From positions 219,391 to 283,390 of the forward strand of contig CAUJNA010003779.1 in the NCBI GenBank assembly GCA_963377175.1: a stretch of DNA of 64,000 nucleotides, in the 5' to 3' direction. This stretch comes from Effrenium voratum (Eukaryota > Sar > Dinophyceae > Suessiales > Symbiodiniaceae). Shown one piece after another: positions 1-64,000 of this stretch. Both the position numbers and the translations under genes were made by a program. The notes below the pieces were generated by a model. The model was not told the DNA's origin, ran no database searches, and worked only from the letters and a program-made list of their open reading frames with translations. Positions within the stretch are counted from its first letter, which is position 1. Each line of letters opens with the position of its first letter.

Positions 1-861
1 CGCTTTGGAACAAGAACTTGCCACTCGCCTTGACTTGTCATCTGCCTCATACGAGAACAGCTAGATGCAAGGCTCCTAATTCTGCTCTGTCCCTAGACTG
101 TGGCTTTGCGCCCAGCCGAACAGCAAACCAGGAATTCAAACTTGCTTGAATTTCTGGGTAGTGTCAGCTCAGCTTTTTGCACAACCATCACGCGTTGAGC
201 GTCCGGAGAAAAAGCGGCGGAACCTTGGCAACGAGTAAGAGCTTTGGCAGTGGCCTGCAATACATTGCGAGCTCGGCACTGATCATAAGAAATTGAGCCG
301 GCATTAGGCTGATCCATGATGGAAAACAACTCTGCGGATGCGCCGAAATAGCCTGCCTCGTCACAAACTACATTCCATCCGAGCTTCCGTCTGAATCACG
401 GCTGAGGCAAGCACCTCGTCCAACTGGCGTTTCCACTGCTCCTGAGCGGCAGGCCAAGTGAAGCGCATTTGGCTGCACTTGACGCAATAGCCCCATCCTG
501 CGTTATACGACTCGTGGCCCAGGCATCCCACGCCTACCAAACGCGCGCGCGCAAGATGGTGGTGGTGAAGAAGGAACACCAAAAGGCACACCACCAATTT
601 GGGGGGTCCAACCTCAAGGCACAGCCAAATGTCTGTCAGATTGCAACTGTTTCCAACTTCCCACCCCCAGGTCCCCACCTGCTCCAGACCCCCCTTGAAG
701 CGATGGAGGAGGAACGCATGGAGATCGTGCGTCTGGCAGGTGGTGGCTTTGTCTCAGGCTGTGATTCAGCCATGGCCTGTCTGTCCAGTTCGCACTTCAC
801 CGTATCCAGCAGTCCCCACTCCTGTGGGAGAATGGGAAAGAGGCAAATTATGTATGTGTAA

Positions 862-885
862 ATATTATATATATATATATACATG
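862..885. repeat. TA microsatellite
   Basis: About 20 bases of alternating T and A, followed by ACATGTAT. Simple sequence with no associated gene. Confidence 0.85.
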
Positions 886-2452
886 TATTTTGTGCACGCT
901 TCTCCTCCATGGAGATATTTCCTTCCATCGTGGCATCCAGGAAACGGAAAATGGCACGAAAGCCTAAGCGAGACACTCTCCCACTCAAAGTGCGGCCAAA
1001 CTTTAAACTTTTGGCCAATTGGCGATCCCTGCGATTCTTGCTGAATCGGGAGTCCACCACCCTCCGGCCAACGCTCAAATGGGTAGTGTGTCTGTTTTAA
1101 GGTTAGACCCCCCAGAATGTCTTCCTTTTGGCTTCCCACGTGCAGCTGGCCTCTCGCAGTATTCCTCGAACTCGAGAATGGAGATTCCGCCTGCGAGTTG
1201 GCACGGGGCACTCCGTTCGGCTCTGCGCTCGGCCCCGGGCCGTTGCCACCTTCGCCGTCAATGTCCCGGAACGCCTCCCGGATCGGCCCAGATCTGCCAT
1301 CCCTGCGCACCGCTCGAGCCTCCTTCAGGTCGGGATACTTCTCACATATGACCTGAGGAAACAAGAACGGGTGCTCATAGCCTAAGAAAAACAAACTCCA
1401 ATAAGAAATTTTGAGACCATTGGCCCTCCAACTGGCACCTCAAGGAAGCGGATGACGTCCAGGCTTACATCAGAGAGCTGTGACCACCAACATATGTCCT
1501 CGGAGCGCCAAAAGAAACGAGCCCGAAAAGCACGGAACCAAAAAACCCTCCGGCCTCCTTCGCCAAAGCCGGGGCTCTCCAGCGCCTTGCACCCGCCGAG
1601 CTAAGGTTGGAACATCTCGCTTCAGCTCCAAAAGCCGGGCTCGCGAAGCGCACTCACAATTTGTCACCACCATTGTGTTTGTGTTTTTCCCCCGGCCTTC
1701 TGCACTTTGTGTCAACTATCCGCTTCTTGGGAAACTGAGGGATAATGCAAAGCCATGCTCTCGTTGGCTGCGTCTCAAAACCTAGACACCTCACCGGGAC
1801 ACTATTTGACAGACCCAAAAGAACAAGTTGATGAGGTTCGTCGCTTTGGCACATTTACATACCCCTCTGACACACACGCAGGGCCCTGACCCGTAGGTGG
1901 CCAGGAACTCCGTGCGAGTCTTCACGCTGCGCTTCTGCATCCCGGCAAAACAAGTTGAGGCCGGTTCACAGTCAAACCCGCCTCTGGGGCGACGGCATAT
2001 TTGGCCCGGAAGAAACCCGCCTGAAATGCAAAGAGCGGCAACCCTTTCCCTTGAAGCGTACCTTACGCTTGACCCTTCCCAAAACCTCAAGCGGTTGTTT
2101 CCCTCAAGATGCCAAATTGACATCGAAAAGGAATCCTGCCTTCCAAGTTCCCAAGGAAACCAATCGCCTGTATTCACTTAACCACAATCCAAACTCACCT
2201 TGGGACAGTCGGAGTATCGCGCCCAGGCCCTGGGAACACCTGACACTCGTGAAGGCTACACAAGATTCATTTGTTCGTTTGAGTCTCTGCTTCCGCCTGT
2301 CACCAGCTTGTCCTCCGTCCCGTCCTGATCTACGCAGCTGGCCATCTGCCCTCTGGCCGGCCGTGAGCCGGGCCTCTCGGATGAACCTGGGCTCCTGGAA
2401 AAGAGCGCCCTCCTTCTGGCAGAGCCTCGTGCATCGAATCGAAGGGCTCTCA

Positions 2453-2650
2453 CGCATTGATTGGGCCCGGCTCAGCCCGGGGCATCACGAAGATGCTCAC
2501 TGCCAGCTTGTGGTCGTGGATGGCAAAGTCCAACTCGAGCAACGCCTGGCCAAGCTCAAGGCCCGAAGCGTCCCCCCCGTTCCGGCGTGCCTGCTCTGGC
2601 TGGACGAAGGGCAAAAACTTCACAGGGCCCAGTCGGGTCCTGGGCACGTC
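2453..2650 (-). CDS. Possible orphan exon, product unknown
   Basis: One minus frame reads like ordinary protein, with residues such as KFLPFVQPEQ, LGQALLELDFAIHDHKLAV and SIFVMPRAEPG, and then stops. The neighbouring downstream frame (RFIREARLTAGQ) could be a next exon. There is no start codon, splice proof or recognisable domain. It could equally be chance open frame in GC-rich DNA. Confidence 0.22.
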
Positions 2651-4049
2651 CCACCGTTCAGTTTCACACGAAATCCACTGTGGCCGCTGCGTTAAGCTTG
2701 TGTACTCCTCGCCTTGGCCGCTCGCTCATCCCAACCCAATCCTTGCAACACGTGCCAAGCCCGGGGCTCGAAAAGCGTGCCTTGCAGACTTTGACATTCC
2801 ATATGTCTGTAAGCCTGGCAACTGGCCACTGCACATCCCGAATACACATCCGAATACTTGCCCAGCAAGCCGGTAGTAAAAGATGTGGAAGAGCTGGAGG
2901 CGAACCTGGCAACATGTAGCGCATGAGAAGACGCACCGGAAAGGCGGCTGAAATGTCGGGCAATCAGCAGAAGGCTGAAAACAGCTGATACGCTTCATCT
3001 TTGGACATGTCCGCTGTGAGTGCTAGGCCTCTTTGGCAGTCTCTGCGGCGTCTTTCTTGTCTTTCGTGTCCTGGCACTTGCCCCATCCCAAACTTGTTCC
3101 GGCAACCCGGCAACCCAGGCGGCGCCTGCGGAACACATACGCTCCCCAGTAGCCTGGAAAACTGGGCATTGACAGGGACACAGCTGGAAACTGTCGAAGC
3201 TGGGAACAGCTCTGAGCAGCAGACGCTCGCAACTGGGAAGAGGAGACGTAGATGTAGGGGGACACTGCGCGGAGCGCTTGGAGCCTAAGGTGGGGGCAAA
3301 ATCTGTGCGGGCAAGAGAAGCCAAAAGGCGAGCACTGCTGCTTCGGTTTGCAACCGGAGTGAAGCCTCGGATTGGTTTTCAGCATTGCAAATTGCAGAGT
3401 TCACTGGCAAAACAAAGACACCCAAGGCTGATATAAGAGCCTGGCACTACCTCGAAGAGTTTATTGAAGGAACCGGCAGGTGCTGGTTCTGTGCCTGCAC
3501 AAAAAACTGACCAATTGTGTTTTTTGCGCGTGTCCATTGCCAGCTCGCCAAACTCCAACTTAGCATCCCTACTTTGAACAGCAACTGCGAGTTCACAGTT
3601 CGCAGACTTGGCTGTTGTGGCCTGGACGTGGTCGCGGACCTCCCGCGAAGTCGAACCTGAAACGGGGACAGGCACATGGTAAAAACTGCTCAGGCCCAGC
3701 ACGGGGTGGAGATGCAAGTCAGGATCTGCTCCCGAAGGGTTCCCCGTTGTTCAACAGGCGGGTGTGTTTGCAAGCGTTCACAGGCGTTCGCAAGCGTCCA
3801 CGTGCCAACAGTTGCCGTGACGTTGGCATTCCCACGAAATGTCGTTTCGCTGCGCAGGCACGGTGCATCAAAATCGGTCGAAAACATTTTGGCGCCATAG
3901 TCCCGTGCTAGTTTTGGATGAGTGCCGTAAACCTGTCAAAGTTGGATTTCCCGCTCACTTTGTGTGACAGGTACTGGGCTTTAGAGCTTGAAGATTGAAT
4001 TTCACGGGGGATGACTTGATGTCTTCGGAAGGGGTCAGGGGAAGTCTTC

Positions 4050-5005
4050 AAAGGGGTGTCAAAGCATGCCTGTGTGGACTTTTGCATCTGCCTTTGGGGG
4101 GATTTCGGCCTTGTCTTTGCACTGGGTGATGTCTTGGGGGTGACTTCGCGGCTGTTTTGGGGAGATATCTGTGGTGGTTTCTTTGGGGATGTCATTGCGT
4201 TTATTTTGCAGGCCTCCGAGGGCGGTTATTCGGGGTTGTCTTTGGAAAGATTGTTTTTGCGGGATATCTGGGGGCTTTGTTTAGGGACGTTTTCGCAGCT
4301 GTCTTGGGTGGGTATTTAGGGCGGGTCTGTTTTGCGGATGTCTGTGCGATTGTCTTTGGCAATCGTTCTCTTTGCTTCCTTCCTTTTTGTGCTTCCTTCC
4401 TTGGGGGTGTCTTCACGGTTAGGGGTTTGAGTTTGGGGTCTCTGCAGGGATGTCTTCGTGGTTGCCTGTGGAGATCGTTGGGGTTCTTTGGTGATGTCTT
4501 TGCGGTTGTCTTGGCTGATGTCTTTGGGAATCACTTTGGAGGCTGTTTTGGGGGGGATGCCTTCGCGGGATTCCTTCGCTTCGGGGATGTCTTTCCTTCG
4601 CTTCAGGAATGTCTTTGCGGGTGCGGTTGTTTTGGGAAATGTCTTCGATGTCTTGGGATATGTCTTCGGGGATGTGCGGGGGAAGTCTTCCAAATGATGT
4701 CTGCAAGGGGTGTGTTGGGGGCTATCTTTGCAGTTGCCTTGGGAGGATATCGTTGGGGATCTTTGTCTTTGGAAGGAGTCATGAAAGTCTTTGCGGCTGT
4801 TCAGGGGGGTAATGTTGGCAGCTTTGCGTCTGTTTTGGGTGATATAGTGGGCGTGTTCGTGGTGCGGGTGATGGCGTTGCTGGTGTTGCTGGTGATGCCG
4901 GAGATGCTGGAGATGCTGGAGATGCTGGTGATGCTGGAGATGCTGGAGATGCTGGAGATGCTGAAGATGCTGCTGGGGATGCTGGAGATGCTCGGCTGCT
5001 GGGGC
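4050..5005. repeat. Degenerate G/T-rich minisatellite
   Basis: Units of about 24-27 bases resembling GGGGATGTCTTTGCGGTTGT recur with heavy variation. The repeat keeps long frames open on both strands: about 450 codons on plus (Phe/Gly/Val-rich) and about 250 on minus (Lys/Pro/Asp/Thr-rich). This is expected from a stop-poor repeat and is not evidence of a gene. Confidence 0.7.
4868..4995. repeat. GATGCTGGA short tandem repeat
   Basis: A 9-base unit, GATGCTGGA with variants GATGCTGGT and GATGCTGAA, repeats around 12 times at the end of the minisatellite. Minus frames read as His/Gln- or Ser/Ile/Pro-rich low-complexity peptide. Simple repeat. Confidence 0.8.
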
Positions 5006-5422
5006 AAAAACAAAGACGGGAGCCCGGAGAGAAAAACAAAAACAGCTGATAGTCAAACAACGCCGAACATCGGCATCACCAACATCAAGAGCATCACCAG
5101 CATTCTGGTCTTGTTGTGCATCATGGCAGTACTAAACTACATGTCAGTTCACTTTCCAAGGCACATTGGAAGTTCGTCTCAACCCTTGATCAGCTCCGGT
5201 TGCGAAAACCGGTCCAACCTTCTTGCACACCTCTCATTCCTCAATCCACTCCCGCTCAGCTCAGGGCTCCAGTCGCCCCTGCCTCGGGGCTTTCGCGCCG
5301 AAGCCGACTCGCTGGAACGGAGGCCGCGGCAGGGGCAGCTCCCAGTCGCCCAGAGACCTGAAGCAAGGCTTGCGACCCTCGTAGAGCTCATTGCGGACCT
5401 GAATCGACAACGGACGAAACCT

Positions 5423-5514
5423 GGTGGGTCAAAATCCGCACCGGTGAACATCCCAATCCAAAAATGGGCGGTGAATTCTCACCAAGATGGGATGCCAAAA
5501 CGGTTTTGACCACC
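5423..5514. mobile_element. Short MITE-like inverted-repeat element, copy 1
   Basis: A 92-bp segment starts GGTGGGTCAAAATCC and ends GGTTTTGACCACC, so its ends are imperfect inverted repeats built on GTCAAAA. The inside contains ACATCCCAATCCA, shared with the second copy at 7891-7998. I see no clear target-site duplication. It may be a very small non-autonomous DNA transposon or a related palindromic repeat. Confidence 0.4.
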
Positions 5515-6960
5515 TCTCAAGCTCGAGGCCTGTGACTGATTCCCGCTCTGGGAGTTGTCCACAAGCCCACAGCCTTGGCATTTGTTTCCAACTCGGGAGC
5601 CAAAAACTGCCGCTGAGCCCAGCCGCGGGTGGCGCAGTTGGATTCCCATCGGTCCAGGATGCGGATGCTCTCAGCCTCCAGCGAACGAAAGCAACCAAAA
5701 CCGGCGAAGGCCAACTGGCTGTGGTTCTCAAAATTAGGCTTGCCCTGGTAACTGGAAAAGACTAAAATATGCGGTCCAATTCCTGGTGGTTGAATATTGC
5801 CCCACACACCGAAAAACTGTCAGCTTGAAGGCTGACGGGTGAGGCTCCTGCGAGGTGGAAGTCACAAGCTTCGGACAAGATCAGCAGGTAGTGCATCGAA
5901 GGATTGCTCGGGGTGAAGGTCAAGGATAGCCTCCTGAGTCTATGCAGCTCTATTGCACGCACCCCCCCATTCACCACACAAGGCCAGCAAATGTGTACAG
6001 CGGTCAAGTACAGCCAATATGGCATAAGCCCTCTGCGCACGCTTCTGAATCTGAATGTACTGCGCCTGCAAACTTGTCAGTACTCTTTGTTGCACCATGA
6101 ATTACTTCCCAGAGACTCAGTCGAAACAATCCAACTAAGATGTGTTGCTATAAGCTCGACCTCATTTCTCATGCTACCTGCAACCGCATATTTTTGCCGT
6201 GCTTTGTTGGGTACCTGCTGAGCATTTGCAGACGCAAAAGATGCCAAGAGAAAGCCATCGATTTCGGTGGCGGTCCTTGGAACCGGCCAGCAAGAGGCAC
6301 ATGTAGCCTGCCATCTCGTTGATAGATCTCAGTTTCTGCCCCAAAAAATGATTTGTCAAGGCACGGCAAAGTTTCGAAGCTGCCGTCGTGTGGAGCAGCC
6401 TGCAGAAGCCCTTCTCGACTTGCATTTGCGCACAAACCCACCTGAGGATCACTGTGGGGGCAAGCATTGATTTGCCCAGACTGCCTTAGTACGGACAAAA
6501 TCAAGCACGCCGGCTTCTGCGAGTTTGCGTTTAGTAGGAAAGGTGAAGCATGTCAAACATCGTCAAATCTCTCGCCCGAGGCAACGGCACAACATCTCCA
6601 CATGCGCATAGCTGAGGATGAAGTTCTGCAAGAGACGCAGGTCGCTCGGGAATCGGTCTCATGCTGGCCTTTGCCAGTGCGTCAATCAGTGGAAGCTTGT
6701 CCTGGCAGATGCAAGTCAAGTGTGTTTACAGCTTCAGCGAGGCCAAGGTCCTGGAGTGATTCGAAAATTGGGATCATCAACCTCAGCTGCAGCTTGTTAT
6801 GTCCACACACACACACACAAAGATGTTGCTTTTGATTACGGGTGTCGGGTTCAAGCGGGGCGATCAGGTATGGTTGTAAACAAACAGCGAAACAACAATG
6901 TGACTGCTTCCGGTTTGTGAAATGAGTTGGCAAACATAGTATTTGTTGCGACTAAATTGG
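5515..6960. other. Stretch without a supported gene
   Basis: Only short shadow frames and a small CA microsatellite at about 6803-6818. No domain, RNA gene or repeated block recognised. Confidence 0.6.
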
Positions 6961-6974
6961 CAAGCCGTTTTAGA

Positions 6975-7430
6975 GCTATGTCCGGTTGCAGATGTTCACC
7001 TTGCTTGCGAATGTTTGCAAATGTTTGCAAATGTGTGCTCGGTGTTTGCCAATTGCTGCTAATTGTTGCTACTTGTTTCTAATGTTGTTTGCTATGGTTT
7101 GCAAAGTGTTGCTAATTTCATTTGCAGGTGTTGCTCATATGTGCTACTCCATTTGCCATGGTTTGCTATGTTTTGCAAAGTGTTGCTGATGGTTGCTATA
7201 CTTGTTGCCAAATTGTTCACTAATGTTTGCTGATCTTGGCTATTGTTTGCATTGTTTGCTATGTGTGTTTGTAATTCCCGTGAATTGTGTGATCTTGTTG
7301 CGAATGTTTGCTAAGTTTTGCCAGCTTTCGCACTTGTATTCTCACAAACGTATTCAATCAGGATGTTCATGAGTCCTATATCGCTATTTGCTATTGTTCG
7401 CAAATCTAAATTCCCTTTGCTCATTTTCAC
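6975..7430. repeat. TTTGC-rich degenerate repeat tract
   Basis: Short words such as TTTGCAAATG, TTTGCTATG and TGTTGCTAAT recur at irregular spacing, giving a biased T/G-rich strand. Looks like an old, diverged tandem repeat. No coding signal. Confidence 0.6.
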
Positions 7431-7890
7431 AAATGAATTACTTCAGTGTCCAAAAGCCTGACGGCACTTACATAGTTCATCCAAGGCATGATGGTTGCAT
7501 GCCGTGAAAATCGAAACGGCAAGGCAAGTCCAAACCTTTCAGGGTGAATGGGTGAACCACGGGCGAATCCCGAATCTGGACTTGCGAAGCCAAGGTCGCG
7601 CTGCGCTTGGAAACACTGAAAAGCAATGCCCTGAATTTTGGGCCCTGAAAAAAAGGCCCCGGTTCAATCTGGCCAGAATCACCCGCCGAAACATTTGCTC
7701 CAAACTTCAGCCGTTCACATCGCCCACCCCCCAGACTAGAATGTACTGTCACAAGAGCGGCGTGGAACCGCGCGAGCCTGAGGCTAAAGCACCGCCTTGT
7801 CCACGCGCAGTTGCACTCTGCACAGCTCCAGCCGGTCTTGCAGCCTGAAGTTCTGAAGCAAATTTGGCTTCAGCAAGCGCAGCCAAACAT

Positions 7891-7998
7891 GGCCAGGTCA
7901 AAATCCAAATCGGTTAGCCCGGGAACATCCCAATCCAACCACAATAGGTTCTATGGGTGGTGCACCTTCCCAAAAATGGTACCAATGGTTTTGACGAC
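7891..7998. mobile_element. Short MITE-like element, copy 2, with target duplication
   Basis: A 108-bp segment begins GGCCAGGTCAAAATCC and ends GGTTTTGACGAC, giving inverted ends centred on GTCAAAA. It is bordered by a perfect 10-base direct repeat, AGCCAAACAT, at 7881-7890 and 7999-8008, which looks like a target-site duplication. It shares ACATCCCAATCCA with the copy at 5423-5514. No coding capacity, so it would depend on a transposase in trans. Confidence 0.55.
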
Positions 7999-8864
7999 AG
8001 CCAAACATCAGCAAACCAGTGTCTGCCACAGCTGCGCTGCATCGAGTCGTGCTGGCTCCTGCGGCTTCAGCCCACGCAAAGAGCATCAAAGAGCAGGAAA
8101 AAAAAATATCCCGTCCTCGTAGACGTCTGGCCCAGCAGCTCTGGTGCTGCTGAAGGTGAAGCTGACTCTTCCAGAGCTCGGCACACGGAAGACGCCATCC
8201 TCCTCCTGAGAGACCAGGCGCAAGGGCAATGCACAGTCGGATCAAGGATTTCCAGCCGAAGGCCACTTTTGTCTCGAGGATAGGGCTTGCATCACAAGAG
8301 GGTGCAGGTCTGCAATGAAGAAAAAGACATGCACAGTCGGATGAATGAAATCCGAGACATCCGATGCTTTGCGCAGCGCCTGGTCCGGCAAGGTCAGGAG
8401 AGGCTGCATGTCAATGAAGGCCTGCTTCACGGTGAGGCGGAGCCTTCGTTGCATGCCGGACATGTCGGTCCAACCCATCCCTCCCGATTCCTGACTGGGA
8501 TGGTCAGGGGGCCATTGCAAGAACTGTGACTGGAAGCAGCATGTATGATGGCAAGCACATGGCTCGCCTCTTGCAGAGCTTCAGAAGCATGCGCAAAATG
8601 CTGCGGTGGTGCGGCAGGGACAAGTTCAGCGAGTACTCGCCCTGCGCGCGAGTTGAATCCAAGCTGCAACATGTCACTCAAGCCATAGCCACAAATACGA
8701 GCAGCCATAGCTTTGATACTCTGCTCCCGGGTCCTCTGGGTTGCAGAGCTGGAAAAAGCGCCCACTGGTGCCCATGTCAAAGCTCTCCGCACAGTGCAGG
8801 CGTTCCAGGCGTGAGGACGCAAAGAGCCTGGCCGGCGCCCATTGTTGGGCACCTCTCACAGAGC

Positions 8865-8993
8865 TTCGCACTCAGTTGCATCCTGCCTCAGCAGAGAGTG
8901 AGCACCCAACTTACTGAAAGAGTTGCGGGACACATCCAGCTCAGTGAGAGTGGGGTGCCGTCCCAATGCATCCTCCAGCACCAGCGCTCCTGA
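8865..8993 (-). CDS. LRR exon
   Basis: A TTGCAG acceptor is followed by SGALVLEDALGRHP, then TLTELDVSRNSFSKLGAHSL, another unmistakable LRR (LTELDVSRN). The frame ends at a stop a few codons after HSLLRQ, so a donor must lie just before it. A further minus segment at about 8850-8690 (ARLFASSRLERLHCAESF) may carry the next, more diverged repeat. Confidence 0.6.
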
Positions 8994-9057
8994 CTGCAAG
9001 GAAGGGCAAATCCGGGCTTGCGATTTTAAGAGCAACCCTGACCAGACATATCTTAGT

Positions 9058-9210
9058 GATCAAGCCTGAAAGATCCAGGCGATTCATGGACACGTCCAGG
9101 TAACTCAAGCGCTGGGCTTGCCCCAGTCGCTCAAGCATCAAGTTGGCAGGCTGCACTTGCTCGCTGGACAGGCTGAGATTTGCGGAGGAGCAGTTTGACA
9201 TTGCCAGGGA
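9058..9210 (-). CDS. LRR exon
   Basis: Starts after a probable acceptor (CATCTCCAG) and reads SLAMSNCSSANLSLSSEQV, then LERLGQAQRLSYLDVSMNRL and DLSGLI. The SYLDVSMNRLDLSGL segment is a clear LRR strand-turn-helix. The donor lies near ACTAAG. One of the best-supported exons of this gene. Confidence 0.6.
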
Positions 9211-9346
9211 CTGGAGATGTACGTGGGACGCTGCCACGAACGAACCTCACGGAGAGCATAGGCATTGACTCCCCAAAATTGACTGGCTCCGACTCATGAA
9301 GGCTCTTCGCTGTATGCTATGTCCAACCCCAAGCGTTGATCCGCAC

Positions 9347-9427
9347 CTATAGCGACAAAGACCTCGTCCTTGAAGGCATTCCAGCTGAGATCCAGGGCTG
9401 TCAGAGTGTTGCAGCGGAACAGTGCCT
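9347..9427 (-). CDS. LRR exon after the satellite intron
   Basis: The minus frame reads ALFRCNTLTALDLSWNAF followed by KDEVFVAI, a textbook LRR (LTALDLSWN). It is bounded by an AG-type acceptor next to an in-frame TGA upstream and a GT donor (ATAG then GTGCGG). Phase and repeat register suit continuation from the 11.1-kb exon, which would make the satellite intronic. Confidence 0.55.
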
Positions 9428-9769
9428 CTCAAAGGCGCATGGCGTTAAACCGTTAGCCACAAGTTTCTGCCGTGCCCAAACAGCTGTCAGAAACGATGAT
9501 TGCCCGCGCCTTGGAATATGAAGACTATCAAAAGGTCGGAAGCTTAAGTCAAATGTTCAAGAACCGACGCGCCGAAATCAACGGCAACTTGGCACCTTCC
9601 GCTTTGCACCAGCCTCCAAACAGCTGCGGGCGGCAGGATTGCTTCCCAGGCCCGTGTCTGCCAGCTTGACGCTGGTAAGGTTTGGGTGCTCTCCTATCCT
9701 TGGCCAAGAAGGCGCTCAGGCGACAATAGGGATTCGAATCCTGAACCCCGAAAGGCGCATTGATACGCG

Positions 9770-10945
9770 GAGTGGAGTGAAGTGGAGTGGAGTGGACTGG
9801 ACTCGACTGGAGTGTCGAGTGGAGTGAAGTGTGGAGTGTCGAGGAGTGGAGTGTCGAGTGGAGTGTGGAGTGGAGTGTGGAGTGTGGAGTGTGGAGTGTG
9901 GAGTGTGGAGTGTGGAGTGTCAAGTTAAGTGGAGTGGAGTGGAGTGGAGTGGAGTGGAGTGGAGTGGAGTGGAGTGGAGTGGAGTGGAGTGGAGTGGAGT
10001 GGAGTGGAGTGGACTGGACTGGACTGGACTGGACTGGACTGGACTGGACTGGACTGCACTGGAGTGTCGAGTGGAGTGAAGTGTGGAGTGGAGTGGAGTG
10101 CGGAGTGCGGAGTGCGGAGTGCGGAGTGCGGAGGTGGAGTGTGGAGTGTGGAGTGTGGAGTGTGGAGTGTGGAGTGTGGAGTGTGGAGTGTGGAGTGTGG
10201 AGTGTGGAGTGTGGAGTGTGGAGTGTGGAGTGTCAAGTTAAGTGGAGTGAAGTGGTGTGGAGTGGAGTGGAGCGGAGTGGAGTGGAGTGGGAGTGGAGTG
10301 CGGAGTGCGGAGTGCGGAGTGCGGAGTGTGGAGTGTGGAGTGTGGAGTGTGGAGTGTCGAGTGTGGAGTGTGGAGTGTGGAGTGTGGAGTGTGGAGTGTG
10401 GAGTGTGGAGTGTGGAGTGTGGAGTGTGGAGTGTGGTGTGTCAAGTAGAGTGGAGTGGAGTGGAGTGGAGTGGAGTGGAGTGGAGTGGAGTGGAATGGAC
10501 TGGACTGGACTGGACTGGACTCGACTGCTGTGTCGAGTGGAGTGGAGTGTGGAGTGGAGTGTGGAGTGCAGTGGAGTGGAGTGCAGTGCAGAGTGTGGAG
10601 TGTGGAGTGTGGAGTGTGGAGTGTGGAGTGTGGAGTGTCAAGTGGAGTGGAGTGAAGTGGAGTGGAGTGGAGTGGAGTGGAATGGACTGGACTGGACTGG
10701 ACTGGAGTGTCGAGCGGAGTGGAGTGTGGAGGGAAGGGAAGCGAAGCGAAGCGAAGCGAAGGGAAGGGAAGGGAAGGGAAGGGAAGGGAAGGGAAGGGAA
10801 GGGAAGAGAAGAGAAGCGAAGCGAAGGGAAGGGAAGTGGAGGGGAGGGGAGGGCAGGGGAGGGGAGGGGAGGGAAGGGAGGGAGGGGAGGGGAGGGACGG
10901 GGAGGGGAGGGAGGGAAGGAAGGAAGGAAGGAAGGACAGAAGAAA
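9770..10945. repeat. GGAGT-family satellite array
   Basis: A 1.2-kb array built from five- and seven-base units on the plus strand: GTGGA, GTGTGGA, GGACT and CGGAGTG blocks, passing at the right end into GGGAAGCGAA, GGGGA and AGGA runs. Homogeneous blocks alternate, as if each had been amplified separately. Runs of three to four Gs at 10839-10920 could form G-quadruplexes on the plus strand. Frames of up to 419 codons (plus) and 255 codons (minus) are by-products of the repeat. Confidence 0.9.
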
Positions 10946-11084
10946 GGCGGCACGGACCACGCAGTAAAAAAGTAATGACCCCACACAGTGGCGTGGGGAA
11001 TCCAAGGCAAATAGTGCTAAAGGGACTACATGTGGCCCCGGAGTAAGCTACGCTAAGATCCAAAAGCCGAACACCTGCAAGAGC

Positions 11085-11890
11085 CCGGTGCTCCAATCAA
11101 GCGGCGCCTCGCAAAAGTCCAGCTGCAGGCGGACGGGGATGAGGACGCCGCTGAAGTCCAGCAGCTTGAGCCCAGTGAGCCCCCAGCAGCTGCTCAGCAG
11201 CCCGATCACCGCCTCCACTGCCGGCGCCCCCAGGCGCCAGCACTGCCGCAACTTCAGCCGCGCCATGCCTTGGCACGCGGCGTTCCTCATCATCTTCTGC
11301 AGCAACGGCACCAGACTCTTGTCTGTGAGCAGCGTGTTGGCGCTGAGGTCCACCTCCTGCACAAAGGACGCGGACCGGAACATCGTGACCACCGGGATGA
11401 GGTCGCTATCTGCCAGGCCCCAGTTGGCGGCATTTAGGCTGGCGGAGCCAGAGGCGATGAAGTCCAAAGGCTTTGGGAGAATGTTCCCCCGCTCGCAGGC
11501 GGTCATGTACCGCGACATGGAACCACCCGACTTCTGCTTGGCCTTCCAGGAGTCAGTAAAGGTGGTTGCCATAGGAGCCTCATCGCAGGTCTCGCAGGTC
11601 TCATCCACTTTCCCGAAGCCTCCGTGCTTGGAGTGCAGCGAAGGCAGCGACGTCGACTTTGTCAATCCCAGCTCCACCTTCTGCACCTTTTGAGCTGCGG
11701 AGAAATGCTTCAGCCCGGACGACATCACGTCCCACTGGGAGACCGCTGGCTCCGGCCGCCGAAGCCTCTCCGCTAAGCCCCAGCGCTGTGGCCGACGCTC
11801 GCGTGCCCCCCGCGCAATCCACGACTGCTTGCTGTCACTCTGCCGTGGTTCACCCCTGCATTCTGGCACCTGTCCGAAGCAGAATCCCAA
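11085..11890 (-). CDS. LRR protein exon (RNI-like repeats)
   Basis: The frame is open from 11890; the internal ATG at 11725 (MSSGLKHFSAAQ) is the more protein-like start if this is not spliced from upstream. An acidic/Ser-rich lead of about 100 residues is followed by repeats: ADSDLIPVVTMF, VQEVDLSANTLLTDKSLVPL, MARLKLRQCWRLGAPAVEAV and LTGLKLLDFSGV. These match ribonuclease-inhibitor-type LRRs, a beta strand (LxxLxLxxN) followed by a helix. The exon probably ends near 11085, where the frame loses LRR character; the next LRR lies beyond the satellite. Confidence 0.6.
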
Positions 11891-11939
11891 TCTCAGAACT
11901 CAGAACCGAGTGTTCCCTTTTTCAAGTGCCAACCAAAGC

Positions 11940-12190
11940 AATCAGGCACTGTCACGCCCACCTTGCCAGCGGCTTTGTCAGCCACCTGCCAGAAACGACA
12001 CTGCGTCTCCAGCAGCGGCTTGGTGGTCATGTCTTCCGTCACTTGACCAACAGGCACCTGTGCAAAAAGGCTCAGCGACATGTCACCCTCGCACATGACT
12101 CTGACCAACATATGCGCCTCTCTTGAGAGCTGGGGCTGCCGATAGTTTTCCAGGAAGCGTTTCACATTCTCTTGGCGCAACTTCTTGCCT
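11940..12190 (-). CDS. Candidate exon upstream of the LRR exons
   Basis: After a likely AG acceptor (CACCAAG) the frame reads GKKLRQENVKRFLENYRQP, then SREAHMLVRVMCEGDMSLSL and VTEDMTTKPLLETQCRFWQV before drifting into less protein-like sequence near 11940. Balanced composition and lack of internal stops suggest real coding sequence. Function unknown. Probably joins the LRR exon that begins around 11890-11725. Confidence 0.45.
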
Positions 12191-12277
12191 TGGTGATGAG
12201 CATTGTTGTGAGAGAACATGTGAGCAGATTGCAAAATGTTCACACCTTTTTTACGTGGTGTTGTGCAAACCTGGTAT

Positions 12278-12589
12278 TCAGCCCATGCTGCTGGTTGCAA
12301 TCTCCTCAAGCTGCGCGTCCATATCCCGGATTCGCGGTGCCAGCAAGGTATTGACCACCCCACGAAGGCACGCGACTCTTTGCCGGGCTTGGATGACTTT
12401 TCGCACAACTGCCTTGAACCGCTGTCTGGATCGCGGTCTGGAATGAACATCTCCACACTCCAACGCTATGGGCAAAAGCCTGTCAAGGAGGCGCTCCAGC
12501 GCAGTCGCTAGATATCCATCCGAGTCTGGCTGCAGGATCTGGATGGGCTGCATTGGGCCAGCTCCATCCTTCCAGCCATCGCGAAGCAT
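12278..12589 (-). CDS. Candidate N-terminal exon of the LRR gene
   Basis: The frame contains a protein-like helical stretch with LATALERLLDRLLPIALE, then FKAVVRKVIQARQRVACL and APRIRDMDAQLEEIATS. Heptad-like spacing of hydrophobic residues suggests amphipathic helices. A short open segment further upstream (12716-12615, starting MGLLAAERRKSIRLLL) could be a first exon. No domain recognised. Assigned to the LRR gene by position and strand only. Confidence 0.4.
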   Translation of the reverse strand: MLRDGWKDGAGPMQPIQILQPDSDGYLATALERLLDRLLPIALECGDVHSRPRSRQRFKAVVRKVIQARQRVACLRGVVNTLLAPRIRDMDAQLEEIATSSMG

Positions 12590-12719
12590 CCAACCTCTCG
12601 CGTGTCAGACTAGGCTAGAGGCTTGCAATGCCTGTGATAAAAGTGCTGTGCAGTACAAGGTGTGCCTGCAAAAGTAGTCTGATTGACTTCCTGCGCTCAG
12701 CTGCGAGCAGCCCCATTGT

Positions 12720-15110
12720 GGCCAAATGCCTATGCTTTTGATATGACGGGCTGTTGGCAAAATATGTCCTCAGAATGCAGGCGGTCAGAATGCATCGGTA
12801 TAATGCTGCAACTGACGAGCACTTGGTCAAGGTGCTCAAACGAGGGACACCTGGAATTGCTTCGTCCCATGCACACAACGCGAGACGGACGCGGCACGCA
12901 GCTTTTTGCCATGCATGATACATTTAATCTGCTGTGCGCGGCTGCTCAGCCAAGCTTCTAGCACTGCACGGCTTAAAAGTATTGAAATTGCGCTGGGCCT
13001 CTCAGAGGTTCTAGCGCTGCATCGTGAAAAGAAGAGACGTTCATCTCAGACGCCTCCGAGACGAAGGAAGGCACCTGCATAGCGCTCGCATTCAAGAAGC
13101 AATCTTGCAGAATGCCCTGCATATCGCCTGTCTGCCCGCATTGCCAAGGAACCGCGGGCGGAGCTCTGCATCCAGGGCACCTCATTGCCAAGCTACCATC
13201 TGCCTCCCAACATACCAAGCCACTGGGCTAGCTGCCATCCCGGCCCGAGATCCACAATCAGGCTCCAAAAGCCTCCGCTTCCATATGACAAAACTCGATT
13301 TCTGAAAGAAATTGAGAACATGTTCCACCCATGCCTTCGTAGGGGCCGCTTGAACGCCTCTGTCGCCAGAGCCATGAAAGAATTGTAGCGCGCACGCGCT
13401 GGTTGTAGCCTCTCGGATTCAAATACGCCAGGCTTCAACTAATTGGCCTTCAAGCATGTGTTTTCTTCCTGTGCACGCCAAACAGTAGCTCTTTCCTAGT
13501 GCTAGAAAACAGAACACCTTCAAGCCTCGACTCTCAAAACAGGCCGGCCGTGCTGCGCGACAAGAAGCGCAGTGACAAGTAGAGGCATGAGTGGGACCTT
13601 ACGTCCACGTTGACATCAAAGCCAGGTGAGGATCTCTTTTCAGGCTTTCTGTTCCCCATTGCGAGGCGAAAGCCACGAATCGACCGACGTGTTTTTCTCC
13701 AAAAACAGACAACGGGATGTTTTTTTCTAACCGGCCAAGGCTGCGACCATCAGAAGAGCAACCATGGCGCAAGTCACTGGCCGATGCTCTTTCCGTCGTC
13801 CGCCACTTCGCTCCACCTTTGTGGGAAACTCACATCAAATTGGCCAAAAAGTGCTGATGCTTAAACTAATTGCGGGGGCGCAGCCTCGATGGCTGCTTGC
13901 ACTGCCTGGACGGCCCGCCTGGACCCGCACGCCAAGCGAACGAGCCGAGCTGCATCCCCTCGACCTACTCCCCTGACCTGTTTCAATCTTGCAAACTACA
14001 TTCCTCGACAATGCTGGCCTGAGCTCCGGTCTGCTGCTCAAGTTCCTCAGCAACAGCAAAGCTGCATTTCATATCCTATTTCAGAGTGCCGAAACAAATT
14101 CAAAGCTCAATGCAAAGCAAGACTCATGTGCTGCAACTCCGTGAGCTCACGCAAGATGTTGTCTAGCTCCCTTGGCTGGGCTTGGCTGGGCAGGCTGGGC
14201 AGGCTGGGCAGGCATGGTGCTCAACATCATGCAGGTGGATAGCCCTGCAAGATGTTCGACACAGGGTAAGTCAACAGTCGGACCGCTGGCTGTTGTAAGT
14301 TCGACGCTCTGAACAACTCGGCGTCTTCTCCACAGGGGTTTGACCTTTGCAAACGCAGCAAATGAAGGGCATGCAGGTGCTGCTGTTGGTTTCAAGGCGA
14401 TACGCTGCATGCTTGGAGCTGCGAATTCTCAGATTGCAGCTGGCTCGAAGTGGGGAAGGCACGCTGCTAGCAAAGCGGCTCGTTGTGACTGACTGGCAAG
14501 AGTGAAGGTTGACAGAAGGCATGCTTGTGTGTCAGCCGAACATTTGCCGCACCGTGACCGCGCTCTTGAAGGTCTCTTGAAAGCGAATTCGATTCCTGGG
14601 AGTCTGAGAGCCAATGAATGGGCCATACGTGATGTCCAACTGGGATGCGAACCCGCTTCGCCTTGGAACCTGAAGCCGAGTTGTTTCTGCAGGGATGTGA
14701 CATCCAATCAGCAGGGCCGCCAAAGCCCAAGCAAAGTCTTCACAAGGCGGCGACATGCAAGCCGAGTTTCACGCATTGTCTTTGAGATCAAACGTCAAGT
14801 CGTCTACGTAGTTGACCTGAAACAAACCCGAGGCGCCAACCGTGCAAATGGAGTTTCTAGGGCAAGGCCATCCTCTCCAAAAGGCAGCTGAGGTCCAGGA
14901 AACGATTTGGCCCCGCCTGACAAAGCAAATGCGGAAGCTTGCATCCAAGTCCAACTATGCCAAACCGCACTCAGGAAAACTCCTTGCTGGTGCGATGGGT
15001 AGGGAAGGTGGGAATGCAGAGATTCCCTGAAAGGCCCCACAAGTGATGGTTCAGAAGGGGTCATTCCCGGAGTCATTCCCTCATTCCCTGCTGAGCACCA
15101 GCAAGACTCT
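12720..15110. other. Stretch without a supported gene
   Basis: Short frames only. A small tandem repeat lies at 14165-14212. A minus segment near 14770-14830 (VNYVDDLTFDLKD, after a TTTCAG acceptor) could be a downstream exon of the CBM20 gene, but this is weak. Confidence 0.5.
14165..14212. repeat. GGGCAGGCT / CTTGGCTGGG tandem repeat
   Basis: Two or three copies of CTTGGCTGGG followed by three of GGGCAGGCT. Simple minisatellite. Confidence 0.75.
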
Positions 15111-15112
15111 TA

Positions 15113-15620
15113 GACTCTTCGTCTCACTTCCCTCGGACGCGGCTGTGCGACGAGCACCTCCCATTGCACCAAGGACCCGTCAAAGACCTACAAGTCCGAT
15201 TTGCCGCCCAACTCGCACTCAAGAAACGGTTTGTGAACCTTGATGTACTTGTACTGCACCACCTGGAACATGGAACAGCTGCATTGCCACTGACACACTT
15301 TTGAGCTGCTGCCTCTGCTCCTTGGCTGGGCAGTGCAATTTCAACGCTGCGCCACCTCGGAAAGATGTTGGCATTGCATTGTGCCTTTCTGTAGCTGGGC
15401 ACCCCACGATGGGTAGGTGCGTTCCGTGGACACAAGTGGCAACGCTCTCGATGGTTCCCTGCATTGCATAGCATGGAAATGGAAACGCTATGTCTCACAA
15501 GCAAATGACAGACATTGCAACCAAAGCGCCACGAGCCAAGTTCGGGCACGGATCCCACAACGCGCACATCTTCCAAGTTCACGGTGGGACATTTCACCTC
15601 ACAAAGGTCAATGAGGTCAA
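15113..15620 (-). CDS. CBM20 starch-binding module, four exon pieces
   Basis: Minus-strand segments align in order with a carbohydrate-binding module family 20. Strand 1 is EVKCPTVNLEDV RVVGSVPELGSW (about 15610-15529, the VxGSxPELGxW signature). Then IFPRWRSVEIALPSQGAE (about 15390-15316), VVQYKYIKVH (15262-15233, the YKYxKV core) and DGSLVQWEVL (about 15187-15113, the xxxQWE signature). CBM20 binds starch or glycogen and occurs in amylases, glucan phosphatases, glucan-water dikinases and glucanotransferases. The catalytic part is not visible here, so the parent enzyme is unknown. The intron between pieces two and three seems to use a GC donor (GAG then GCAGCA) and a TTCCAG acceptor. Confidence 0.6.
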
Positions 15621-15629
15621 TGTGTAATC

Positions 15630-16900
15630 CAAACAAATACGTGCAAATCCTCCCAACTGAGTCCGCCGCTTCAAACACAACCCAAATTGGCATTAGATGC
15701 CCCAGATCACCTGGACAACTGGGCAATGCGCTGAGGGGAAGAATTGTTCCGCTAAGATTGCGGCCATGTCAGCGATAGAGGACAAACAATGTACCACGCA
15801 AACCCAACAATGTGAACCTCCACTTTGCAACTTCGCTGCGTTTGATAAACATAAACAAGTGTACTCTGCTTTTTCTGAGATCTGTGCGGTCAGTCTCACC
15901 CATGTTGTGCTTGAAAGCAACTCGCTGCGAAGTTGACAAATAAATTCCGTCCTGATCCAAGCGATCACAGCTTCAGATATGGAATAGTATGCATAATTTG
16001 TGCTAGCTGGCGGAGGGAAAACAGACCCGTTTTTGAGGTAGGGCATGTCTTCGATGCCTCTGTGGATTCAAGCTCGAAAGGGACGCATTAGGAGATTCCT
16101 TTGGACAACCTGACGTACTGGGGGGGTACAATGAAAAACAAATGCTACTTCTTTTCTACTGCCGTCAATGGCAAGCGCAGCATGCTGACAAAGGCTTGGG
16201 CTTGCTCTTGAAAACTGGCAAATTATTTCGCATGGTTTGATTTAGATGAAAACCTTTGTGAAAGACACGTCTGGCCGTGCTCGCGGTGTTCAGCACTGCT
16301 GCGAACTACTACTTGAAATGTGAGTTTTGGCTTCAAAGCGGGTCCTGTTGTCAACCCGCACAGCTCTTGGAGCAACCAGGCATGGATCGAAAACAACCCA
16401 AATAATTCACGCTGGCAATGCTTGCCCCACTTTCACACATCAACATTCTACTGACCTCACCAACCATGTTTGTGTTTGAGGCGATTCATACAAATTGGGC
16501 AGTGCTGTGCACGGGCCCTAGCAAAGGGGGATCTTCCCCCTGCGACACCTATGGGGATTGAAATGCACGGCTAAGAAGGCGAAAAGAACTCAGCTGGCTC
16601 AAGGCTAAGCAGTGGAGAAGGTCTTGGACCTCGACGAGCACAAAACAAAGGAGGCAGCGAATGACATCAATGAGCAAGTTGGCGGCGGAAACACCAAATC
16701 CTGATCTTTCTGGCTTGGTAGGGGTGTAAAGCAGCCCGGCTTCAGCAACGAGCGCGGTCTTAAAACCTTCGGATAAGCCATAAGCGATTGGAAATCAGAC
16801 CGTCTTAGAGCAGCCTCAAATGGCCAAAATGATGCAAAACCCAGCAGTAGCAACGCAAAAAACAAACAAACCAGCTTCGGTTCGGCCAAGCAATGGAAAA
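15630..16900. other. Stretch without a supported gene
   Basis: No recognisable domain, repeat or RNA gene. Possibly the upstream introns of the CBM20 gene. Confidence 0.5.
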
Positions 16901-16901
16901 C

Positions 16902-17024
16902 TGTCGAGCGGGCAGCGGTTCTTTTACCTCCAATAAAGTTGGAGCCTGTATGGCAATCGGTTCCATGAAATGTCAACCGTGCATCATGCTGTGGGTGTGA
17001 CTGAATCTGAATGCTAGTCTGACA
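16902..17024 (-). repeat. 3-prime LTR of the copia element
   Basis: 123 bp, identical by eye to 22798-22920, beginning TGTCGAGCGG and ending TAGTCTGACA on plus. The pol frame runs into it and stops at 17014. Confidence 0.95.
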
Positions 17025-18218
17025 TGCTGCCTTCAAACCCACAGCATTTGGCACAGTGTGGAAGCGCCCGTCCACCTTTGTAGTGGGGGCACTTTTCGTG
17101 TGTATGGAAAACGGTGCCCGTCGCCGTGACCCGGACTGTCTTGTGCCGGAATCTGGCCTGCTTAGGCCTTCGTGCCTCGCTCACCTCCGGCTCGCTGTCT
17201 TCAAAGTCCCGGGCCGTTGCCTTCTCGGGCATCCGCTTGATCTCCTTCTTGATCCACATGATGAAGGAGAGCCATAGCCACCTGACCAGGCTCAAGGCTC
17301 CAATGCCGGCCAAAATGGCCAACAACATCCAACTCCAGTCTTCACTTCCCGCTCCATTGGGCTCTTCCTCCTCCTTGGCTCCGTTGGCTGCGACCAAATT
17401 GGCAAAAGCCACCACCAGAGCCATGCGATACTCGCCTTTCAAGGTGCCCAGGATTTTCTTGGCACCCTTGTCCGCCATCATCTTGCTCTCAATCTCGTGG
17501 AACTCGTCCTCTCCAATCTCGCGGTTGTCCTCGTCCACCATGTTCAGCATGAACATGAGTCCACGCATTCTGGCGCGTGCCAGGGCCTTGGTGCCAATGT
17601 CCGCGCTGTTGATGCTCGTCGGGATGGCCGTCACCCTGATCACCTTCTCGTGACACTTCTGCTGCAGCCACATCATGACTGCGTCAAGGTGACGCGTCCT
17701 GCCAATCCCAACGCGGCTGCACATTCCCCTGGCTGCACTGCTATCTGATCTGCACACCAGGGCCGGTGTGTGTCCCCTGATGAAGGACCACACATGCCGA
17801 AGGAAAAGTCCTTCGCTGCATCCTGACACCATGGCCACGTACTCGCTCTCACCACTTGACAGTGAGATGCTCTTCTGACTTCTCACTCTGCTCTCCATGA
17901 GGTTGCCATCGAGGAACACCTGGAAGCTCGTGATGCTTTTCCTGGAGTTCTGATCTCCGGCGTAGTCGCTGTCCGTCACGACCTCCAGTAGGTGCACTTT
18001 CTTTACCTCCACATCCTGCATTTCTCTCATGTCCAGCATGGACTTGCCGCACCTGCTGCTCTTGATGAGCAAGCCGTAGAACTCCGTGGCCACCAAGTAG
18101 CTTGCCAAGTGCTCTGCATGCCTCCACGCCGTCTTGGTAGGCTTTGACATCCATGACGCCAGGGCGTTGATGGCGTGCTGGCAATCTGGCCGTTCACCTC
18201 CGATGTACAGCATCTTCC
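17014..18218 (-). CDS. rnh: Copia RNase H with membrane and Cys/His extension
   Basis: The RT thumb (YIGGERPDCQHAINALASWM) is followed by copia RNase H: TDSDYAGDQNSRKS (Asp), SLSSGESEYVAMV (Glu), CRSDSSAARGM (Asp) and TRHLDAVMMWLQ, then SADIGTKALARAR. This removes the RNA strand during cDNA synthesis. Beyond the usual copia C-terminus lie about 150 extra residues: a hydrophobic membrane-like segment at 17251-17337 (MLLAILAGIGALSLVRWLWL core), a basic/acidic linker, and a Cys/His cluster, FHTHEKCPHYKGG plus HCAKCCGF, possibly metal-binding. The frame stops at 17014 inside the 3-prime LTR. Confidence 0.88.
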
Positions 18219-19065
18219 CCGATCGACCTGAACTTCGACGTTTCCACCTCCGACAGCTCTGCACTGCCGTCTCTTTTCCCAAGGTCGCTCCTCGCGGGGG
18301 TCTTCTTGTAGTTGCCGATCTTGATGTCGGCCTTCTGCGCGATGTCCTCGATGTGCTTGGGATCCGGCCTGATCACGAACCCCTCATAGGTCCGGTCAAT
18401 CTTCCTCTTGAGGTACTCGAAGCACTCGCCAATGTCAAATGGCCCTTGCACTTCGCATTTCCAGTCCTTGTCATAAAGGAACTCCATGAACTCCCTCCTT
18501 TTCTCCTCAGCGCCGACCATCAGGAGGTCGTCCACGTGCAAGCTAATGTAGAGCTCTCTGTCCAGCTTCATCAGGGTAGGCTGCATCACGTCGTCCACCA
18601 TGCCGAACTCACGCGCAGCATCCCTGAAGTGGATGTACCATCTGTTCGCTGCCGTCCTCTGCCCCGGAAGGCACCTCACCAACTTGTATCTCTTCCCTCC
18701 GTAGGTCACCGATGCTTTCTCATCCTCCGGCTGAGGAACCATCAGGAAAGCATCCTTGACGTCGATGACCTGGACTCCGTAGTGCTCGGGGCAGCAGGCT
18801 GCCAGGCGCAAGAGCATCCTCGGGATCGCCATCAGTGACGTGGGGGCGAAGGAGTCCTCCACATCTATGCTCCAGCGGAATTGCCTGGCAACCAATCTGG
18901 CTCTTCTGAACCAACCGCCTTTCTCCTCTCTCTTCTTCCAAGTGATGACCATCTTGGTGGTGATGTCGTTGTAGTCGTTCTCCTCATGTGGCTGCAGCTC
19001 AATCAAGGCGGGCATCGCCTTAAGCCTCGATATCTCTTCCTCCTCAGCTTTAGCACGATGTGGCA
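18219..19065 (-). CDS. rt: Copia reverse transcriptase
   Basis: RVT_2-type reverse transcriptase. Motifs in order are EENDYNDITTKMVITWKKRE, RARLVARQF, DVEDSFAPTS, GVQVIDVKDAFLMVPQP (first catalytic Asp) and ISLHVDDLLMVG (catalytic DD; the usual YVDD is HVDD here), followed by the connection region FEYLKRKIDRTYEGFVI. It copies element RNA into DNA. The C-terminus shifts frame near 18218. Confidence 0.9.
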
Positions 19066-20175
19066 GTCTGTCCAGGGTGATTTTCCAACCCAGATGCCTC
19101 TTCCAAACCTGGGCTCGCCCTTGAACGCCGTGAGGTGGCGGTACATGACGCTCTCGCCGAACAGGCAGATTTTGCCTTGGTACCTTCTTCCTGACCACAC
19201 TTCGAAGCTCGTCCTCCGTTCCTTCTCCAGCACGCGGTACCGATTGATCAGCCATGAAGCATGTCTGAAGCTCCATGGGTAGACGTGCGAGTTGCCCAAA
19301 ATCGTCACCTGGGCTTGCTCCTCCGCGTAGTACCTGAGGCAATTTGCCAGCCTTCTCACACTCTGCACTGTCCTCTCCGCTTGCCCGTTCGAGGCATGTT
19401 GCTGCACTCCTGAGATGCGGATCTCGGTCTCTAGGCCTAGGTTGGTTTTGCAGTGCTGAACAGCTCGGAGAAGCTGCTTTGTTGACCTCTCCCCGTCGCT
19501 CTGATAAATCACGGGGTCTCCTCCAGCCACCTGCATGCCGAACCTGACCAGTTCCTCCACCATCAACTTGAGGTTGGGGGCTCCCTTGCTCAGCACAGGC
19601 ACTGCATGAACCGCCTTCGTGTGATGATCAGCGATATACAGCACAGTGCCGTACTGATCATCCGCATCTCTCACCTCCTCTGGGCTTTTCTCGTTGCCGT
19701 AGTCGTCCACGTAGGTGTAGCCGAAGTCAAAGCTGATCACCGTTTTGGTGCTTTCCACGTCCTTCCGGGCGTCTCTCCTGTGGACTTCCTCCTTTGCTCG
19801 CGTGCTGAGGCAAGCCTGGCACCAACCGGCGAAAGGGTAGTGCGTGAGGTTGTGCTCGTTCTGCTGCTCCAGAGATGGCCTCTTAGGGATGCCCAGAGAC
19901 ACAGGTTTCCGCTCCTTCTCGCGGTACAGCTTTCTCGCAATCTCTGTCTGCATCTTGGCCTCGAGGTCCATCCTGAAGTTGTCCAGCCTCATGAGCAGCT
20001 TGGATTTGCTCCCTGAGGTAGGCAAGCCGTGCCTCTCACACCCTTCTCGCAATTCCTTCAGGGAGTTGTCGAGGCTGTACCTGATTGCATCCATTTCCAC
20101 CTCCTTGCGCTGTCCAGCGCGCTCCTCAGCTGCTGCCTCGTCTTCATGACCTTCTGCTGGCGCCTCTCGCATCAT
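19066..20175 (-). CDS. int: Copia integrase with SAP motif
   Basis: Near the N-terminus LKELREGCERHGLPTSGSKS followed by KLLMRL matches a SAP DNA-binding helix-hinge-helix. The integrase zinc-binding HHCC is HNLTHYPFAGWCQACL. The catalytic core carries Asp in VISFDFGYTYVDD, Asp in IYQSDGERSTKQ, and Glu in SNGQAERTVQSVRR, the D,D-35-E triad. The C-terminal part WVGKSPWTDCHIV is typical of copia. Near 19065 the frame shifts into the RT frame. Integrase inserts the cDNA; a 5-bp duplication is the expected product. A SAP motif is not usual in copia polyproteins and may influence targeting. Confidence 0.9.
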
Positions 20176-20184
20176 CTCCTCATT

Positions 20185-20436
20185 TCAAACTCCGACTTCC
20201 TCATCTGACCAGCCAAGCTCATCTGATTGGAGCTCTCTGAACGTAGTGGGGAATGGTGCCACCGGGACTTCTGAGTCCACCTCGAAGTAGTCCTTCATCT
20301 TCGCCGGGGCCACCACGGTGATGGTCCTCTGCGGATCTTCTGTGGGGCCAAACCGCCTGAACGCCATGTTCCCCAGCTCCGTGTAGTCGCTCACGTTCTC
20401 GACTTGCATCCACTTGCCATCCTTGGTCTTCATTCA
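20185..20436 (-). CDS. Copia polyprotein, protease-integrase linker
   Basis: The frame reads MKTKDGKWMQVENVSDYTEL and continues through FRRFGPTEDPQRTITVVAPA to DELGWSDEEVGV, ending at a TGA. The next open frame begins ten codons on in the same phase, so the TGA interrupts one continuous polyprotein. No domain recognised. Confidence 0.65.
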
Positions 20437-20437
20437 T

Positions 20438-22327
20438 CCTCGCCTTCCACTCAAAGGTGCCTGACGGGTCCAGCAGCTGCGTAGCCACCGGATCACTGTA
20501 GGCCGCCAGGCCGTTTGGCAACACGTGCCAACCGGGGGTCTTCTCCAGCTCCTTGAAGCTCGCACCCAGGAAGCCCTCGAGCGCGCAAACCTCCACCGTG
20601 TTCCATTCCTCCTCGTGCTCGTTGTCCTCGGCCTCCACCGAGCAGATCTCAGCCACGACCTGCAGGCTGTTCTTCCTCATCTCCAATGGGATCTCCACCC
20701 CTTGCTTGTGCCAGAGGTTCAGCCCATCCTCACTTCTTCTCATCTCCCAGCCACTGCGAAGGAGACGTCCGGCGCATAGGATGGGGTGCTTCACCTTTCC
20801 CACGATGAACTTCTCAACAAAGTTCACCGGGATGCCGTCCTTGCCCATCATGGCAAAGTTCACCTTTCTCGTTCCGCTCTGCTGGATGATGTTGCTCATG
20901 ATGATTTGTCCACCGCTCTGGGCCTCTTCTCCAACTCCAGCAAACTCCTCCGGTAGGACTGAAATGTCCGCTCCGGAGTCCACCGTCATCAACACCTTGG
21001 ACCACCCATGATCCATCTCCTCATTCGTCACCATGTTCACCTGGTAGGTCTCGTCCTCCGTCTCAAAGTTGCCGTCCTGCAAGTCCATAGCCACCAACGT
21101 GGCTTTTCCAATCTCCTCCACCGCGGGCTCGTAGGCATCGTAGTATGGCCCATCGTTCTCGCCCTTCACCATCAGCACCGCGTAGCTCTCGTCATCCACT
21201 TCCTGGATCATCCCCAGGAATTCGTCTTCTCCAGCCGTCAGGTCAAACATCCTCGTCTCGTTCATGTCGGGCGGCGTGACCAGCCTGATCATCCTGACAG
21301 TTGCCGTGCTCGCTGATGAGCTCGCCGCACTTGTTCCTCCACCTGACGTAGATCCACCTCCGGTAGTACCCGATGCCAACGGTGAAGCGGGATAGCTGGC
21401 CCAATCTCCTTCCACCTGGTTGATGTTCCTCGGGGCCCAGCACTCTCTGGATCTGTGGCCAAGCTTCCCACAGTTCCAGCACTGCTCCTTGGCTTTTCCT
21501 TTGCCGCGGTCCTGCTTGCCCTTGGCCTTGGACTTGCCCTTCTCATCTTTGGACTTGCCCTTGCCTTTGAGGTCGTTGTAGCTTTGTCCCTTCTTGGACT
21601 TGCTCTTGCCGTACTTGCCCTTGCCGTCCTTTCCCTTGCCTTTCTTGCCCTTCTGATAGCCGCCGATGTAGTCCACATCCATCGGGGTCGGGCCCTCCAT
21701 GGTCGTCTGACTGGGCAGGCCGAGCACGTTCTCCGTGCTCCACTTCGTAGTGATCGCCTCGTATTGTTCGATGCGACCCTTCAGCGACTCGAACGTCGTC
21801 TCCTCGTTCACCATCATCTGCAGTTGCGTCCTCACACCAACAGGGCAGGCGGAAAGGATTGATGCAACTTTCAAGTCCTCAGGGTACTCCTGAGACGAGA
21901 CCCTCTCGTACTCCCTGACCAGGGCTTCGTAGGCCGGGAGCTGCTCCATGATGGACTTGTTCGGGGCGAAGGTGATCCTCGACAGCTGGGTCATCAAAGC
22001 CAATGCCCTCTGCCTTGTGCTCGGCTGCATGTCTCTCAGCAGCAGCCTCCATGCTTCGTAGCCGTTCTCTTCCGGCGTGTGCTTGATGAGCTTGAGTGCC
22101 CGGCCCCGCAGATACGAAGCCAGCACTCCGAAGAGCCTCAAGCTCTTCACCTTTCTCGCATCGCTCAGCTCGTTCCAGTCGATCGCTTCCTCCGCGTTCT
22201 GGCCCACCCGCTTCATGTCCAGGTACATCTCTGGGTCCACCGCTTTGACCCAGTTCTCCAAAGTGAACTTCCAGTCTTCCCATTGCTTCAACTCGCTCTC
22301 GCGGGTGTCCGCCTTGAAGACCTCCGG
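20438..22327 (-). CDS. gag-pro: Copia gag capsid/nucleocapsid and protease
   Basis: A helical UBN2-type gag region (KQWEDWKFTLENWVKAVDPE onward) is followed by a long Lys/Gly linker. A CCHC zinc knuckle, CWNCGKLGHRSREC, lies at 21440-21481 and would bind RNA. A retropepsin-like aspartic protease has the active-site motif TVDSGADISVL (Asp at about 20978-20980). Protease cleaves the polyprotein during particle maturation. The frame shifts again near 20437, where it continues as KTKDGKWMQVENVSDYTELG. Composition is continuous with the neighbours, so this is one original polyprotein. Confidence 0.9.
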
Positions 22328-22862
22328 CCTTGACGTTCCGGGCCCACTGATTTTGCTCCTGGCTGCGGGTCAAGCCATCCAGCACCTCTCTGATCTGTTG
22401 AAGCTGCTCGGCCATCGCGATGAAGGTCCGCTTTACAACCTCCGCAAAGATCTCCAAGTAGATCCTCTTCACCTCCGTGTAGTCCGCCTTGTACCTATAC
22501 TTCTCAAGGCCACCTAGATCGTCCAGGTCGCAGCTGACTTGCGCCGGCTGCACCTCCAATCTTCTCACTTTCCACCGACCACCAAACTCGAATTGAGGCC
22601 CACCGATGTTGACAACCTCCTGGGTCCAGCTCGGATCTATTCCTGAGCTTTCTGCGATCGTGCCCAGCAGCAGGAGGATCGGTAGCCAGGGCACTTTTGC
22701 TCTCCTGGTGGTCGGGGTCCTTGATCGTGCCGTCGTGGTTCTCCCTGGCCGGGCTGCCTGCTCAGAGGCAGGTCTTACAGCACCGGCTCCGCTACCATGT
22801 CGAGCGGGCAGCGGTTCTTTTACCTCCAATAAAGTTGGAGCCTGTATGGCAATCGGTTCCAT
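22328..22862 (-). CDS. gag: Copia gag, N-terminal part
   Basis: The frame begins MEPIAIQAPTLLEVKEP at an ATG inside the 5-prime LTR and reads through the primer binding site. A basic Thr/Arg stretch is followed by a hydrophobic segment (WLPILLLLGTIAES, about residues 59-72) that looks like a signal or membrane anchor, which is uncommon for copia gag. The remainder (GGLEKYRYKADYTEVKRIY and IAMAEQLQQIREVLDGLT) is helical. Near 22328 the natural continuation moves to another frame (VFKADTRESELKQWEDW), so a frameshift separates it from the rest of gag. Confidence 0.8.
22785..22797 (-). other. Primer binding site
   Basis: Directly after the 5-prime LTR the minus strand reads TGGTAGCGGAGCC. This resembles the complement of a eukaryotic initiator tRNA-Met 3-prime end (TGGTAGCAGAG type), the usual copia primer. 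The gag frame is translated straight across it. Confidence 0.65.
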
Positions 22863-22920
22863 GAAATGTCAACCGTGCATCATGCTGTGGGTGTGACTGA
22901 ATCTGAATGCTAGTCTGACA
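22798..22920 (-). repeat. 5-prime LTR of the copia element
   Basis: 123 bp, identical by eye to the other LTR, with TG...CA ends. The gag ATG (22862) lies inside it. Such a short LTR leaves little room for promoter and polyadenylation signals. Confidence 0.95.
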
Positions 22921-22929
22921 AAAACTCAA

Positions 22930-23480
22930 ACCTCGCCCTAACACTTGTCAGAATGTAGCCGCGTGGCCTTTGCAAAACACAGACCCAACAGCCTCAAACT
23001 TAAACCTCGGCCTTAAAATCATTCGGCAACGCAAACACGAATTTGCTAGGCTTCAAACAATCGAAACAGCCCTAAACTATGACCAGCGTGGCAACAAGCG
23101 CCTTAAACCTCGATTTCAAACTTCTTGTTGTGCTCGACGCGGCCATTACGCAGGTCCGCAGTTTCAGCAAAAAGACACACACGAAAGAAGAGCCAAGGAA
23201 ACGTAATAACAACAAGAAGAACAACACCCAAACAAACCGAAAGCAAACACAACGCCAAAGCAAGCAAAACAAGCAATTTTGGCTTATAGGAAGACCGAGC
23301 AAGAAGCTGAAACCGGATGGTTAGAAACCTCACTGCTGCAAGCCTACCAAAAATGTTTCCAAGAAAATGGAGCCAATGAGGTGGACGAGCGCACAATTTT
23401 GTCTGTGCGTTGCTGGAGGTGCAGGCTCTGGGATGCAGATGAGTCAAGCCTGTTAGAATACCCCCCTGGCCAACGATGCG
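22930..23480. other. Stretch without a supported gene
   Basis: A/C-rich sequence next to the copia element. Frames are short or low-complexity (Asn/Lys/Gln-rich). Nothing recognised. Confidence 0.5.
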
Positions 23481-23499
23481 TGTTCGACCACTGCAAGGG

Positions 23500-23846
23500 T
23501 CAAGTGCAACTGCAAGTGCTTGCAATTCCGCACGTGCGACAGTGTTCCAGTGGTTTGACCAAGCGCAACAACCCAGAAGCACGAGGGTACAATATGGGTA
23601 GTCTGGTACCTCGAAGTGCCAAAAGAGAATCCGCAACGGTGTCCACACAAGCAACAACGCTCCAGCCAGAGAGGCGTCCGTGGAAGTTTGCTTTAAACTA
23701 CCACCATCAACAAAGAGAGTGACATGCTCCGCCGCACGAAGAAGTTCCTGCACAACAGCAGGATTGATGGAGGCCTTGCGCAGATGCTCACTTGCAGATG
23801 TAAAGGCAGGCGCATCGGGTGCTGATGCGTGACACGAATACGCCAT
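23500..23846 (-). pseudogene. RNase H-like remnant of a LINE
   Basis: The minus frame contains VTLFVDGGSLKQ and, after a hydrophobic stretch, HWNTVARAELQALAVAL. These correspond to the first Asp strand (FxDGxS) and the Glu helix (AExxALxxAL) of RNase HI domains found near the end of dinoflagellate LINE polyproteins. Downstream of about 23500 the frame loses similarity. No RT is attached, so this is an old fragment. Confidence 0.5.
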
Positions 23847-23917
23847 ATCGAGTCCGCCATGGCACCTCCAACATCATGCTCAAAGCTCGAGTGTGCGAGC
23901 GCGGCCTTGTGCATGCT

Positions 23918-24045
23918 GGCGAGGCCCCGCCTGTGTGGCTGCGATTTGCAAGTCTTTGCGCGCGCAGCAAGAGAATGTGGAGCTGGGCCGCAGTTCGCCT
24001 GCAGTTGGGCATAGTCGCAATTCTGGTCGTTGTTCTAGTCGTTAT
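23918..24045. repeat. Dispersed repeat, copy 1
   Basis: Matches 25158-25322 in the same orientation: AGGCCCCGCCTGTGTGG at the start and AGCAAGAGAATGTGGAGCTG, then GGGCATAGTCGCAATTCT and GTCGTTATT at the end. The second copy has about 30 extra bases in the middle. Confidence 0.75.
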
Positions 24046-24329
24046 TCTAGTTGTGAATTGAAGCTTCAAGCGTTTCCTAGTCGGTAATCCTGTGCTTTAC
24101 GTGGTTTCATCGAATAACGACAATGCTGCACAAGCCGCTGTGCTCCAGAAGGACAGCATCAAGAGAGCAGACGTGGCCGACCTGTTTTCTTGGTGGGCAC
24201 AATGTGGCTGGCGCGGTGCAGTTGCGTAAAGGGGAGAGTTAGACACAACTGCGTTGCGCAGCAGGCCCACGGAGCCATGCAGGGCGAGCCCCACGGCGTG
24301 CATCAATCAGAAGAAACTCGTGAAAGCAA

Positions 24330-24549
24330 GCAGCAACAAGGCAAGCAGCCCGGAGCACATCGACAGGCGCAAGGGCAGGTTGCAACAAGGCTACTACGTA
24401 CTGCGGCGTTGCAAATCACAGCGGGGCATTCCTCTAATATGCGCAAGCAAATCTGGCGAGCAGATAAGCCTTGTTTTTGTCCGTTTTGTGGAGAACCCTC
24501 GGCCTTCAGGCATATTGTGCTGCAATGCCCGTGCCTCGCTGATGTGTAG
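24330..24549 (+). pseudogene. LINE fragment with zinc-knuckle (zf-RVT)
   Basis: The plus frame reads VATRLLRTAALQITAG and FCPFCGEPSAFRHIVLQCPC followed by LADV and a stop. CPFCG...HIVLQCP is the CCHC-like zinc-binding module that lies between RT and RNase H in plant and protist LINEs. Flanking domains are absent, so this is a fragment. Confidence 0.5.
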
Positions 24550-24559
24550 TCTAAGTGCT

Positions 24560-25150
24560 GGTTGTGGTAATATCCAGCGCGACGATGCGTTGACAAGTCT
24601 CATCCTGCTTCCCAAATTTCAATGTTGTGTCTTAAACAAGGTGTAAAAGTTGCCTTCGCACGTGTTTCCATGCAACATTGAAAGTGGGGGGTGGAGGGGG
24701 GGCGGTGGCGCGTGTTCCAACACGTGCGTGGGTCTTGCAATTTCTAGTGAAGGGAGAACGTTTAATCTTCTGTAGCAACACTGTTTTCTGGGCCAAGTTT
24801 TGGGTCTGTAACTAACTCCAAAAACGCCGCTGCAGCAGGGCCTCCACGGCGCAGGTCCAAATATTTGAAGACCGCTGAGAGAGCGTGTTGTTTTTGGGCG
24901 CGCGTGCGTAATGCGTGAGGGGTTGAAAAATGGAGCTGCAATGCCTAGATTTGGGCCGTTTCTTTTCGCGGAAATAAAAACGGGTCCGCGCCACGGACCC
25001 AAAACTGAGGCTGCAGAAAGGCGCAGTCGGAGGGTTACGGCAGCGTGTTGGAGCGCGCTCGCTCAACGCCCTTGCGTGCGCCAAGCCCAGAAAGCCTAGC
25101 GGCGCTGCGCCAATGGTTTCGCTGGCAGTTGCCGCAGAAGCGCTGAGAGT
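24560..25150. other. Stretch without a supported gene
   Basis: Mixed-composition sequence with short frames. No domain or repeat recognised. Confidence 0.5.
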
Positions 25151-25157
25151 TGCAACT

Positions 25158-25322
25158 GGCAAGGCCCCGCCTGTGTGGATTTTCAAGTCTTTGCGCGGCC
25201 CAAGATTCAGCCGCTCGTGGGACGTCCGGCGCAGCGCAGCAAGAGAATGTGGAGCTGGGCCGCAGTTCGCCTGCAGTCGGGCATAGTCGCAATTCTAGTC
25301 GTTAGTTATTCCAGTCGTTATT
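25158..25322. repeat. Dispersed repeat, copy 2
   Basis: Same-orientation partner of 23918-24045, with a roughly 30-base internal insertion (around CCAAGATTCAGCCGCTCGTG). The two copies bracket the zinc-knuckle LINE fragment. Confidence 0.75.
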
Positions 25323-25324
25323 GG

Positions 25325-25704
25325 CAAGTCCCGGGCGGTACTGAATCAAGCATTATGGCAGCATAGGTTACACCTTTACCACACCAACTCTTGGCTCCGC
25401 AAAGGAACAGACCAACCGTACCACCAGCCAACCGAGCCAAGACATCACAAAGCCAACGGTTAGGACTTCGGGTGATTTCTTTGACATCAAAATTCAAATG
25501 CCCAAGATCAAAGAGCAATGAAAAACTGGTGTCGAGTCTGCCGACCTCCGGATACTCAAGATACTTGTGGTTCTGTGTAATCCATTCAGTGAGACACTGT
25601 ACACCGGCACTAAAGGCGGCAGGCAAGTCTCCAGCTGTGAAGGCCTCATAATGCAGAAACTCAGCAGCAAAAAGATCGGCATCGACTGAATGGTACTCAA
25701 CTGC
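25325..25704 (-). CDS. Unrecognised ORF segment
   Basis: The minus frame downstream of the tRNA-like repeat reads VDADLFAAEFLHYEAFTAG, then LTEWITQNHKYLEYPEVGRL, LFDLGHLNFDVKEITRSPNR and RLAGGTVGLFLCGAKSWC. Composition is protein-like and there are no stops for about 125 codons. It has no start of its own; upstream the frame runs into the tRNA-like repeat and then antisense tail-fibre sequence. It may be an exon or the body of a repeat element. I do not recognise it. Confidence 0.35.
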
Positions 25705-25790
25705 GCTCGCGGCAGGAATCGAGCCCCGTGCGGAGTAAGAAGCGCTTAGCTCCTTGGCCGACGCCTTAGCCACTGGACGAAGGCGTCGGC
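25705..25790 (-). repeat. tRNA-like sequence, possible SINE head
   Basis: On minus, TGGCTAAGGCGTCGG resembles an RNA polymerase III A box and GGCTCGATTCC an almost exact B box, about 40 bases apart. The T stem and acceptor do not pair well, so it is not a functional tRNA. A perfect 11-bp inverted repeat (GCCGACGCCTT/AAGGCGTCGGC) also lies here. Confidence 0.4.
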
Positions 25791-25806
25791 GAAAACATAT
25801 GTAAAC

Positions 25807-26140
25807 ATGTTTGAAGGACCTGTCACCGGCAATATCCCGGAGGTCCTGGACAACGGAGAGGTAACTGACGGCACGCACGTCACCGCAGGGCAGCTGGCCC
25901 TGGCTCTGACGCCCTACGCGCAAGTAACGGACCTGGCGGTGAACATGGCAGCCTCCGGCAACAACGCAGCGGCCATCCAGTCCCTGGACGACCGTGTCAC
26001 CGCAGAGCTGGCCTCAAAGCTGGACAGCAGCGCGCTGGCGCCGGCAATTGCGCCCCTGGCCACGGCGGCGGCCCTGGCCACCACGGACGGACAGGTGGCC
26101 GCGCACGGAAGCAGCATCGCCGCGCTGCAGAGCTCGCTGG
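25807..26140 (+). pseudogene. Tail-fibre gene, copy A, N-terminal part
   Basis: The frame begins MFEGPVTGNIPEVL and continues GTHVTAGQLALALTPYAQVT, NNAAAIQSLDDRVTAELASK and TTDGQVAAHGSSIAALQ. The Ala/Leu heptads are typical of the trimeric coiled-coil neck of phage and virus tail fibres. The 22 bases upstream (CGGCGAAAACATATGTAAAC) match the same position of copy B at 38.3 kb, so the promoter-proximal region is preserved. After about 26140 the sequence turns back as an inverted copy of its own start. Confidence 0.7.
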
Positions 26141-26320
26141 ATGGCCGCTGCGTTGTTGCCGGAGGCTGCCGTGTTCACCGCCAGGTCAGCCACTTGCGCG
26201 TAGGGTGTCAGAGCGAGGGCCAGCTGCCCTGCAGTGACGTGCGTGCCGTCAGTTACCTCTCCATTGTCCAGAACCTCCGGGATGTTGCCCGTGACAGGTC
26301 CTTCAAACATGTTTTCTTAG
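26141..26320 (-). pseudogene. Inverted copy of the tail-fibre N-terminus
   Basis: On minus from 26310 the frame again begins MFEGPVTGNIPEVL and runs to NNAAAIQ, then joins antisense sequence. It forms an inverted repeat of about 180 bp with 25807-25985, spacer about 155 bp. Immediately upstream (plus side) lies the same promoter-proximal sequence (CATGTTTTCTTAGGAG) as copy C at 46.43 kb. Confidence 0.75.
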
Positions 26321-26451
26321 GAGTAGGTGTTACACGAATTCGTAACGCTGGCGTGTTGTACTTTCGCAACGGCCCCCTTGAGTCGCTATGGACCAGGATT
26401 TTCGGGCAAAATCGATGGAGTCATCTCGTCGTAGCATGGTCGTGTGATGCT

Positions 26452-26521
26452 TTGAGGGAAAATATCCCTCAATTCCGTGCTTGGCTACCTGGGCATGAAG
26501 TGAGGGAAAATATCCTTCACT
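26452..26521. promoter_or_regulatory. Tandem hairpins upstream of a tail-fibre copy
   Basis: Two hairpins share the loop AAATA: arms TTGAGGGA/TCCCTCAA at 26452-26472 and AGTGAGGGA/TCCTTCACT at 26499-26521. The same pair occurs at 46517-46588, and the second one at about 41310-41335 in reverse, always upstream of a tail-fibre start. Role unknown; conservation across copies suggests a regulatory or terminator element. Confidence 0.6.
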
Positions 26522-26539
26522 TATCCTTCACTACGGGTC

Positions 26540-26650
26540 TCTCCAACAAGGCCGACCAGTCGGCCTTCGACGTGCTGGAGGGCGTGGTGGCCACGAAGAG
26601 CACCCCGGACGGCGTGGATCTGAAGCTGTCCAACTACAGCACCACGGGTG
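26540..26650 (+). pseudogene. Tail-fibre fragment, copy A middle
   Basis: The frame reads GLSNKADQSAFDVLEGVVAT followed by KSTPDGVDLKLSNYSTT, matching the segment at 41.66-41.75 kb (SPTKGVVATKS and LKLSNYSTT). At GTGGCCGGAAAAGGTGG it joins sequence like the end of the integrase gene at 40.06 kb, so this is a recombinant junction. Confidence 0.6.
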
Positions 26651-26880
26651 GCCGGAAAAGGTGGATCTTCGAAAAGTCACCCAAAAACTCAGTCCCGAGC
26701 CGCGGGGGCGGAGGCCCACAGAGGCCTCTCTCTTTAGAGGGGGTTTTCCAAATGGACTTTATTCTATCTGACAAGCTCCTAGCACTCGTCCGTCCAGGAA
26801 ACGACCTCGGTTCTGCGAAGGATTCGAAACCTAGACGCGCTGCGTGGAGGCGTGTGGCTGCAAAACGATGACCCCTAGAT
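26645..26880 (+). pseudogene. Integrase 3-prime end plus conserved short ORF
   Basis: The sequence from 26645 parallels 40060-40200 (end of the integrase gene): GGCCGGAAAAGGTGG, then AACTCAG and GCCGCGGGGGC. It continues into a segment whose plus frame starts MDFILSDKLLALVRPGNDL. An inverted, similar copy lies at 42440-42585 with MDSILPERLLALVRPGNDL. The shared reading sense suggests a small conserved gene of unknown function that usually follows the integrase. Confidence 0.45.
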
Positions 26881-26886
26881 ACGCTT

Positions 26887-27055
26887 GCAATTTGGGTTCA
26901 GGTTGCATTTCAAGCGAGCCAACCTACGCAGGGCTAAGAAAAAAAACAGAACAAAGGGGTCCCAAAAAACGGGGTTCCCAAAAAAAAGGAAAGGGAAAAG
27001 TGGTTTCCTTTGGCAAGCTTGACCTCGCTTGAAATGCAACCTGGAGCCAAATTGC
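26887..27055. mobile_element. MITE-like element with 32-bp inverted ends
   Basis: Ends at 26887-26918 and 27024-27055 are inverted repeats of 32 bp with two mismatches, starting GCAATTTGG and ending CAAGCGAG towards the inside. The 105-bp centre is A/G-rich and non-coding. It interrupts tail-fibre-related sequence. I see no clear target duplication. Confidence 0.55.
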
Positions 27056-27576
27056 GGCGCACATCTAGCAGGCGCCGGGCCTGCCCAACCAGACGGCAGG
27101 AACGGTGGACGTCTACGGCCTCCAGATCCTGGACGCAACCGGCCGGCAACACGGAGGTGGAGGAGGACGACGTCACGCTGGCCACCTTGGGCGAGGTGCT
27201 GCTGGAGCCCACGCTCACCACATTAGGAAATTTTTTGGCGCGCTCCAACAGCCAGAGCTCCGTGGCCTTGGCCAGCTTCACGGCGCGAGGCTTCCAGCTG
27301 GAGGGCTACGCCATGACCCTGAGCGCCTTCGCCTGGAACATTGTCCAGACGCTACTCCTTTGGCTGCCGGTACCGGCTGGGCACGGCCTCCAACTTGGTG
27401 ATGTGCGTCAGCGCGGCCGACAACGACTACGTGGGCGTCACCGGCACCTTCCTCGGCACGGCCGCGCAGGGTGTCTGGTCGGCGGGTCGATCCCCGGGCT
27501 GGTGCAGCAGTCGGCGGGCACTTTTTTGCAATGCGGCACTGTTTGGCCGCTGCATCAAGCCCCGGCCGTAGCGTGA
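27056..27576 (+). pseudogene. Tail-fibre fragment, copy A distal
   Basis: Fragments in several frames parallel copies B and D: an N-Q-T-A-G-T-V-D-V-Y-G segment, EVEEDDVTLATLGEVLLEPT, LTTLGNFLARSNSQSSVALA, FQLEGYAMTLSAFAWNIVQT and YRLGTASNLVMCVSAADND. Single-base shifts break the frame. The beta-rich, repetitive sequence fits a fibre shaft. The LINE begins immediately to the right. Confidence 0.65.
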
Positions 27577-27584
27577 GCCTGACA

Positions 27585-27961
27585 CTGAAATGGTGAGACG
27601 AAGGTGGTCGAATAAGACGAACCACCAGCTGATCGGAAAAGCCCCGCGAGGCAGGAAAAGCCCGTCAACAAGGAGGAACCCAAAAACCGCAACAGGGGGA
27701 ACAAAACCACCCCAAAAAGGCGGGTCAGACGAGGCGCCACTCCGGCGGAAAATGTCCGATGCGAACAGACCTCCAGTCAAAACGGGAAAGGATCATCACA
27801 CATCCCTTCAGAAAAGTGCATGAAAAGATACGATCGCTATGCAGCAAGGAAGCCATTATAAAAGTACAGCTCAACCTGAGCTGTGATGGCATGCGAATAT
27901 GCCACACCAGCGTGCCTGAGCAAGATGAGATGTTGCACAACACGGATGGCCTATCTGGCCT
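27585..27961 (-). other. LINE 1 3-prime region
   Basis: On minus, after the last stop, the sequence is T-rich with runs such as CCTTTTTGGGGTGGTTTTG and TTTTTGGGTTCC. It probably represents the 3-prime UTR. No poly(A) or simple-repeat tail is clear at the junction with the tail-fibre fragment. Confidence 0.4.
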
Positions 27962-29500
27962 TCAGCAATGCACGTCGCAACCTGTCACGCATACCCTGCA
28001 GCTCTGCGAATTCTTGTCTTTATCATTAAAGTCGCGGTCACAATGCAAGTCATAGGGCCCAGGGGGCATGTCAACGACAAAATTGAAATTGGTCGGATAT
28101 CCCTGCTTCTTCAAGCATGCGTGGGCCAATTCAACTGTCCGCTGTCCATGTCGCAGGCCTGGTCGGGCGGCGAAGCCTTGGCGAGCACGGTAGAACCCCA
28201 GAACCCGAAGAGATGTGGGCGACACCGAGGACGGTGTCAGATCTACAGGCGTCAAATTATACGTAGTGACGTTCTGCAGGTGGGCCACGGTCATTCTCAA
28301 GTGAGAAATCTGCTCTTCCAGCGCCCGAAATAGCAGGGGACGCGCGACCGCCTCATTGGAGTCAAATGGGACATACTGCTGGATCTGCGTCTTACGACCC
28401 TGAACCGTTTCAATCCGGACCGGAAATCGTTGGCCAGTACACAGATAGAAGTTGAAAAGGAGCTCCAACCAACTGACTCCCCAATCATGGGGGGCTGAGG
28501 GACCATCCGGCCATTGTATGGTATGGAGCCACTGCCACACAAGATCTGCAATTTGTCCACCTACATTACAGCAGACAGCTTGCTGTGGAGTAAGTTCAGT
28601 GAAGGGTGTGATGCGAGGCGTCGTCGGGAGCCAGGTGCCGAGGTGCCGCAGGGCAGCCATCTCACGTGGAATTGGGCGTGGTTCATGCCCAGTACCAAGT
28701 CCGGCCTGACCAGGATTTAGATCTGCAGGTTCACTGTTGGCTTTCTCATGCGCCTCAATAGCTTCTTTGCGTACCAAGGCCAGTTCAACCAGGAAATTCA
28801 AGGCTTGCTGAAGCCGTTTATGGGCAGCGATTGTATCAGCCAGGGTCACCACAGCAGGTGTCTCTGTACTGAGTGCAGTATTTGCGAGTCTGTCAGCTAG
28901 GTGGTTGGCAGTGATGCCCCACCAGTCTAGTGTACTGACAGCCGTGGCGGAGTCGCGATGCGCTTTGATCTTATGTACAGCAACGTACCCTGCGGGCCAC
29001 GAATCCCAGATAGCCAGCGCGAGAAGGTTCATACATGGTTCTGGCAGGGCCAAATATCCTCGTGACTTCCAGCAGTGAAGACGTTTCACTAAGTCAACGG
29101 CCGCCTGGCAATCCGTGTGAATGTTCACAGGCAAGTCGGAGTCCTGCACACGAACAAGATAGTTCGGCCCGTAGCGGTGATTGGTGTCCGGGGCATAGTC
29201 CGCACGCGGCACACAGCAATCCATCGGGGACGGCGGTCCCATTGCCCGGGCCTGCGGCGACACGAAGGCGATCGTCATCACTTTGATACACATCTTGTAT
29301 CACGCCCCAAGCTGCACGGCCGGCTGCCGGTATATCAGGCGATTGGCACGTGCCATCAGTGTAGAACGTCCAACATACCACATCTCTACATGGTGGCGGA
29401 TCAAGCGGAGGCAACTCTCTGCCTTGAAAGACAGCACGTAGGATGGGTTCTGCTGGACATTGGCGAGCCACCGCAAGGTGTGTCCATTCGGGTCTCTGGT
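27962..29500 (-). CDS. LINE 1 RNase H and C-terminal extension
   Basis: RNase HI begins in one frame as CWTFYTDGTCQSP (first Asp) and continues in the 443-codon frame with VNIHTDCQAAVDLVKRL (Asp helix), YVAVHKIKAHRDS and ITANHLADRLANTAL (last Asp region). A roughly 250-residue extension follows, including DWGVSWLELLFNFYLCTGQR then FPVRIET. LINE 2 has a similar segment (NLVELWTNFRIVTQETVPV), so the extension is conserved. RNase H would remove template RNA. The extension is not a domain I recognise. Confidence 0.75.
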
Positions 29501-29920
29501 CACGGAGCCAAGTGACAGTGTCAGGATGGCTAGTTCTGCATGCATCACCAGTTGGGCATTCGAAGACTCTACATGGCATTGACACAGAGCACAGTACTGA
29601 TCAGCCCGCTGTGGTCCCCATTGGTGAAATTTGCGGGCGCCACTCACAGCGACACCCGTGACATTCATGACTGCACTTTTCTGTACATGTCGTGGCAACG
29701 CTTTGAAAGCTTCACGGGTGGTATGTAAGTCAAAGGGTACTTGAGTCGGAATTCCTTTACGGCTACCAACACCTTGCATGATGCGACAGGTCCACACATA
29801 GTGAAGGGAACGTACAAGTTCAGTCTTATCCACACTGGATGCGAAAATTGATGCCGGCCGTACCACTGACCAATCCTGGGACCCAGTGTGAGCCCAACTT
29901 CGCGAAGACACAAGGCACAC
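29300..29920 (-). CDS. LINE 1 zinc-knuckle region
   Basis: The frame reads HVQKSAVMNVTGVAVSGARK and then RADQYCALCQCHVESS. With the adjacent frame (ECPTGDACRTSHPDTVTWL) this gives a C-x2-C ... C ... H zinc-binding module between RT and RNase H, comparable to CPLCSLAEDTVMHTVLDC in LINE 2. A frameshift lies inside the module. Confidence 0.55.
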   Translation of the reverse strand: MCLVSSRSWAHTGSQDWSVVRPASIFASSVDKTELVRSLHYVWTCRIMQGVGSRKGIPTQVPFDLHTTREAFKALPRHVQKSAVMNVTGVAVSGARKFHQWGPQRADQYCALCQCHVESSNAQLVMHAELAILTLSLGSVTRDPNGHTLRWLANVQQNPSYVLSFKAESCLRLIRHHVEMWYVGRSTLMARANRLIYRQPAVQLGA

Positions 29921-30414
29921 GACGATGCCGAGCCAATAGCACGATCACCATCAAAGGCATGGACACGTTCACAGAAGGCCATCACGCGATCAGACAACTT
30001 CCAATACCATCTTTGGAGTGCTCGCAGCATATTAATGACCACATACAGGAGCGGATCAACCAAGTATGAGGACACTGCCGCACACGACAAGATCGTCGAG
30101 GCATTGTGCCACGGGCCAACCAAGGCCGTAGTAGCTGCGCGCCTGAGCTTAGCAAAATTGGCCGGTCCCATGAACTGGAACTCCAACCCATAGAGAACTC
30201 TAGACCATATTCCACCCGTGATGAGTCTCGCACGGACAGCAAAATCAGGGGTAACACGATACACTCGGTAGGCCATGTCAGCAGCAAGTTGTACCCTCGC
30301 ATCAAAGTCACACGCAACTATCTTACGTGTATATCGGAAGAGCACTCCAAGGTCTTTGGCATGGTCAACAATGGACACTTGGTCAGGTGGCACCTGGTAG
30401 TGCGACCCTGCCAA
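29665..30414 (-). CDS. LINE 1 RT thumb/connection region
   Basis: The frame contains QVSIVDHAKDLGVLFRYTRK, RVQLAADMAYRVYRVTPDFA, SRVLYGLEFQFMGPANFAKL and RRAATTALVGPWHNASTIL, corresponding to the post-RT region of R1/I-clade LINEs. No catalytic residues are expected. It continues to the zinc knuckle and RNase H by frameshift. Confidence 0.65.
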   Translation of the reverse strand: MAGSHYQVPPDQVSIVDHAKDLGVLFRYTRKIVACDFDARVQLAADMAYRVYRVTPDFAVRARLITGGIWSRVLYGLEFQFMGPANFAKLRRAATTALVGPWHNASTILSCAAVSSYLVDPLLYVVINMLRALQRWYWKLSDRVMAFCERVHAFDGDRAIGSASSCALCLREVGLTLGPRIGQWYGRHQFSHPVWIRLNLYVPFTMCGPVASCKVLVAVKEFRLKYPLTYIPPVKLSKRCHDMYRKVQS

Positions 30415-31157
30415 GCCTGGCGCATGGGCAGATCAGTACCCCAGCACCGAGATTTATCAAGCGCGACCGGCATCTTGAATGCATCAGTAAGGTGCTGCAT
30501 GCGTCCAAAAGCGTCACTGTGACACTGTGCAGATTGCGATGTCCAAGACCAGTTATCCGCATACGCTGTGGGGTCAACACCTGCGAGTTTGAGGTATGCG
30601 TGGAAATGGAGGCAAATGGCAAGCATACACAACACCGACATACCGTCACCTTCCGGTATACCACATGTTGAAGGTATAGCGGCATCAATGCGGCCCCCCA
30701 CTACTGGCCAGCGTTGCAAGTCGTACAGCGACCGTATCCAAGTCAAGGAGACCGCCCTAGGAACACCCAAGCGGCACAGAACCTTGTACGCCAACTGGCG
30801 ACCAACAAAATTAAAAGCCTTACGAAGGTCCAGCACAAACCCACCAAAGGAGATGCGTTCAGCCAAGCATTTTTCCAAACGGTCCTGGGCATCTAAGGTA
30901 ATATCATTGACACCGCGCCCTTTAAGGCCACACGAGATACCTTCGGGAAACCATTGGGACCAAGAAGGGATGATGCTAGACGAAATAAAACGACTAAAAA
31001 GGCGATTAAGGCACCCAAGCACGGTGATAGGGCGTGTGTCGCCAATGGAATTGGCATCCTTACTCTTAGGCAAGAGTATGAGTTTGGCTTGCATAGCAGC
31101 ACCTGGCCATTGGCCATCCTGCTGGACCCGCTCCATCAAGCATGCAAGATGTTTCAA
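30318..31157 (-). CDS. LINE 1 reverse transcriptase, divergent catalytic motifs
   Basis: RT domain starting MKHLACLMERVQQDGQWPGA. Motifs in order are KLILLPKSKDANSIGDTRPI, VLDLRKAFNFVGRQ (motif A: D..K.F then N where LINEs usually have D), STCGIPEGDGMSVL (motif B: E-G where Q-G is usual) and TAYADNWSWTSQ (motif C: A-D-N, not A-D-D). The same three substitutions appear in LINE 2, so they characterise the family and are not decay of this copy. The domain would copy element RNA at the nicked site. It continues by frameshift at about 30414. Confidence 0.8.
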   Translation of the reverse strand: MKHLACLMERVQQDGQWPGAAMQAKLILLPKSKDANSIGDTRPITVLGCLNRLFSRFISSSIIPSWSQWFPEGISCGLKGRGVNDITLDAQDRLEKCLAERISFGGFVLDLRKAFNFVGRQLAYKVLCRLGVPRAVSLTWIRSLYDLQRWPVVGGRIDAAIPSTCGIPEGDGMSVLCMLAICLHFHAYLKLAGVDPTAYADNWSWTSQSAQCHSDAFGRMQHLTDAFKMPVALDKSRCWGTDLPMRQAWQGRTTRCHLTKCPLLTMPKTLECSSDIHVR

Positions 31158-31555
31158 CGCAGGCCTCGGTAGGAGCTTGAGTTCCTCAAAACTCCATTGT
31201 TGGGAAGAGCCTTAATTATGGAGATCCACTGATCAATGTCATGCCATTTGATCTCAATTTCGGGAGAGTCAATCGCAAGCTCATCAAGGATGTGATCAGC
31301 AGCATCCCAGTCTTCACTGGGCCAGTCATGGAACGAGTTGTCTCGACTCCAAATCGGCTTCCAGTAATCATCAATGGCTGAGGTAAGGTTTTCAACTGTG
31401 TTGAGGACACGATTGAAGGTAAAAAAAACCTGTAGTGGGAACGACCCCTGCGAGAAGCTGAGCATGCACAATGGCGCCACGCACTTCGGCCACAAGCAGT
31501 TCAGCAGTACCAAACCGACACTTGGAGCCGTATGGTATATCACTCGGCTCGGCAA
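31154..31555 (-). CDS. LINE 1 endonuclease-RT linker
   Basis: The frame includes QGSFPLQVFFTFNRVLNTVE, DDYWKPIWSRDNSFHDWPSE and LPNNGVLRNSSSYRGLR, corresponding to WVPFWQRDPAEFQ and SAQAIARTKPFSAKGACGWS in LINE 2. It leads into the RT fingers. Connected by frameshift to the RT frame below. Confidence 0.5.
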   Translation of the reverse strand: MPSRVIYHTAPSVGLVLLNCLWPKCVAPLCMLSFSQGSFPLQVFFTFNRVLNTVENLTSAIDDYWKPIWSRDNSFHDWPSEDWDAADHILDELAIDSPEIEIKWHDIDQWISIIKALPNNGVLRNSSSYRGLR

Positions 31556-31947
31556 GTTTCAGTCTCAATGTACCTTTGGGAGAGCGGACAATTTTGGCCT
31601 GAGAGGAACAAGGCTTCACCTTTGATTGTGCGAAAGTGCTCACGGAGGCCACAAGCTTGGACATCATGGTCGTTGGCGGCCTGGCGGGCCGCCCTCCTTG
31701 CCTTATTAGCCATGCTCACAACTGCATTGGCATCATCACGCGACAGCCAAGAGTATATCAAGCTGGGTAACATCGGGGCACTGTGTCCAGTACACAAAGA
31801 CATGTGCGTTCGTCGCGAGCCATTTGGGCCACCCACGTTGGTATCCGGGTGCGACTGCGATAGCATGCCAAAGTTCCTGCAGGTGAAGCCATCGTCTGCG
31901 GCTGTCATATTGATGCCAACCATGCGAGTCAAAGGCACGCCTCATGG

Positions 31948-33282
31948 TCAACAAGGTGGAGAGCCTACGGACTTGCTTGACACGTTGCTGCGCAAACACA
32001 GAAGCGCATGCCACCGGGGGCTGATACTCATCCTGCCGCCCAGAGTCAAGGGGCCTGTGAGGTGGTTCGAATGCAAGAGGTTCCCAACGGCACCTACCAC
32101 GGAAATGCTCAGGCAGGCGGCGGCCAGTGTGACGTTGGTGCAACACTGCAACTGATTGCTCAACACATCCAGCCCACAATTTCCACACATCAACCGTATC
32201 AAGCGCAGTATCACTAATGGATCTGTCAAGGAGGATCGAATCAGCTTGCTGCTGATACACAGCAGGTCTGCCCAACTACTAGGCAGGCTCCACACAAAGT
32301 AGTCCGGTTTGGATTGCGGCACAGTAAGATGGACAAAAAGGGGGGCGTGGTTGGAAAGCCTGAGATCGGTGCGAGTTTGAACCCTCTGAATCCAAGGCAA
32401 CATCTGCGAAGGAAAGAGCATAGTGTCGTTGTGTGTGGCTTCATTACACGTAGGCGCTAATGAGACACCACGCGTTGACTGATAATACTGGATGACATCA
32501 ACAAAGCCCTTCTGGAACAGGGTCTGCAACGCTGGTGCACTGGAAGGTGGCATATTGAAATCCCCCGCAAGTATGCTGTAGCCGCTGTAAGCTTGAACCC
32601 AAGACACGGCTTCAGCAAACAAGGCATCATTGGCGGCAGCTTGTCCAGTACACGTGGTCAGACCGTAAATAACAACGCACTGCACGGCACATGGTCCAAT
32701 CTGGACAAGACATCGCATGAGTCGACCGGCATTATACATGCCAGTGGGACCATCATCACATGGCAACGGCTTAATTGAAAGGCGTGTTATGCAAGCAACG
32801 CCACATGCGTGACCACGAACACATGCTTGTCTGGAGTCCTGACTCCGAGTCTTATCAGGTGAAGGTGCACCGAATACGACGCGTTTACCTGATCCACGCA
32901 TTTGACTACGGACACTTTTTTGAGCATCAATAGTGGTTGAAGTTTCCGACAAAAACTGTACATCTGAAGGATGTTCAATGATCACATCATGATGGGTATA
33001 AAGACTGGTTGGATTAAAAACAGAAAGGGTAACATCCTCATAGATGGCAGTATCGGAGCCAGAAGGCCCGGGATTCGCAGCTTGGCCTACACATACTCCC
33101 CTAAGTGCATCAAAGTCATCGACCGTCTTTCCGGTATGACAAGCAAAACCCCGATGTTCAGGCACAAGTTGTAAAATGTAGATTGTACTGTGGGCACGGG
33201 ATGTATAGCCCGGAGAGCACTCACGGGAACCCGTACAAGTGGATCGACGCGCAACGGCTGATTCCGTTGCCAAAACTGTCAA
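31948..33282 (-). CDS. LINE 1 AP-like endonuclease
   Basis: Upstream of the domain is GVCVGQAANPGPSGSD (NPGP at 33064-33075), shared with LINE 2. Endonuclease motifs are LSVFNPTSL, VQFLSETST (catalytic Glu), SILAGDFNMPPSS (Asp-Asn) and LSNHAPLFVHL. The last should contain Asp-His but has Asn-His, so activity may be lost. This domain nicks target DNA to prime reverse transcription. Later residues become less like endonuclease and lead toward RT. Confidence 0.75.
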   Translation of the reverse strand: MTVLATESAVARRSTCTGSRECSPGYTSRAHSTIYILQLVPEHRGFACHTGKTVDDFDALRGVCVGQAANPGPSGSDTAIYEDVTLSVFNPTSLYTHHDVIIEHPSDVQFLSETSTTIDAQKSVRSQMRGSGKRVVFGAPSPDKTRSQDSRQACVRGHACGVACITRLSIKPLPCDDGPTGMYNAGRLMRCLVQIGPCAVQCVVIYGLTTCTGQAAANDALFAEAVSWVQAYSGYSILAGDFNMPPSSAPALQTLFQKGFVDVIQYYQSTRGVSLAPTCNEATHNDTMLFPSQMLPWIQRVQTRTDLRLSNHAPLFVHLTVPQSKPDYFVWSLPSSWADLLCISSKLIRSSLTDPLVILRLIRLMCGNCGLDVLSNQLQCCTNVTLAAACLSISVVGAVGNLLHSNHLTGPLTLGGRMSISPRWHALLCLRSNVSSKSVGSPPC

Positions 33283-33851
33283 CCACCCATCTCTTCATCG
33301 TCATCCTCAACGTCACGAACACGCTTGGAAGGCGGACGAGCCCCAGATGCCGACAACTCCATAAGGAGAGATTTCAGCTCATCAAATCCGTCCTTCATTC
33401 TGCGCTCCTGCTGGGCGACACACTTGCGTAAGCTCTCGTCAAACGAGGTGTCGAGCTTCTTGACCTGCTGATGCACTTGATTGACATCTTTCTGAACCGC
33501 ATCCTGGCGCTTTTCCATGCTGGACATGGCCGTCTTGAGTTCGGCAAGCTGCTTCTCTTGTTGATGGAAGGTGGCGGGGTCGCCTTGAGGGTGTCTGCCA
33601 CGGGACTGCAAAGCCTTCTCCCAAGGGTCGGAGGCAACTAGCGGATCCTGAGGGCCATCAGCAATGGTCGGCTTCTGCGTGGTTACACTCAGCACAGGCG
33701 GCTGACCGGCCACAGGATTAGTCGTGCGACTACCAGTAAATCTACGTTGCACAGGTTTGGCCAAAACCGTGTGGTGATTCATCTGCATAAACTCCGCAGG
33801 CGGTTCCGTCAAGGCGGCAACTAACCACACGTCGCTGGCAATACTTCGCAC
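33279..33851 (-). CDS. LINE 1 ORF1-like protein, coiled-coil part
   Basis: The frame includes ASDPWEKALQSRGRHPQGDP, a Pro/Gln-rich segment, then a strong coiled coil (EKQLAELKTAMSSMEKRQDA, VQKDVNQVHQQVKKLDTSFD, QQERRMKDGFDELKSLLMEL), a basic patch PPSKRVRD and an acidic end. The same arrangement (DPW box, coil, Pro-Ser-Lys-Lys basic patch, acidic end) occurs in LINE 2 at 48.5-48.96 kb, supporting a trimerising ORF1-like function. Confidence 0.6.
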   Translation of the reverse strand: MRSIASDVWLVAALTEPPAEFMQMNHHTVLAKPVQRRFTGSRTTNPVAGQPPVLSVTTQKPTIADGPQDPLVASDPWEKALQSRGRHPQGDPATFHQQEKQLAELKTAMSSMEKRQDAVQKDVNQVHQQVKKLDTSFDESLRKCVAQQERRMKDGFDELKSLLMELSASGARPPSKRVRDVEDDDEEMGG

Positions 33852-34720
33852 AACAGTGGTGTTGTGCCACTTGATATCCTGCAGCCATCGACGTAAATCA
33901 CTGGCATCGATTCGGGTTGCAGCCGATACAAGAGGCGACCAAGCTTGAGTTCAGGTTCGGTCTCATTGGGGTATAGCCGAGTCCATACAGCTGGATAGTC
34001 GGCCTCAGAGAGACGTGCACCATAGCCTTTACGCGATCTCGTGAGTCCTTGGTGCTCAGGAATTTTCTTGATGAGCAACAGTGCAGACGCTCGTGCCTCT
34101 GCAAGGGGCAGGATCGCATAGGGTTCCTTGGCGACCTCATTCGGGGTGATGGGCTGCACAAAGACATGGTTCAACCCAGATTGAGACAGAATCTCTTGAC
34201 CAAGCGCAGTTTTCACCGGCGCTGCAAGCACCTGCGTCCATAGATCTGACGAGCAGTCGTCACGGAAGACATTGAACACACATGGGCGCGTGTCAGCAAC
34301 AGCAACTTTGCCGACGGCATCATGTCCGAAACGTATGGCCCTCTTCCCAAGTTGATGGGCACAAACACTCAGGACAACGGGCTGAGCGGCGTCATGTGCC
34401 GGGATACGCATGGTGGTACAGGCATCTTGAAGAGCACACTTGCAATGAGCACCAAGAACCATCAAGGCAAGAGGATGATCAAATGTCTGTGGCTCTTGAA
34501 GCCAGGGTGCAGCGGCCTCAGCATCCAAGAGGACTACGGCAGGCCCACAGTGCTCGGCCATATCATGAATAATTGTGGCAGCAATGCCTTCCTGTGTCTT
34601 TGCAAATCCGGGCACAAGGGTGAAGTGTGTCGCCTGATGTGGCACCGTCAAGCGTTTCACACTCTTGGAGCCGGATGACTTTTGCACAGCGAGCTGCATG
34701 CTCGGGAGTTTAGTTCTCAT
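33821..34720 (-). CDS. LINE 1 ORF1-like protein, N-terminal half
   Basis: The frame begins MRTKLPSMQLAVQKSSGSK and runs 299 codons. Readable segments include HFTLVPGFAKTQEGIAATII, PYAILPLAEARASALLLIKK and YGARLSEADYPAVWTRLYPN. No zinc knuckle or RRM is evident. In this LINE type the region precedes the endonuclease and probably gives an RNA-binding or assembly protein. It ends in a shifted frame; the natural continuation is the coiled-coil segment at 33279-33851. Confidence 0.6.
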   Translation of the reverse strand: MRTKLPSMQLAVQKSSGSKSVKRLTVPHQATHFTLVPGFAKTQEGIAATIIHDMAEHCGPAVVLLDAEAAAPWLQEPQTFDHPLALMVLGAHCKCALQDACTTMRIPAHDAAQPVVLSVCAHQLGKRAIRFGHDAVGKVAVADTRPCVFNVFRDDCSSDLWTQVLAAPVKTALGQEILSQSGLNHVFVQPITPNEVAKEPYAILPLAEARASALLLIKKIPEHQGLTRSRKGYGARLSEADYPAVWTRLYPNETEPELKLGRLLYRLQPESMPVIYVDGCRISSGTTPLLCEVLPATCG

Positions 34721-34749
34721 CGACTGTCTCGAAGACCGGGCAACACATC

Positions 34750-35080
34750 TTGAACAATGTGATTCGCCTTACCGCCGGTAGACAGATCATGCCGAGAACT
34801 GCTTTCAAGAGCCAGCCGAATGGAAGACCTTGCAGTGTTCATGTCATCTTTCCTTTGCATGGAGGTGGTGGTAACTCCGAGCCGGTAGGTGATTTGGTCT
34901 CCTTGCTCACGCGTACCATGTGCTTGCAGGGAGCCGAGCAAGAATCGCAAGCATTTGCTCAGAAGATTGTTGCCCAGCTTGGGGCTGCACGCATCCGCCG
35001 GGTGTGCGCAGAAACACGGCCAGAACACATTGGGAAGGGCCTGAGAGGTTTGGCGTCAGCGGCGAGTGTCACGTGCCGCC
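34750..35080 (+). CDS. Unrecognised ORF between LINE 1 and the helicase
   Basis: The plus frame from MNNVIRLTAGRQIMPRTA includes VHVIFPLHGGGGNSEPVG, then CLQGAEQESQAFAQKIVAQL and GAARIRRVCAETRPEHIGKG. It has good protein character and a helical Gln/Ala segment. It might be part of another LINE ORF1 or an exon. No domain assigned. Confidence 0.35.
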
Positions 35081-35089
35081 GCCGCCCCT

Positions 35090-35620
35090 CAACGATAATG
35101 CCTTCTTCACCGGTCTGTCCTCCTCCGTTCGGGCGTCTGGCAGGCCCGCAGATGGCGGACCTGACGGCGACGAGACACGGCACAAAATCCTCTTTTGCGA
35201 CGGCATGCTCTACAATTTCAAGGAGCGTGTCCTCCGATCACGATCCCCGCCGACCGCATGGGCTTCCACGCAAAGGCGACCAAGCTCTTCGAGCAATCCT
35301 GGCTTTCTTGAAGGAGCATGTGGAGACGGGAGTCTGCGCGACGCCGCGGTTCTGCGATGTACTGCATCTGGGGAAGCCAGGATTCCGGAAAGGACACCAA
35401 GGTGAAGATGTTGCACGCCTTCCTCAAGGACAACTACGGGGCGCAGCTTCCGGGAAACTATGTGGTGCAACAGACTCGCTGCCTGACCGCGAAGGACGGA
35501 CCCGCGCCTTACCATGCAAGGACTCGACAAGCGGTACATCTTCTTCCTCAAATCTCGTGGACCACATGCTAGGGTCCCCGAAAACACGTCAGCGCTGGTC
35601 CAAAGTGCCGTAATCATCAG
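35090..35620 (+). pseudogene. D5-like SF3 helicase, broken
   Basis: The plus strand carries, over three frames, features of the poxvirus-D5 type primase-helicase used by giant viruses and Polinton-like viruses: KILFCDGMLYNFKERVL (D5_N-like), MYCIWGSQDSGKDTKVKMLH (P-loop; the residue after GK is D, not S/T), FLKDNYGAQLPGNYVVQQ, and then a GPAPYHA segment. SF3 helicases unwind viral DNA during replication. Frameshifts and the altered P-loop show it is inactive. It lies just upstream of the other virus-derived genes. Confidence 0.6.
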
Positions 35621-35639
35621 GGACTTGGAGCCAGAAAGT

Positions 35640-36060
35640 CGTCCAGCTGCCTGACAGCACAGCTGCCGGCCTGCCCCTCGTGGCCCGCCGCGTCGCCGCT
35701 TGGAAAGCGCTGCTTGATGCGGCGGTTCGTCAAGTCCTTGTTGTGCTGGAACCGTGGCGTTGTCTTAGAACTCTGTGCCGCTACTGCTTCTCCACGTCTT
35801 CCGGGGCCTTGTGGGCCGCACGTTGTGGGCCAAAGCGGTCTGCTCAAAGCCTTTGAGGTTCCACGGAGCCTCCCGGGCAAAGCGTCCATCCACCAGACCG
35901 TCTTCCCGCGTGTCTGGCTGAAGTTGGATGGTCGTTCGGCCTCGGGGCCAACTTGCGCCGGCCATCGTCGGGCGCCTCGAAGGTACCTTAAGGTCGCGCT
36001 GCCTCGCAAGTTGTTACTGCTTCTGTGGGTCCCCAGTTGAAGTCGGGCCAGTCCCTCAGC
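35640..36060 (-). other. Unassigned virus-region sequence
   Basis: Minus frames include RTTIQLQPDTREDGLVDGRF and APWNLKGFEQTALAHNVRPT, then RFQHNKDLTNRRIKQRF. The sequence is protein-like but too broken to place. It lies directly downstream of tail-fibre copy B and could be another decayed viral gene. Confidence 0.3.
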
Positions 36061-36905
36061 GCCTCCATGTTTACTTGTTCTGCCCCCGCTGGCCTGCCAG
36101 GCTTCCAACTCGTCCAGGGGCTTGGAAGCCCACCCCCCAGACACGCTGAAGGTCAAGCGTGATCGTCGCTCACCGGTGCCGTCAGGTTCTTGCGAAGTCG
36201 TTCGAGGCGTAGCCAGCCTCAGTTCATATCCGGGCGTTTTACTTGAAGCTTGTGTCCACGTTGGTGTTGCCTGCGAGCACCAGGCAGCCGGGGTTCCTCT
36301 GGAGTGCGTCGAGAGGCTCTTCGTCTGACCAGCGCCTCTTGTTGATATGATGAGCTTACTGGTGCGCCCCGCCGTCTCGCTCCAGGAAGACCCGCGCCTC
36401 TGGTCCCAGCTCCGGGCCGCTGGAGGCCACACTGTGTGGTGGCTGCGAAGCTCGCCGCGGTTGCTGCGCCCGAGGCCGTCAACGTGCCCGTGGATGCACA
36501 GCAGCTGGTCGCAGCCCACGTTGCCCTGCGCGGTGTGCCCGTCCAGCGTGGCCGAGCCCTGAGGGCCAGCGAGAGATCGTCCGAGAAGTTGCGGTGTTGG
36601 TCACGATGAGTGTGTTGGACGCGAAGAGCTGCGGCGCGGGACCGTGTCCAAGCGTCGTCGCCGCAGACCACGCTGCCCGTCGACACTCGCCGCTTATGCT
36701 GTGAAGGCGCAGTCCAGGCTCTCGCAGTCCAGCGGGCTCGCGGAGCCCGTGCCCGTGACCGCCCCGGTGGCTGCGAAGCTCGCTGCGGTTGCTGCGCCTG
36801 AGGCCGTCAGCGTGCCCGTGGACACGTCGCCCACCGTGGTGAAGTTCCCAGCGTTGGCCGTGTTGTTGATGGTGAGAGTGCTGCCAGTGCTTCCGGTGGC
36901 CGAGC
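36060..36905 (-). pseudogene. Tail-fibre copy B, distal part with degraded S74 end
   Basis: Minus-strand pieces follow copy C: SGTVSAPQ-like, LFASNTLIVTNTATSR, LVRRRASRR in place of the QTKSLSTL segment, and a terminal LDELEAWQAS matching LEEVEAWQAQ of copy C. The S74 chaperone core is hardly readable, with several deletions. This copy is more decayed than copy C. It is separated from its upstream part by the SINE at 36926-37080. Confidence 0.6.
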
Positions 36906-36925
36906 TCAGCCCACGCTGGCCGCCC
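36906..36925. repeat. Left target-site duplication of the SINE
   Basis: TCAGCCCACGCTGGCCGCCC, identical to 37081-37100. The uninterrupted sequence (CCCACGCTGGCCGC followed by TGATGCTCAGCG) is present in tail-fibre copy C at about 45.85 kb, confirming an insertion. Confidence 0.9.
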
Positions 36926-37080
36926 AGACGACGCCGTGGTGAGATGGTAAAGACGTTGGTCCGGAAACGTCAGACAGTCGCCGGGTTCGATTCCACCCTG
37001 GTACACGGATAAGTCTCAAGTTAGCCGACCGATGCCACTAGGCTCAAGGCGGCAGGGTGAAAAAAAAATAAAATAATCAA
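36926..37080 (+). mobile_element. tRNA-derived SINE with 20-bp target duplication
   Basis: A 155-bp insertion with a degenerate A box (TGGTGAGATGG), a perfect B box (GGTTCGATTCC), a 6-bp anticodon-like stem (GACGTT/AACGTC), an unrelated body, and an A-rich tail (GAAAAAAAAATAAAATAATC). A perfect 20-bp direct repeat borders it. This is the classic SINE structure: polymerase III promoter, A-rich 3-prime end, LINE-machinery-type target duplication. It lies in tail-fibre copy B, so it post-dates the viral gene. Confidence 0.85.
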
Positions 37081-37100
37081 TCAGCCCACGCTGGCCGCCC
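37081..37100. repeat. Right target-site duplication of the SINE
   Basis: Identical to 36906-36925; after it the tail-fibre sequence resumes. Confidence 0.9.
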
Positions 37101-38299
37101 CCTGATGCTCAGCGTGCTGCCCGACACGGCGCTGGTGGACGTCAGCGTGGCTCCGGCGACGGTGCGGTGGCTGCGAGCTGCGCCCAAACGTCCACGCCCG
37201 TTGTGACACGTCCGTGCAGTTCACGTCGTTGCACAGCAGCTGGTCGCAGCCCACGTTGCCCGCGCAGTGAGTCCGTCCAGAGTGTCGCAAAGCTGGCACT
37301 TCGGTTCGGCGGCTCGATCTCCGGGCTGGTGCAGCAGTCGGCGGGCACGCTGGACCTATACAGCATGCAGATCTTCGAGAAAGACTCGGTCTCCGACGGA
37401 CTGCTGCGGCACCGAGAAGTCCAGGCGCGCCGTGCTCCAGACTCCCTGCGAGGGCGTGCCGAGGAAGGTGCCGGTGACGCCCGTAGTCGTTTCGGCCGCG
37501 CTGACGACATCACCAGGTTGGAGGCCGTGCCTGGTACCGGCAGCCGAAAGAGTAGCGTCTTCCCGGCGTCAGTGTAGGTGCGCACAATGTTCCAGGCGAA
37601 GGCGCTCAGGGTCATGGCGTAGCCCTCCACCTGGAAGCGTGAAGCTGGCCACGGAGCTCTGGCTGGAGCGCACCAAAAAATTCCTAATGTGGTGAGCGTG
37701 GGCTCCAGCAGCACCTCTCCCAGGGTGGCCAGTGACGCCGCCCTCCTCCGTGTTGCCGACCTCCAGGGTTGCGTCCAGAGGCCGTAGACGTCCGCCGTTC
37801 CTGCCGTCTGGTTGGGCAGGAGGCACGGTGAGTACATCTTGGCCGTGCTCCAGGCGCCCTGGTCACCCACGAAGCTGCCGTACAAGGGGTCGTAGACGTT
37901 GTCGGCCTCGGACATGTGCACCACGAAGTTGGAGGCCGTGCCGAGCCGGTACCGGCAGGCGAAGAGGAGCTCTCGGCCGGGCGTCTGCAGCACGGCGATG
38001 CTGCTTCCGTGCGCGGCCACCTGTCCGTCCGTGGTGGCCAGGGCCGCCAGGGGCGCAATTGCCGGCGCCAGCACGCTGCTGTCCAGCTTTGAGGCCAGCT
38101 CTGCGGTGACCCGGTCGTCCAGGGACTGGATGGCAGCCGCGTTGTTGCCGGAGGCTGCCGTGTTCACCGCCAGGTCCGTTACTTGAGCGTAGGCCGTCAG
38201 AGCCAGGGCCAGCTGCCCTGCGGTGACGTGCGTGCCGTCAGTCGCCTCTCCGTTGCCCAGGACCTCCGGGATGTTGCCCGTGACAGGTCCTTCAAACAT
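37101..38299 (-). pseudogene. Tail-fibre copy B, N-terminal and middle part
   Basis: The minus frame begins MFEGPVTGNIPEVLGNGEAT at 38299 and runs through the Ala-rich coiled coil (NNAAAIQSLDDRVTAELASK), then ELLFACRYRLGTASNFVVHM, DPLYGSFVGDQGAWSTAKMY, LLPNQTAGTADVYGLW and AMTLSAFAWNIVRT. The YRLGTASN block recurs, suggesting an internally repeated fibre shaft. Single-base shifts occur from about 37850 onward. Tail fibres of viruses bind the host surface; here the gene is a relic. Confidence 0.7.
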
Positions 38300-38600
38300 G
38301 TTTACATATGTTTTCGCCGAAATGATTTGACCGATGGCGCCGGTCAAATCGTGACACAGCCCATGGGTGACCTGAAAGCGAGCCCGCACCAGGCCCGCAC
38401 CAGGCCCGCACCAGGCCCGCACCAGGGTTTCTCGGAAGTAGCGTCTCAAATGATTTGACCGGTGGCGCCAGTCAATCGCAAGACCTCACCGGTCAAATAA
38501 AAAGCGTGCTACAGTCGTCGTCCCACGCGACAACTGGAAAACATTTTTCCCTACAGTCGTCCCCCCACGGGACAACTGGATTTTTTTTCCTGGACCTCGG
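38300..38600. promoter_or_regulatory. Hairpin-rich region upstream of tail-fibre copy B
   Basis: Next to the start codon are CATATG-rich sequence and hairpins with arms TTTGACCG/CGGTCAAA (38326-38348) and TTTGACCGG (38454-38475), loops around ATGGCG. A CCCGCACCAGG 11-mer repeats about four times at 38385-38427. Two hairpins of the CAGTCGTCC/GGACAACTG type lie at about 38512-38580. Probably viral promoter or intergenic DNA. Confidence 0.55.
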
Positions 38601-39110
38601 GTGGCGCAAGCGCGGCCGGGTTGAGGCTTCTATGCCGGGCAGGAATGTGATGCTCGAAAGCACAAGTGGCACTTGTGCTTTCGAAGCGGCCGGGTGGGAG
38701 GCTCCGATGCCGGGCAGGTGGCGCGGCCGGGTGGCGCGCTAGGTGTGGAGCCAAAAAATGTCGAGGTTGTCCCCCCACAGGACAACTTCGACATTTTTTT
38801 TTCCTGGGAAGAATTCCGACCTTGGCGCGGGCTCGGCAGGGCTCCGATGCCGGGCAGGTGGCGCGGCCGGGTGGCGCAGCGCCAATCCGTTTGGCCTCGG
38901 AACTGGAAACAGGCACGGACCATTTTTTGGTTGATGCCCGCGTAGAGTTCAGCTTAAGAGTCGTTGGGCGAACCCGTCGGCGGGCTGGCGTGGCTCCGAT
39001 GCCAGGCAGGCGGCGCGGCCGGGTGGAGGCTTCTATGCCAGGCAGGTGGTGCGGCGGTGCGTTCATCCTGCTGGCCTCCGGTGGTCTCTGCCGCGGCGGG
39101 CGGGCTGGCG
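38600..39110. repeat. GC-rich repeat module, forward copies
   Basis: Four or five imperfect copies of a module around GATGCCGGGCAGGTGGCGCG followed by GCCGGGTGG, at about 38625, 38705, 38845, 38995 and 39028. Reverse-orientation copies lie at 42915-42990 and 43815-43970. Also here: the palindrome at 38655-38683 and a hairpin with arms GTTGTCC/GGACAAC (38762-38790). Confidence 0.7.
38655..38683. repeat. Perfect 14-bp inverted repeat with 1-base centre
   Basis: Arms CGAAAGCACAAGTG and CACTTGTGCTTTCG are separated by a single G, a near-perfect palindrome within the GC-rich module region. Confidence 0.9.
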
Positions 39111-39230
39111 CCTGTGGGTTTTAAACACAGCTGCCTCTACTCTCATCTTGAAAATTCGACTCCTGTCGGCGTGTCCGTTTGCGTCGCCGCTTGCCGGGGG
39201 CGTGTGAGAAAACACCAAGAGTGTTCAGCG

Positions 39231-39430
39231 ATGACGCGTGTGCGCCGGCCTGAGAAGAAGTGTCCGCACGGGCGGCGGCGGCACCGGTGCCTCGACTGCG
39301 GCGGCGCGTCGGTCTGCGTGCGCGGGCGACAGCGGCACCGGTGCTGCGACTGCGGCGGCGCGTCGGTCTGCGGGGCGGAGGCGAGCTGAGTGCTGCGACT
39401 GCGGCAGGCTTAGGTGCGCAACTCCAGCAT
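39231..39430 (+). pseudogene. CHG-repeat zinc-binding segment
   Basis: The frame MTRVRRPEKKCPHGRRRHRC, then LDCGGASVCVRGRQRHRCCD and CGGASVCG has two to three copies of a C-x-H/R-G-R-x4-C-x2-C-G-G repeat. This repeat is common in algal and large-virus proteins and probably binds zinc. The same repeat, better preserved, begins the nuclease gene at 44.9 kb. Here it lies directly upstream of the integrase and loses frame at about 39389. Confidence 0.6.
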
Positions 39431-39439
39431 CTCCAGAGA

Positions 39440-40190
39440 GGAAGTGAAGGCGTTTCTGGACGGCCTCCGGGTAAACCAGTAAACCAGGACCGAGCGCAGA
39501 GAGGCTACAGACACGAAGGCCTTTGGGGGCAAGCCCTACCCCTTCATGCTGGTGGCCATCGATGCGCTGACCAAAAAAGTGGCCGCGGAGTCGCTGAAGG
39601 ACCGTCTTGCAACCACCACCGCGGCGGGCATGAAGAGGTGTTTCGGGGCGCCGGCCAACGTGTACTCCGACGACGGCTCCAAGTTCAAGAGGGAGTTCAA
39701 GGAGCTGCTTGCTTTCTGGGACATCGAGAAGCAGGTGACCAGGGGCCACGCCTACTTTGCAGAGCGCGGGGCCAGTGGCACCTTATGCTGCCTAACGTCT
39801 TGAACCAAATCAAGTGGCGCCGAACCTCGCCTACTCTGACCCCGAAATGGCTGAGATTGCTCTACACAACATCGAGCGCAGGGCCAAACACAAGGTGACC
39901 CGCCCGAAAATCAAGGTTGGGGATATGGTTAGGATCAGGGTTAAGCCGATCGAAAGCAGGGGCTCCTACAGGGTCAACGAGATAGCCTGGAGCGAAAAGG
40001 TATACAGGGTAGCCTCCGCCGAGAGCGGGGAGATGGGGGCGAGGTTTGGCTTGGAGGGGTGGCCGGAAAAGGTGGTGCCCAGAGATCTCCGAAAAGTCCG
40101 CGAAAACTCAGCTCCCAAGCCGCGGGGGCTGGAGGTGCAGTCCTGCCAGCGGAGGCTACAGAGAGCCCCCAGGCTTCCACCTCCCTTTTG
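39440..40190 (+). pseudogene. Retroviral-type integrase (Polinton-like), broken
   Basis: The core reads GGKPYPFMLVAIDALTKK (first Asp), APANVYSDDGSKFKREF (second Asp) and TRGHAYFAERGAS (Glu region). The frame shifts, then continues EIALHNIERRAKHKVTRPKI and KVGDMVRIRVKPIES, ending EGWPEKVVPRDLRKV, an SH3-like C-terminal domain of Polinton and retroviral integrases. Such integrases insert viral DNA with terminal repeats. At least two frameshifts (near 39775 and 39800) inactivate it. It is followed by the non-coding block at 40250-41345. Confidence 0.75.
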
Positions 40191-40249
40191 AGACTCTGTT
40201 CTCTGTGCCTCTACGTCTCTACTCTGCATCTCCAACAGCTCCGACTGAG

Positions 40250-41345
40250 TAGTAAGGAAAGGGGGCTTATAGTCTCCGAATTATTTTGGTTTTTTGGCCC
40301 AAAAACCCTGCAAAACTGCATAATTTTCAACCAGCTGAACTTGTCACCAGCGATGTCACCGCTTCGTCACCGCTCCGTTTTTGGTGCAAAAAGCGCTAAA
40401 AACGGCAAACTCCGAAAAGTTTGTTTTTTCGTGTAGACGTCAAACGTGGCGCCTAAGCCTCCAAATTCGCGCGTTTTCGGTCGAAATCGCCCTCCAAACG
40501 TTGCTGATTCCGTTTTCTGCCCGGAAAAGCACAAATTCCATCCCGCCAAGCTTGTCACCGTTCGCCACCGCTTTGTCACCGCTCGCTTTTGGGTCGAAAA
40601 AGTGCGCAAAAGCGGCCCAGTTCCCGAGTTTTGGAGTCGCAGGGTTTTCCGCGGCACGACAGCCAGCCGAGGACCTGGCTCGGAGCGCGGCAGCCCGCCG
40701 AGGCTTTGGCTTGTACGTCAGCCCGCCGAACTTGTCACCGCCTTTGTCACCGCTCCGTCTGGCTCCGTTTTTGGTGCAAAAAGCGCTCAAAGCGGCCAAC
40801 TCCGAAAAGTTTGTTTTTTTGTGTCAGACGGCAAGTGGGATGCCTGAGCCTCAAGTTTTGCTTGTTTTCGGTCGAAAGCAGGCTCCAGACGCTGACTTTG
40901 CTCAGGATTCCCGGAAAACAGGCAAATTCCATCCCGCCGAGCTTGTCACCGCTTGTCACCGCTTTGTCACCGCTCTCTTTTGGGCCGAAAAGTGCGCAAA
41001 AGCGGCCAAGTTCCCGAGAGGACTTCGTTCTTGGCAAGTTTGAGTCAATAATGGAACGGGCTGATTCATTAATGGGCAAGGTTGGTTCATTAATGCCCGG
41101 CCGCAGGTGGTGCAGAGACAGCTGAGACAAGGTAGCGCTTGAGCCCCCAGAGGTGCCCCATTGACCTAAAAAAACTATGCACACAACGCATAGTTACATC
41201 GGTCAATTCTTCATGTGCTACGTCGGTCAATTCATCATGTGCTGCAGGCCGAGGTGTCCCAAGTGTTTTGACCGACGCCATCGGTCAATTCACAGCGAGC
41301 GGTATCATAAGTGAAGGATATTTTCCCTCACTTCATGTACTGGTA
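40250..41345 (-). other. Conserved non-coding block N, copy 1
   Basis: About 1.1 kb, largely the reverse complement of 46505-47710. It contains two long tandem units (about 40337-40730 and 40735-41030) rich in the word GTCACCGCT and carrying GGTGCAAAAAGCGCT and GGTCGAAA. Next come palindromic TCGGTCAA motifs (41190-41288, including a hairpin at 41268-41288) and an AGTGA/TCACTT hairpin at about 41311-41333. The left border is AGTAGTAAGGAAA in both copies. No coding signal. It separates the integrase end from a tail-fibre fragment. Confidence 0.7.
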
Positions 41346-41504
41346 GCCTAGCACGGGAACCCGAAAATCCAGGCCCAAAGCAACTCAAGGGCTGTTGTGA
41401 GATGTTCTAGATTTATAACATCCAGCGCTACGAAGACCCCGAATGGCCCGTAGCAACTCAAGGGAGGCGTTGCGAAATTACAACACCCCATCGTTACAAG
41501 TCCG

Positions 41505-42040
41505 AGTCGCCGCTGAGCTGGCCTCAAAGCTGGACAGCAGCGCGCTGGCGCCGGCAATTGCGCCTCTGGCCACGGCAGCCGGCCCTGGCCACCACGGACG
41601 GACAGGTGGCCACGCACGGAAGCAGCATCGCAGCGCTGCAGAGCTTGCTGACCACGGACGGGTCTCTCCAACAAAGGGCGTGGTGGCCACGAAGAGCACC
41701 CCGACGGCGTGGATCTGAAGCTGTCCAACTACAGCACCACGGCGGCCATGAACGGCTCCAGCCAACAACGCCACGCTGGCCACGGTGGCGGCCAACTGCG
41801 GCCTCAAGACGGTGGTGCCGCTGAAGCACGAGTTCCTCGACGGAGGGGCCGACGACGTCACGCTGGCCACCCTGGGCGAGGTGCTGCTGGAGCCCACGCT
41901 CACCACGCTAGGCAATTTTCTGGTGCGCTCCAACAGCCAGAGCTCCGTGGCCTCGGCCAGCTTCACGGTGGGAGGCTTCCAGCTGGAGGGCTACGCCATG
42001 ACCCTGAGCGCCTTCGCCTGGAACATCGTGCGCACCTAGT
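41505..42040 (+). pseudogene. Tail-fibre copy D, fragment
   Basis: Pieces in shifting frames match copies A and B: AELASKLDSSALAPAIAPLA, GVVATKS, LKLSNYSTTAAMNGSS, then in a clean frame LKTVVPLKHEFLDGGADDVT, LATLGEVLLEPTLTTLGNFL and LEGYAMTLSAFAWNIVRT with a stop at 42039. The start is missing; the fragment follows block N, as the tail-fibre start does in copy C. Confidence 0.65.
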
Positions 42041-42284
42041 AGTTGGTGCTGAGGGGCGTGTGAAGGTCAGAATAAAGGGAACACATCCACGGACGCGAAG
42101 CTGGGTATAGCTGGCATAACCACTGAAGTAAGCCAATGACCGGATGAAGATCTTGCTTCAAGATGCGCTCACTAGACAGGAGACGCTGTATGCCCGAGCA
42201 AAGCTTCTGGCGCTTGCTAATAGGCACCGGCCAGCCAATCCAATCAATACTGTGCCCAATCTGAGCACTCCCTGGACATAGCGG

Positions 42285-42440
42285 CAAGAATCACGCCGCT
42301 GGAGGTCGACAGCAAGGTGGCCAACGCTCTCCTGGGCGTCTCACCGCCACAGCGCTGGCCTCCAAAGCTCGCAGTCAAGACGCCTCCATCTCGGGGCTGC
42401 AGGCCTCCACGGACGCCAGTGCCCTGACAGCGTACTAGGG
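42285..42440 (+). pseudogene. Tail-fibre neck fragment
   Basis: Frames give ITPLEVDSKVANALLG, ALASKARSQDASISGLQAST and DASALTAY, an Ala/Ser heptad coil like the tail-fibre neck but from a different sub-region or variant. Broken by a one-base shift. Confidence 0.45.
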
Positions 42441-42585
42441 GTCATTATTTTGCAGCCACACGTCTGCAGCGTTTTCTTCGAATCCTTCGCAGGACGAGGT
42501 CATTTCCTGGACGGACAAGTGCTAGGAGCCTCTCGGGTAGAATAGAATCCATTTGGAAAACCCCCTCAAAGAGAGAGCTTGCAAC
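42440..42585 (-). pseudogene. Conserved short ORF, inverted copy
   Basis: Reverse complement of 26745-26880 with substitutions. The minus frame starts MDSILPERLLALVRPGNDLV, then RRIRRKRC. In the other copy this ORF lies just after the integrase end. Unknown function. Confidence 0.45.
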
Positions 42586-42587
42586 AA

Positions 42588-42668
42588 TGATCCATGGTTG
42601 ACTCTTGTTGCCGCAACATTATTTCAAAATTGCTCCATGGTTGACTCTTGTTGCCGCAATATTGCAAC
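42588..42668. repeat. Tandem pair of a 28-bp repeat
   Basis: CCATGGTTGACTCTTGTTGC plus CGCAA occurs twice, about 48 bases apart. Small duplication with no gene. Confidence 0.75.
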
Positions 42669-42764
42669 AAAAGTGTACGCCAAGCGCTGACCCCACAGTC
42701 TCCGGGCTTCTTGCTATATGGGTCTCACAAGGCGCCACTGAACCTCCACTCTCCACCGGGTCCA

Positions 42765-42888
42765 CTCTCCCCCGGGTCCTTGCTATATGTACTATGTGTG
42801 CCTTATGGCCCTATATAGCACATAAAGTACAGATTTTCGCGCGTACAGAATAAGTAATACATATAGCAAGGATAGGGACCCGGGGGAC
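42765..42888. repeat. Inverted repeat, possible MITE
   Basis: The left side TCCCCCGGGTCCTTGCTATA and the right side in reverse (TATAGCAAGGAT...GGACCCGGGGGA) form arms of about 24-28 bp with a few extra bases on the right. The inside holds a second, smaller inverted repeat (ACTATGTGTGC/GCACATAaAGT). About 120 bp in all. Confidence 0.55.
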
Positions 42889-42911
42889 TGTGAGGGTTCG
42901 GCGGCTTGGTG

Positions 42912-42992
42912 CCTGCCGCGCCTGCCTGGCATAGAAGTGCCGCGCTACCTGCCCGGCATAGAAGCCTCCATCCGGCCGCGCCACTTGGCATA
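42912..42992. repeat. GC-rich repeat module, reverse copies
   Basis: Two to three reverse-orientation copies of the module seen at 38.6-39.1 kb (CCTGGCATAGAAG, CCTGCCCGGCATAGAAGCC, GGCCGCGCCAC). Confidence 0.7.
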
Positions 42993-43024
42993 GACGCCAC
43001 GCCAGCGTACGCGCCGCGCGCATT

Positions 43025-43190
43025 CTTGTTTCGCACGATTTTGCATGGTTTTTGACATGGTTTTTGCATGGGTTTTGCATGGTGCGGTTGCATGACATGA
43101 TTTTGACATGACATCTTGTTTTTGCATGACATGATTTTGAACATGACATTTTGACATGTTTGTTTTTTGCACGGTTTTGCGTATCATGTG
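43025..43190. repeat. TTTTGACATG / TTTTGCATG repeat tract
   Basis: Ten-base words GACATGATTTT and GCATGGTTTTT repeat irregularly. Minus frames are Lys/His/Met-rich low-complexity. Non-coding. Confidence 0.7.
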
Positions 43191-43290
43191 GTTCAAGCCC
43201 CAATGCCCCTCCCCCTCACCCCCCCCACCTTTTTTTCCTGTCAGGTGTACATCCTGGAGAACTTCGCGGCGCTGGGCGGGAGGCGGGGCG

Positions 43291-43575
43291 GTGCCGAGCG
43301 GGCACCTAGGTAGACGTGCCGAGCAGGCACTGTGCCGAGCGGGCACTAGTAGGTAGACGTGCCGAGCGGGCACAGTGCCGAGCAGGCACCGTACCCCGGT
43401 GCCGAGCGGGCACCGTGGGGGTGCCAGTGCCGAGCGGGCACTTGCAGTGCCGAGCGGGCACTTGTAGGCACTATGGCGCCGAGCGGGCGCCGTAAGAGTG
43501 CCAGTGCCGAGCGGGCGCCGTAGGACGTGCGGGCACCGTAGGACGTGCCGAGCGGACCCGGTGCCGAGCGGGCAC
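43291..43575. repeat. Array of about 12 identical mini-hairpins
   Basis: The 15-base unit GTGCCGAGCGGGCAC (5-bp stem GTGCC/GGCAC, loop GAGCG or GAGCA) occurs about 12 times at irregular spacing of roughly 5-25 bases. One unit near 43475 is GGCGCC-GAGCG-GGCGCC, a paired change that keeps the stem. Spacers differ in sequence. No adjacent gene explains it. Confidence 0.8.
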
Positions 43576-43664
43576 TGTAGGAGGCACAGCGCCAATCAGG
43601 CGCAGCTTGGAGCAGGCGTTGTGGGCCACTGTGAAAGTGGCGTGGAGGCCACTGTGAAAGTGGT

Positions 43665-43800
43665 TGAGTACTGGCTCGCCCAACGGCCCTTAGTACTGGC
43701 TCGCCCAACGGCCCCTTAGTACTGGCTTGCCCAACGGCCCCTTAGTACTGGCTCGCCCAACGACTCTGAGTACACTCTGAGTACTGGCTCGCATCGTTTG
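43665..43800. repeat. TACTGGCTCGCCCAACG tandem repeat
   Basis: Four to five copies of a roughly 26-base unit, TAGTACTGGCTCGCCCAACG plus GCCCCT, with one variant using ACTCTGAG. Non-coding. Confidence 0.8.
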
Positions 43801-43814
43801 ATGGCTCGCCCAAC

Positions 43815-43975
43815 GTGGCTTCGCGCCACCTGCCCGGCATAGAAGCCCTGCCGCGCCTGCCTGGCATAGAAGCCCCCGGCCGCGCCATCTGCCTGGCATT
43901 GAAGCCTCCGCTGCCGCGCCACCTGCCCGGCATCGGAGCCTCCAGCCGGAGGCTCCGATGCCGAGCCCCGCGCAA
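43815..43975. repeat. GC-rich repeat module, second reverse group
   Basis: Four copies of GCCACCTGCCCGGCATAGAA or close variants (TGCCTGGCATTGAAG, CCTGCCCGGCATCGGAG), the reverse of those at 38.6-39.1 kb. The end GGAGCCTCCAGCCGGAGGCTCC is a further palindrome. Confidence 0.75.
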
Positions 43976-44034
43976 CCCGAGGTCGGAAAGGATTGCCCCA
44001 CTCAATCCTATGCCCAACACAGGCTTGCCCCGCT

Positions 44035-44059
44035 CAATCCTGTGCCCAATACAGGATTG
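44035..44059. repeat. Hairpin next to the nuclease gene end
   Basis: Perfect 9-bp arms CAATCCTGT/ACAGGATTG with loop GCCCAAT, just downstream (minus sense) of the nuclease stop codon at 44078. A related half-copy precedes it. Could act as a terminator. Confidence 0.7.
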
Positions 44060-44077
44060 ACAGGATTGCCCGGTACT

Positions 44078-44936
44078 CTAGGCGAGCGCGCTGTTCTCCG
44101 CGTCCCGGTCGTAGAAGAGAAAGAGGCGGGTGAACGGCGCCTCCGGCTCGCGCGCCAGCAGCTCGCCCAGCAGGCGGATCAGCTGCGCGCGGCGCTCCTT
44201 CTTGGTGGTCCGCCGCGTCATGCCGGCAATCTTGAAGGCGTCCGGTTGTAGCGCAGCACCAGCAGCTTGTGGCCGCTGCCGAGCGCCACGCTGGCGGCCA
44301 TGTCGAAGTCCCTGCGCACGTCGCAGCTGGGGTCGTAGGCCTTATGCTGCTCCTCGTCAACCTCCAGCAGGACGTAGCCCCACGGAGTCGGCAGGGCAAA
44401 GTCCGCGAAGGCGTGGGCCGTCTCCGACTCCAACCCGCAGCCGCGGAAGGGCAGGTAGTGCTGGTACTCAAGGGTGATCTGCGCGTCGCGGAGCGCTTGG
44501 TGTACCTCAAGCTCCTTACTCTTGGTCACCGCGCGCGGGTTGTCGCCGTGCATCGTTCGCATGTGTCGCAGCAAACTCAGCGCTCCGGCGAAGGGGAGAT
44601 CTTGCCGAGGACAGCCCTCAATTTGACACACAAAACAGGTGCAGTCGCGGCACTCAGCCCGCCTCCGCCCGTGCACGCAGACCGACGTGCCGCCGCAGTC
44701 GCAGCACTCAGCTCGCCTCCGCCCGTGCACGCAGACCGCCGCGCCGCCGCAGTCGCAGCACTGGGCCCGCTGTCGCCCATGCTCGCAGACCGACGCGCCG
44801 CCGCACGAGCGGCACTGGTACCGCCGCCGCCCATGCTCGCAGACCGACGCGCCGCCGCAGCGTCTGCGCTATGCTGCCGAAGCCTGTGCGGATCCTTGTA
44901 GACGGCCTTGATGGTTTGTCTGCGGGCGTCAGCCAT
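44078..44936 (-). pseudogene. Zinc-repeat / PD-(D/E)XK endonuclease gene, frameshifted
   Basis: From MADARRQTIKAVYKDPHRLR the protein enters four to five zinc repeats (for example CVHGRRRAECCDCGG) and a C2H2-like finger (CQIEGCPRQ...LLRHMRTMH). A nuclease-like domain follows: AHAFADFALPTPWGYVLLEV then DEEQHKAYDPSCDVRRDFDM. D...E-V-D-E-x-Q-H plus a downstream D-x-R-R is the pattern of PD-(D/E)XK endonucleases in algal viruses and mobile elements. One frame break lies in the first zinc repeats and another near 44247 (after VLRYN); the third frame carries the likely C-terminus to 44078. It could nick DNA for homing or viral replication. Confidence 0.65.
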
Positions 44937-46428
44937 GTTTCTTATGGGTTCTTGCCGCTGGGCCTGCCAGGCTTCCACCTCCTCCAGCCGGCCCCCTTGC
45001 ATTCCCGCAGAGCACGCTGGTGAGGTGCGAGTAGTCGAGCGTGATCATCTTGGTGCCGTCGCTCCAGCTTGCGGCGCCCGTTAGGTTTTTCCACTTTGTT
45101 CCTGCTAAGTCGTTTAAGGCGAAGCCCAGCCTCAGGTCCTCGCTCATGTCCGGGCGTTTGTACTGCTTGGCCTCCACGGAGTCGAACAGCTGCAGCAGCT
45201 CTGCCACGTCGGCCTTGGCCATCTCCGTCTTCACCCGGCTGTCCGACAAATTTGTGAAGCTCGTGTTGCAGACCACGTTGCCCGTGTTGCCTGCGATCAC
45301 AAGGCAGCCGGGGTTCTTCTGGTTTGTGGTCAGCGTCGAGAGGCTCTTCGTCTGCACCAGCGCCTCGTCGTTGATCATGATGAGCTCACACTGGTGCGCC
45401 CCACCGTCCCGTTTTAGGAAGACCCTCGCGCTCTGGTTGCCCAGCAGCCGCAGCTCCGGGCCGCTGTCGGAGGCCGCGCTGTTGTTGGAGATCTGCAGCT
45501 TGCTCCAGAAGTCGGAGGTGTTGGTCACGATAAGCGTGTTGGACGCGAAGAGCTGCGGAGCGGAGACCGTGCCCGAGCTTGTCACGTCGCCACACACCAC
45601 GCTGCCCGTCAACACTCCGCCGCTCATGGCCGTGAAGGTGCAGTCCAGGCTCTCGCAGTCCAGCGGACCCGCGGAGGCCGCCCCGGTGATCGTCAGCGTG
45701 GCGCCCGTGACCGCTCCGGTGGCTGCGAGGCTCGCCGCGGTCGCTGCGCCCGAGGCCGTCAGCGTGCCCGCCCACCGTGGTGAAGTTCCCGGCGTTGGCC
45801 GTGTTGTTGATGGTAAGAGTGCTGCCCGTGATTCCGGTGGCCGAGCCCACGCTGGCCGCGCCGGTGATGCTCAGCGAGCTGCCCTGGACGACAGCGTGGC
45901 TCCGGCGACGGCGCCGGTGGCTGTGAGCGCTGCGCAGGAAATGGCGCCCGAGGCGTCCACGCCCGTCGTGAACACATCGGTGCAGTTCACGTCGCTGCTG
46001 TGCAAGCTGGTCGCAGCCCACGTTGCCCTGCGCGGTGAGCCCGTCCAGCGTCGCCAAGCCCGTGAGGGCCAGCGAGTCGGCCAGCAGGTCCGTCACGGAG
46101 ACCGACTCTCCCGCGAAGGCCGAGGCCCTGATCTGCATGCTGTACAGGTCCAGCGTGCCCGCTGACTGCTGCACCAGCCCGGGGATCGCTCCGAAGCGCA
46201 GCTTTGCGACTCTGCCCGGTGGCACCGAGGCGCCGTGCTCCAGACACCCTGCGCGGCCGTGACCCGTGGTCAGCGCTGCGATGCTGCTTCCGTGCGCGGC
46301 CACCTGTCCGTCCGTGGTGGCCAGGGCCGCCGCCGTGGCTAGAGGCGAAATTGCCGGCGCCAGCGCGCTGCTGTCCAGCTTTGAGGCCAGGACCTCCGGA
46401 TGTTGCCCGTGACAGGTCCTTCAAACAT
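44929..46428 (-). pseudogene. Tail-fibre copy C with peptidase-S74 chaperone end
   Basis: It starts MFEGPVTGNI at 46428, but the coiled coil is cut short. The shaft reads VQQSAGTLDLYSMQIRASAF, ESVSVTDLLADSLALTGLAT and STLTINNTANAGNFTTVGG-type repeats. The best-kept part is the last 230 codons (45627-44929): VVCGDVTSSGTVSAPQLFAS, ELRLLGNQSARVFLKRDGG, then NTSFTNLSDSRVKTEMAKAD, VAELLQLFDSVEAKQYKRPD and EDLRLGFALNDL. LSDSRVKTEM...RLGFALND is the intramolecular chaperone (peptidase S74) signature, which trimerises tail fibres and cleaves itself off. Frameshifts in the shaft and near the end show it is a relic. Confidence 0.75.
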
Positions 46429-46516
46429 GTTTTCTTAGGAGCGACCTAAGTCTGGTCGTGTGTTACGTACGTGTAACACGGGTTGTCATCTCGTTGTAGC
46501 ATGGCCATGCGATGCT

Positions 46517-46588
46517 TTGAGGGAAAATATCCCTCAATTCAACTTCCCGTGCTACCAGTACATGAAGTGAGGGAAAATATCCTTCACT
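46517..46588. promoter_or_regulatory. Tandem AAATA-loop hairpins
   Basis: Arms TTGAGGGA/TCCCTCAA (46517-46537) and AGTGAGGGA/TCCTTCACT (46566-46588). Identical pair at 26452-26521; the second also at about 41311-41333 reversed. Confidence 0.65.
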
Positions 46589-46623
46589 TATGCTACCGCT
46601 CGCTGTACCGTGGTTATGACGAA

Positions 46624-46714
46624 TTGACCGATGGCGTCGGTCAAAATGCTTGGGACACCTCGGCCTGTGGCACATGATGAACTGACCGATGTAGCACATG
46701 ATGAATTGACCGAT
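46624..46714. promoter_or_regulatory. Iteron-like TTGACCGATG motifs
   Basis: Three copies at 46624, 46682 (CTGACCGATG) and 46705. The first is followed by its inverse, giving 8-bp arms TTGACCGA/TCGGTCAA and loop TGGCG. ATGATGAAYTGACCGATG repeats with about 23-base period. Reverse copies at 41190-41288, and variants upstream of copy B at 38326 and 38454. Confidence 0.6.
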
Positions 46715-47728
46715 GTGGCTATGCATTGTGTGCGCAGTTTTTTTAGGACAAAGACCGAAAGCTTGTGTCAGGGCGACATGGACCGTGGTACGCCTTGGGG
46801 GCTCAAGCGCTTCCTTGTCTCAGTGGTTATGACCTGCGGCCGGGCATTAATGAACCAACCGAACCAACCTTGCCCATTAATGAATCAGCCCGTTCCATTA
46901 TTGACTCAAACTTGCCAAGAACAAAGTCCTCTCGGGAACTTGGCCGCTTTTGCGCACTTTTCGGCCCAAAAGAGAGCGGTGACAAAGCGGTGACAAGCGG
47001 TGACAAGCTCGGCGGGATGGAGTTCGCCTGTTTCCGGGCTGAAAGCGGAATCCTGAGCAGTCTGGAGCCTGCTTTCGACCGAAAACGAGCGAAACTTGAG
47101 GCTCAGGCGTCCCACTTGCCGTCCGACACGGCAAAACAAACTTTTCAGAGTTGGCCGTTTTGAGCGCTTTTTGCACCAAGCCAGACGGAGCGGTGGCAAA
47201 GGCGGTGACAAGTTCGGCGTCGCAAGCCGAAACCTCGGCGGGCTGCCGCGTTCCGAGCCCGGTCCTCGGCTGGCTGTCGTGCCGCGGAAAACCCTGCGAA
47301 GAACGAAGTCCTCCGGAACTCGGGAACTGGACCGCTTTTGCGCACTTTTTCGACCCAAAAGCGAGCGTTGACGAAGCGGTGACGAACGGTGACAAGCTCG
47401 GCGGGATGGAATTTGCCTGCTTTTCCGGGCAGAAAACGGAATCCCGAGCGTCTGGAGCCCGATTTCGACCGAAAACGAGCGAATTTGGAGGCTCAGGCGC
47501 CACATTTGACGTCTGACACGAAAAAACGAACTTTTCGGAGTTGGCCGTTTTGAGCGCTTTTTGCACCAAAAACGGAGCGGTGACAGAGACCGGTGACATC
47601 GGAAAAACGTTCAGCTGGATGGAGAATTCGGCTGTTTTGCAGGGTTTTTGGACCAAAAAACCAAAATTAATTGGTCCCAAAAAGCCTTATTTCCTTACTA
47701 CTCCCATCGTCCGCCGAACGGAAAAGGG

Positions 47729-48130
47729 ATGACAACGATCTACGTGGACAGCCGCAAGAGGGTGGCCGGCTCGGACAGCGACTTTGAGGTTGACCTGGCC
47801 GACAGCTTCCTGTCCACGGACCGGCGCCCGGCTGGCGCTGCTCCTGAACGACCTGGAGCTGCCGCCTCTCCGACCAAGCCCTTCAGCGTGGGCCACATGC
47901 TGGGCCCGAGCTTGGGCAGCAGGTCTTTGAGTTCGTCCGGATGATGGCGCACAACGAGGTCTACCTGCGTTGCGCCCAGCTGGCCAACGCCAGCCAAGTG
48001 CTGGGCAACCTGGGCGACGACATCCTCTCCAAGATCACGCTGAAGAGAAGAGCGGCGTGGGCACCATTGTGGAGACAGGGTCGGACGACGGGCGCTTCAT
48101 GGGGTTGAGAGGCCCCGTCACCCTGAGGCA
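47729..48130 (+). pseudogene. Penton-like minor capsid gene, 5-prime fragment
   Basis: The ATG at 47729 starts MTTIYVDSRKRVAGSDSDFE then VDLADSFLSTDRRPA. The I-Y-V-D-S-R-x-R-x-x-G-x-x-S-D-F opening is typical of penton-type minor capsid proteins of Polinton-like viruses. After frame breaks at about 47815-47890 the sequence continues FEFVRMMAHNEVYLRCAQLA, NASQVLGNLGDDILSKITL and TGSDDGRFMGLRGPVTLRQ, also capsid-like. It is then cut off by LINE 2. In a virus this would form the vertices of the particle. Assignment rests on motif style and neighbours. Confidence 0.5.
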
Positions 48131-48259
48131 GACCACTAGTGATAGGATTCAAAGCGAAGTTGAGGAACCTCATTTCCTTCGGCAAGGCAGCTCATCAATG
48201 GAGTGGGCAACTTGTTGAAAAAACGGGTGCTGACATCGTGCAGCAGACCTTGTCGGCCA

Positions 48260-48960
48260 TGCTAACTTGCTTCAAGCGTTGAACAAAATTGCTGTCGAGC
48301 GTGGATTGAACGAGATCCGACCTGCTGGTCCTAAGGGTGCTAAGACTGCTGAGTGGAAGCCCCATGCTTGTGATTTTCGTCTTTGTGGAGACTTCTTTCA
48401 TTCCCGATGGTACTGCTCCGCCTGTAGTCGATCGGTTGACCAGCACTGGTTGTGGAGTTGTTCTCATTGACGTTGCAGACGTGAGCCTGTCTTGCTGTAT
48501 GGAACTCGTAAGCCACGTAAACAACCGCCGACAGCAAAAGGGGGCACTTCCGCCTCAGATCCGTGGCTCATCAAAGACCCGTGGAGTAGTCATTCAGCAA
48601 CGACATCAGTTGCTGCAGGCGCCGGTTCTAGTGCGGCAGTCACGACCAAGCATTGAGGCAGCAGGAAGCTCGGGTGGTTTGGAGAAGCAGCTTCAGCTCA
48701 TTTGTGCATCCACAGAACAAAACACTGCCAGAACCGATGACATGGAGAAAAAACAAGCCTCATTCAGCCGCGACGTCAAGCAGGAGTTCGAAGAAGTTTC
48801 TGGGCAGTTGGTTGGATTCAAGGACACTCTTGAACAGTGTTGGCCGCTGCACTTGAGAGGCAAAGCAAAGAATTCCTTTGCGCGTTGAAGAAAAGCCCCC
48901 GTGGCGAAGCAGATCCGTCCAAGAAGCAAAGGATCAGTGATGAAGAGAGCATGTTGTGAC
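48260..48960 (+). CDS. LINE 2 ORF1-like region
   Basis: Broken over frames: LQALNKIAVERGLNEIRPAG and EWKPHACDFRLCGDFFHSRW (one frame), then ASDPWLIKDPWSSHSATTSV. A coiled coil follows in another frame (QNTARTDDMEKKQASFSRDV, KQEFEEVSGQLVGFKDTLEQ). The end LERQSKEFLCALKKSPRGEA, DPSKKQRISDEESML has the basic-then-acidic tail seen in LINE 1. Likely an RNA-binding, oligomerising ORF1-like product. Confidence 0.5.
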
Positions 48961-49529
48961 ATCATGGGAGCCCTCCCAATTCGGTGCATGTGTCCTGCAT
49001 AGTGATGGCTTCTGGCTGGAAGAAGCAGGACATTGAATTTGGTGCGATCGCTTTGTGCTTGTTGCTCGTTGGCTTGAGTGTGCAGCAGCTTCAGTGGCAC
49101 TTGGCATTTCACTGCCAGTTGCATGGTACGAGTGAAGATGGAGCTTGGATGCTCTCTGGGCTTCGTCGGAAAACTGTGGTTTCTCAGGGCTTTGTCCTGC
49201 AGAGCCCTTGGGGTGATTGCCCAACCCGCCTCAGGTTTGCGCCTCTCTTTCTTGGAGTGGGTTAGGATACAGCTGGGCCCAAATTGGCAGGCTGCCAATA
49301 CAATTGAGGTGCATGATATGGTGAAAAACTGGCCGCTTCTGATGATCGATGTTGAAGTGGGTGACAACCCGCGTGTGCTGACTTATGTTGTGGACAAGGG
49401 GGCTTTCCTGTGGAAGCTCCCGATTGATTTGATGTGTTCCGATCACTTGATGAGACATACCCTGACCCGTAATTTCTTTGCTGGAAACTCCAACTCCCCT
49501 GTTGCTTTCTTTGCGGATGGCAAAGGTCG

Positions 49530-50860
49530 GTGTCGTGCCAGTCTGTTCTTGGTTGTTTACGCTCTCTGTTCAGATTGCATCCCGACTTGACAAATACGCA
49601 GGGCAGTGTGCTGCCCTTTCGGCTCAGCCCACAGCATGGCTCTCGAATTGGTGAAGCAGCAAACCCAGGACCATGCCAATTCCAAGATTTTCGTTTGTGT
49701 GTACTCAATCCCACAGCCGTGTTTCGCAAGGCGCCTGCTTTTGATAAGCTTAACGCACATGTGTTGTTTCTTGCTGAGACATCCGCTACGACAACCGCAC
49801 AAGAACTGGAAACACGGGAGCTACATAAGTTTGCTTTTGGAGTTCATTGGGGACATGCGGTGCAGCCATGTAAGAGTGACTACGCGTTGCCTAACTCAGC
49901 TAAGCGTGGCAAGGCAGCGGGTGTTGCCATCGCATCTCAGTTGCCGTTGCGGAGGGTGCAACCCCCAGTGCCGGTGGAGTGGGATAAGACTTGCCGCTAT
50001 GCTGAGACGTGGGTTCGGATGGGATCGTTGCAGGTACTCTCGATCGTGGTGTACGCTTTCGTAGACGGGCCCCACTCTGTTACTAAGAACGCGATGCTAC
50101 TTGCATTTGCGTGCCAACTTTGTAGGTCTTGTGTAACCATTTCAGGTGATTTCAACAAGTCACTTGCGCATGCGCCCACATGGGCTAACCTACAGCAGCT
50201 TGGGTTTGTGGATACATTGCAGCTCGCGCGGCAAAGGTGGCCTCACCAAGTGGCCCCCACCTGTGGTGGCGCTACTTGGAATGATACGCTTCTTGCGCGG
50301 GGCACACTTATGTCATATTTGCAAGACGCTGTGGTACTGACAGATCACGCGTTTGGCCCTCATTTGCCCTTCGTCGTTACATTTCGTGTGCCGTGTCAGA
50401 CTCTTGCCCGCCATGTGTGGCAACTCCCACGTGACTTCACGCTATTGCCAATCAATAAAGAAGATATTGCTCGCAGATACCAGTCACCCCCGTTTGAACC
50501 GCCACCTGCTCAGCCCGATGGTGAGTGGCACGCTCACAGGCTGAGTATGTGGAGCCAAGCATGTGAGGCCGCGGCGGCCCTTTCGTTGCCGGTCTCGGCT
50601 GACAACGGTGATGACCCTTCCTCACTGCCTGCGCAGTTCGCAGGGCGCTGTCGCCCGCCGGTTTTCAAACGCAGACAAGCACCAGCGCTGGTCAGGCTGT
50701 GTGCCGATGACTTTGCTAACCCGCCTTGTGATGCTGCTTCCTTTGATGTGACCTTAACTACAAGACAGCTGAGACTGGCACCAGTGAGACCCGCAGATTG
50801 CAAATGCTGCAAGAATGGAAAGCCATTAAAAGGGCCAAAGGGTTTAAAATGTCTTTTGCT
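49530..50860 (+). CDS. LINE 2 AP-like endonuclease
   Basis: Open frame of 469 codons from 49530; real similarity starts a little later at GSRIGEAANPGPCQFQ (NPGP at 49662-49673). Endonuclease motifs are LCVLNPTAVF, VLFLAETSAT (Glu), SIVVYAFVDGP, VTISGDFNKSLAHAPTW (Asp-Asn) and VVLTDHAFGPHLPFVVTF (Asp-His, intact here). The residues after about 50860 are out of frame: the true continuation is EWKAIKRAKGFKMSFANWAV in the next frame. It would nick host DNA to start target-primed reverse transcription. Confidence 0.8.
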
Positions 50861-51310
50861 AATTGGGCTGTTCTCCATACCGGTTGCTGGTTTGAGAACC
50901 CATCTACAGCTCTTGCGCTGCATTGGGTATCTGATTTGATCCTTCTGGTCAAGGGCCAACTTGACGAGTGCAGAGATGAAAATCTTGGTACTATGCTTAC
51001 CTATGATTGGCAGTGTGATGGTGGTCGGCTTACTTGTAGCATGCTTAAGCCTAGGGCTGCCTCTACGCTTTGCCATCTTGCATACCAACACAGTCTGCCC
51101 TACGTGGCATTGCGTGCGGGCGCAAAGCAGGCACCTCGAATTCGGGTGATGCGATCGCATGACCTGATTGCTGGGGATGCCATTTGTTTTTCCGGTGTCA
51201 GTGTTACTGTCCTCAGTGTTGATGGAGATGTGCTCACACTCTCCGCAATGCCCGCAGAGGCGCTGGCCTCGGGTCATTTTACGGTGAGGAGTGGACTGCC
51301 TCGCCACTGA
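50810..51310 (+). CDS. LINE 2 linker region
   Basis: The frame continues the endonuclease protein: MLQEWKAIKRAKGFKMSFAN, CWFENPSTALALHWVSDLIL, GAKQAPRIRVMRSHDLIAGD and VTVLSVDGDVLTLSAMPAEA. This segment lies between endonuclease and RT. A beta-rich part at its end is conserved in style but not a domain I recognise. It overlaps the RT frame start by 20 bases. Confidence 0.6.
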   Translation, partial: QEWKAIKRAKGFKMSFANWAVLHTGCWFENPSTALALHWVSDLILLVKGQLDECRDENLGTMLTYDWQCDGGRLTCSMLKPRAASTLCHLAYQHSLPYVALRAGAKQAPRIRVMRSHDLIAGDAICFSGVSVTVLSVDGDVLTLSAMPAEALASGHFTVRSGLPRH

Positions 51311-52443
51311 AGTTGCTGATCAGCTTGAGAGGGCTTGGGTTCCTTTCTGGCAAAGAGATCCGGCTGAATTTCAAACTGATGGTTCTAATTGGGAGGATGC
51401 CCTTGCCTTGTGCAGACAGCACGCTGCCCGACTCGACGAATGGCAGAGTGCGCAGGCCATCGCTAGAACTAAGCCTTTCTCCGCCAAAGGAGCGTGTGGC
51501 TGGTCTCGTAGGGAGCTGGCCTCCCTGCCCCCCCAAGCGTTGGCTGACCTTTGTGAAATCTTTTCAAGTTTGACACAGAGTGCTGCTTGGCCTGACTGGT
51601 TGGTCACGGCCCGAACTGTTTTCCTCTTGAAAGACCCGGCGATGCCGGCACGTTCTACCACAAGGCCTATCACCATTTTCCCCCTGCTTTTCCGCCTGTG
51701 GACCAAGGTTTGGGTGTCCGAGTTGCTTCAGCGCCTTGACGCAGTTTTGCCTGTATCAATCACTGGAGGATTGCCAGGACGCTCGACAACAGACGTTTAC
51801 TGGCCTTTGCAGCTTAAGATTGAACAATCATTGCTTGAAGATGGGATGGGCACTCGATTTGGCTTTGTCCTCGATCTTACTAAATGTTTTAACTTGCTGA
51901 GCCGATACCTGGCTGTTGAACTGCTCAAATTGGCGGGGCTGCCTGCCTGTATTGCCCATGCCTGGAAGGCGGCGATGTTCCGTTGTGTGAGGGTGCTGCA
52001 AGTTTGTGGGCACAGCTCCACACCCGTCCCATCTACAACGGGTGTTGCAGAAGGCGATCCCGCCGGGCCTTCTTGTCATGATCCTCGTTGCCACGGTGTG
52101 GACACGCATGCTTGCCGCCGAACACGCCGCCCTGGAGCCTTTTGCATTTGCGGACAATTTAGAGGTTACTACTGCTTCCTTCCCTGCGGCTGTGGCAGCT
52201 GTTGAGGCTAACCGCAAGTTTCATATGGCCATGCGCAACCAAATCAATTATAGTAAGAGCTGGTGTTGGGCAACGACTAAGGAAGGTAGAGCAAGTTGGC
52301 ACGCCTTCTTGCTCACTCTGCCTGTTGATCGTAGGTTTCCGGTTAGAAATGAAGGTGTCGATCTTGGTGCTCAGATGTCGTACACCAAGAGAAACGCAGC
52401 CATTTCGGTCAGCGGTGCTGTCGGTCGGCCTTTTCGGGGTTGA
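51291..52443 (+). CDS. LINE 2 reverse transcriptase, divergent catalytic motifs
   Basis: The first frame has LVTARTVFLLKDPAMPARST, TTRPITIFPLLFRLWTKVWV, RFGFVLDLTKCFNLLSRYLA (motif A: D..K.F-N) and PSTTGVAEGDPAG (motif B: E-G for Q-G). After a one-base shift near 52065 the second frame gives LLVMILVATVWTRML and PFAFADNLEVTTAS (motif C: A-D-N for A-D-D). All three substitutions also occur in LINE 1. The finger and palm layout is otherwise standard for the R1/I-like LINE RTs. Confidence 0.8.
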
Positions 52444-54695
52444 AGGAAATTTTCCTGCGCGTGATAAACTTCATGAACTTCGATTGGCCATTGGCTTTTG
52501 CTCTGACTGGCTTTGACTCTCGCAAAAAGGGGCAGCATTCTGGTAATGCGTGGGTTGCCTGCTCAACCTTGGCTGACTTTAATCTTGACCCCACTTTTGA
52601 GTGTTCTAAGCTTGTCTTGAAGAACATTATTTTTTGGGCAAAAAAGGACCCGGCGTTGGCTGGCGTCGCCTGGGATCTTGCTAACTGCTACCAGCGTGCT
52701 AGCGATGCGAACCAGCCAATGCGCCGGCTCAACGGACCCGGTCACGCACTATGGACAACCTGTCAAGCGCTTGGATGGAAACTTCAGTCTGACTTGAAGT
52801 TCACCGACACCCGTGGCATTTGCTATACGCTGAGAACCTTGTCCAGCTCAGAAATCGTCGACATATTGGCGGCTGCTTGGCCTGATGTCGTGTTGACACA
52901 GCTGCTCAAAAGAAAGACCTTCTCGAACTTAGACAGCTTTCACCCGCAACGCACTGGTTGTGTGTTACGCGGATGTCATGAAGGACACCGCAAAACTTTG
53001 ACGGGGATGCTCCTGGGAACACACAGCTCTGTTGAACAAAGGAAGCGTTGGCAGCAGTCAGCGCAACTCCTTTGTCCGCTTTGTTCTTTGGCAGAAGACA
53101 CGGTCATGCACACTGTCCTTGATTGCCAAAAGCTTGCGCTTGCGCGTGAGGGTTGGACTGATTTTCTCGGTAGGATGTCTCGTAATGACGAATTACTTTT
53201 TAGCTTCCCCTCGGTGCCTGCTACCCATTGGGATGACGTTGTTGCTAAAGTGTTGTGGGATCTCCGGTTGCCAACGCCTTCTTTCACCGCCGATTGCATT
53301 GGCGACCGCTTTTGTTTTACCGATGGGTCTTGCGACGTTTTGCACACGTGTTCGCATCCTGTTGCCGCGTGGAGTATTGCTCTTGAAGCTGCAGCTACGC
53401 CGACAGAGCGGGCCATTCTTGGTCATCTGGCAGTGAGAGACACAGAGTCGGTGACATCGCGGTGCGCCGTATTGCAGTGCGGGAATGTGCCGCGAAAACA
53501 AAACGTCAACAGAGCTGAAGTTTCAGCCCTTGCTGTCTTCTTCCGTGCGCACCCATCGGTCACTGTGTACACGGATTCTCAATACGCTAAGACCATTATT
53601 GGTGCAGTCGTTGGTAATCCTGACGCCAGAATGTTCCACAGAGCTAAGAACTTTGATTTGATTTCGCACATCTGTGAAACTTTTAGGGAGACTCCTGCTA
53701 GACCTCGGGTCAGGTGGATTGGCAGTCATCAGACTCCAGAGCAGCACTTTTCGCCTGAGTACAATTTGGCCATCATCGGCAATACTGTGGCTGACACAGC
53801 TGCTAACTTTGCCCGACGTTGCTCGCCACAAGACTTGCTCCAGCCTGTTATGGCGGCTCGTGCCGAGGTGAGAGCGCATACTGACCGATGCACGAAGCTC
53901 ATGGCTTGTGTTGCTGAGCTTTCCGAAGCTAAGTGGGTTGAACAGTCGAAACTTGCAAAGCAGGGCCCTCGTGGTGCTCTGGCCCCCGAAGTGGACCTGC
54001 CTGAGGTCAACCATGAGCATGCTAGCCGGTGGGTACGTGCCCGTGAGGCGCTACGCCGCGTTGGTGTAGGTTATCTTGCACGTGACTTGCCTGAGGTCAC
54101 TCCTGATCTCCATCCTTTCCTGTACAGGGGTGTTGACTACATGAGAGTGCTGCACGCTTGGGTCTCTAGCTTGACTTGGCCGCCAGCGCCTGTAGATCGT
54201 GACCCTGGCATTAACCTGGTTGAGTTGTGGACTAACTTCCGAATCGTTACACAGGAAACAGTGCCAGTCAATACTGGCACTAAAAATGTGCCTGTGTACA
54301 AGACGCGTCGCCATGCCCCTGCCTTGTTTCTGCAGGCAGGAGATGTTGATACTGTGCTTCGCAACTTTCGCAACAGCCTTGCGGCTTTGCAGAAACTGAA
54401 TGGTTCCTCCTTGTTTCCCTGTGAACTTGTGCCTAACTGTGCCGCGCTGAAAGCAGCCTATGGGATGACGGTGTCGGCTGGCCTTCTAATCCGACCGAAC
54501 ATGCTGCAGCTTGAGGCTACTTTTGGTGCTGTCGATGCCGCGTGTCGTGCACAGAATGCACACCATCATTTGACAGTGCTGCCTTGCATTCCTTGCATGG
54601 AGCCCACTGTTGTAGTGGTGCCTTCCCCTGACGATGACCCACTTCAAACTTCTTCGCGCCACGAGCGATTCAAGAAGCGTGCCAGAGGGGCCTAG
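52440..54695 (+). CDS. LINE 2 zinc knuckle, RNase H and C-terminal extension
   Basis: An intact 751-codon frame. After the RT connection region, CPLCSLAEDTVMHTVLDC is the zinc knuckle (about 53078-53131). RNase HI motifs follow: DRFCFTDGSCDVLH (Asp), NVNRAEVSALAVFF (Glu), VTVYTDSQYAKTII (Asp) and VRWIGSHQTPEQ with IIGNTVADTAANFA (His and last Asp). The final 250 residues contain NLVELWTNFRIVTQETVPVN and LQAGDVDTVLRNFRNSLAAL, related to the LINE 1 extension, and end in a basic tail (RHERFKKRARGA). The ATG at 52440 is probably not a true start; the frame continues the RT by frameshift. Confidence 0.85.
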   Translation: MKEIFLRVINFMNFDWPLAFALTGFDSRKKGQHSGNAWVACSTLADFNLDPTFECSKLVLKNIIFWAKKDPALAGVAWDLANCYQRASDANQPMRRLNGPGHALWTTCQALGWKLQSDLKFTDTRGICYTLRTLSSSEIVDILAAAWPDVVLTQLLKRKTFSNLDSFHPQRTGCVLRGCHEGHRKTLTGMLLGTHSSVEQRKRWQQSAQLLCPLCSLAEDTVMHTVLDCQKLALAREGWTDFLGRMSRNDELLFSFPSVPATHWDDVVAKVLWDLRLPTPSFTADCIGDRFCFTDGSCDVLHTCSHPVAAWSIALEAAATPTERAILGHLAVRDTESVTSRCAVLQCGNVPRKQNVNRAEVSALAVFFRAHPSVTVYTDSQYAKTIIGAVVGNPDARMFHRAKNFDLISHICETFRETPARPRVRWIGSHQTPEQHFSPEYNLAIIGNTVADTAANFARRCSPQDLLQPVMAARAEVRAHTDRCTKLMACVAELSEAKWVEQSKLAKQGPRGALAPEVDLPEVNHEHASRWVRAREALRRVGVGYLARDLPEVTPDLHPFLYRGVDYMRVLHAWVSSLTWPPAPVDRDPGINLVELWTNFRIVTQETVPVNTGTKNVPVYKTRRHAPALFLQAGDVDTVLRNFRNSLAALQKLNGSSLFPCELVPNCAALKAAYGMTVSAGLLIRPNMLQLEATFGAVDAACRAQNAHHHLTVLPCIPCMEPTVVVVPSPDDDPLQTSSRHERFKKRARGA

Positions 54696-54849
54696 GGCTG
54701 GTGCTTCGGCATTAGGTCCTTGGCGTTGATACTCCCGACTTAGTGCCTAAGGTGCTGGGTTCGTGGTTGTTTTGTCAAGTAGTGGCTTGCGTCACAACAG
54801 CGGGCGCTTGTCAGACAATAACAAAAAAAATTCAAGTGGTGGGTGGGTG

Positions 54850-55150
54850 GGTACGGGTTTTTGCCATGCGCGTTGTGCATTCGCCTGAAACAGACCCACC
54901 CCGTTGCACTCCCACCCGTTTCAACGAATGTTAAGCCTACCCCTGTGCCTAGAGGCACCGGGACTCCAGAGCAAGCCCCATAGCATCGTGTGAAAAAGCA
55001 TAGCGCTATCTGATGTGATGTGCAATGTTTGTTGAGCACGGAAGGCCAGCATGTGTCACGCGTTTTCGTTATGCGTGATATGTTTTCCAGTTTGTGTGTT
55101 GATAATGTGCTGAGTGGTTATCAACCGTGCGGTCAGCTAAAGGTGAAATA
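54850..55150. other. Stretch without a supported gene
   Basis: Begins with a GGTGGGTGGGTGGGTACGGG run. No coding or repeat signal beyond that. Confidence 0.5.
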
Positions 55151-55271
55151 AGAGCCATGTCAAAGTCCTGAGCCTGACAAATTTTGTCCGCACCTTGCAT
55201 GTCCGCCTGTTGGTGTGATTCTTCTCTAGGGAGCGAACAACCCCAACACCCGTTCTCTGAAGAATCTTCCA

Positions 55272-55481
55272 GTGCCTTTGTACATCTTGAGGATATTGGC
55301 ACCTATCAAACCTCTTTGGGCTTTGCAGTGGTGGGAGGCAAGGGATGCCGTAGCTGCCCTGCATGCTCGCAAGGCCTTTTGCGCGAGCTTGGCTGCAGGC
55401 ATCCACGGCAATGCCCCAGTTTCTGTGGACATGTCTGGCACAACAGCTTTCCCAGGCGAGGGCAGTGAGGGCAGTGGATGA
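55272..55481 (+). CDS. Possible small ORF upstream of ATPase copy 1
   Basis: The frame PLYILRILAPIKPLWALQWW then EARDAVAALHARKAFCASLA is helix-like. In copy 2 (59844-60071) the same frame continues as GIHGNAQFLWTCLAQQLSQA and RAVRAVDEPRKLLQ because one C is missing from a CCCC run; copy 1 shifts at that point. The copy 2 version looks more protein-like, so copy 1 may carry the error. Unknown function, unproven. Confidence 0.3.
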   Translation: MPLYILRILAPIKPLWALQWWEARDAVAALHARKAFCASLAAGIHGNAPVSVDMSGTTAFPGEGSEGSG

Positions 55482-56166
55482 GCCACGGAAGCTGTTGCAA
55501 TGACGTGAGGCATCAGCAGCGACCCACGAACTGTCTTATTACGCCGGGTGAAGACAAAGCCTGCCAGTGGATATGCAAGCGAACAGTTCATCGCTTTCAC
55601 AGGCCATGACAGCCTATGCATGTTGCGGTGGTGGTAGGACCGTGGCACCCATCATGGCATTGTCACTTCAGACGTGCCATGACGCAGGCATCTTTGACTT
55701 CAGCCCCTTGCTTGTGGGCCGCAATCCGGATGCAAGAAAGGGGCACAAGACTCAGAGTTGGAGAATCTGCAGCATTTTGTGAAGGCCAGATGCGCATATC
55801 AAGCAGCACATCGACAGCTTTCGCTTCACCAACCACTCCTTGTTCAACTCCTTTTTTATCAGCCGACATTTGTAGTGAAGGGCGGGCCATTTTTGTGGCA
55901 TGCGACCAGGGAAGATTTCGGGAAAGTTTGCTAAGCCTGAACCGCTCAGCAAATATGCTAGGCATGTTGTCTTCCTGTTTCATGGTGTGGGCTGTCCTGA
56001 TGCAGAGAATCAGACTTGTCAAGCTTAGGCTGTTTTATCTGCTACGCCTTGTTGCAGAAAAATGCTGTTGCTCAAGATGCGCAACCAGGACATGGAGACA
56101 TAAATGAAGCAGAACCAAGACGTAGAGACATCGAGTGAGATTTGCCAATAAGTTGCCACTTAGAAG

Positions 56167-57351
56167 TTGCAAAAAAATGCAAATCCTCCGCGTAGGTTCC
56201 TCATGGCTTCCAGAGCTGTTGCGTGGCTTCGCGCTAATGCAGCAGCGCTGGGCGTTGGGATGCCCGTTGTCGGCGTTATTGGCTGCTATGCTTGGAATGC
56301 CACGGAGACCCAGCGCATGGCGCGACAAATCTGCAAGGGACATTTCCAACCAGATGCTCTTGCAGACTACGAGGAAAGGTTTTGCCTTTTTGACAGAAAC
56401 ATGATGGAGAATGCTCAGATGGTTGGCCTGGTTGGATTGAAATCCACAGGGAAGTCCAGCACTCTGTCGCACTTCCTGAGAGAGAGGCCAAATCCCTTCC
56501 ACCTGAAGCTCAAGGACGGCAACCTCTACGACGCGCTGCATCAGAAGCTGAAAAAGGCCGTCCTTTGTCTCCCCTTCTTGGCCGACCGTCTCCGGTGGGA
56601 CGCTGCGAAGACCAGTGAGGACATTGTCATCGAAGTCTTTAAGCTGGTGCAGGAGCAGACAGGCTCGCCGGTGCAGCTCGGGGTGGATGTGGTGTTGAAC
56701 CCCATGATATTGCCTTTAGAGGCGGCAGACAAAGCAGTGAAGACTGTGCAGAATTTGTTTTTGCCAACGCCGAGCTCAGTTCCAATTTTCAGCTCAATCA
56801 ACATCATCATGCTGGTGAAGGATGTGAAGTGGCTTTGTGCCGATGAGAGGGTGGCTTCGGCAGTCATAGCATCCAGCGAGGGCTTGGAGCTTCTGAGTGT
56901 GAATGAGCCAAGGCTTGAGAAGCTGATGGCAGAGGAAATGCCACTCGAGAAAGCCAAGGACTACCTCCAGCACATCCACGCCAGGGACTACAGGGACGAG
57001 ATGCTCAGGAAAATCCCACGAACCTTCAGTAGCCTTCAACGATTCAAGACAGCACAGGACAAGGAGGACTTTTGCCAGAAGCAGATGGAGGCGTGGATGC
57101 TGTCAGTCAAGGAATCTAAAGGGCACTGCTCCCACGAAGGCAAGGATGGAGGTCTCACGGCCGCCAAAGCCCTCTACCGCAAAGCGCTCGGCGGAGCAGT
57201 CGACTATGACGACATTTGCCAGCACTGCACAGATCAGCAGAACTTCACGGCGAATTTCGTGAGACCCAACCTCTTTACCCCCACCGCAGGTGCGTACAAG
57301 TTGCAATTCGATTGTGTAGCCGAGGCAGCGAAGGCTGTGTTCGGCCTGTGA
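56167..57351 (+). CDS. P-loop ATPase, STAND/archaeal-ATPase-like, copy 1
   Basis: Intronless 394 codons. ATG at 56203 (MASRAVAWLRANAAALG) is an alternative start. A hydrophobic segment (residues about 28-42, GVGMPVVGVIGCYAW) suggests an N-terminal membrane anchor. Walker A is VGLVGLKSTGKSSTLSHFLR (GLKSTGKS at 90-97), followed by FHLKLKDGNLYDALHQKLKK. The region SINIIMLVKDVKWLCADERV probably contains the beta strand of sensor or Walker B type, though a clear DD/DE is missing. LEKLMAEEMPLEKAKDYL follows. Overall it resembles P-loop ATPases of the archaeal ATPase/STAND group. Role unknown; the paralogue lies 4,568 bp downstream. Confidence 0.75.
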   Translation: MQKNANPPRRFLMASRAVAWLRANAAALGVGMPVVGVIGCYAWNATETQRMARQICKGHFQPDALADYEERFCLFDRNMMENAQMVGLVGLKSTGKSSTLSHFLRERPNPFHLKLKDGNLYDALHQKLKKAVLCLPFLADRLRWDAAKTSEDIVIEVFKLVQEQTGSPVQLGVDVVLNPMILPLEAADKAVKTVQNLFLPTPSSVPIFSSINIIMLVKDVKWLCADERVASAVIASSEGLELLSVNEPRLEKLMAEEMPLEKAKDYLQHIHARDYRDEMLRKIPRTFSSLQRFKTAQDKEDFCQKQMEAWMLSVKESKGHCSHEGKDGGLTAAKALYRKALGGAVDYDDICQHCTDQQNFTANFVRPNLFTPTAGAYKLQFDCVAEAAKAVFGL

Positions 57352-57828
57352 ATGCCCATTGTCCATTTGAAGGTGGCAACCTGAGATGCAACTGTAAGTC
57401 TGAACAGGTCATGTTGAGGGACAACAGTGCACGTGAAGAGCAGAGAGACTCAAAAGCGTGGGCATCAGCATCAGAGCGCACGGTGCTTTTGTAAGTGAAA
57501 AATATCAATACGAATCACTGTTTCCAGCAACCACCCGAATCAGCAAATCGTTTCCAGCATGCCGATGGTGCCTGACCTCCCACAGCTGCACGGGCAACTG
57601 CTGTGCTGCAGCTTAACCAAGGACACATGATGTGGGAGAGGTGAAGCAGGAGGTGGTTTTTGAGTCTCTGGTGGCTGCTGTGGTTTCATGTCAGCCAGGC
57701 AGTTCTCAACACGTTCGACAAGGGAGTGGCTTCCTTCCGTGATGTGCACAGCATTGAAAGCGTAGCCACCTCAGTCGCATCCCAATACACACGTACATGC
57801 ACACATACACACACACACACAGAGACAA

Positions 57829-58500
57829 CGAGACCACTACAAAACAGCAGTGAATACTGGCACCTGAAAGGCAGCCACGTTATAAGCGATGCCTGAACAA
57901 TGCGCTTCCTGCATGTGTTGCTGCCTCATCTTTTCGCGATCACCACCAGGACCCGACCACTTGTCAAGTGTGTCAAGTGCGAAGTTTGGCCCGAGGGCAC
58001 CCAGCGTCACGTGGCTTATGAAGAGAGGTTTGCCCAGAAAACCCTTGGACCGTTTAGCGTTTGGCAAATCCAGGGATAGCCTGCCAGCCTCCTTTTCGGT
58101 TCTCTGAGCAGTGCAAGCTTGCCACTTGGGTTTTGGCCGTGCTTCAGCTGAGATGCATTGGCGTCAAGTCGGCAGGACCCAATTTTCAGTCCCAACGACG
58201 AGTCGGTCACACAGCTACGCACTCGGCTAGAGGCGGTCACGGGGCAGGTAGCGGTAGCGGAGTGTGTTGTTTGTTTATTTGTTTTGTTTTGTGTTGGGTT
58301 GTGTTGTGTTTTGTTTGTTTGTTTTTGTGTGTGTGTGTGTTTGCGCGCATGCAAAATAAGCGGAGCTCTGCAGTTCAAAGCTCCTCATATTGACTGGCTG
58401 ATCGAATCTGAGTTGATCATCTGACTTTTACCTGCCCATAATGCTGAACATTTTTATTTTGAAGGGTGGTGAGTTTGTCATATCACAGATGTGCTGACGC
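57829..58500. other. Spacer with T/G-rich simple sequence
   Basis: No gene. At about 58258-58350 a T/G-rich tract (TTTGTTTTGTTTTGTG, then GTGTGTGTGTGTG) is present. Confidence 0.6.
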
Positions 58501-58504
58501 TGTG

Positions 58505-58801
58505 AGGAGACCCTGGCCAAGCAAGAGCCATGGTTGCAAGGGATCTTGGAGGCCTTAGAGAGTTTCAAGGACAGTCTTTCATGCTTCTTGGAAGTGCCAT
58601 CCCGCAACACGCACTTGCCTTTGCAGGACGTTGTGGTCATGGACAAAGAGGCCTTTGCATTCTTTGCCGAGATTTCGCTCTTGAAGGGAATTTCCACTGG
58701 GGTCCTTCTCAAAGGCGGTTTGTTCGAATTCTCAACGAATATCTGCCAAGCTTGGTCCCTCATTCAACTCAACGACCATCTCCTGAGGAGCCTCCCTCAG
58801 C
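58505..58801 (+). CDS. Candidate orphan exon, function unknown
   Basis: After a possible acceptor (CGCTGTGAG) the frame reads TLAKQEPWLQGILEALESFK, DSLSCFLEVPSRNTHLPLQD, VVVMDKEAFAFFAEISLLKG and FEFSTNICQAWSLIQLNDHL, then meets a GT donor (CTCAGCG/GTGCGG) just before a stop. Composition and helix pattern strongly suggest real protein. The next exon may be in the 58.8-58.97 kb frame (SLSEWIFFWGAQLCCFISGF), which looks membrane-like. Family not recognised. Confidence 0.45.
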
Positions 58802-58989
58802 GGTGCGGGCCATGATCAAGGAGAGGAAGGAGTGTGGGCCCTGGATTTCGAAAGCATGCAGCCTGAGTGAGTGGATCTTTTTTTGGGGGGCACAACTCTG
58901 TTGCTTCATCAGCGGCTTCCAGTTTTTCCATGCTCCAGTGACGCGCGAAAGGGCGTGCGAAAAGGGTTTGATCAAATAATGCTTGATGC

Positions 58990-59720
58990 CCCACTTCCAT
59001 TTGCTTAGGGATATTTTCTATTTCCTGGAAGCACCCATACTCAATCACCCACTCAAAGGTGCAGTGGTGACTTCCATTTTCAATTTACTAATTCCTTTCT
59101 GTGAACGGGATCTGGTCAAATCATCGAATCCGCAACGATGCGTCAGGTTCTGCCTCCGGTGAAGCAAGTGAATCTCAAGATCAGATCGCGTGCTTCAGGG
59201 TGGGGCGCTTTTTCTTTTTGCACACGGGTTGTGAACATTCCAATTGCGTTCTGAGGACAGGCGAGGAAAGAAAGAACCAAATTGGATCATTCCTGTTCGC
59301 GGCGGGCCGCCCTACGAGGGTGACGTGCGGTGGAAGGCTGCGCGTTCACTGTTGTTGATGCTGGCTGCAGAGGTGAATTTGGTGAGCGAGTTTGCCTGAC
59401 CTGACTTGGAGCTCTCTTTGGCCATGTGCTTGTGGGTCACGTTCAAAGAATCACGAGGCTGTCTATTCTGTCATAGCGCCGGTCATTGCCATGTGCAGGC
59501 TGCAAAACGTCAAGTCGGTTGTCGCAGGGCTGTCAGGGCCTTGGGTTTTTGGGCCCTCCAGGCGCAGCGCTCAGCACCGCATTTTGCGCAGCTTGGCCCT
59601 TGAGGTTGTGATTATCAAGTCGCCAGTGAGCCGGCACTGGTGACTGTCAGCTTCACGCCGACGGCTTCGAAGCACTTCGCATTCTGGACAACCCAAACAG
59701 AGACATGTCAAAGAACAGAG
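58990..59720. other. Stretch without a supported gene
   Basis: Short frames only, some protein-like fragments but none sustained. Confidence 0.5.
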
Positions 59721-59843
59721 AATGAGCCATGTCAAAGTCCTGAGCCTGACAAATTTTGTCCGCACCTTGCATGTCCGCCTGTTGGTGTGATTCTTCTCTG
59801 AGGAGCGAACAACCCCAACACCCGTTCTCTGAAGAATCTTCCA

Positions 59844-60071
59844 GTGCCTTTGTACATCTTGATATTGGCACCTATCAAGCCTCTTTGGGCTTTGCAGTGG
59901 TGGGAGGCAAGGGATGCCGTAGCTGCCCTGCATGCTCGCAAGGCCTTTTGCGCGAGCTTGGCTGCAGGCATCCACGGCAATGCCCAGTTTCTGTGGACAT
60001 GTCTGGCACAACAGCTTTCCCAGGCGAGGGCAGTGAGGGCAGTGGATGAGCCACGGAAGCTGTTGCAATGA
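59844..60071 (+). CDS. Possible small ORF upstream of ATPase copy 2
   Basis: Frame PLYILILAPIKPLWALQWWE then ARDAVAALHARKAFCASLAA and GIHGNAQFLWTCLAQQLSQA, ending DEPRKLLQ. Helical and Ala/Gln-rich. Duplicate of 55272-55481 but longer in frame. Could be an exon of a longer gene or chance. Confidence 0.3.
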   Translation: MPLYILILAPIKPLWALQWWEARDAVAALHARKAFCASLAAGIHGNAQFLWTCLAQQLSQARAVRAVDEPRKLLQ

Positions 60072-60734
60072 CGTGAGGCATCAGCAGCGACCCACGAACT
60101 GTCTTAATACGCCGGGTGAAGACAAAGCCTGCCAGTGGATATGCAAGCGAACAGTTCATCGCTTTCACAGGCCATGACAGCCTATGCATGTTGCGGTGGT
60201 GGTAGGACCGTGGCACCCATCATGGCATTGTCACTTCAGACGTGCCATGACGCAGGCATCTTTGACTTCAGCCCCTTGCTTGTGGGCCGCAATCCGGATG
60301 CAAGAAAGGGGCACAAGACTCAGAGTTGGACAATCTGCAGCATTTTGTGAAGGCCAGATGCGCATATCAAGCAGCACATCGACAGCTTTCGCATCACCAA
60401 CCACTCCTTGTTCAACTCCTTTTTTATCAGCCGACATTTGTAGTGAAGGGCGGGCCATTTTTGTGGCATGCGACCAGGGAAGATTTCGGGAAAGTTTGCT
60501 AAGCCTGAACCGCTCAGCAAATATGCTAGGCATGTTGTCTTCCTGTTTCATGGTGTGGGCTGTCCTGATGCAGAAAATCAGACTTGTCAAGCTTAGGCTG
60601 TTTCATCTGCTACGCCTTGTTGCAGAAAAATGCTGTTGCTCAAGATGCGCAACCAGGACATGGAGACATAAATGAAGCAGAACCAAGACGTAGAGACATC
60701 GAGTGAGATTTGCCAATAAGTTGCCACTTAGAAG

Positions 60735-61919
60735 TTGCAAAAAACTGCAAATCCTCCGCGTAGGTTCCTCATGGCTTCCAGAGCTGTTGCGTGGCTTCGC
60801 GCTAATGCAGCAGCGCTGGGCGTTGGGATGCCCGTTGTCGGCGTTATTGGCTGCTATGCTTGGAATGCCACGGAGACCCAGCGCATGGCGCGACAAATCT
60901 GCAAGGGACATTTCCAACCAGATGCTCTTGCAGACTACGAGGAAAGGTTTTGCCTTTTTGACAGAAACATGATGGAGAATGCGCAGATGGTTGGCCTGGT
61001 TGGATTGAAATCCACAGGGAAGTCCAGCACTCTGTCGCACTTCCTGAGAGAGAGGCCAAATCCCTTCCACCTGAAGCTCAAGGATGGCAACGTCTACGAC
61101 GCAATGTATGACCAGATGAAAGATTCAGTCCTTTGTCTCCCCTTCTTGGCCGACCGTCTCCGGTGGGACGCTAGGAAGACCAACGAGAAGATCGTCATCG
61201 AGGTCTTTAAGCTGGTGCAGGAGCAGACAGGCTCGCCGGTGCAGCTCGGGGTGGATGTGGTGTTGAACCCCATGATATTGCCTTTAGAGGCGGCAGACAA
61301 AGCAGTGAAGACTGTGCAGAATTTGTTTTTGCCAACGCCGAGCTCAGTTCCAATTTTCAGCTCAATCAACATCATCATGCTGGTGAAGGATGTGAAGTGG
61401 CTTTGTGCCGATGAGAGGGTGGCTTCGGCAGTCATAGCATCCAGCGAGGGCTTGGAGCTTCTGAGTGTGAATGAGCCAAGGCTTGAGAAGCTGATGGCAG
61501 AGGAAATGCCACTCGAGAAAGCCAAGGACTACCTCCAGCACATCCACGCCAGGGACTACAGGGACGAGATGCTCAGGAAAATCCCACGAACCTTCAGTAG
61601 CCTTCAACGATTCAAGACAGCACAGGACAAGGAGGACTTTTGCCAGAAGCAGATGGAGGCGTGGATGCTGTCAGTCAAGGAATCTAAAGGGCACTGCTCC
61701 CACGAAGGCAAGGATGGAGGTCTCACGGCCGCCAAAGCCCTCTACCGCAAAGCGCTCGGCGGAGCAGTCGACTATGACGACATTTGCCAGCACTGCACAG
61801 ATCAGCAGAACTTCACGGCGAATTTCGTGAGACCCAACCTCTTTACCCCCACCGCAGGTGCGTACAAGTTACAATTGGATTGTGTAGCCGAGGCAGCGAA
61901 GGCTGTGTTCGGCCTGTGA
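60735..61919 (+). CDS. P-loop ATPase, STAND/archaeal-ATPase-like, copy 2
   Basis: 394 codons, same length and start as copy 1. Walker A GLKSTGKS is unchanged. By eye, 11 of the 13 amino-acid differences fall in residues 120-152: VYDAMYDQMKDSV here versus LYDALHQKLKKAV, and ARKTNEKI versus AAKTSEDI. Elsewhere only residue 4 (Thr for Asn) and one residue near the C-terminus (Leu for Phe) differ. The frame is intact, so both copies are probably expressed or were until recently. Confidence 0.75.
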   Translation: MQKTANPPRRFLMASRAVAWLRANAAALGVGMPVVGVIGCYAWNATETQRMARQICKGHFQPDALADYEERFCLFDRNMMENAQMVGLVGLKSTGKSSTLSHFLRERPNPFHLKLKDGNVYDAMYDQMKDSVLCLPFLADRLRWDARKTNEKIVIEVFKLVQEQTGSPVQLGVDVVLNPMILPLEAADKAVKTVQNLFLPTPSSVPIFSSINIIMLVKDVKWLCADERVASAVIASSEGLELLSVNEPRLEKLMAEEMPLEKAKDYLQHIHARDYRDEMLRKIPRTFSSLQRFKTAQDKEDFCQKQMEAWMLSVKESKGHCSHEGKDGGLTAAKALYRKALGGAVDYDDICQHCTDQQNFTANFVRPNLFTPTAGAYKLQLDCVAEAAKAVFGL

Positions 61920-62364
61920 ATGCCCATTGTCCATTTGAAGGTGGCAACCCTGAGATGCAACTGTAAGTCTGAACAGGTCATGTTGAGGGACAACAGTGCA
62001 CGTGAAGAGCAGAGAGACTCAAAAGCGTGGGCATCAGCATCAGAGCGCACGGTGCTTTTGTAAGTGAAAAATATCAATACGAATCACTGTTTCCAGCAAC
62101 TACCCGAATCAGCAAATCGTTTCCAGCATGCCGATGGTGCCTGACCTCCCACAGTTGCACGGGCAACTGCTGTGCTGCAGCTTAACCAAGGACACATGAT
62201 GTGGGAGAGGTGAAGCAGGAGGTGGTTTTTGAGTCTCTGGTGGCTGCTGTGGTTTCATTTCAGCCAGGCAGTTCTCAACACGTTCGACAAGGGAGTGGCT
62301 TCCTTCAATGATGTGCACAGCATTGAAAGCGTAGCCACCTCAGTCGCATCCCAATACACACACG

Positions 62365-62391
62365 TACATGCGCACACACACACACACACAC
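62365..62391. repeat. CA microsatellite at the duplication end
   Basis: CA/GCACAC run; the matching run in copy 1 is at 57795-57820. It marks the right border of both duplicates. Confidence 0.8.
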
Positions 62392-62399
62392 AGAGACAA

Positions 62400-63290
62400 T
62401 GACCCTTAGAGAACCTTCTCATGGCTGCGCAGGTCGTGGAGGTTGTGGTGGCACTTCTGGAGTGTTTTGGCTCCACAAGCCGCTTGGTCAACACGGGCTA
62501 CACCAGGCGTCATGATGAAAGTGGGTGTCCCAGGTATAACAATTTAAGCACAATATTGCAAAGAGAGCTGTAAAAGACAACGAAGGGTCTTCAAGAGGGC
62601 TTCTGCTTCGAGCTAGACCCTGTTCAAAGCAAATGAGAGCTTTTGTCGGCTTGCCAACCCTCAAGTGGGCATGAGTGAAAGTTCCGAACAACTGGGGAAA
62701 AGCCCTGGCAGGTCACTTTCCTCCAACACGGCCTTTGGGCTCGGCTTCAGCGCCGGAGTGAAGGAGCCCTTGGAAGCTCTTCTCTCTGGCCGCGACTTCT
62801 CGGGCTGGATCTCCTTGAGCGCCAGCTTCTCTGCTGGCTCCACAACTAACTGGCGGCTCGCCCAGGGTCGGTTTTGTTGGGGTTCTCCATCAGTTCGGCC
62901 CGGCTTTTTTTGATTCCGGATGAACTGTTTGGCGTGGCTTTTGTGTGCGACGCCCGTGACTTGTTTCTGTCGACGGGATGTTCTTCTCAGGCTTCTTGTG
63001 CTACTGCTACCTCTCTCTTTATGTCGTTTTGCTGAAGTCAACACTCGTTTGCCAGGTTGGTGTGAGCTTTGCGCCTGTCACAGCTTTGCATGAACAAGTC
63101 GAGTGTGTTTTGACAACCACGTAAGGCTGCGCAATGCCTGGTTTGTTGTTGTCAACCAAACTTTTAGGATTGGGATTTGGCTTCAGAAAGGCCAAATGAG
63201 ACCCGCCCAGAAATTGAAGGACAGGGTGCCGTGTGTTTCCCCATAGAGCTGAAGGCGAAAGGGGTTCTAACTTCAAGCAAAGAAGGGGTG
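62400..63290. other. Stretch with one weak minus ORF
   Basis: Minus frame 63044-62661 is Lys/Pro/Ser-rich (RQLVVEPAEKLALKEIQPEK, SRPERRASKGSFTPALKPSP) and might encode a disordered protein segment, but splice sites and domain are lacking. Otherwise nothing recognised. Confidence 0.35.
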
Positions 63291-63309
63291 GGTGAGACTC
63301 AGGATTCCG

Positions 63310-63428
63310 GGCCAGGTGCTGTTACAGGGTGCTGTTGCAGGGTGCTGCTGCAGGCTGCAGCAGCTGCTGCCGGCAGAGTTGCGCAGGGTACTGTTGCAGG
63401 TTGCTGTTGCAGGGTGCTGCTGCATGCT
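63310..63428. repeat. GGGTGCTGTTGCA tandem repeat
   Basis: About seven imperfect copies of GGGTGCTGTTGCA / GGTGCTGCTGCAG with an inner GCTGCAGCAGCTGCTGCC palindrome-like core. Simple repeat; open frames across it are Cys/Gly/Ala-rich by-products. Confidence 0.8.
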
Positions 63429-63429
63429 T

Positions 63430-64000
63430 CAGGCCGAGACGGCAACACGGACTACTGAAAGAATGAAGGCGACTACGTCATCAGAGACCAGATAATTCGA
63501 TCTGCTCAGCATACTTGGAGCAACCCGATGTGAAGAAAGACCACAGCGTGAGAAGACCCGGCAAGGATGAACTCCAGGTCTTGGGCAACCACCCGAACCT
63601 GACACGTCAAGAGCCACACGAGCAAGCTTGCGGCTACCTTGCTTGAAGCGACTCTGTGCTTTGTTGTCATTAGTCCGGGTGGGGCCACTTCGGGTAGTTT
63701 CCAATACGTGGACTGCCTACACGGGGCTTCCTGGCCAGGGCAAACAGCGCCATACTCTGATCTTCAACGCGCTAGAGAAGGGCTGCCACTGTGACCCGTC
63801 ACCAGGATTCCAACGCCGGTCAGTGCCGCGTTGGCTAGCTGATGCAAGGCGATGGCTGCCAGGGCTGTCGGAACACAATGGTGCGAGGCCACTTGAGCTT
63901 GCTTGCTCAGCATGCAGACGCTGCGGAATCTCATCTACCATTGCAGGGCTTAGGCGCTGGCACCAGGTATCACTCACCCCGCGGCAAATCCTACAGCGCA
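63430..64000. other. Stretch without a supported gene
   Basis: No domain or repeat recognised up to the window end. Confidence 0.5.

Follow-up and report, generated by a model that had tools for sequence, protein, structure and literature searches.

The window (the whole stretch analysed, 64,000 nucleotides of the Effrenium voratum genome) contains a series of broken viral genes between 35.0 and 48.13 kb. These comprise an SF3-type helicase, an rve integrase, a zinc-repeat PD-(D/E)XK-type nuclease, a penton-like protein and three partial fibre genes, while a fourth fibre remnant lies outside this region at 25.8-27.6 kb. The viral pieces are adjoined by a LINE-type retrotransposon on the minus strand (27962..34768; RVT_1 1.9e-8 at 30318-31211, Exo_endo_phos 0.0022 at 31951-33294 and below cut-off). 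A second LINE-type element follows on the plus strand (48310..54695; RNase H 1.4e-5 at 52353-54692) and gave no nucleotide match to the first by blastn. The limits of both were taken from their open frames, and LINE insertion may have caused some of the truncations. No Rfam families or tRNAs were found in the window. The dinoflagellate character of the genome, initially suggested from the letters alone, is borne out by 251 exact occurrences of the spliced-leader 21-mer, against 0 for the reversed control.

Gene remnants in the window

As a control for chance matches, 100 dinucleotide shuffles of 34.7-48.2 kb were searched, yielding maxima of 27-32 bits for helicase, fibre, penton and nuclease. 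The best scores in the window are 91, 325, 89 and 345 bits, respectively. A value of 55 bits for the integrase in this control was left aside, as the query also contained an out-of-frame fibre stretch. The ATPase and the major capsid protein (MCP) reached 20 and 21 bits in the window, whereas their shuffles gave up to 27 and 29; both are therefore undetectable there.

The helicase remnant (35049..35524, plus strand) was located by tblastn with the open frame L051:2305-6147, at 61-64% identity. Its pieces correspond to residues 823-906 and 973-1046 of this 1281-residue relative, the 66 residues between them having been lost. The frame of about 1280 residues has no Pfam match, and a PDB sequence search gave no match of note. 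SF3 motifs could be read in it by eye, and an E. voratum relative with 74% identity is annotated as 'SF3 helicase domain-containing protein'. Across the genome, 68 helicase matches were obtained from 78 candidates, counting the window itself and additional pieces of one gene. A 231-residue ORF at 25.3-26.0 kb was also considered as helicase and rejected, its first third being the antisense of the fibre gene.

The rve integrase core (39483-39803, plus strand) scores 6.5e-6 and 26.8 bits, under the Pfam cut-off of 32.6; in L051 the domain falls just under the same cut-off (1.4e-7, 32.1 bits). The tail of the integrase, labelled SH3-like in the initial annotation, continues in another frame (39796-40191, plus strand) and is 75-94% identical in nine of the 11 copies fetched from elsewhere in the genome. 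In ten of these 11 (L026-L036, the exception being L030) the core adjoins a fibre gene, with a main segment 58-85% identical.

Fibre remnants were found in four places, in agreement with the initial count of at least four. Copy A (25786..27562, plus strand) has a palindromic start (25803-26314, 79%). Copy B (36206..38485, minus strand) is spread over several frames and was recovered by tblastn with the relative P0003 and with window pieces. Copy C (41491..42036, plus strand) consists of fragments. Copy D (44932..46440, minus strand) is the largest remnant, with a PHROG tail-fibre match and 68-75% identity to P0003, its repeat matches reaching 46441. The window fibre matches PHROG tail-fibre families (1.1e-4 and 1.6e-3), and 126 other scored matches with 82-93% identity occur elsewhere in the genome. 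The tail-fibre assignment of the initial annotation is sound, while its S74 terminus is not recovered: Pfam S74 (PF13884) gave no match for the window ORF or for P0003. The end of P0003 does align with that of a fibre on a free PLV-like contig (34% over 71 residues, 1e-10), and an AT-rich fibre from the same genome matches S74 at 2.6e-11. A search of viral contigs with the fibre query gave four pattern matches, none of which was confirmed. The fibre gene is under purifying selection in the genome: the median dN/dS is 0.16 (45 pairs among ten copies, which were the best matches with open frames, a choice that favours low values). Compared with those ten copies, the window fibre has a dN/dS of 0.21 and a doubled dS (0.20 versus 0.10).

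The nuclease (44084..44868, minus strand) has lost its first zinc repeats and carries one frameshift near 44.25 kb; its two frames are 82% and 89% identical to P0121. The start of a second such gene lies at 39231..39371 (plus strand; 68% identity to residues 1-47 of P0121). Residues D156, E169 and D171 are invariant across nine sequences, and the predicted structure (pLDDT 68, pTM 0.49) has an alpha-beta-beta-beta-alpha-beta core whose topology fits PD-(D/E)XK. Foldseek matches to this model were weak (best E 0.025, none under 0.001) and included R2, McrC and TnsA. A PHROG homing-endonuclease match was also weak (0.004). The enzyme may serve to cleave target DNA.

The penton-like remnant (47723..48131, plus strand) shows an internal deletion and frameshifts. 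Four pieces of it match the 250-residue coding frame of L044 with 63-89% identity. This frame is presumed to be penton-like from the usual start of the penton family, and it is 24-25% identical to frames of the AT-rich L016 and of the free contig L046 (1.4e-12 and 8e-11). The helicase, integrase, nuclease and penton pieces named in the initial annotation all hold, the SF3 and PD-(D/E)XK classes being putative.

GC-rich and AT-rich relatives in the genome

Elsewhere in the genome a GC-rich lineage of Polinton-like viruses (PLVs) has open MCP, helicase, ATPase, penton, fibre and nuclease frames. Its fibre, ATPase and nuclease are present in high copy, all copy numbers given here being lower bounds. 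On contig C435 a fibre and an integrase are followed by two tandem ATPase-penton pairs, fragments of an MCP and a second fibre; the first of the ATPase frames diverges at its end. At about 246-272 kb, contig C3467 contains an open 440-residue MCP (L056:1642-2964, minus strand) along with a fibre and an integrase in the same orientation. An open 1281-residue helicase faces these genes, and an ATPase lies at 261.7 kb and a nuclease at 268.8 kb. The fibre of C3467 is split into two frames, so no single GC-rich element was seen with all genes open. Nor was a terminal repeat with a target duplication found in this lineage, and the window arms described below have no matching flanks by eye.

The GC-rich ATPase was scored at 141 places, that of the query included. 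It matches a PHROG terminase family (5.4e-16) and is 40-46% identical to AT-rich PLV ATPases, one of which matches Pox_A32 (1.9e-15). Eight other places, of which two carry a stop, are 99-100% identical to the copy on C435, which argues for recent spread.

The arrangement of the genes is repeated as well. Helicase and fibre face each other in the window and at three other loci. The counts below refer to the listed places, and the expectations are those for uniform placement, from which mobile elements depart. Helicase-fibre pairs within 5 kb face each other in three of three cases (expectation 0.065), and ATPase-nuclease pairs within 2 kb are divergent in five of five among the listed places (0.07). 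Among the same places, 18 ATPase-fibre pairs (0.77) and 11 fibre-nuclease pairs (0.81) lie within 25 kb. For nuclease and helicase, no pair was found within 10 kb and two within 25 kb (0.39).

The genome also contains AT-rich PLVs, two of them with terminal inverted repeats and 5-bp target duplications. The element on C3594 has frames for an MCP, an ATPase, an S74 fibre, an rve integrase and a penton-like protein, and C3079 carries a comparable element. In one element the terminal repeat is 859 bp long (99.3%) with the duplication GTATG; in the other it is 373 bp (94.6%) with ATGCT, the edge being shifted by one base and a 7-base alternative possible. The elements measure 21.1 and 23.2 kb between their repeats. 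The structural model of the AT-rich MCP (pLDDT 58, pTM 0.64) matches capsid chains of PBCV-1 (8.6e-14), Sputnik (1.4e-10) and mavirus (1.0e-7), and the C3467 MCP is 27.6% identical to the AT-rich MCP over 464 columns (1.4e-35, from a search of one 3-kb piece). A double-jelly-roll MCP is therefore predicted in the relatives of the window, by model in the AT-rich lineage and by identity to it in the GC-rich one. No PolB family match was obtained for the 1411-residue frame of L019 or the 1286-residue frame of L046, and the GC-rich lineage appears, from its motifs, to use an SF3-type helicase in place of PolB.

Taken together, the region at 35.0-48.13 kb is read, with a probability of about 0.93, as a dead and rearranged remnant of the GC-rich endogenous PLV lineage. 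The GC-rich relatives are the likely source of its pieces. With capsid and packaging genes lost and the rest cut by deletions, frameshifts and inversions, the remnant is incapable of a viral life cycle. The integrated PLV-like virus proposed initially from the gene combination is supported by relatives with capsid genes on C3594 and C3079 (AT-rich) and C3467 (GC-rich). Its decay stands too; rather than one decayed copy, several inverted and truncated pieces are present, and they belong to a separate GC-rich lineage. Of the hallmarks proposed for an intact copy, terminal repeats, MCP and ATPase were found in the AT-rich elements, without any family match for pPolB. Two results had been named as speaking against a virus, matches to unrelated host or bacterial families and a genome lacking an intact element with capsid gene and terminal repeats; both were examined and neither applied.

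For the life cycle of the GC-rich virus we infer the following steps. The integrase would insert the linear genome of the virus into host DNA, duplicating a short target sequence, and the SF3 protein would help to copy that genome. The ATPase would pack the DNA into capsids, and the fibre would attach the particles to the next cell.

The inverted 1.1-kb repeats and other origins

Fibre and nuclease pieces of the window are enclosed by two inverted arms, 83.5% identical to each other, at 40247..41347 (plus strand) and 46551..47703 (minus strand), with sharp outer edges at 40247 and 47703. The arm is a high-copy element end, with at least 61 genome matches from the 40 scored of 1799 candidates. 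A role as spacer separating a penton gene from a divergent fibre gene was also considered and rejected, penton coding being found in the outer flank of one of seven copies (the window right arm). An apparent wider link between penton and arm arose from about 43 arm-translated residues in the penton query.

The block at 40247-47703 could tentatively be a separate 7.5-kb, PLV-derived and capsid-less mobile element, lodged in an older PLV remnant whose integrase pieces lie on one side and penton pieces on the other; we consider this possible, though the less favoured reading of the block. In its favour, the outer flanks of seven arm copies (both window arms, L038-L041 and L043) have no edge-aligned similarity, and 29 of the best 40 genome rows begin at arm base 1 or 2. 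On the 3' side of the window integrase, homology with seven other copies ends at 40232-40247. Two pairs of these flanks (window left with L041, L039 with L041) have common stretches at other distances. A fibre lies inward of the arm in all seven copies, close opposite arm pairs occur on C1070 and C618, and PLV coding pieces are found in four of the seven outer flanks: integrase and nuclease (window left), penton (window right), MCP (L039) and an integrase tail (L041). However, no target duplication could be seen by eye at 40247/47703, and a simple element would not be expected to have a fibre beside both arms. Alternatively, the arms may be PLV termini, as several rows match only to about base 844-915, near the length of the AT-rich 859-bp terminal repeat. 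Moreover, on C435 (at the second fibre) and C3467 the MCP is followed by the fibre without an arm. It is more doubtful still, and on balance unlikely, that the lineage spawned fold-back-like derivatives of this kind, with fibre and nuclease between the arms and with complete relatives supplying the integrase that moves them. If true, they would be a virus-derived counterpart of non-autonomous transposons, and the divergent nuclease-ATPase pair would be part of the autonomous helper.

Integration of a giant virus or virophage is very improbable. PLVs share jelly-roll capsids, A32 ATPases and SF3 helicases with giant viruses and virophages, and the nuclease family is spread through metagenomes (seen in the best 120 of 338 relatives), both of which count for such an origin. 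The gene set, the rve integrase, the size of the AT-rich elements and a free 17.4-kb contig with a similar gene set nevertheless fit a PLV. That host or LINEs captured the pieces independently, without these ever having been parts of one virus, as their scatter on both strands beside LINEs might suggest, is hardly credible and largely refuted by C435 and C3467, where the same genes stand together with order and orientation repeated.

Comparison with known Polinton-like viruses

The remnant of the PLV lineage is a new example of a kind already known, since published work covers expansions of PLVs in dinoflagellates as well as the S74 fibres and SF3 replicases of PLVs. The published systems are compared here from the portions of each source drawn on. 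Endogenous dinoflagellate PLVs with 'Dino group' MCPs were described by Bellas et al. 2023 (PMC10120064), with 2535 MCPs in Polarella glacialis. They share with E. voratum a very high copy number of capsid genes, the presence of rve integrases or tyrosine recombinases, and terminal repeats (in about 47% of the high-quality elements there); the present genome is not mentioned in the portions drawn on. Unlike those PLVs, one of the two lineages coexisting here is GC-richer than its surroundings. The OmPLV of Oxyrrhis marina (PMC12721341) is likewise an endogenous dinoflagellate PLV with decayed and possibly functional copies and an A32 ATPase. It is described with about 25% GC, a tyrosine recombinase and a helicase SF1-pPolB fusion, without an rve integrase, whereas the GC-rich lineage has an rve integrase and an SF3-type helicase. 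Cryptophyte PLVs (PMC12220804), from another host group, also possess fibres with a terminal chaperone domain, replicases with an SF3 helicase (TVpol-SF3) and different PLV groups per genome; a zinc-repeat nuclease under that name is absent from the main text ('zinc' 0 times).

The free contig L046 (IMGVR_UViG_3300028392_002905, 17.4 kb) resembles the GC-rich lineage in its ATPase (39% identical to the query alignment), its tail-fibre-family fibre and a penton-like ORF (25%, 8e-11), and MCP-like and integrase-like ORFs were recognised by eye. Unlike the window it is a free metagenomic contig, in which the zinc-repeat nuclease was searched for and not found.

No description of PLVs of E. voratum was found in the open-licence literature on E. 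voratum/Symbiodiniaceae viruses or PLVs. With the present results, a heavily invaded Symbiodiniaceae genome joins the dinoflagellates with PLV expansions. Two PLV lineages share this one genome, one GC-rich and one AT-rich, with replication proteins that apparently differ, and screens that seek a drop in GC would miss the GC-rich one.

Virus pieces in the window and their decay

An integrated virus of the Polinton or Polinton-like virus (PLV) type had been proposed for the block at 34.9-48.13 kb, and this is borne out in kind by the pieces in the window and by capsid-bearing relatives in the genome. The block was examined in six frames. An rve integrase lies at 39483-39803 (Pfam rve, 6.5e-6) and a tail fibre at 44932-45870 on the minus strand (PHROGs tail-fibre families, 1.1e-4 and 1.6e-3). 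The remaining window pieces submitted to Pfam and PHROGs gave no meaningful match and were named via relatives, either from elsewhere in the genome or from the protein database. The best bit scores in the window are 91 for the SF3-type helicase, 325 for the fibre, 89 for the penton-like protein and 345 for the putative zinc-repeat PD-(D/E)XK-type nuclease; 100 dinucleotide shuffles of 34.7-48.2 kb, serving as chance control, reached maxima of 27-32 bits. The A32-type packaging ATPase (20 bits) and the major capsid protein (MCP, 21 bits) do no better in the window than these shuffles.

The helicase is reduced to residues 823-906 and 973-1046, the integrase is split over two frames, and the nuclease carries one frameshift and has lost its first repeats. 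A second nuclease copy, 5 kb off on the opposite strand, consists of the start only. The penton shows frameshifts and an internal deletion and ends at 48131, with a LINE adjoining. The fibre pieces, placed by the initial annotation in at least four locations, are indeed four partial copies in both orientations. Fibre sequence in the window differs from that of ten open copies by a median dS of 0.20, against 0.10 in the 45 pairs that the ten form with one another. The corresponding dN/dS values are 0.21 and 0.16, both biased downward by the advance exclusion of two copies with stops (L027, L033) and by the use of best matches. Purifying selection has acted on the fibre family, and the window copy is the more diverged.

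Elsewhere in the window, a direct duplication (55152-57831 and 59724-62402, ~2683 bp, 98.2% identity) holds an ORF of 395 residues that includes a P-loop-like stretch and has no Pfam match above cut-off. A Copia-like retroelement with several open frames occupies 16.6-22.9 kb on the minus strand (zinc knuckle, 5.5e-5; weak copia gag match, 0.054; reverse transcriptase by eye). Simple repeats at 9549-11047 are open in several frames, and the surrounding 2-kb block has a GC skew of 0.32.

A probable GC-rich source lineage

The assembly searched (G000) comprises 1,155,904,702 bases in 3699 contigs. The dinoflagellate spliced leader occurs 251 times exactly (reversed control: 0), with no copy in the 64-kb window. 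An array of it lies at G000:C722:109307-122977, often spaced by ~136 bp, all listed copies being on a single strand. Fifteen helicase relatives include eight assigned to Effrenium voratum (74-87% identity) and four to Symbiodinium (55-62%).

The window fibre has at least 126 further genome matches (scored, of 4837 first-look candidates) at 82-93% identity, with frames of 319-1381 residues and internal stops in nine of the 126, and 263 protein-database relatives (120 of them listed). Among 11 fetched fibre copies (L026-L036), the integrase core follows the fibre on the same strand in 10 and the integrase tail in nine. The ATPase scored at no fewer than 141 genome places (89-100% identity, of 5842 candidates), the nuclease has at least 155 matches (150 scored of 1220 candidates) and the helicase 68 from 78 candidates. 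Five divergent nuclease-ATPase pairs lie less than 2 kb apart, where 0.07 is expected under uniform placement. A PLV gene lies less than 1 kb from two of the three fetched nuclease copies (L054, L055); none was recognised in the third (L053).

On contig C435 the GC content of the PLV genes, counted per kb, is mostly 58-69% and falls in places to 48-53%. A fibre and an integrase come first, then two ATPase-penton pairs in tandem, fragments of a broken MCP and a second fibre. The tandem duplicates span 4491-6296 and 7770-9447 of the fetched stretch L044, the first ATPase frame diverging terminally. At the PLV locus of contig C3467 (59-70% GC), an open 440-residue MCP comes ahead of a fibre in two frames and an integrase, all three sharing one strand, and an open 1281-residue helicase faces them.

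Inverted arms around the fibre

The inverted arms at 40247-41347 and 46551-47703 are 83.5% identical. The arm represents an element end, because its start is constant, unlike the outer flanks, and because integrase-flank homology stops at its edge. All seven copies read start with GAGTAG, one shifted one base inward, and 29 of the best 40 genome rows begin at arm base 1 or 2. Lined up at the edge, the seven outer flanks show nothing in common. Two pairs of flanks have common stretches placed at other distances, and four flanks carry PLV coding pieces. The homology of the window integrase flank to seven other copies ends at 40232-40247. No target duplication was seen by eye at the window arms. 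The fibre lies inward of the arm in all seven copies; the fibre of C3467 and the second one of C435, however, come after the MCP, without an arm. The arm may mark a terminus of the PLV itself or of an element derived from it.

The AT-rich lineage and known dinoflagellate PLVs

The initial annotation called for an intact copy to be sought in the rest of the genome; relatives with capsid genes are present there: AT-rich elements with terminal repeats, MCP and ATPase, and the GC-rich C3467 locus with its open MCP. The four contigs taken around S74 fibres contain AT-rich elements, whose GC content is mostly 20-40% per kb, all with MCP-like, fibre and ATPase frames. Helicase-type Pfam matches occur in all three of the contigs searched for them (those other than C734), weakly in two. 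The C3594 element has 859-bp terminal repeats (99.3% identity) at the GC change, measures 23.2 kb end to end and has GTATG on both sides; that of C3079 has 373-bp repeats (94.6%), 21.1 kb and ATGCT flanks if the edge is shifted one base. The stretches of C1500 that were read gave no terminal repeat pair, and C734 no comparable one, its inverted matches being diverged (66-78%). The modelled AT-rich MCP (pLDDT 58, pTM 0.64) matches the PBCV-1, Sputnik and mavirus capsids; its alignment against PDB sequences gave no match, nor did a PolB family search of large frames. Since the AT-rich proteins match only the integrase of the window (32%), the window belongs to another lineage. Aligning the ATPase against viral contigs gave one relative among 113 pattern matches, the free 17.4-kb metagenomic contig L046. 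A cytosine DNA methylase fragment (1e-6) lies at the right-hand edge of one AT-rich PLV (L017, 1175-1807); a stretch 43% identical to it (L045, 7046-7444) adjoins the GC-rich fibre of C435.

In dinoflagellates, PLV expansions (2535 MCPs in Polarella, PMC10120064), the PLV of Oxyrrhis marina (OmPLV, PMC12721341), PLV contigs from Karenia lysates (PMC13037468) and Mavericks enriched at TAD edges in Breviolum (PMC11071213) have been reported; 'polinton' and 'maverick' are absent from the main text of a dinoflagellate genomics review (PMC11453091). S74 fibres, TVpol-SF3 fusions and several PLV groups per genome have also been published (PMC12220804, PMC4642659). Added here are the lineage of high GC content, the placing of its nuclease next to the ATPase, and the arms present in high copy number. 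In an AT-rich PLV, a 1412-residue open frame (L019, 5231-9466) matches SF1 helicase families in its C-terminal part (2.5e-7) and is possibly comparable to the OmPLV fusion.
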